Assembly (NCBI GenBank): GCA_031290695.1
Contig: JAITNB010000063.1
Location: 1 to 22,248, forward strand
Source: Coriobacteriales bacterium
GTDB lineage: Bacteria > Actinomycetota > Coriobacteriia > Coriobacteriales > UBA8131
DNA: 22,248 nucleotides
Reading direction: 5' to 3'
Shown here: positions 1-22,248 of the stretch, piece after piece
How positions within the stretch are numbered: the first letter of the stretch is position 1
Layout: every line of letters begins with the position of its first letter
Notes under the pieces: generated by a model
Seen by the model: only the letters and a program-made list of their open reading frames with translations
Told to the model about the DNA's origin: nothing
Databases searched by the model: none
Program-made: the position numbers and the translations under genes

Positions 1-2
1 TG

Positions 3-143
3 ACCTTCGACAACGGAGACTCCTCCTGGTGCCACTGCGAGGGTGACACCTGTGTCTCAGACAAGGTATGGGATAAGACCAAGAGCGTCCTGCACGACCA
101 CTTCGCCACCATAACGATGGGGCATATCATCAAAGCCAAGTAA
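3..143 (+). CDS. C-terminal end of a probable Rrf2-family regulator (5' truncated)
   Basis: An open frame enters from the left window edge and stops with TAA at 141-143, leaving 46 codons. What can be seen is a cysteine cluster (WCHCEGDTC) followed by CVSDKVW and a helical tail ending in HIIKAK. A C-x5-W arrangement after clustered cysteines, followed by an amphipathic helix, is typical of the C-terminal part of Rrf2 regulators (IscR, CymR, NsrR), where the cysteines hold an iron-sulfur cluster or sense redox state. The DNA-binding half lies outside the window, so the family call is inferred from a short tail only. It is convergent with the thioesterase, with seven bases between the two stops. 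Any other small cysteine-bearing protein remains possible. Confidence 0.5.
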   Translation, partial: TFDNGDSSWCHCEGDTCVSDKVWDKTKSVLHDHFATITMGHIIKAK

Positions 144-149
144 CGCCCG

Positions 150-665
150 TCAAGCCAGCACCGTCGCCCCAAATGCACGCTCGTCGACGCGCCAGTTGTC
201 TGCGCCCAGTCCGCCGGCCGAGATGTCGTCAACTGGCAGTCGCGCATAACGCGCGGTCGCCTGTGCCGCCACGGTGCCATCTTCCAGCACAATCTCGCCT
301 GCACCCTCAAAGACGCGCCTCGTCGACTTGGTAACGCGCGCCACCGCCTTGAGTGGCACGCCCAGCGGCACCGGCGCACGAAACTTCACGGTAAGCTCCA
401 TCGTCACGCCAAAGACCTCCGGCTCGCGTACCTGCACCGCCCGCCCAATGGCCTCGTCCAAAATCGCGCTTATCACCCCGCCATGCACCCGTCCGGGGTA
501 ACTCTGGTGCTCGGCCACCGTCTCAAACAGCGCGCACACGCTCCCGTCCTCCAGGTCAAGAAACTGCGCATGCAGCCCCAACCCGTTGCCCTCTCCACAT
601 ACCAGGCACATGTTTGAGATGTTCTGCGCACCAATCACGTCCTTCTCCGTTAACTCATATCTCAC
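150..665 (-). CDS. PaaI-family hotdog thioesterase
   Basis: This 171-residue protein is a single hotdog-fold acyl-CoA thioesterase. The N-terminal CLVCGEGNGLGLHAQF is the usual opening of this PaaI/YiiD-like group, and PGRVHGGVISAILDEAIG is the catalytic loop and central helix, with the HGG and the acidic residue that act in thioester hydrolysis. Length fits the family, with about 20 extra residues at the C-terminus. The start is GTG at 665-663; no in-frame ATG lies upstream, and the Shine-Dalgarno match (GTGGGA) is modest. A shorter start at Met19 is possible but would remove residues commonly present. It is transcribed divergently from the 774-1313 gene, sharing a 108-bp promoter region. 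The substrate cannot be told; members act on aromatic or medium-chain acyl-CoAs. Confidence 0.85.
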   Translation of the reverse strand: MRYELTEKDVIGAQNISNMCLVCGEGNGLGLHAQFLDLEDGSVCALFETVAEHQSYPGRVHGGVISAILDEAIGRAVQVREPEVFGVTMELTVKFRAPVPLGVPLKAVARVTKSTRRVFEGAGEIVLEDGTVAAQATARYARLPVDDISAGGLGADNWRVDERAFGATVLA

Positions 666-687
666 AGCATCCCACCGTTCCCTTGTG

Positions 688-711
688 TATAATCCTTACA
701 TCATTCATGAT
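688..711 (+). promoter_or_regulatory. Probable promoter and small palindrome ahead of the 774-4254 unit
   Basis: A perfect TATAAT lies at 688-693 between two divergent genes. No convincing -35 hexamer sits 16-18 bases upstream. Just downstream, about where transcription would begin, is the inverted repeat ATCAT-TC-ATGAT (700-711), which could be an operator. The 80 bases from there to the start codon are an untranslated leader with no obvious gene. Confidence 0.35.
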
Positions 712-773
712 ACGGCAGGCACGCCCACGAAGCGAACCCTGCTCCGCCAACCAACCCAAACGGAGTGATTGCC

Positions 774-1313
774 ATGACAAAGGATAGTACAAACCCAGCG
801 GATAAGACCGGGCAATCGCAGCCCGTGAGCCTGAGCGATGCCGTCGACGGAACCATCGCCGGCGAGTTCACCACCGACGACCCGCTTGACAAAGTGGTGC
901 TCTACGCCTTTGACCAGGCGCGCCAGAAGCTTGAGGAAGGCGGCATCGTCGAGCCGTTCACCATCCTCGTCAAGGGCGAGAACCTCTACATCGAGAGCCA
1001 TCCCGGCGAGGACGCGGTCGAGTGCTTTAACTCCGCGCGCAAGACGGTGTTCGAGATGGAGCAGGCAAGCGACGCCTATGTCTTTTGCTACGACGGCTAT
1101 GTTGACCTCGACGAAGGCACCCGCGACGCCCTCGTAGTCGAGCGCGCCCGCAAGGACGACGACCTGGGGGAGGCCTTTGCCATCCTCTACACCGAGGACG
1201 AGGACGACGAGGAGGGCGGCATCGAGTTTGAGGACTCCATCTACGACCTCGGCGAGGCCTCCTCCCTCTACAAGGAGGAGCCCTTCACCCCTGAGGACCT
1301 GGAGGAGCTCTAG
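774..1313 (+). CDS. Acidic protein of unknown function, coupled to dinG
   Basis: This is a soluble 179-residue protein with no signal peptide or membrane segment, and I do not recognise a named family. The middle (roughly residues 35-140) looks like a folded alpha/beta domain. The C-terminal third is extremely acidic, with a run of Asp and Glu around TEDEDDEEGG and an acidic tail ending PEDLEEL. The ATG at 774 is preferred over an in-frame GTG at 765 because GGAG at 762-765 sits eight bases before the ATG and overlaps the GTG. The gene ends four bases before the dinG start, and its last codons supply dinG's GGAGGAG ribosome-binding site, so the two are very probably co-transcribed and translationally coupled. 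Strongly acidic partners of DNA enzymes sometimes mimic DNA or act as chaperones; that is speculation here. Confidence 0.85.
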   Translation: MTKDSTNPADKTGQSQPVSLSDAVDGTIAGEFTTDDPLDKVVLYAFDQARQKLEEGGIVEPFTILVKGENLYIESHPGEDAVECFNSARKTVFEMEQASDAYVFCYDGYVDLDEGTRDALVVERARKDDDLGEAFAILYTEDEDDEEGGIEFEDSIYDLGEASSLYKEEPFTPEDLEEL

Positions 1314-1317
1314 CAAC

Positions 1318-4254
1318 ATGAACGAGGCCCTGCGCACACTGCTTATAGCGGGAACGGACGAGGACGTGGCGTCACGCTATGCCACGCTCGCCCAACGCGC
1401 ACAGGAGGTCGAGTTTGGCACCGTCGAGGCCGAGTACGTGGTGCTCGACACCGAGACCACCGGGTTCGACCCCCACAAAGACGGCCTCATCGAGATTGCG
1501 GCTGCCATCATGCAGGGGCCGCACATCCTCGACCGCTTCTCCACCTTTGTCAACCCGGGCATGGCCATCTCTGAGTTTATCACCCAGCTCACCGGCATCA
1601 GCGAGGACGATGTTCGCGACGCCCCCGGCCCTGCCAGCGCGGTCGAGGCGTTGCAGGAGTTTGTGGGTACCCGCGACGTCATTGCCCACAATGCCCCCTT
1701 TGACCGCTCCTTTATCGCGGCAAACACTGCGCCGGGCGGCAGCCACCTAACAAGCAGCGCCACCTGGATCGACACCGTGGAGCTTGCGCGTATCGCCCTG
1801 CCGCGCCTCAAGGTACACAACCTCGAGGTGCTGAGTGCGGCCTTTGCCCCCGCCCGCTCGACGCACCGTGCCATCGACGACGTCGAGGCGCTCTGCACCG
1901 TGTGGCGCGTCCTGCTCGTGGCCCTGAGCGACCTGCCCTCTGGCTTGCCCGGCTTCCTTGCCGAGATGTTTCCCAACACTGCATGGCCGCTGCGGGAGAC
2001 CCTGCGCACGGTCGCCATGCAGGAGCCCACGGCCCGCTTCTCGCTGCAGGACGCCCGCGACGCCCGCGCCCGCACGCTCAAGACGCAGTTCAAGGTCGAC
2101 GCCCTCGAACTCGACGGCGGCATAGCAGTACTGGAGGCGCTCACGCACGACGAGCTGCAGCTCGCCTATTCGCGCGAGGGCCTGGCCGGACAAATGTATG
2201 CGGCGTACGAGCCACGCGGGGAGCAGGAGCTCATGGCATGCGAGGTTGCCAGTGCCTATGCCACCAACACCCACCGCGCCATCGAGGCCGGCACTGGCGT
2301 GGGCAAGTCGATGGCGTACCTGCTGCCACAGGCGTTGTTTGCCAAACGCAACCGCATCACCTGCGGGGTGGCCACCAAGACCAACGCCCTGCTCGACCAG
2401 CTGGTCTACCACGAGCTGCCGCGCCTGTCGCAGGTGCTTGAGCCAGAAGGCGGCCTACAATACGTCGCTCTCAAAGGCTACGACCACTACCCCTGTCTGC
2501 GCAAACTCATGAACCTTGCGTCAGGCGACCAGGCGTCCCCGGGCGCAGCCACGCTTGTGACGACCCTGCTCACCTATGTGTGCCAGAGTGCGCAGGGCGA
2601 CCTCGACCCGTTGCCGCTGCGTTGGAGCGAGGTCCCGCGCTTCGAGGTGTGCGCGAACGCCGACGACTGCTTGCACTACAAGTGCCGCTACCATCTGCGC
2701 TGCTTGCTCCACGGCGCACGCAAGGCGGCGCACAACGCCGACATCGTGGTGACCAACCACGCGCTGCTCTTTTGCGACGTGATGGCAGACGGCGGCATCC
2801 TGCCGCCCATCCGTCATTGGGTGGTCGACGAGGCCCACTCCGTCGAGGCCGAGGCGCGCCGTCAGCTGAGCGTGGCGGTCGACGCGCGTCTGTTCCTCAC
2901 AACGCTCGACACCTTGCTGCATACTAGCGGCGCCCTCTCGCTCATGAAGCGCAAGGCGCTCACGCTCGACGGCGGCAACGTACTGGCGGGCCTTATCGAT
3001 AACGCCCAGGCCGAGGCAAAATCGCTACAGGCAATAGCAATTTCGTTCTTCTCCTTTGTCAAGGACCTCTGCGAGATTGCCGAGCAGAGCAGCTATGACC
3101 GCGTTGACCTCTGGATCAACGCGCACGTGCGCGAAAGCGCCCCCTGGGGAGCCGTGCGTTCCACGGGCGGCTCGCTCGCCAGCCGCCTTGAGAAGCTGTG
3201 GCAGGTATGCCGCGACATCGTAAGCTACTGCGCGCAGTTTCCCGAGCTGCTTGAGACCCAGGGCGACCTCGCCGGTCTCACCGGAGAACTCAAGCACGTG
3301 TACACGGCCCTCGCGCTCATCCTCGACGGAGAAGACAGCGCCTACGTCTACAGCGCCGAGCTCGACCGTCGCCCCACCGCCCAGACCGACCGCCTCGTAG
3401 CCGCCCAAATCGACGTAGGCTCCGTCCTGCTCGACCGCTTTTATCCTACGGAGAAAAGCGTCGTCTTCACCTCCGCCACTATCGCCACCGGCCTGCAAAA
3501 GGAGCGCACAAAGGGGGCGCGCGAACGCGATACAAGCTTCGACTACTTTGCGCGCAGTGTGGGGCTTGACCGCCTGCCACCTGAGCAGTGGGACACCCTG
3601 CGCCTGGAGTCGAGCTACGACTTCGAGGGCAACATGACCGTCTACCTGCCCAGCGACCTGCCCGAGCCCAACCGTCCCGGCTACCTTGAGGCCCTCGAAC
3701 AACTGCTGTTTGAGATTCACACGGCGCTCGGCGGCAGCGTGCTCACGCTGTTTACCAACCGCCGCGAGATGGAGCAGCTGCACGCCCGTCTCAAAGGGCC
3801 CCTCGACGAGGCGGGTATCACGTTGCGCTGCCAGACACGCGGCACCAGCGCCAAGCGTCTGCGCGACGAGTTTCTCGACAACGAGCAGTTGAGCCTGTTT
3901 GCGCTGCGCTCGTTTTGGGAGGGCTTTGACGCGCCCGGCGACACGTTGCGCTGCGTGGTTATCCCCAAGCTGCCCTTTGGCCGTCCCACAGACCCGCTCC
4001 AGCAGGAGCGTGGGCTGCGTGAGCGTGACGCGTGGAAGAAGTACGTCCTGCCCGAGGCCGTCATCGACCTCAAACAGGCCGCCGGCCGCCTTATCCGCAG
4101 CTCGACCGACCATGGCTCCCTCGTACTCGCCGACGCACGCCTCCTCACCAAGTGGTACGGCCCCTCCTTCCTCGACGCCCTCCCCTCGCAACGCCGCCAT
4201 ATCCTCGCCACTCCCGCCATCGCCGAGCACCTGCGCCAAGCCAACCAGGGATAG
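1318..4254 (+). CDS. dinG: DinG-family ATP-dependent DNA helicase with N-terminal DEDDh exonuclease
   Basis: A 978-residue two-enzyme protein. Residues ~38-200 are a DnaQ-like 3'-5' exonuclease: YVVLDTETTGFD gives the first acidic pair (D44, E46), AHNAPFD the second motif and THRAIDD the final His/Asp. The rest is a superfamily 2 XPD/DinG helicase: Walker A EAGTGVGKS (323-331), DEAH box VVDEAH (502-507), VVFTSAT near 715-721 and the arginine-finger motif QAAGRLIR near 920. Cysteines 393, 451, 456 and 462 match the DinG/XPD iron-sulfur ligands; the x4 and x5 spacing is the same as I recall for E. coli DinG, which lacks the exonuclease. The fused form is usual in Gram-positives. It probably works on R-loops, forks or damaged DNA. 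The ATG at 1318 follows GGAGGAG (1301-1307); upstream in-frame extension overlaps the preceding gene and has no coding character. Confidence 0.93.
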   Translation: MNEALRTLLIAGTDEDVASRYATLAQRAQEVEFGTVEAEYVVLDTETTGFDPHKDGLIEIAAAIMQGPHILDRFSTFVNPGMAISEFITQLTGISEDDVRDAPGPASAVEALQEFVGTRDVIAHNAPFDRSFIAANTAPGGSHLTSSATWIDTVELARIALPRLKVHNLEVLSAAFAPARSTHRAIDDVEALCTVWRVLLVALSDLPSGLPGFLAEMFPNTAWPLRETLRTVAMQEPTARFSLQDARDARARTLKTQFKVDALELDGGIAVLEALTHDELQLAYSREGLAGQMYAAYEPRGEQELMACEVASAYATNTHRAIEAGTGVGKSMAYLLPQALFAKRNRITCGVATKTNALLDQLVYHELPRLSQVLEPEGGLQYVALKGYDHYPCLRKLMNLASGDQASPGAATLVTTLLTYVCQSAQGDLDPLPLRWSEVPRFEVCANADDCLHYKCRYHLRCLLHGARKAAHNADIVVTNHALLFCDVMADGGILPPIRHWVVDEAHSVEAEARRQLSVAVDARLFLTTLDTLLHTSGALSLMKRKALTLDGGNVLAGLIDNAQAEAKSLQAIAISFFSFVKDLCEIAEQSSYDRVDLWINAHVRESAPWGAVRSTGGSLASRLEKLWQVCRDIVSYCAQFPELLETQGDLAGLTGELKHVYTALALILDGEDSAYVYSAELDRRPTAQTDRLVAAQIDVGSVLLDRFYPTEKSVVFTSATIATGLQKERTKGARERDTSFDYFARSVGLDRLPPEQWDTLRLESSYDFEGNMTVYLPSDLPEPNRPGYLEALEQLLFEIHTALGGSVLTLFTNRREMEQLHARLKGPLDEAGITLRCQTRGTSAKRLRDEFLDNEQLSLFALRSFWEGFDAPGDTLRCVVIPKLPFGRPTDPLQQERGLRERDAWKKYVLPEAVIDLKQAAGRLIRSSTDHGSLVLADARLLTKWYGPSFLDALPSQRRHILATPAIAEHLRQANQG

Positions 4255-4316
4255 GCCAACCAGGGACAAGCCCCGCAGCGCGGCACAAAAATGCGACACA
4301 AAACACGGCACAAAAG

Positions 4317-4352
4317 CACAAAGAAGAATCGCCTTCGTGCTCCTTCTTTGTG
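4317..4352 (+). terminator. Hairpin downstream of dinG, terminator-like or repeat element
   Basis: Perfect 10-bp arms CACAAAGAAG (4317-4326) and CTTCTTTGTG (4343-4352), extendable by two pairs, enclose a 16-base loop. There is no clear run of T after it, so intrinsic termination is uncertain. The loop contains CGCCTTC, which also occurs in a similar palindrome inside birA. The 30 bases before it carry several near-copies of GGCACAAAA. Confidence 0.5.
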
Positions 4353-4362
4353 TTCTCAACGC

Positions 4363-4368
4363 TATACT
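4363..4368 (+). promoter_or_regulatory. Possible -10 box for the flavin reductase gene
   Basis: TATACT lies about 70 bases before the start at 4436, immediately after the dinG hairpin. A closely similar CTATACTGT occurs before birA (6154-6162). No good -35 box is visible, so this rests on the shared -10 block and its placement. Confidence 0.3.
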
Positions 4369-4435
4369 GTCCTTTATGCCTGTTGGAACAACGAGCGCTT
4401 GATGCAGACAAACATAAAGAGAGGGATGAGAAAAC

Positions 4436-5005
4436 ATGAGCAACACGCTACAGCAGATCGACCCCTATGAGTGGGACGACAACGTCTTTGCGCGTATCGG
4501 CAAGCAGTGGATGCTTGTTGCGGCGGGCAAGCCTGACGGCAGCGTCAATGCGATGACGGCGGCGTGGGGCGGCCTGGGCTTTATCTGGCAGACCCCCGTG
4601 GCCTTCGTGTTCATCCGGCCGCAGCGCTGCACCAAGACCTTTGTGGACGCAAGCCCCACGCTCTCGCTCTCGTTCCTTGCCAGCGAGTACCGCGACGCCC
4701 TCAACTTCATGGGCACCGTCAGCGGCTTCGACGACCCGCAGAAGGTCGAGCACTCCGGCCTCACCCTGGCCTGGCACGAGCCCCCAACCAGTGAACAGCC
4801 CTCGCCAGAAGGGCAGCGCGCGGCGGGGAGAACCCCGTACTTCTCCAATGCAGAGCTCGTCATCATCACCGAGAAGCTGTATGTGCAAGACATGGCCAAG
4901 GAGCACTTCCTCACCCCTGCGTTTGCCAACAGCTTCTACAAGGAGGACGACTTTCACACCCTCTACATCGCCCAGATCAAGGCCATCCTGAGCACCACCG
5001 TATAG
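4436..5005 (+). CDS. Flavin reductase-like FMN-binding protein
   Basis: A 189-residue cytoplasmic protein with the split-barrel fold of the flavin reductase-like family. The opening WMLVAAGKPDGSVNAMTAAW, followed by FVFIRPQRCTKTFVDASPTL and SLSFLASEYRDAL, is the characteristic FMN phosphate- and isoalloxazine-binding half. The family transfers hydride from NAD(P)H to flavin or uses bound FMN for small redox reactions; the physiological substrate is not deducible. A Pro/Ser/Glu-rich stretch around residues 118-134 (PPTSEQPSPEGQRAAG) is an unusual loop insertion. The ATG at 4436 has AGAGGGA about ten bases upstream. It stands alone: a hairpin precedes it and another follows six bases after its stop. 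Confidence 0.85.
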   Translation: MSNTLQQIDPYEWDDNVFARIGKQWMLVAAGKPDGSVNAMTAAWGGLGFIWQTPVAFVFIRPQRCTKTFVDASPTLSLSFLASEYRDALNFMGTVSGFDDPQKVEHSGLTLAWHEPPTSEQPSPEGQRAAGRTPYFSNAELVIITEKLYVQDMAKEHFLTPAFANSFYKEDDFHTLYIAQIKAILSTTV

Positions 5006-5010
5006 CAGTA

Positions 5011-5044
5011 CAGCGCGAGGATTCACGTGAGGACCCTCGCGCTG
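5011..5044 (+). terminator. GC-rich hairpin after the flavin reductase gene
   Basis: Perfect 10-bp arms CAGCGCGAGG (5011-5020) and CCTCGCGCTG (5035-5044) enclose a 14-base loop that itself contains CACGTG. It begins six bases after the TAG stop. The stem is very stable, but no T-run follows. Confidence 0.65.
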
Positions 5045-5127
5045 CATACCTGTTGCATCGCGCCTTATGTTCGGCTGGCGGCAGCCACATGAAGCTCTGC
5101 CGTGGAAATATGAGAGGAAGTTTTGAG

Positions 5128-5958
5128 ATGGACATCAGACGCTCTAAAATTGATACGCGATATGGGGATGTTGCTATTTATGAGGTTGGCAATGGCGACC
5201 CGCTGATATTTCTGGGGGGCTACTCGCAACCTTTTGCTTTGGCGGATTACTATGGCCTTATTGAAAGATTGAGCGAAAAGTATAAGGTACTACTCATAGA
5301 CTTGATGGGTTACGGCAATAGCGATATTGCAAAAGAAAGATGGGGTTTTTCCAAAAATCTTGAAGTTATAGACGAGGTGATAAGCAGGCTCGCACTCCAT
5401 GGCTTCTCGATAGCCGGACATTCCCTTGGCGGCAATTACGCTCTTTGCTATGCTCTAACAAATCCAGACAAAGTAGAAAGGATTGTTCTGTTAGACACTT
5501 ATCCATATATGAACAACCTCCTTCTTTCGATTAACCGTATCTTCTTTTTCTTTATTCAGAGAATGGTGAAGAAGGCGAGGAAGAAAGGCGATATCACCTA
5601 TAAGCAAGTTGCCGAGAAAATGGGATACACAACTGGCGTCGAGAAGTATATTCCAGACGAAATCATCACCGAGCTCGAAAACCTGGCTACTATGAATTTC
5701 CTCAATCAAAATGTCATAGATGAACTAAGCGATACTGCTAAAACGCTCAAAATTGCTTTCAAGCAGAAACCTGTTGCTGTGCCCTGCCTGGCCTTTTGCC
5801 GCTCCTTGACCTTTGGTTCTGTAAAAAGGCTGAAACGCAAGCATTTTCCTGATACTGAAATCATTCATCTGGGAAAAACCTCGCACAACATCCATATTGA
5901 TAACCTGGATGTGGTAGCAGAGAAGATTTTGAGTGTATCAAGGAGGCGTATAACTTGA
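5128..5958 (+). CDS. Alpha/beta hydrolase, AT-rich and probably acquired
   Basis: A 276-residue alpha/beta-hydrolase. The nucleophile elbow is GHSLGG (Ser99), the oxyanion strand LIFLGGYSQ is near residues 26-34, and VLLIDLMGYGNSD is the conserved strand-turn before it. The likely catalytic His is His253 in KTSHNIH. A hydrophobic run around residues 131-143 (LLLSINRIFFFFI) falls in the lid region and could bind a lipophilic substrate or touch membrane. The ATG at 5128 is chosen because AGAGGAAG (5113-5120) lies seven bases upstream; a longer frame from TTG at 5053 lacks coding character. Codons ending in A or T are common here, in sharp contrast to every neighbour, which points to horizontal acquisition. 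Hairpins bound it on both sides. Substrate unknown. Confidence 0.88.
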   Translation: MDIRRSKIDTRYGDVAIYEVGNGDPLIFLGGYSQPFALADYYGLIERLSEKYKVLLIDLMGYGNSDIAKERWGFSKNLEVIDEVISRLALHGFSIAGHSLGGNYALCYALTNPDKVERIVLLDTYPYMNNLLLSINRIFFFFIQRMVKKARKKGDITYKQVAEKMGYTTGVEKYIPDEIITELENLATMNFLNQNVIDELSDTAKTLKIAFKQKPVAVPCLAFCRSLTFGSVKRLKRKHFPDTEIIHLGKTSHNIHIDNLDVVAEKILSVSRRRIT

Positions 5959-6053
5959 CAAGCCTTGTGCCAAACTTGTCCAGACCCACTACTGCAAAAA
6001 CAAGCTGATTGAGCCTGAGAACAAGAAACCCTGACACTCCCCTTACCCGCCTT

Positions 6054-6087
6054 GACGAGCGTATGGGTCATGCCAAGACCGCTCGTC
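6054..6087 (+). terminator. Nested hairpin between the hydrolase and birA
   Basis: Arms GACGAGCG (6054-6061) and CGCTCGTC (6080-6087) pair perfectly, with a smaller GGTC/GACC pair inside the loop. The surrounding 5959-6212 interval is 254 bases; apart from this hairpin and a -10-like box I see nothing convincing in it. The hairpin may end transcription of the hydrolase; no T-run follows. Confidence 0.4.
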
Positions 6088-6154
6088 TCATCGTCGCCTC
6101 TCAACGCAGGTTGTTCCGCTATGAGTGACAGGCGCGCGACGGGCGCAGGTTCAC

Positions 6155-6160
6155 TATACT
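6155..6160 (+). promoter_or_regulatory. Possible -10 box for birA
   Basis: TATACT, in the context CACTATACTGT, lies 53 bases before the birA start and resembles the box before the flavin reductase gene. The -35 region is not recognisable. Confidence 0.3.
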
Positions 6161-6212
6161 GTTAACGAACACCGCAAATGATCGGGCAAGGAAATACGAT
6201 TGGGAGAAGACC

Positions 6213-7160
6213 GTGGATCAAGCCCTGTTGCAGCGCCTTCTAACTCATGAATGTGCATTATTGGTCGTTGATGAGGTCACCTCGACCAACGACGAGCTGC
6301 GTGGGCTGATACAGGCGCGCGAAGGTGTAGGCGTGTGCCAGAGGGACGTACAGCTTGACTCACAGGTACGTCCCTCTGGCACACCTCCTAACACACACGC
6401 CACTCCCCTGTGCGTAGTGAGTGCGAGGCAGACGGCGGGGCGGGGGCGGTTGGGACGGCCCTGGGCTTCTCCGGAGGGCGGGGTATACCTCTCGTTGTTG
6501 CTGGAGCCTGTGGCAGGCCTTGATGCCTGTAGCGCGCTGCCTCTGGTGGTCGCCTTGGGGGTGCGCGACGCGCTTGCTGCCCTTGCGAGTACCAACGTGT
6601 GCATCAAGTGGCCCAACGATGTGATGACGCCCCAGGGCAAGCTTGCCGGCATCCTGGTCGAGACGGCGACTACAACACAAAAGGCGCCTTCCCCCTTTTG
6701 TGAGACGGTGGCCGCAGCGCAAAAAGAGCCCCTTCCTCCGTGTCAGCCTCTGTGCTCTCGACTCATTGTGGGCATCGGTATCAATGTCAATCGACCGGTG
6801 CAGGGAGCCTTTGAACAGGCGGCCTACTTGAATGATGGCGCAACAAGCCCTACCATACTGTTATGCGAGGCCATTGCCGCGGCCGTTATCAGCAAGGTGC
6901 TCGCCCGATACGATACCTGGCAGCAGAGCTGCTATCGATTTGTACCGTTCAAGGATGAATACGAGTGTTGGCTCACCCTCATGGGGCAGGAGGTCACGGT
7001 GCGCGCCATTGACGGCACACCCATCGCCGCAGGACAGGTGCAGGGCGTTGACGAGGCGGGGAGGATCCTGCTCTTGTCCGCAGGGATTACCACGCCGGTG
7101 ACCGCTGGCGAGGTCACCTTACGAGAGCCTGCCAGCAACGAGGGCGCACGGACAGTTTGA
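6213..7160 (+). CDS. birA: Biotin--[acetyl-CoA carboxylase] ligase with two unusual insertions
   Basis: This 315-residue protein attaches biotin, through biotinyl-AMP, to the lysine of carboxyl-carrier proteins. Visible motifs are STNDELR (23-30), the nucleotide-binding RQTAGRGRLGRPW (72-84), IKWPNDV (131-137), the catalytic-lysine segment GKLAGILVE (142-150) and IVGIGINVN (185-193), followed by the small C-terminal SH3-like domain. There is no N-terminal winged helix, so it is a non-repressor type. It is about 60 residues longer than usual because of two insertions. Residues ~41-58 are encoded by a perfect 19-bp inverted repeat. Residues ~150-182 contain a 14-residue imperfect tandem repeat (ETATTTQKAPSPFC / ETVAAAQKEPLPPC) and a second palindrome. 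Both fall in surface loops, so activity is probably kept. Start is GTG at 6213 after GGGAGA. The MATE gene follows closely. Confidence 0.92.
   Translation: MDQALLQRLLTHECALLVVDEVTSTNDELRGLIQAREGVGVCQRDVQLDSQVRPSGTPPNTHATPLCVVSARQTAGRGRLGRPWASPEGGVYLSLLLEPVAGLDACSALPLVVALGVRDALAALASTNVCIKWPNDVMTPQGKLAGILVETATTTQKAPSPFCETVAAAQKEPLPPCQPLCSRLIVGIGINVNRPVQGAFEQAAYLNDGATSPTILLCEAIAAAVISKVLARYDTWQQSCYRFVPFKDEYECWLTLMGQEVTVRAIDGTPIAAGQVQGVDEAGRILLLSAGITTPVTAGEVTLREPASNEGARTV
6333..6384. repeat. Perfect 19-bp inverted repeat inside birA (REP-like element)
   Basis: Left arm 6333-6351 (beginning GTGTGCCAGAGGGACGTAC) is the exact reverse complement of 6366-6384, with a 14-base spacer. The 52-bp unit lies in frame and adds about 18 codons between the two first conserved BirA blocks. 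GGGACGTAC/GTACGTCCC arms of this kind resemble dispersed palindromes seen in some Gram-positive genomes; that link is from memory. Only one copy is present in this window. Confidence 0.9.
6676..6702. repeat. Second palindrome inside birA
   Basis: Arms CACAAAAGG (6676-6684) and CCTTTTGTG (6694-6702) are perfect reverse complements around the 9-base loop CGCCTTCCC. Arms and loop resemble the hairpin after dinG (4317-4352), which suggests one small repeat family. It sits within the second birA insertion. Confidence 0.75.
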
Positions 7161-7180
7161 CACATGAGAAACAGGGAACG

Positions 7181-8707
7181 ATGCTTGAGACAAAGGACGA
7201 AGTAACAACAACCGCAGAGCCTCCCGCCAAAAAGAGCAAGGCCCCTGCCCAGGTCGAGCGCCTGGGCACCGCCAAGATAAGCAAGCTGATGGTGGAGTTC
7301 GCGATACCGTCAATCATCGGCCTGGTGGTCAACGGCCTGTATAACATCATCGACTCCATCTTCATGGGACACGCAATGGAGGGCATAGGCCTGGCTACCG
7401 CGCAGATTGCGACTCCCATCATGATCTTTAGCATGGCTGTTGGGGTGCTCATCGGGGCTGGCGGCAATGCGCTTGCGGCCCTGCGGTTGGGCGAGGGCAA
7501 GCACGATGAGGCCGAGCGGGTCATGGGAAACGCCTTCTCACTGACCATCATCGCCGGCGTTCTGTGTACGGCCTTGGTGCTGGTGTTCATAGACCCGGTG
7601 CTCACCCTGTCGGGTGCGAAGGAAGACCTGTGGGAGCCGTCGCATGTGTTTGTACGCATCATCTCGTTTGGGTTCGTGTTGCAGTTCTTTGGCATGGCGT
7701 TCAACAACTTCATCCGCACTGCGGGCGACCCCAACCGCGCGCTCTACACGATGGTGGTGGGCACAGTTGCCTGTATCATCCTCAACTTCTTCTTTGTCAT
7801 GGTGTTTGGGTGGGGTGTCGCGGGCTCCGCATGGGCGACGGTGATTGGCCAAGGGGTCAGCGCCTTTATGATGCTCTGGTACTTCACGTTCTCAAAGAAG
7901 GCGCCCTTCAAGCTGCGTCTGCCCTGCCTCAAGCTCAAGAGACGCCTGGTCACGAGAATCTTCATGCTGGGAGCAGCGGCGTTTGTGCTGCAAAGTGCTA
8001 ATGCAATTATCGGTATCCTCCTCAACCAGCAAATGGGGATCTACGGAGCACTGAGCGGCCTTGCGGCGACCCCTGACGAGTCAGTCACTGCTGTGCTTGC
8101 CGCCATCGGAGTGGTGCAGCGCATCGCCATGTTCACCTTCTTCCCGATACTCGGGGTGGCGATGGCCGCACAGCCGCTCTTTGGCTACAACTACGGCGCG
8201 TCGTCCTTTGACCGCGTCAAGGCGACCTTCAAGGTCTCATTTGCGTGGATCATGGGTATCGGCATCTTCTTCTGGATACTCGTGCACCTGTTTCCCAACC
8301 AGATCGTCAACCTCTTTGGCGTAACGGGCGAGCTGCAACACTTCACGGTGATCGTCCTGCAGGTGCAGCTGTTCCTCATCCCGTTCATGGGCTTGCAGGT
8401 GATAAGCGCGAACTACTTCCAGTCCACCGGCCAGCCTCTCAAGTCGATGCTGCTCTCGCTCACCCGCCAGGTACTCTACCTCATCCCGCTGCTCTATGGG
8501 CTGCCGCTCCTCATGCCGCTTATTAGCCCGTCGTTCAGAGGCGTCGACGGGCTCTACTACGCGTTTCCCATAGCCGACCTGCTCTCGGTCGCCACCGCCA
8601 CCATCATGATGGTGCTCGAGTTCAAGAAGCTCAACGCGAAGATAGCGACAAGCGCGGACAAGAACGCGTCAGCCCTTGCTGTGGAGAAGCCCGCAATCAA
8701 TGCTTGA
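7181..8707 (+). CDS. MATE-family multidrug/sodium efflux transporter
   Basis: A 508-residue integral membrane protein of the MATE family, about the usual length plus a ~25-residue charged N-terminal tail (LETKDEVTTTAEPPAKKSKA). The first transmembrane region carries the family signature LMVEFAIPSIIGLVVNGLYN and IIDSIFMGHAMEGIGLA, and the repeat half contains FNNFIRTAGDPNRALYTMV and the corresponding VQRIAMFTFFPILGVAMAAQ / ANYFQSTGQP segments of the second lobe. Twelve hydrophobic segments can be followed. Members export cationic drugs or metabolites in exchange for Na+ or H+. The ATG at 7181 is preferred, with AGGGAA just upstream; a TTG at 7157 would overlap the birA stop but has no ribosome site. 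Its closeness to birA suggests read-through transcription, without a clear functional link. Confidence 0.93.
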   Translation: MLETKDEVTTTAEPPAKKSKAPAQVERLGTAKISKLMVEFAIPSIIGLVVNGLYNIIDSIFMGHAMEGIGLATAQIATPIMIFSMAVGVLIGAGGNALAALRLGEGKHDEAERVMGNAFSLTIIAGVLCTALVLVFIDPVLTLSGAKEDLWEPSHVFVRIISFGFVLQFFGMAFNNFIRTAGDPNRALYTMVVGTVACIILNFFFVMVFGWGVAGSAWATVIGQGVSAFMMLWYFTFSKKAPFKLRLPCLKLKRRLVTRIFMLGAAAFVLQSANAIIGILLNQQMGIYGALSGLAATPDESVTAVLAAIGVVQRIAMFTFFPILGVAMAAQPLFGYNYGASSFDRVKATFKVSFAWIMGIGIFFWILVHLFPNQIVNLFGVTGELQHFTVIVLQVQLFLIPFMGLQVISANYFQSTGQPLKSMLLSLTRQVLYLIPLLYGLPLLMPLISPSFRGVDGLYYAFPIADLLSVATATIMMVLEFKKLNAKIATSADKNASALAVEKPAINA

Positions 8708-8740
8708 GCACATTCCTGTGTAGCCTCCATTCATTTCCAA

Positions 8741-8842
8741 TTGTGCTTTGCACTGGTACTGCGACTTGGTATCGAGGTAGTGAAGTACCTAAGAGATAGG
8801 CTGCGCTATTTAAGGAAGAAGCCCCGGAGACAACGTAAGTAG
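8741..8842 (+). CDS. Tiny basic peptide frame next to a hairpin (tentative)
   Basis: From a TTG at 8741 (or GTG at 8780) to the TAG at 8840 runs a short frame whose product ends GIEVVKYLRDRLRYLRKK and then a string of Arg/Gln/Lys. It is amphipathic and very basic. Its last codons form the left arm of the 8820-8853 hairpin. This order (short peptide with a basic tail running into a strong hairpin) resembles type I toxin genes of Gram-positives, but the N-terminal half is only moderately hydrophobic and no good ribosome site is visible, so it may be degenerate or not translated. Confidence 0.3.
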   Translation: MCFALVLRLGIEVVKYLRDRLRYLRKKPRRQRK

Positions 8843-8853
8843 TCCCCGGGGCT
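8820..8853. terminator. Strong GC hairpin in the gap after the MATE gene
   Basis: Arms AGCCCCGG (8820-8827) and CCGGGGCT (8846-8853) pair perfectly across an 18-base loop. It could end the birA-MATE transcript or belong to the small peptide locus it overlaps. Position 8708-9125 is otherwise without a clear large gene; it holds the two tiny frames, this hairpin and the paaK fragment. Confidence 0.55.
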
Positions 8854-8869
8854 AAACACCTATCACCTG

Positions 8870-8944
8870 GTGCTGGATGTCCTAATTATGGCAACCTTCG
8901 TCCTGAGCCTTATCTACCTCGTTCAGTCGCTGCGCAGGAGGTAG
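8870..8944 (+). CDS. Tiny hydrophobic single-pass peptide frame (tentative)
   Basis: From GTG at 8870 (or ATG at 8888) to TAG at 8942 the frame encodes about 24 residues: a hydrophobic core DVLIMATFVLSLIYLVQ followed by SLRRR. One membrane-spanning helix with a basic tail is the shape of type I toxin or small membrane peptides. It lies in the same frame as the basic peptide just upstream and 16 bases after the hairpin. No convincing ribosome-binding site is seen, so translation is uncertain. Confidence 0.35.
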   Translation: MLDVLIMATFVLSLIYLVQSLRRR

Positions 8945-8976
8945 CAGCGGATTGGTAGCGGAAACAACCCTTTTGC

Positions 8977-9031
8977 GCGGGGGAGGTCGCCTAGGTTGAC
9001 GGCTTTGAGGGTGACGCTTAGGGCGAGCCTG
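8977..9031 (-). pseudogene. Duplicated 3'-terminal fragment of paaK
   Basis: Positions 8977-9028 match 10064-10115 at 50 of 52 bases in the same orientation. Read on the minus strand it encodes LALSVTLKAVNLGDLPR, against LALSVTPKAVNLGDLPR in the intact ligase. It lacks the rest of the gene, and its tail after LPR diverges (AKGLFPLP instead of SEKKSKRI). It is therefore a remnant of a paralogue or a partial duplication. The two copies flank the hicAB operon. Confidence 0.8.
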
Positions 9032-9125
9032 GTGTGACAAAGTTGGCAGATGTTTCTCCTGTCAGCCGCATTTGATGTAGTAGTTGCAGTTCTTGGGCTT
9101 CACGTTATCACGGAGGATGGAGTGC

Positions 9126-9587
9126 TCATGCCGTCGTTAGCGACTTGCTCGGGCGCCCTGCCTTACGCGGGTTGGCAAGACGGTTGTTGATGGACGCGAG
9201 GGTCACAAGACGCGTGTCGCTGAAGGTAATGGGCTGTAATACCCCGTCATCGAGCATGTGTGCCACGCGCCCCTTTGTGACGCCCAGCATCTCCGCAGCC
9301 TCGGTGACGGTCACGCACTTGCTGCGTTCGATGAGGTCAGGCGTCACCTCGACCGAGACGGCTGTGCGCAAAGTCCCTTCGCAGTATCCTTTGAACACGG
9401 GTTCAGGCAATGTCTCGCCTGTGTCAATGGAGGACGCGATGACAAGCTGCAAGACCTCAGCGGCACGCTCTGTCGCTTGGATGAAGTCATCGCCTTGTGT
9501 GAACGCATCAGGCAGCTGGGGAAAGCTCACAAAATAGCCGCCGCTGTCATCCTTGAACTCTGCCTCATATATGAATCGGGTGCTCAT
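9126..9587 (-). CDS. hicB: HicB-type antitoxin with C-terminal helix-turn-helix
   Basis: A 153-residue antitoxin. Residues 1-~70 (FIYEAEFKDDSGGYFVSFPQLPDAFTQGD..ATERAAEVL) are the degenerate RNase H-like HicB domain that binds and blocks the HicA ribonuclease. Residues ~90-140 (TVTEAAEMLGVTKGRVAHML) form a helix-turn-helix of the excisionase/MerR-like kind, which would let the protein bind its own promoter. The ATG at 9587-9585 has AGGAG six bases upstream. It is the second gene of the operon, 55 bases after hicA, with a hairpin in between. A HicA-HicB complex normally represses its own transcription. Confidence 0.9.
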   Translation of the reverse strand: MSTRFIYEAEFKDDSGGYFVSFPQLPDAFTQGDDFIQATERAAEVLQLVIASSIDTGETLPEPVFKGYCEGTLRTAVSVEVTPDLIERSKCVTVTEAAEMLGVTKGRVAHMLDDGVLQPITFSDTRLVTLASINNRLANPRKAGRPSKSLTTA

Positions 9588-9610
9588 AACGTTCTCCTCT
9601 CGTGTAGGCT

Positions 9611-9637
9611 GGGGCGAAGGCTTGCCGCCCTCGCCCC
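9611..9637. promoter_or_regulatory. Hairpin between hicA and hicB
   Basis: Eleven-pair stem with one G-U pair: GGGGCGAAGGC (9611-9621) against GCCCTCGCCCC (9627-9637), five-base loop. It begins just after the hicA stop and ends about 24 bases before the hicB start. It could slow transcription, protect one half of the message, or set the toxin to antitoxin ratio. Confidence 0.6.
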
Positions 9638-9642
9638 TCCTG

Positions 9643-9828
9643 TCACCATCCGGCTTGCTCCTGGATGCGTTTCCAAGTCTCCCATTTCAAGTTCTCACCT
9701 TTGTCTCCTGCAATGGTCACATTCCTTGCCCCGTTGCTGAACTTCCTATGAGACCCTACCTGGTTGACCTTCCGGTACCCTTCCTTCTCAAGCCTTCCGA
9801 TAACCTCGCGGACTGTCGGTGGTTGCAT
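9643..9828 (-). CDS. hicA: HicA mRNA interferase toxin
   Basis: A 61-residue HicA toxin with a double-stranded-RNA-binding-like fold that cleaves mRNA when free. VREVIGRLEKEGY is helix 1, and QVGSHRKFSNGARNVTI carries the catalytic His (His27) and the following beta strands; the length is typical. The start is placed at ATG 9828-9826 because AAGGAGG lies five bases upstream; the seven-codon-longer frame from ATG 9849 would place that ribosome site inside the coding region. It precedes hicB, the standard order, and has its own promoter just upstream. Confidence 0.92.
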   Translation of the reverse strand: MQPPTVREVIGRLEKEGYRKVNQVGSHRKFSNGARNVTIAGDKGENLKWETWKRIQEQAGW

Positions 9829-9853
9829 GCGTACCTCCTTACCGCGCATTTAT

Positions 9854-9882
9854 ATTATAAACTAGTTGTTAATTAAGTACAA
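9854..9882 (-). promoter_or_regulatory. hicAB promoter
   Basis: On the minus strand TTGTAC (9882-9877) and TATAAT (9859-9854) are separated by exactly 17 bases, the best sigma-70-type promoter in the window, about 25 bases ahead of the hicA start. The spacer contains the palindromes TTAATTAA and AACTAGTT. This AT-rich patch contrasts with the GC-rich surroundings. Confidence 0.75.
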
Positions 9883-9891
9883 TAGAAAGTT

Positions 9892-9903
9892 GCAAGTACT
9901 TGC
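9892..9903. promoter_or_regulatory. Candidate HicB operator palindrome
   Basis: GCAAGTACTTGC is a perfect 12-bp palindrome ten bases upstream of the hicAB -35 box. A half-site AAGTAC recurs at 9875-9880, overlapping the -35 box and 20 bases (about two helical turns) away. The spacing suits cooperative binding of the HicB helix-turn-helix; this is inference. Confidence 0.5.
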
Positions 9904-9911
9904 GTTTTATC

Positions 9912-10022
9912 CTATGAGTTATGTAAACGAATGGCGGCTGTCAGCTTTGCCTTGTGTCCCGGCAGAAGTGCGAGCACAATCTGCCCGCCCTTCTCCCTGA
10001 TTGCAACCCTGGCTGCATCCTC
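9912..10022 (-). other. Start-less open stretch after paaK, possible gene remnant
   Basis: On the minus strand, in a different frame from paaK and immediately after it, about 36 codons stay open to a TAG at 9914-9912 and read like protein: ARVAIREKGGQIVLALLPG followed by HKAKLTAAIRLHNS. There is no start codon of its own. It may be the tail of a small DNA-binding or antitoxin-like protein broken by rearrangement, or chance. Confidence 0.25.
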
Positions 10023-11257
10023 TAATAGCGGTTGTCGAAGATGCGCTTGCTCTTTTTCTCGCTGCGGGGGAGGTCGCCCAGGTTGACGGCTTTGGGGGTG
10101 ACGCTTAGGGCGAGCTTGTCTTTGATGGCCTTGTGCAGGGCGAGCTCTACATAGGGGCGGGAGGGCTCGGGGGCGGCGGTCTCGAAGAAGACTGTCATGA
10201 TGTCTTTGCCGTTGAGGTGGTCGATCATCACCTGGTACTCGCTGCTGGCACCCTCGGTTATGGCGAGGGCCTCCTCGATGTGCGCGGGGAAGATGTTGAT
10301 GCCCTTGACCTTGATCATGTCGTCGCTGCGGCCAATGAGCGTCTCGATGCGGGGGTAGGGGCTGCCGCAGGGGCAGTCGCCGGGTACGATGCGCGTGAGG
10401 TCGTGGGTGCGGTAACGGATGAGCGGTGCACCCTCCTTCTGCAAGGTGGTGATGACAAGCTCGCCGCTCTCTCCCTCGGGCAGTACCGCGCCGGTGGTGG
10501 GGTCGATAATCTCAAAGTAGCAGTAGTCGTCCCAGTAGTGCATGGCCGTCTGCGCGTCGCAGTTGATGCCGATGCCGGGGCCGTAGATCTCGGTGAGGCC
10601 GTAGATGTCGTAGAGGCGCACGCCCAGCTCGTTGGCGATGCGGTTGCGCATCTTCTCGCCCCAGCGCTCGGAGCCTATAACGCCTTTGCGCAGCTTTATC
10701 TTGTCGCCTATACCGCGCTCGGCGATGGTCTCGGCCAGCAGCAGCGCGTAGGACGACGTGGCGCCCAGCACCGTGGACTCGAGGTCGATCATCATCTGGA
10801 GCTGCTTGTCGGTGTTGCCAGGACCCATGGGGATGGCCATCGCGCCCAGCAGCTCGGCTCCCAGTTGAAAGCCTATGCCGGCAGTCCAAAGGCCGTAGCC
10901 CGGTGTGATGTGGATGCGGTCGTCACGTGTCACGCCCGCCATCTCGTAGCAGCGCGCAAACATGAGCGCCCAGTCGTGCACGTCCTTGGCGGTGTAGGGG
11001 ATGATGACCGGCGTACCGGTGGTGCCGCTCGACGAGTGGATGCGCACGATGTCGCGCGCGGGTACTGCGGTAAGCCCCAGCGGGTAGGCATCGCGCAGAT
11101 CGTCCTTGGTGGTAAAGGGGAGCTGCCTAAAGTCCTCCAGCGTATGCACGTCGCGCGGGTCGAGCGCAGCGAACTTGCGCGCGTAGAAGGGGCTGCTGTC
11201 TTTGATGGTCGCAAGCAGGGTGCGTACCTGCTCAAGCGTCTGCGGGCTCATATGCAT
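10022..11257 (-). CDS. paaK: Phenylacetate-CoA ligase family enzyme
   Basis: A 411-residue adenylate-forming ligase that joins an aryl acid (phenylacetate or a relative) to CoA through an acyl-adenylate. Motifs: P-loop SSSGTTGTP (75-83), the aromatic-acid-site segment YGLTEIYGPG (219-228), RYRTHDLT (281-288), the hinge IGRSDDMIKVKGINIFP (308-324) and the C-terminal lysine-bearing LPRSEKKSKRIFDNRY. GDCPCG near 293-298 is common in the family. Length is slightly short of the usual ~430. ATG at 11257 is preferred, with AAAGG upstream; a TTG at 11272 coincides with that site. In anaerobes these ligases often serve aromatic amino-acid fermentation, but the usual partner oxidoreductase genes are not in the window. 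Its 3' end is duplicated at 8977-9028. Confidence 0.92.
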   Translation of the reverse strand: MHMSPQTLEQVRTLLATIKDSSPFYARKFAALDPRDVHTLEDFRQLPFTTKDDLRDAYPLGLTAVPARDIVRIHSSSGTTGTPVIIPYTAKDVHDWALMFARCYEMAGVTRDDRIHITPGYGLWTAGIGFQLGAELLGAMAIPMGPGNTDKQLQMMIDLESTVLGATSSYALLLAETIAERGIGDKIKLRKGVIGSERWGEKMRNRIANELGVRLYDIYGLTEIYGPGIGINCDAQTAMHYWDDYCYFEIIDPTTGAVLPEGESGELVITTLQKEGAPLIRYRTHDLTRIVPGDCPCGSPYPRIETLIGRSDDMIKVKGINIFPAHIEEALAITEGASSEYQVMIDHLNGKDIMTVFFETAAPEPSRPYVELALHKAIKDKLALSVTPKAVNLGDLPRSEKKSKRIFDNRY

Positions 11258-11297
11258 GGGGGTGCCTTTCAAACTCGTACTTCTCCATCAGCAGCTA

Positions 11298-11327
11298 ATT
11301 ATAAAGGTTATGTGCGGAGTATGTGGA
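11298..11327 (-). promoter_or_regulatory. Probable paaK promoter
   Basis: On the minus strand TATAAT (11303-11298) is preceded after 18 bases by TCCACA (11327-11322). A perfect 8-bp inverted repeat, CTTCTCCA (11280-11287) and TGGAGAAG (11324-11331), brackets the -10 and overlaps the -35, and could be an operator or a loop. Confidence 0.45.
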
Positions 11328-11331
11328 GAAG

Positions 11332-11491
11332 GGATGGACGTGGCGGCCAAAATTATGGGCTTGCTGTGTAAATTGCATAAATGGTGCTGCTGGAAAGCAC
11401 TTTGTTGTTATATTGCACAGCATATATTCGTGCTCTTTGGTGCCTGTGCGCGTGAGGAACAGGCCCAAAACGGGCAAAAGAGGGGAGCGTC
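11332..11491 (+). promoter_or_regulatory. Leader/promoter region of the giant adhesin gene
   Basis: AT-richer than its flanks, with TATATT at about 11422-11428 and TTGTTG about 15 bases before it as a weak promoter candidate, plus small stems GTGCT/AGCAC and GCCC/GGGC (11463-11475). AGGGGAG (11481-11487) is the ribosome-binding site four bases before the ATG at 11492. No gene is seen here. Confidence 0.35.
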
Positions 11492-14400
11492 ATGAAGAAC
11501 TTGAAAGGCATTTCAACACGGGCAGCGGTAGGCAGATTGGGGACACGAGCACAAAAGCTCTTGTCAACCCTGCTTGCCGTTGTGATGGTGGCGACCATCG
11601 TGCCGCTCTCCAATGCCTCCGCAGCCCCTGAGCCGGAGCAGGCAGCAAGCCCTCAGCAGGAGCAAGGCATTGGTGAGGAGCCTGACGCCGGAGAAGCGAC
11701 GAGCCTTGAAGGCCAGGTGCCAGAAGGCGACGACGATGACCCAGCTGTTGAGCCCGGCTCACTTGCCATCCTGGAGCAACAGGAGGAAGTGGGCATTGCC
11801 GCCCAGGGCATTGCCGCCCAGGAACTCACCCCCCTTGAAGATGGCACTGAGGTAACAGACTGGGCCGGTCTGCGGGCGGCGATAGCCAACACAGCGGTCA
11901 CCCGCATCATCCTCAAAAACGACATTACCCGTGACCTTGTTGGTGGGACTGCGACACAAGCCGCCGCCACTGCCAACGACCTGCCAGCGATTGCCAGGAC
12001 CTTGGAGATCGACGGAGGCGGCTTCACCCTCAACTTCAACAGCCGAGGAGCAACGGCGGTAGACCGGGTTGGCTTTTATCTGGCGAGCAACACCACGCTG
12101 CGCTCCTTTACGCTCCAAAACATCAAGGTCATCAGGAGTGCGGGCACGCATGCCTTGATTAGCGGCAACAACACATCAAACACGGCCACCACAACCAATC
12201 AGTTCACAAACTCGAAGTATTGGACTGTCACGGTAGCGAACATCTCAAACTGGAACGGCACGCAAGCCGGGCAGCCGGATACGGGCGCCACCTCCCTCGT
12301 TGGCCTCTCTGACGGCATCGTTACCTATAAGGGAACCATCCGCTGGAAGATCAACACCGACCATCCCATCGTAAATGCCCGTTTTCACGATTTTGCACCC
12401 GGCTCGGATGTCATATTGTGGAACGGCTTTAATGAGGGCAACATCAGTGTGAGCAGCAGTTTGGCCGACCAGGCTCGTGCCATCCAGAGTTATCCTAACG
12501 AGAACAGCCTGAGCGCACCTGCCGTCATCCAGGCAACCGGCGGTGCACACGTGGAGCTCTATTCTGCCGAGAACCAGGCTGCGAACCTAAACCTGGGCAA
12601 CAGGGACTCCAGCAGCGCAACCAGTACCGCGACGCCCGCGCGCGTTATCGTGCAGGGCGCGGGAACGCACGTATATGCCCACGGCACCGGCTATGGCACG
12701 GACGAATGGGGCGGTACCTTTGCCATCTTTGGCGGCAGCGGTGGCTTCGAGGTCAGCGGTGGTGCGGTGTTGGAGGTCGTTAGCCACGGTTGGGCCGGCT
12801 CAAATGGGAACAACTCATACGGGCAGCCCGCACTTATCCAGCAGATTACGGGCGGTACCTTTAATGTCACCGGCGAAGGGAGCCACCTGCTCATCCAGGC
12901 ACGGTTTGCGAACAACAACTATGGCGGCGCGATCCGCTTTAGATACTGGGGCGGCCAGGTGTTTGAGATATCAGACCACGGCCGCGTGGACGTCATCCGC
13001 GATACCCAGGGAGCGACCGATGACAACAACCCCGCGGCCATCCGTTTTGGCACCGGCGCGGGTAACAAGCTGCATGTCTCGGGCGGCGGCGTCCTCCATG
13101 TGGAGAACAGCGGCAATGGCACCTATGCGAACCACGGTGTCGCCGTTGGCGGCAACGATGCCATTGAGTTCGATGCCGGCGGGTTTGAGTTCACACTGGA
13201 CGGCTACCTGTCTGCGGTCGAGCTTGTCGCACGGCAAGGGGCAGCGCTTGATGCGGGAAGCGACCCCGGGACCATCACGATGGGGCCGGATACGGTATTC
13301 CTGGCCTCCGGCCGCACCAACGCAGACACCGGTGCCATTTTTGGCGCAGGCACGCTTACGTTCACGGCAAACAGCCCCCGGTTCTACGACTTCGTGAACA
13401 CGAGGCCGGGCGGCGGCCGTGTGTTTGCCATCGGCGCATCCAGCACCTTCTCCTCAACCAATTCTGACGTTGCCATCTGGCGCAGGGGCGTTAACGCCAT
13501 CACGGGCAACGCAGACAAGAACCTCACCCTTATCAGCTACGCGTTGTCGGGAACCAGCCTGGGGACCATCTCAGGCACAAGCGATGCCGATATGAGGGCG
13601 TATTACGCTCAAGGCACCGCCTACCGTATGGAGAACTACACCCGTATCAACGGCAACAACGCAGGCCCTGTTATTGGCGCGCTCCTTGACCTCACAAACG
13701 CAGACCGGTATGTGCGTGCCTCGGCGCGCGTGCCAGAAGGCCTGGACCAGGATGGCCGTGGCGTTATGGACGACGAGGCCTTCGCGACCATCAAGGTGAC
13801 GCCGTTTGACGACCCCACCCATCCCTATGAGGTCAGGGGCATCGCCCTGGAAACCGATACCTACTATGAGGCAGAAACGGGCGTTGGCGCACTCGACGGC
13901 GCGATACACTATGCCCTCCCCACAGGGTTTCTCAAAGTGGGCGACACGTATCAGGTCATTGATGCCTGGCGCGGCGACGCGGCCCGCACCGTGGGCAAGA
14001 TACATCCGGCCAGCGCCAGTGACATCGACCGGACCATCAGGACGGTTGCAGACGCGACCCCGCCCCTGCCGGCAACGGTCACGTCGGAGCCCTTCTATGC
14101 AAACCAGCGCAATCTGGCAGGCACCTGGACGCTGGATGCGGCGTATAACGCCGACCCGCCAACCACGGTGTACGCGGCGCTCAATGGCGTGGTGGTCCCT
14201 GGTGTCTTTGGCATTGTGAACGGGGACGGCACCTGGACGTACGCGCTTCCGTCAAGCGTGAGCCTCGCTGAGAACGACAAGGTCCAGATCATCCTGGAGG
14301 ATGCCGCTGGCAACGCCAATCCGCTTGCGACAAGGGCCTTTCGTGACGCGACCTTCCCCCCGGCGACCACCGTTATCGTGCAAAAAGTCCTCTATGACAT

Positions 14401-17400
14401 CACGGGTGCCAACGCCGAGATAGGAACCCAACAAGCCCAAGACATCCTTGACAGCATGGATGTTGACGCCGCCATCATCACGCAACTGGGTGCCCAGGGC
14501 ATTGACAGCTCCAAGCCGGTTGGCAGCCAAGGCACTGCCATTGAGGTAGCGAGTGCGGGCGGCCTCAGCGCAACACCGGGGCTCTACACCATCACGCTTG
14601 TCATCTCTGACACCAAGGCTGGTACGCCGTGGACCAAGGCCTTCACCATCCGTGTGCTCCCCAACGAGTACATCGTGTTGGGCGCGCGGTACAGCATCGG
14701 CTACGATGCGGCACCGCGCATGAACAAGGCGCTTGCGGCGAGCATCACCGACGCTGGGCTCCTGCTACGCCACAAGGTGACAGTCTATGACCGGGAGGAC
14801 AACTATAAGGTGGTACCCGACCGCGCGGCGGTAACGACGGGCAGCAGGAGCTTCCCCCTGGATGCCGCGCAAGGCCAGACGAAGCCCGGCACCTTTAACG
14901 TCCATGTTATCAATGACGTCCCTGAGGCAATACCTTCCACAAACGCCACCGTCCCGGTCACCATCGGTGACGGCGCACTGCCTACTGTGGCCGCCAGCTC
15001 CCCGCTCCAAGTCGTCTCGGGTGTGGCAAGCTACAATCCTTTGCAAGACGTCACTTCCAACGACCTTGAGGACGGTCTCAACGGCCCCGCAATCAAGCTG
15101 GTCGAGACCGATGGCGCAGGCAACCCTGTTTATGATGGAGAAGGCAACCCGGTCTGTCTCGACCCCACCTATGCCAACTCCAACGTCTCTGGCAAGCTGA
15201 GTATACCGGGCGTCTATGTGGACACCTATACCGCGGTGGACTCTGATGGCAACTATGCCGCGCCCGTCAAGCGCGTGATCGTGGTCAACGACGGCACCTA
15301 TAGCGTTGGCCCACGCTACATCGTTTATGCCCGCAGCTATGCCATCGCAAAGACGGCCGTTGCCGGTACCAACGACGAGGTGCTCGCGCAATCTCACGCC
15401 GCTGCCTGGAACGCCCAAACCGGGGCCGTGGCAACGCCCGTTGTTATCGACAAAGATGGCTATACGGGCACCGCGGGCGTGTATCCTGCCACGATAGGCG
15501 TTGTTGGCGATGACGGCGACCCTCTGGCCCTCCGCCCCATCAAGATACAGGTCATCGACCGCGAGGTCATCGCTGATGACGGCAACGGCTTCTTTGTTGG
15601 CGCCAACAGCTTCAGGATCAACACGACTGATGAACTGGGCGTTACCAATGCCCGGCTGCTCACCCGCGCAAGCGCGGTGGCCTACGTGGTCACCAGTGCC
15701 ATCGGCCAGGCCGATATTGTTGCCTCGGTACCTGCCGCGGTAGACGCCTATACGGGCAACCGTGACGGCATCCCTGCGGGCGGCGGCTCAACGGCCCTCT
15801 ATGACCTGAGTGTCGCCAACAGCGCGGACCCGGCGACAAAGGCCCTGGTCAACGTGACCCTCTCAAACGGCAACCCCCCTGTTATCACCACTGCAACCCC
15901 CCTCGTGATAGAAAAAGGCACGGGGATAATCCTGAGCTCAGACCCCTATACCGGAGCGGCCTATATCGGCGAGGTATTCGACTACTCACAAGGCGTTGCG
16001 GCCACTGACGACTTCGACATTGTCGCAGGCGACCCCACCCATGCCTTCACGGGCCCCGTGACGCACAACACCGTGTATGCAAACTGGGGCACCGCTCCCG
16101 CCGGTGTCTATACCGTCGTCTACTCCGCCACCGACAGTGACGGCAACACGGCCACCAGCAACCGCGTGGTTGTGGTTGACGACGGTTCAATCACCATTGG
16201 CGGCACCTACATCATCCAGGCACGCAACTTTGTGGCCCTGCTCAAGGATGTTCCCGATGCGGCTGCGGGTGCCGCTGCCCTCGACGCTCATATCCTCTCA
16301 AAATCTGGCGCACGCGCCTGGTACAAGGAAGACGGAGCAGACCATAGCGCCGGCGAGATTGCCCTCGGCGCCCTCGTTTTGAGCAAAGCTGGCTACCATG
16401 ACGCAGTGGGCGCGTACACGCCCATCGTTGTCTCTGCCGTGCTCGACCCCGGGATTGGGCTGATACCGGACGCAACCGCCATCAGGAATATCACGGGCAA
16501 GGTCGTCGATGCCGACCTCATCTTCGAGGACGACCCCTCCTACATCATCACGGCCAATAACTTCGCCCTGTCGCTTGACGACGCGCTGCTCTACAATACT
16601 GACGTGTTGATGAAGGCGGCACTTATCAGCCGCTCGGGGGCAACAGCCTATGAGCGTGCGACACTCAATGAGGTAGGCGTTACCGTTACTGACGAGACCG
16701 TGCCGGCCCCTCCCGTTATCGGGGAATATACGGCCAGCTACGCAGTGACTGGTCACGAGGCAGTGAGTGTGAGGGGAACTGTTGACATCAACAGCGGCAA
16801 CCCCCCAGCCCTTACCGCGACCACTCCCCTTGAGGTTGAGAAGGGCACGGGCAACATCAAGATGCCCGGCGACGCGAGCGGCGTGTACTCTGGCGCGCCC
16901 TTTACCCCTCTGGCAGGCATAACGGTTATCGACCAGGAGGACGGTGCGTATCCCACGGCTAACGCCAACGGCCTGTTCCCCGAAGGCAACATTACGTGGC
17001 AGGGCTCCGTTGACCTCAACGTCGATGGCGTCTATACGGTTGTCTACACGGCGACCGACCTGGTGGGCAACCAGGACACGGCGACCCGTATCGTCGTCGT
17101 TAACGACGGCACCTACACGGTGGCCCCCGACTATATCCTGCAAGCGCGCGGCTTTGTTATCAAGGGGAGCGACGTGCAGCCAAACAGCCAGGCACAGGTG
17201 CTCGTCAAGACCAGGGCCCGGGCGTGGAACGCCCAAACGGGAGTGCCCGTCGAGGCCTTTGTTGGCGATTTTGGCACCCCGCTCTACAGCAGTACCCCTG
17301 ATGACTATACGATTACCATAGCAGTTAGTAACAACACCACGGTCACCGCCCCTGTTACGGCCAGGGTCATCTCGCAGACTATCATCGTCGAGCCAGAAGA

Positions 17401-20400
17401 CGGCGACGACCACTACTACATCACCGCCGATGAGGCCCTCATAAACTCGTATGACTACGACCGGGCAACTCCTGCGACCATCGACCTCCTGGCCCGCTGC
17501 AACGTCCATGCGTATCGGGACGACCGTGTGGCCACCGAGGTGCAGACGTCAGACCTCACAACCAGCAGCTTTAACGGCACGACCGACCCTGACGGCACCT
17601 ATGACGGCAGGACGGGCGTATACGGGGCGGTCTTCTCCATCACCTTGCCCGATGCGAACGGCAAGAGCACCGGCACTGTGAAGGTCACCGTCGACGACCG
17701 CAACGCACCGGTGCTTGAGTTCTCCAACCCGGTAAGCCTTAAGCTCAACGATCCCAGCTTTACCACCCCGCTCGACGGTGTGACCGCAACCGACGTCGAG
17801 GACGGTGCCCTTGTGCCGGTCATCGACCCGGGCAGCGAGACGGTCGACCTCACCACCGCGGGTGTTTATGTTGTTGTTATCAGCGCGACGGACAGCGACC
17901 ACAACACGGTGACGGGGCTGCGCACCTTTGTGGTGGGCGACCTCATCATCGGCGACCGGTACATCATCGGCGCCGCGAGCTTCAATATCAAGGACACGCT
18001 CGTCGATGTCTCGTCTGATGCCGCGAAAAGGAGACAGATACTCACAGCGTCTGGTACCCAGGTCTGGACCCGCGATGGTGCCTATGTTGATAACGACCCA
18101 ACAAAGGAGTTCATCTATACGGGCGGTGCGACCCCGGTCACCAATCTCGACACGCTCAGTACCCTGCGGGTAGCAGATGGTGGCTACACCAACGTGGCAC
18201 AGGACACCCCCTACGCCATCGTCATCGACTTCTCGGACGACCCCAAGGCGAAGGAGAACATCGATGCGCTCGTGTGGACGGGCGCCATCAATGACACCGG
18301 CGATTATCTGCTCAACTGGCAGGACTTCTCAATCACCATCGCCCAGGCCAAGACCGTCACCGGCCTCAACAGAGGTACGGCTGCCGCCAATGCTCAGGTT
18401 GTAGCCTGGGGCCACGCCAAAGTGTTTGACAAGGCACACGGCTTTGCCCTGGTTCCCAATGGGGCAAAGGTCGATACCTACACCATCGAGGCCGTCTCGA
18501 ACCTAATCCCTGGGTATGAGGCGATCTACAGCGTGAACGTGGCCAACCCCCCGGTGGGGACGGGAACCGCGAAGGTGAAGGTCCTCGGCGGCGCCCCGCC
18601 CACCGTGAATGCGAGTTCTCCTTTAGACATCGAGGCTGGCACGGCGAGCTATGACCCCCTCACAAATGTGACCGCAGCAGACCCCGAGGACGCCCCTGCC
18701 GGTTATGCGGATAAGAGCAACATCTACCTCGTCAAGACTGAGGGAGGCACCACAACCTATGTCGCACCCACCTATGCGAACTCGAATGTCGACCTGGGCG
18801 TGCCAGGCGTCTACGTTGACACCTATACTGCCCTGGACTCCGATGATAATTACGCGACACCGGTCAAGCGTGTTGTCGTGGTCAACGACGGCACCTACAG
18901 CGTTGGCTCCAAGTACATCGTTTATGCCCAAAGCTATGCCATCGCACAGGCAGACGTCCTTGGCACCGATGCCGAGATACTCGCGGAATCTGGTCCCGCC
19001 AGGGCGTGGTCGGCCATCACCGGCGACGCGGCGGTGCCCGTTGTTAGCGCCAATGGCGGCTATACGGCCGCTGAGGGAGTTTATCCCGCCACGATAGGCG
19101 TGTCTGGTGACGAGGGCACACCCGTGGCAGGGCAGGCCCGTCGCGACATCAAGATACAGGTTATCGACCGCGAGGTCATCACGAGCGATGGCAAGGGTCA
19201 CTTTGTAGGCGCCAACGCGTTTAAGATGAACTCGACGGCAGAGACAGGCATCGATGACGAGACCCTGCTCGCAAACGCAAACGCCGTTGCCTATGTGGTC
19301 GTGAGCATCAACAAGCAGCCCGACACCGTTACCCAGGTAGACGCGGCAGTGCCAAACGGCGGGTACTCCGGGCATCGTGACGGCACCAAGGGCGAGTATA
19401 TACTGTCGGTCGCCAACAGCCAGAGCCTCACGACCGTAGCGGTGGTCAAGGTACAGGTCACCGACGGCCTGCCCCCGCAGATCAGCTTCGACACCCCGGT
19501 TGTCATCAGCAAGGGCGCGGGCTTTAACAACATGACGGGTGTTACCGCGACAGACCACGAGGACGGGCCTCTCCCCAACAGCGCGATACACGTTGTTGCG
19601 GTTGGCCCTGCGGTTGACACCAGCGCCGTTGGCGTGTACACGCTTACCTACTCCGTTACCGACAGCGACTTCAATACGGTCACGCGCAACCGCGTTGTCG
19701 TGGTCAATGACGGCTCGATTATCGTGGGCGACACCTACGTCATCCAAGCACGCAACTTCGTGGCGCTGCTTAGGGAGGTACCAAGCAACAGCGCCGCCCT
19801 GGACGCCCATATCCTCACCAAGGCAGGTGCGCGTGCCTGGTATAAGGAAGACGGAGCAGGGCATAGCGCCGGGCAGCCTTTCACCGGTGAGCTTGTTGTT
19901 GTAGACAGCGCCTCCTACCAAAAGGCGGTAGGCACCTATGCCCCCATCAAGATAACGACACTCGACGAGACGTCCCTGCCGCGCGAGATTACTGGCAAGG
20001 TGGTCGATGCCGACCATATCTTTGGTACCGACGATTACGTCATCACGGCCAATGATGTGTCGATGCTGCTCTCTGAGGCCGATGCGGGCGGGCTTGCAGA
20101 CGCTGCGCTTGTCTCCCGCTCACAGGCAACGGCTTACAACCGGGCGAACTTCGCCGAGGTGCTCGGTGCCACGGTTGCCAGCAAGAACGTACCCACTGCC
20201 GGTGTCACCGGTGCTGGCTGGGCCAATTACGCCATTGCCGGGCATACTGAGGTGAGGGTACAGGGTGCCGTCGAGGTAACCCAAGGCGACCCTCCTGTGC
20301 TTAGCGTCAACCCGATAACCTACACGGTTGCGCTGGGCGCTGCCTACGACCCCCAGGACGGCGTCTCGGCTACCGACCCACAAGACGGCAGCCTTACGTT

Positions 20401-22248
20401 CACAGCGAGCCCCGCCGGTGCCGGCATCAGGTACACGGGCCTGGTGAACACGGCTGTTGACGGCGTCTACCCCATTGTTTACACTGCGACCGACTCCGAT
20501 GGCAATACGGATACCAAGACACGCATCGTCGTTGTGGACGATGGTACCTACACCATCACGAGCGACTACATCCTGCGGGCCCGCGGCTTTGTTATCAAGG
20601 GCAGCAACGTGCTTACCAACGACCAGACGCAGACGCAGGTTCTTACCAAGTCCAAGGCGAAGGCCTGGGATGCCACGACCGGCGACGAGGTTGCGGCCGT
20701 GGTCACGAACTTCAACGGCTACAGCCGCATTCCTGCCAACTATACTATAACCATAGCAGTTGACAATGAGCGGACCGTCACCGCCACGATAACGGCCAAA
20801 GTCATCTCGCAGACTATCCTTGTCGAGCCAGACGACGACGGCGACCACTACTTTATCGCTGCCGACCCGGCACGCCTGAACCCGGTTGACTACGACACCA
20901 CAACACGCGCTGACCTTATAGGCCTCACCAATGCCAATGCCTGGAAAGACGACCGTGGGCTCGACCCAAAGGCCGTGCAGGTAGATGACTTCACCGGTGA
21001 GCTTGGCGGCGCTCTTGGCAACCCCGCGACTACCTACAACGGCGTGCAGGGCAACTACTTCGCGACCTTCTCGGTCATTGAGAACCCTGCGACCAGGGTC
21101 GTCGATGTGCCGGTCTTGGTCACCACGGGAGGATTCCCCGAAATCGCGTTCACCCAGAACCCGGTTACCCTGCCGCTTGGTACGGGAACCGCTCCTGATG
21201 CAGTCCTGCTTGACGGCGTGACGGCAACCGACAAGGAAGACAACGACAACGGCCTTACGGTCACGCCGGTTGTCGCTGCCAACAGCCCCGCAGTAGACCT
21301 TGCCACCGAGGGCGTTTACGTTGTCTACTACTCCGCTACCGACAGCGACTACAACACGACAACCAAGCCGCGCACCTTTGTGGTGGGCGACCTCGTGGTG
21401 GGGGACACCTACATCGTCGGCGCTGAGGACTTCTACCTCCATGAGGACGATGTTGAGACGGCAGACCCCGCAAAGAGGTCGCAGGTGCTCAGCGAGTCGC
21501 ATACCAAGGTCTGGAGACGCAACGCCGACGGCAGTGCTACCCCGGTTGCCAGCCCCGCTGCGATCGACACCCTTGGGATAGCCTATGACGGCGCCCACAC
21601 CTACACCAACGTGGCAAGCGACACACCGTATCCCCTCACAATCAGCTTCTCGGACGACCTCCTTGCAACCAAGAGCATCAAGGCGCTGGTGTACAAGGGC
21701 ACCATCATCGAGCGCGACGGCTATCTGCTCAACTACCAGGACATCCCCAACCCCAGCTTCCCCGTTTTCTCACGGGAGAACGCCCAGAGCGTTACCGGCA
21801 TCAATAAGATGACGGATGTCTCCCGCAACAAGCTCATCGAATGGGGCGTGGCCAAGGCGTTCAAGCTGGTAGACTTCGCCCTTGTCCCGGTAGAGGTTGT
21901 TGATTATGACATCCAGGACAACGCCCTCCAGACGTGGCACGTCACCTACCAGGTTGCCGAGAAGCCAACGGTGACCGGCACCAACGATGTCACCGTCACG
22001 GGCGGTGCGCCGCCAACCGTGAACGCAACCACGCCTATCGAGATATGGGTGGGCGGCAGCTATGACCCAATGACGAACGTCTCCGCACATGACTCTGAGG
22101 ATGACGCCAACGGCATCCCTGTTAGCGTCCAGCTTAATGGCAGGGCGCCTACGCTGGCGAACTCGAATGTCGACGTGAATACGCCCGGCGTGTATGTTGA
22201 TACGTACTTGGCCGTCGACTCCGAGGCCAATGAGTCGCTGCCGGTCAC
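11492..22248 (+). CDS. Giant secreted multi-domain adhesin with nested Ig-like repeats (3' end beyond window)
   Basis: I translated one uninterrupted frame of 3585 codons that is still open at the window edge. Residues 1-44 are a signal peptide (hydrophobic STLLAVVMVATIVPLSNASA, cleavage near ASA-AP). Residues 45-~118 are an acidic Pro/Glu linker. From ~119 (TDWAGLRAAIAN..VTRIILKNDIT) to ~650 is a beta-helix matching the pectate-lyase-like adhesive domain of Gram-positive surface proteins. A Big_6-like domain lies near 855-945. From residue 1164 the stalk consists of ~273-309-residue modules: one DUF5011-like Ig domain (GVYVDTYTAVDSDGN..VVVNDGTY) followed by two related, unnamed ~100-residue domains. 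Only two cysteines are seen. The wall anchor must lie outside. Likely role: cell-surface adhesion. Start chosen from AGGGGAG and the signal peptide. Confidence 0.95.
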   Translation, partial: MKNLKGISTRAAVGRLGTRAQKLLSTLLAVVMVATIVPLSNASAAPEPEQAASPQQEQGIGEEPDAGEATSLEGQVPEGDDDDPAVEPGSLAILEQQEEVGIAAQGIAAQELTPLEDGTEVTDWAGLRAAIANTAVTRIILKNDITRDLVGGTATQAAATANDLPAIARTLEIDGGGFTLNFNSRGATAVDRVGFYLASNTTLRSFTLQNIKVIRSAGTHALISGNNTSNTATTTNQFTNSKYWTVTVANISNWNGTQAGQPDTGATSLVGLSDGIVTYKGTIRWKINTDHPIVNARFHDFAPGSDVILWNGFNEGNISVSSSLADQARAIQSYPNENSLSAPAVIQATGGAHVELYSAENQAANLNLGNRDSSSATSTATPARVIVQGAGTHVYAHGTGYGTDEWGGTFAIFGGSGGFEVSGGAVLEVVSHGWAGSNGNNSYGQPALIQQITGGTFNVTGEGSHLLIQARFANNNYGGAIRFRYWGGQVFEISDHGRVDVIRDTQGATDDNNPAAIRFGTGAGNKLHVSGGGVLHVENSGNGTYANHGVAVGGNDAIEFDAGGFEFTLDGYLSAVELVARQGAALDAGSDPGTITMGPDTVFLASGRTNADTGAIFGAGTLTFTANSPRFYDFVNTRPGGGRVFAIGASSTFSSTNSDVAIWRRGVNAITGNADKNLTLISYALSGTSLGTISGTSDADMRAYYAQGTAYRMENYTRINGNNAGPVIGALLDLTNADRYVRASARVPEGLDQDGRGVMDDEAFATIKVTPFDDPTHPYEVRGIALETDTYYEAETGVGALDGAIHYALPTGFLKVGDTYQVIDAWRGDAARTVGKIHPASASDIDRTIRTVADATPPLPATVTSEPFYANQRNLAGTWTLDAAYNADPPTTVYAALNGVVVPGVFGIVNGDGTWTYALPSSVSLAENDKVQIILEDAAGNANPLATRAFRDATFPPATTVIVQKVLYDITGANAEIGTQQAQDILDSMDVDAAIITQLGAQGIDSSKPVGSQGTAIEVASAGGLSATPGLYTITLVISDTKAGTPWTKAFTIRVLPNEYIVLGARYSIGYDAAPRMNKALAASITDAGLLLRHKVTVYDREDNYKVVPDRAAVTTGSRSFPLDAAQGQTKPGTFNVHVINDVPEAIPSTNATVPVTIGDGALPTVAASSPLQVVSGVASYNPLQDVTSNDLEDGLNGPAIKLVETDGAGNPVYDGEGNPVCLDPTYANSNVSGKLSIPGVYVDTYTAVDSDGNYAAPVKRVIVVNDGTYSVGPRYIVYARSYAIAKTAVAGTNDEVLAQSHAAAWNAQTGAVATPVVIDKDGYTGTAGVYPATIGVVGDDGDPLALRPIKIQVIDREVIADDGNGFFVGANSFRINTTDELGVTNARLLTRASAVAYVVTSAIGQADIVASVPAAVDAYTGNRDGIPAGGGSTALYDLSVANSADPATKALVNVTLSNGNPPVITTATPLVIEKGTGIILSSDPYTGAAYIGEVFDYSQGVAATDDFDIVAGDPTHAFTGPVTHNTVYANWGTAPAGVYTVVYSATDSDGNTATSNRVVVVDDGSITIGGTYIIQARNFVALLKDVPDAAAGAAALDAHILSKSGARAWYKEDGADHSAGEIALGALVLSKAGYHDAVGAYTPIVVSAVLDPGIGLIPDATAIRNITGKVVDADLIFEDDPSYIITANNFALSLDDALLYNTDVLMKAALISRSGATAYERATLNEVGVTVTDETVPAPPVIGEYTASYAVTGHEAVSVRGTVDINSGNPPALTATTPLEVEKGTGNIKMPGDASGVYSGAPFTPLAGITVIDQEDGAYPTANANGLFPEGNITWQGSVDLNVDGVYTVVYTATDLVGNQDTATRIVVVNDGTYTVAPDYILQARGFVIKGSDVQPNSQAQVLVKTRARAWNAQTGVPVEAFVGDFGTPLYSSTPDDYTITIAVSNNTTVTAPVTARVISQTIIVEPEDGDDHYYITADEALINSYDYDRATPATIDLLARCNVHAYRDDRVATEVQTSDLTTSSFNGTTDPDGTYDGRTGVYGAVFSITLPDANGKSTGTVKVTVDDRNAPVLEFSNPVSLKLNDPSFTTPLDGVTATDVEDGALVPVIDPGSETVDLTTAGVYVVVISATDSDHNTVTGLRTFVVGDLIIGDRYIIGAASFNIKDTLVDVSSDAAKRRQILTASGTQVWTRDGAYVDNDPTKEFIYTGGATPVTNLDTLSTLRVADGGYTNVAQDTPYAIVIDFSDDPKAKENIDALVWTGAINDTGDYLLNWQDFSITIAQAKTVTGLNRGTAAANAQVVAWGHAKVFDKAHGFALVPNGAKVDTYTIEAVSNLIPGYEAIYSVNVANPPVGTGTAKVKVLGGAPPTVNASSPLDIEAGTASYDPLTNVTAADPEDAPAGYADKSNIYLVKTEGGTTTYVAPTYANSNVDLGVPGVYVDTYTALDSDDNYATPVKRVVVVNDGTYSVGSKYIVYAQSYAIAQADVLGTDAEILAESGPARAWSAITGDAAVPVVSANGGYTAAEGVYPATIGVSGDEGTPVAGQARRDIKIQVIDREVITSDGKGHFVGANAFKMNSTAETGIDDETLLANANAVAYVVVSINKQPDTVTQVDAAVPNGGYSGHRDGTKGEYILSVANSQSLTTVAVVKVQVTDGLPPQISFDTPVVISKGAGFNNMTGVTATDHEDGPLPNSAIHVVAVGPAVDTSAVGVYTLTYSVTDSDFNTVTRNRVVVVNDGSIIVGDTYVIQARNFVALLREVPSNSAALDAHILTKAGARAWYKEDGAGHSAGQPFTGELVVVDSASYQKAVGTYAPIKITTLDETSLPREITGKVVDADHIFGTDDYVITANDVSMLLSEADAGGLADAALVSRSQATAYNRANFAEVLGATVASKNVPTAGVTGAGWANYAIAGHTEVRVQGAVEVTQGDPPVLSVNPITYTVALGAAYDPQDGVSATDPQDGSLTFTASPAGAGIRYTGLVNTAVDGVYPIVYTATDSDGNTDTKTRIVVVDDGTYTITSDYILRARGFVIKGSNVLTNDQTQTQVLTKSKAKAWDATTGDEVAAVVTNFNGYSRIPANYTITIAVDNERTVTATITAKVISQTILVEPDDDGDHYFIAADPARLNPVDYDTTTRADLIGLTNANAWKDDRGLDPKAVQVDDFTGELGGALGNPATTYNGVQGNYFATFSVIENPATRVVDVPVLVTTGGFPEIAFTQNPVTLPLGTGTAPDAVLLDGVTATDKEDNDNGLTVTPVVAANSPAVDLATEGVYVVYYSATDSDYNTTTKPRTFVVGDLVVGDTYIVGAEDFYLHEDDVETADPAKRSQVLSESHTKVWRRNADGSATPVASPAAIDTLGIAYDGAHTYTNVASDTPYPLTISFSDDLLATKSIKALVYKGTIIERDGYLLNYQDIPNPSFPVFSRENAQSVTGINKMTDVSRNKLIEWGVAKAFKLVDFALVPVEVVDYDIQDNALQTWHVTYQVAEKPTVTGTNDVTVTGGAPPTVNATTPIEIWVGGSYDPMTNVSAHDSEDDANGIPVSVQLNGRAPTLANSNVDVNTPGVYVDTYLAVDSEANESLPV
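14981..18598 (+). repeat. Adhesin super-repeat copy 1 (modules A1-B1-C1-D1)
   Basis: Four consecutive modules starting at 14981 (PTVAASSP), 15875 (PPVITTATP), 16802 (PPALTATTP) and 17705 (APVLEFSNP); 298, 309, ~302 and ~297 residues. Each type has its own fingerprint: A has VVVNDGTYSVG and SYAIA, B has IIQARNFVALL and RAWYKEDGA, C has ILQARGFVIKGS and RVISQTIIVEP, D has RTFVVGDLIIGD and FDKAHGFALVP. Confidence 0.88.
18599..22012 (+). repeat. Adhesin super-repeat copy 2 (modules A2-B2-C2-D2)
   Basis: The same four types return in the same order at 18599 (PTVNASSP), 19472 (PPQISFDTP), 20291 (PPVLSVNP) and 21137 (PEIAFTQNP), 204 bases shorter in total than copy 1. Corresponding modules resemble each other far more than their neighbours, for example RAWYKEDGA..HSAG in both B modules, and long stretches are near-identical at DNA level. 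Confidence 0.88.
22013..22248 (+). repeat. Start of adhesin super-repeat copy 3 (A3, cut by window)
   Basis: PTVNATTPIE, YDPMTNVSA, LANSNVDV and GVYVDTYLAVDSEAN match the Ig domain of modules A1 and A2, so a third block begins here and the gene continues past the window. Confidence 0.85.

What the first reader, a model, noticed from the sequence alone, without database searches (positions are those of the whole stretch)
14981..22248. Nested repeat architecture: a four-module block repeated as a unit
The stalk of the giant protein is not a simple tandem array. Four distinguishable modules (A, B, C, D; ~273-309 residues each) occur in fixed order, and the whole ~1140-1206-residue block recurs, with a third copy starting at 22013. 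Type-specific marks (RAWYKEDGA in B, ARGFVIKGS in C, VVGDL at the end of the D Ig domain) return only at the block period. This implies growth of the gene by duplication of the complete block, giving a stalk whose length can change in ~3.5-kb steps.
Basis: seen in the sequence. Interest (0 to 1): 0.7.

Follow-up and report, generated by a model that had tools for sequence, protein, structure and literature searches.

The report
Bacterial stalk built from repeating blocks
A giant bacterial surface-type protein carries a stalk made of the same block of four different modules copied end to end, and related proteins often differ in length by whole blocks, so the stalk seems to grow and shrink one block at a time, much as the muscle protein titin did.

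Summary
ORF 11492-22246 (3,585 codons, cut by the contig end) has eight modules, each an Ig-like domain plus a pair of unnamed ~95-residue domains, in order A-B-C-D-A-B-C-D, then the start of a third A. Same-type pairs are 45-58% identical, different types 26-37%.

Relatives support block growth. In 34 of 47 module chains the best self-similarity lag is 4. In a tree of 48 blocks, six proteins have two middle blocks that are sisters at support 100. Two sister pairs differ by exactly 4 and exactly 12 internal modules. The window's own duplication is old: four-fold sites are 40-54% identical, 33% by chance.

The rule is not absolute: ends are ragged, one relative lost two internal modules, and periods 3 and 5 exist.

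I read it as a bacterial counterpart of titin/nebulin super-repeats, close in idea to Periscope Proteins but failing their identity criterion. Testable idea: blocks keep neighbouring modules unlike (at most 43% identical) yet keep recombinable copies twelve domains apart. Function, anchoring and strain-level variation are not shown.

The parts
11492..22246 (+). Giant ORF, 3,585 codons, no stop, open at the contig end
   Evidence: the window appears to be the whole contig (P0001, longest contig 22248)
11846..12247 (+). N-terminal head: Pectate_lyase_5, putative pectate-lyase-like adhesive domain (PF20585, residues 119-252)
   Evidence: E 1.2e-12; a hydrophobic segment at residues 20-38 is signal-peptide-like (my reading)
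14357..14974 (+). Degenerate domain pair between head and first block (residues 956-1161)
   Evidence: aligns to the pair model over part of its length but resembles no block type in particular
14975..18592 (+). Block 1 (A1-B1-C1-D1), 1,206 residues
18593..22006 (+). Block 2 (A2-B2-C2-D2), 1,138 residues
14975..15871 (+). Module A1: Ig 14975-15295, X pair 15296-15871
   Evidence: pair 58% identical to A2, Ig 66%
15872..16798 (+). Module B1: Ig 15872-16186, X pair 16187-16798 (RAWYKEDGA)
   Evidence: pair 56% identical to B2; Ig not type-specific
16799..17701 (+). Module C1: Ig 16799-17110, X pair 17111-17701 (ARGFVIKGS)
   Evidence: pair 51% identical to C2
17702..18592 (+). Module D1: Ig 17702-17941 (ends VVGD), X pair 17942-18592
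   Evidence: pair 45% identical to D2, Ig 60%
18593..19468 (+). Module A2
19469..20287 (+). Module B2; with the next Ig it was modelled (19469-20545), and its X pair alone (19715-20287)
   Evidence: mean pLDDT 95.3; 94.3
20288..21130 (+). Module C2
21131..22006 (+). Module D2
22007..22246 (+). Start of a third block: A3 Ig, cut by the contig end
   Evidence: 50% and 59% identical to A1 and A2 Ig, 28-37% to the other types

Best explanation
Shown: the protein has a pectate-lyase-like head and a long run of Ig-like domains in a nested repeat: an Ig plus two further domains make a module, four divergent modules make a block, and the block repeats. Shown in relatives: stalks differ by whole blocks, mostly in the middle, while first and last blocks stay orthologous. 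Inferred mechanism: because neighbouring modules have drifted to at most about 43% identity, unequal exchange and conversion find good partners only between like modules one block apart, so the block perpetuates itself as the unit of change. Inferred function: an exported, surface-anchored, adhesin-like stalk that holds the head away from the cell, its reach set by block number (12 domains per block).
For: Block period in the window. Best self-similarity lag 4 in 34 of 47 chains with six or more modules; four of the loci are the same contigs as listed proteins, so 31 of 43 distinct chains. Over 24 proteins that I chose as period-4 members, domain-pair identity above 50% occurs in 40 of 174 lag-4 pairs, 3 of 82 lag-8 pairs, and 0 of 243, 220, 198, 150, 126 and 103 pairs at lags 1, 2, 3, 5, 6 and 7; Ig identity above 60% in 35 of 204 lag-4, 2 of 108 lag-8 and none at lags 1-3 and 5-7. 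Whole-block events: P0008 lag-4 identities 80, 78, 83, 79 against 26-44 elsewhere in the chain, and runs of four in P0010, P0014, P0015, P0018 and L001 (74, 99, 100, 83). Block tree: six lineage-specific middle-block pairs at support 100; all 8 final blocks that could be entered in one clade at 100. P0016 against P0026 (N-terminal regions 83% identical): modules 0-7 and 12-13 of P0016 pair one-to-one at 64-96%; modules 8-11 are extra. L012 against L007 (68%, same genome): exactly 12 extra modules. L001 has a 1,590-base exact repeat at offset 3,495. P0006: a 5-module block recurring about three times, three of its modules clearly and one weakly matching P0021's types. Models: mean pLDDT 95.3 and 94.3. 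Head: PF20585.
Against: The window's own blocks are old, and no near-identical strain with another block number was found; the one near-identical pair (P0017, L002, N-terminal 98%) has equal numbers. Ends are ragged (168 terminal gaps, 11 of size 4 and 2 of size 8), and 43 of 121 internal gaps are not multiples of four; all seven of size 3 involve P0008, and many of the 21 of size 2 involve L031. Six of 47 chains have best lag 1, two lag 3, three lag 5, one lag 7, one a weak lag 6. The 1.6-kb exact repeats come from Illumina assemblies and could be assembly errors. Type correspondence between the window's subfamily and the larger one is not established. The contig lacks the C-terminus, so anchoring is inferred; export, ligand and reach are untested.
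Confidence: 0.82

Rival explanations
1. The period is set by structure or a partner: four modules (12 domains) match a pitch or binding register, as proposed for titin on the thick filament, and selection keeps whole blocks.
For: Best lag 4 in 34 of 47 chains; type order is conserved within each of two subfamilies.
Against: P0006 has a 5-module block recurring about three times, L015 and P0005 have best lag 3, and ends vary by single modules: no single pitch is obligatory.
Confidence: 0.15
2. The blocks are ancient and kept alike by gene conversion between like modules; copy number hardly changes.
For: L031 has a 1,606-base exact tract whose flanks at the same offset are mostly 40-70% identical; L001 has a 1,590-base one flanked by roughly 70-98%.
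Against: Copy number does differ between sisters by whole blocks, and duplicated middle blocks are lineage-specific, although conversion could also produce sister blocks. Conversion probably acts as well.
Confidence: 0.2
3. Short-read misassembly created the blocks.
For: Contigs come from metagenomes; two exact tracts of about 1.6 kb exceed Illumina read length.
Against: Block copies in the window are 45-58% identical in their domain pairs with no exact repeat above 25 bases, which assembly cannot invent; the pattern recurs in many contigs.
Confidence: 0.03
4. Four module types were recruited separately and are alike at the block period only because each position has its own ligand.
For: Types are conserved across proteins within a subfamily.
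Against: Whole blocks are sisters within single proteins, and identity rises together over four consecutive modules.
Confidence: 0.04

Closest known systems
Titin A-band super-repeats (PMC10665226, passages read)
   Same: Fixed-order blocks of beta-sandwich domains; [quoted passage not shown]
   Different: Eukaryotic sarcomere protein of Ig and FnIII domains; here a bacterial protein with other domains and no known filament partner
Multi-domain duplication units in domain repeats, e.g. nebulin units of seven (PMC1553488, passages read)
   Same: Several domains copied at a time, often mid-repeat; the authors say selection against aggregation may favour duplications of several domains
   Different: A general survey that finds repeats far commoner in eukaryotes; this bacterial family was not in the passages seen
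Periscope Proteins (PMC8201768, passages; review PMC9704523, passages)
   Same: Surface-protein stalk under an N-terminal head; length varies through copy number of a DNA repeat
   Different: Their repeats are adjacent and near-identical (82-100% in Sgo_0707; detection at 80% or more); here neighbouring modules are at most 43% identical and the copied unit is a 12-domain block
Fibrillar adhesins (PMC8286594, passages)
   Same: Adhesive domain plus stalk of tandem domains
   Different: The terms DUF5011, Pectate_lyase and Coriobact- do not occur in that paper's main text

Membership tests
[quoted passage not shown]
   In the window, domain pairs of different types, neighbours included, are 26-37% identical and block copies 45-58%. 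L001 reaches 99-100% at lag 4, not between neighbours
Periscope Proteins | Repeat number differs between close relatives | tested here: inconclusive
   Sister proteins differ by 4 and by 12 modules; no strain-level comparison for the window; P0017 and L002 (98%) have the same number
Periscope Proteins / fibrillar adhesins | N-terminal ligand-binding or adhesive domain | tested here: inconclusive
   PF20585, a putative adhesive domain, E 1.2e-12; binding untested
Periscope Proteins / fibrillar adhesins | C-terminal cell-surface anchor | not testable with these tools
   Contig ends first. Five relatives scanned whole with NCBIfam: FILTED (NF052597, cutoff 40 bits) scores 42.1 in P0021, 53.4 in P0020, 39.8 and 39.4 (just under) in P0012 and P0026, none in P0004; some others have P[KN]TG motifs
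Titin/nebulin-type super-repeat (architecture, not homology) | Multi-domain unit repeated in fixed order, copied as a whole | tested here: met
PF16403 Bact_surface_Ig-like | Matches above the curated cutoff | tested here: met
   148.9 bits against cutoff 27, 7 stretches
Any Pfam family for the non-Ig (X) domains | Consistent match | tested here: not met
   First member no match; no family matched more than 3 of 90 members at E up to 0.1, best single E 0.00097
InlK D3 / Big_3 / Rib-like Ig folds (X domains) | Clear structural match | tested here: inconclusive

The most novel reading that the evidence does not exclude
The block is an adaptive compromise: by placing recombinable copies twelve domains apart and keeping physical neighbours at or below about 43% identity, these bacteria obtain Periscope-like variable stalk length without the misfolding cost of identical neighbours. 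The four-type block would then be a selected recombination unit, not a leftover of history.
Probability: 0.25. Interest if true: 0.75.

Novelty: new variant of a known kind. Interest (0 to 1): 0.55.

Why it matters
Multi-domain super-repeats are well known for titin and nebulin. The paper searches made here, judged from titles and abstract starts only, listed no bacterial surface protein described this way; they cover only open-licence PMC papers and simple terms. The family gives a natural experiment: many sister genes, several paralogues in some genomes, stalk lengths stepping often by one block. It bears on a question raised in the Periscope work: how surface stalks vary in length when identical neighbours tend to misfold. 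If general, searches for length-variable adhesins that demand tandem repeats of 80% identity would miss it.

Tried and rejected
Whole genome of the window: none held. Plasmid records: no match in near mode. First genome scan with the window's stalk: 5 stretches matched a pattern, none a relative; the second, with an alignment of six relatives, found 20 loci. I asked whether the pair before A1 is a D-like remnant, which would shift the block's phase: it resembles no type in particular, so the block start is placed at the A Ig, where DNA similarity also rises. I asked whether the window's types map onto the larger subfamily: the best cyclic shift is often 1, but the unconstrained optimum scored slightly higher with another mapping (54,035 against 53,800) and cross-group best hits scatter, so this is left open. 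Sliding identity for L012 is invalid, because the compared stretches overlap and align to themselves, and for L032 it drifts off register; neither is used. P0025 and L017 (same contig) give period 4 with one Ig model (P0025) and 5 with another. Two further protein searches gave 5 and 4 hits, the query itself included. Promoter, RNA-family and viral-contig searches were not used.

Full report
WHAT IS THERE. The window appears to be a whole contig (P0001 reports a longest contig of 22,248). Its last half is one ORF, 11492-22246, open at the contig end. Pfam finds a Pectate_lyase_5 head (residues 119-252, E 1.2e-12) and Bact_surface_Ig-like domains (PF16403, 148.9 bits, seven stretches), and leaves about 190-217 residues between consecutive Ig domains without a family above its cutoff. 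Those stretches hold two domains, X1 and X2, which resemble each other only weakly (25% median identity over 270 modules of 24 proteins; in the window, z above 3 against shuffles for four of the eight block modules, below 2 for C1, D1 and D2).

CHECK OF THE OBSERVATION. Of ten DNA self-matches with E up to 1e-3, six, including the five best, lie at offsets of 3,417-3,597 bases; the other four are 31-45 bases long. For the X pairs, A, B, C and D copies are 58, 56, 51 and 45% identical, different types 26-37%, and the weakest same-type score (326) is twice the best different-type score (155). The Ig domains agree for A and D but not for B and C: B1's Ig is as close to C2's as to B2's, so Ig domains may have been exchanged or converted separately. 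A third A begins at 22007.

AGE IN THE WINDOW. Four-fold-degenerate third positions of same-type modules are 54, 40, 50 and 52% identical where 33% is expected from base composition, and the longest exact repeat is 25 bases. The block duplication in this copy is old.

RELATIVES. A search with the stalk returned 33 proteins, the window's own included. A second genome scan returned 20 loci. Fourteen of the 20 have sample codes Nt197, Nc150 or Emb289, which PMC7024585 (passages) gives as the termites Neocapritermes taracua, Nasutitermes corniger and Embiratermes neotenicus; the hosts of the other six I did not check. The window's DinG-like protein is 64% identical to that of G001 (Nt197P3bin113) and 43-53%, in pieces, to those of G002 and G003, whose records are titled Eggerthellaceae, so the window probably comes from a Coriobacteriia lineage nearer G001; its sample is unknown. 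In the family of G002, 9 of 138 genomes matched a block from L002 at E up to 0.001, but only three (G002, G003, G140) strongly.

PERIODICITY ACROSS THE FAMILY. Of 47 chains with at least six modules, the best lag (the smallest within 85% of the top mean score) is 4 in 34, 5 in three, 3 in two, 7 in one, a weak 6 in one, and 1 in six. In 24 proteins that I chose as period-4 members, pair identity above 50% never occurs at lags 1, 2, 3, 5, 6 or 7 (0 of 243, 220, 198, 150, 126, 103), but in 40 of 174 pairs at lag 4 and 3 of 82 at lag 8. Among 18 period-4 proteins that I chose, the best matching of types is cyclic in 108 of 153 protein pairs, 25.5 expected; the best global cyclic register scores 53,800 against a maximum of 26,425 in 300 scrambles. 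Most of this signal comes from the 14 proteins of one subfamily. The window's subfamily (P0001, P0002, P0004, P0020) shares a register, with the best hit in another member of the same type for 31 of 37 modules; its register against the larger group is not settled.

WHOLE-BLOCK EVENTS. In P0008, P0010, P0014, P0015 and P0018 exactly four consecutive lag-4 pairs are raised (for example 80, 78, 83, 79% against 26-44% in P0008); L001 gives 74, 99, 100, 83. L001 against P0021: modules 4-7 and 8-11 of L001 both match modules 4-7 of P0021; P0008 against L033 shows the same. In a midpoint-rooted tree of 48 blocks from 17 proteins of the larger subfamily (blocks lacking three usable modules dropped; P0010, P0023 and L031 not entered), the two middle blocks of L001, P0008, P0014, P0015, P0018 and L012 are sisters at support 100, the 8 final blocks entered form a clade at 100, and the 16 first blocks entered lie in one clade at 94 that also holds the second blocks of P0016 and P0026. 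Sister proteins P0016 and P0026 differ by exactly modules 8-11; L012 and L007, from one genome, by exactly modules 4-15. The other pairs with N-terminal identity of 50% or more: P0017 and L002 have equal numbers; L008 and L005 lack two modules at the far end; L031 lost two internal modules and others at its ends; P0008 is damaged near its end. Over 190 chain alignments of 20 proteins that I chose, which are not independent and used gap costs of my own, internal gaps are 4 (64), 8 (12) and 12 (2), against 1 (14), 2 (21), 3 (7) and 6 (1); terminal gaps are mostly 1-3 (144 of 168).

DNA OF THE EVENTS. In L001 the duplicated stretch runs from about ORF base 7,250 to 10,790 at offset 3,495; identity falls from 76% to 40% within about 120 bases at its end, next to an Ig start at 10,807. 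It includes a 1,590-base exact repeat. L031 has a 1,606-base exact tract at offset 3,537, with flanks mostly 40-70% identical. These look like recent conversion or exchange, but both assemblies rest on Illumina reads and may be wrong there. The 5-module chain P0006 is informative: in each five, modules 1-3 clearly match three types of P0021, module 0 matches a fourth weakly, the last matches none consistently, and the five recur about three times. The block itself seems to have changed size and then been copied at the new size, which favours recombination history over a fixed pitch of four.

HOW IT MOST LIKELY WORKS. Shown: architecture, block-wise copy-number differences among relatives, conserved end blocks. 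Inferred: export, surface anchoring (FILTED or P[KN]TG motifs in several relatives; the window lacks its end), adhesive role of the head, and reach set by block number. Mechanistic inference: like modules a block apart are the only good partners for unequal exchange, so the block perpetuates itself. Nearest-neighbour domains are never above 42% identical (X1-X2, n 270) or 40% (X-Ig, n 540) in the 24 proteins, below the 50% that PMC8201768 (passages) cites as usual for adjacent domains in large multidomain proteins; Periscope stalks break that rule, this family does not.

COMPARISON. It resembles titin and nebulin super-repeats in architecture and mid-array growth (passages of PMC10665226 and PMC1553488), and Periscope Proteins in presumed purpose, but fails their identity criterion. 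I call it a new variant of a known kind.

Noticed in passing
G002 (genome of L003), contigs C4, C8, C10, C11, C23: One genome of about 2.0 Mb carries at least six related giant open frames (5675, 5124, 5094, 4883, 4848 and 2961 codons), about 86 kb or 4% of the genome.
   Followed up: partly
P0034, P0035, P0036: Proteins whose N-terminal region resembles that of P0021 (42, 40 and 37% identity over residues 120-1000) but with another stalk (Pfam PF02369, PF00630 and others; P0036 named from a Propionibacteriaceae MAG): head and stalk seem to be swapped as units.
   Followed up: no
C-termini of P0021, P0012, P0020, P0002, P0004 against P0019, P0008, P0025: Two kinds of C-terminus in one family: three or four hydrophobic segments, matching or nearly matching FILTED in P0021, P0012 and P0020, not in P0004, P0002 not tested; or a P[KN]TG motif followed by a hydrophobic stretch and basic tail (tails printed).
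   Followed up: partly
window 9126-9587 (-): HicB-like antitoxin domain (PF15919, E 1.5e-6); no HicA was looked for.
   Followed up: no
window 1318-4254 (+): Exonuclease (RNase_T) fused to a helicase C-terminal domain (Helicase_C_2), DinG-like by my reading; used only to place the window among relatives.
   Followed up: partly
L012 ORF, 7,382 codons: The longest frame among the loci segmented, 20 Ig domains, in the same genome as its 8-Ig paralogue L007.
   Followed up: yes
window Ig domains B1 and C1 (15872-16186, 16799-17110): Both are about 20 residues longer than their block-2 partners and score higher with each other than with those partners, as if Ig domains were exchanged within block 1.
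   Followed up: no
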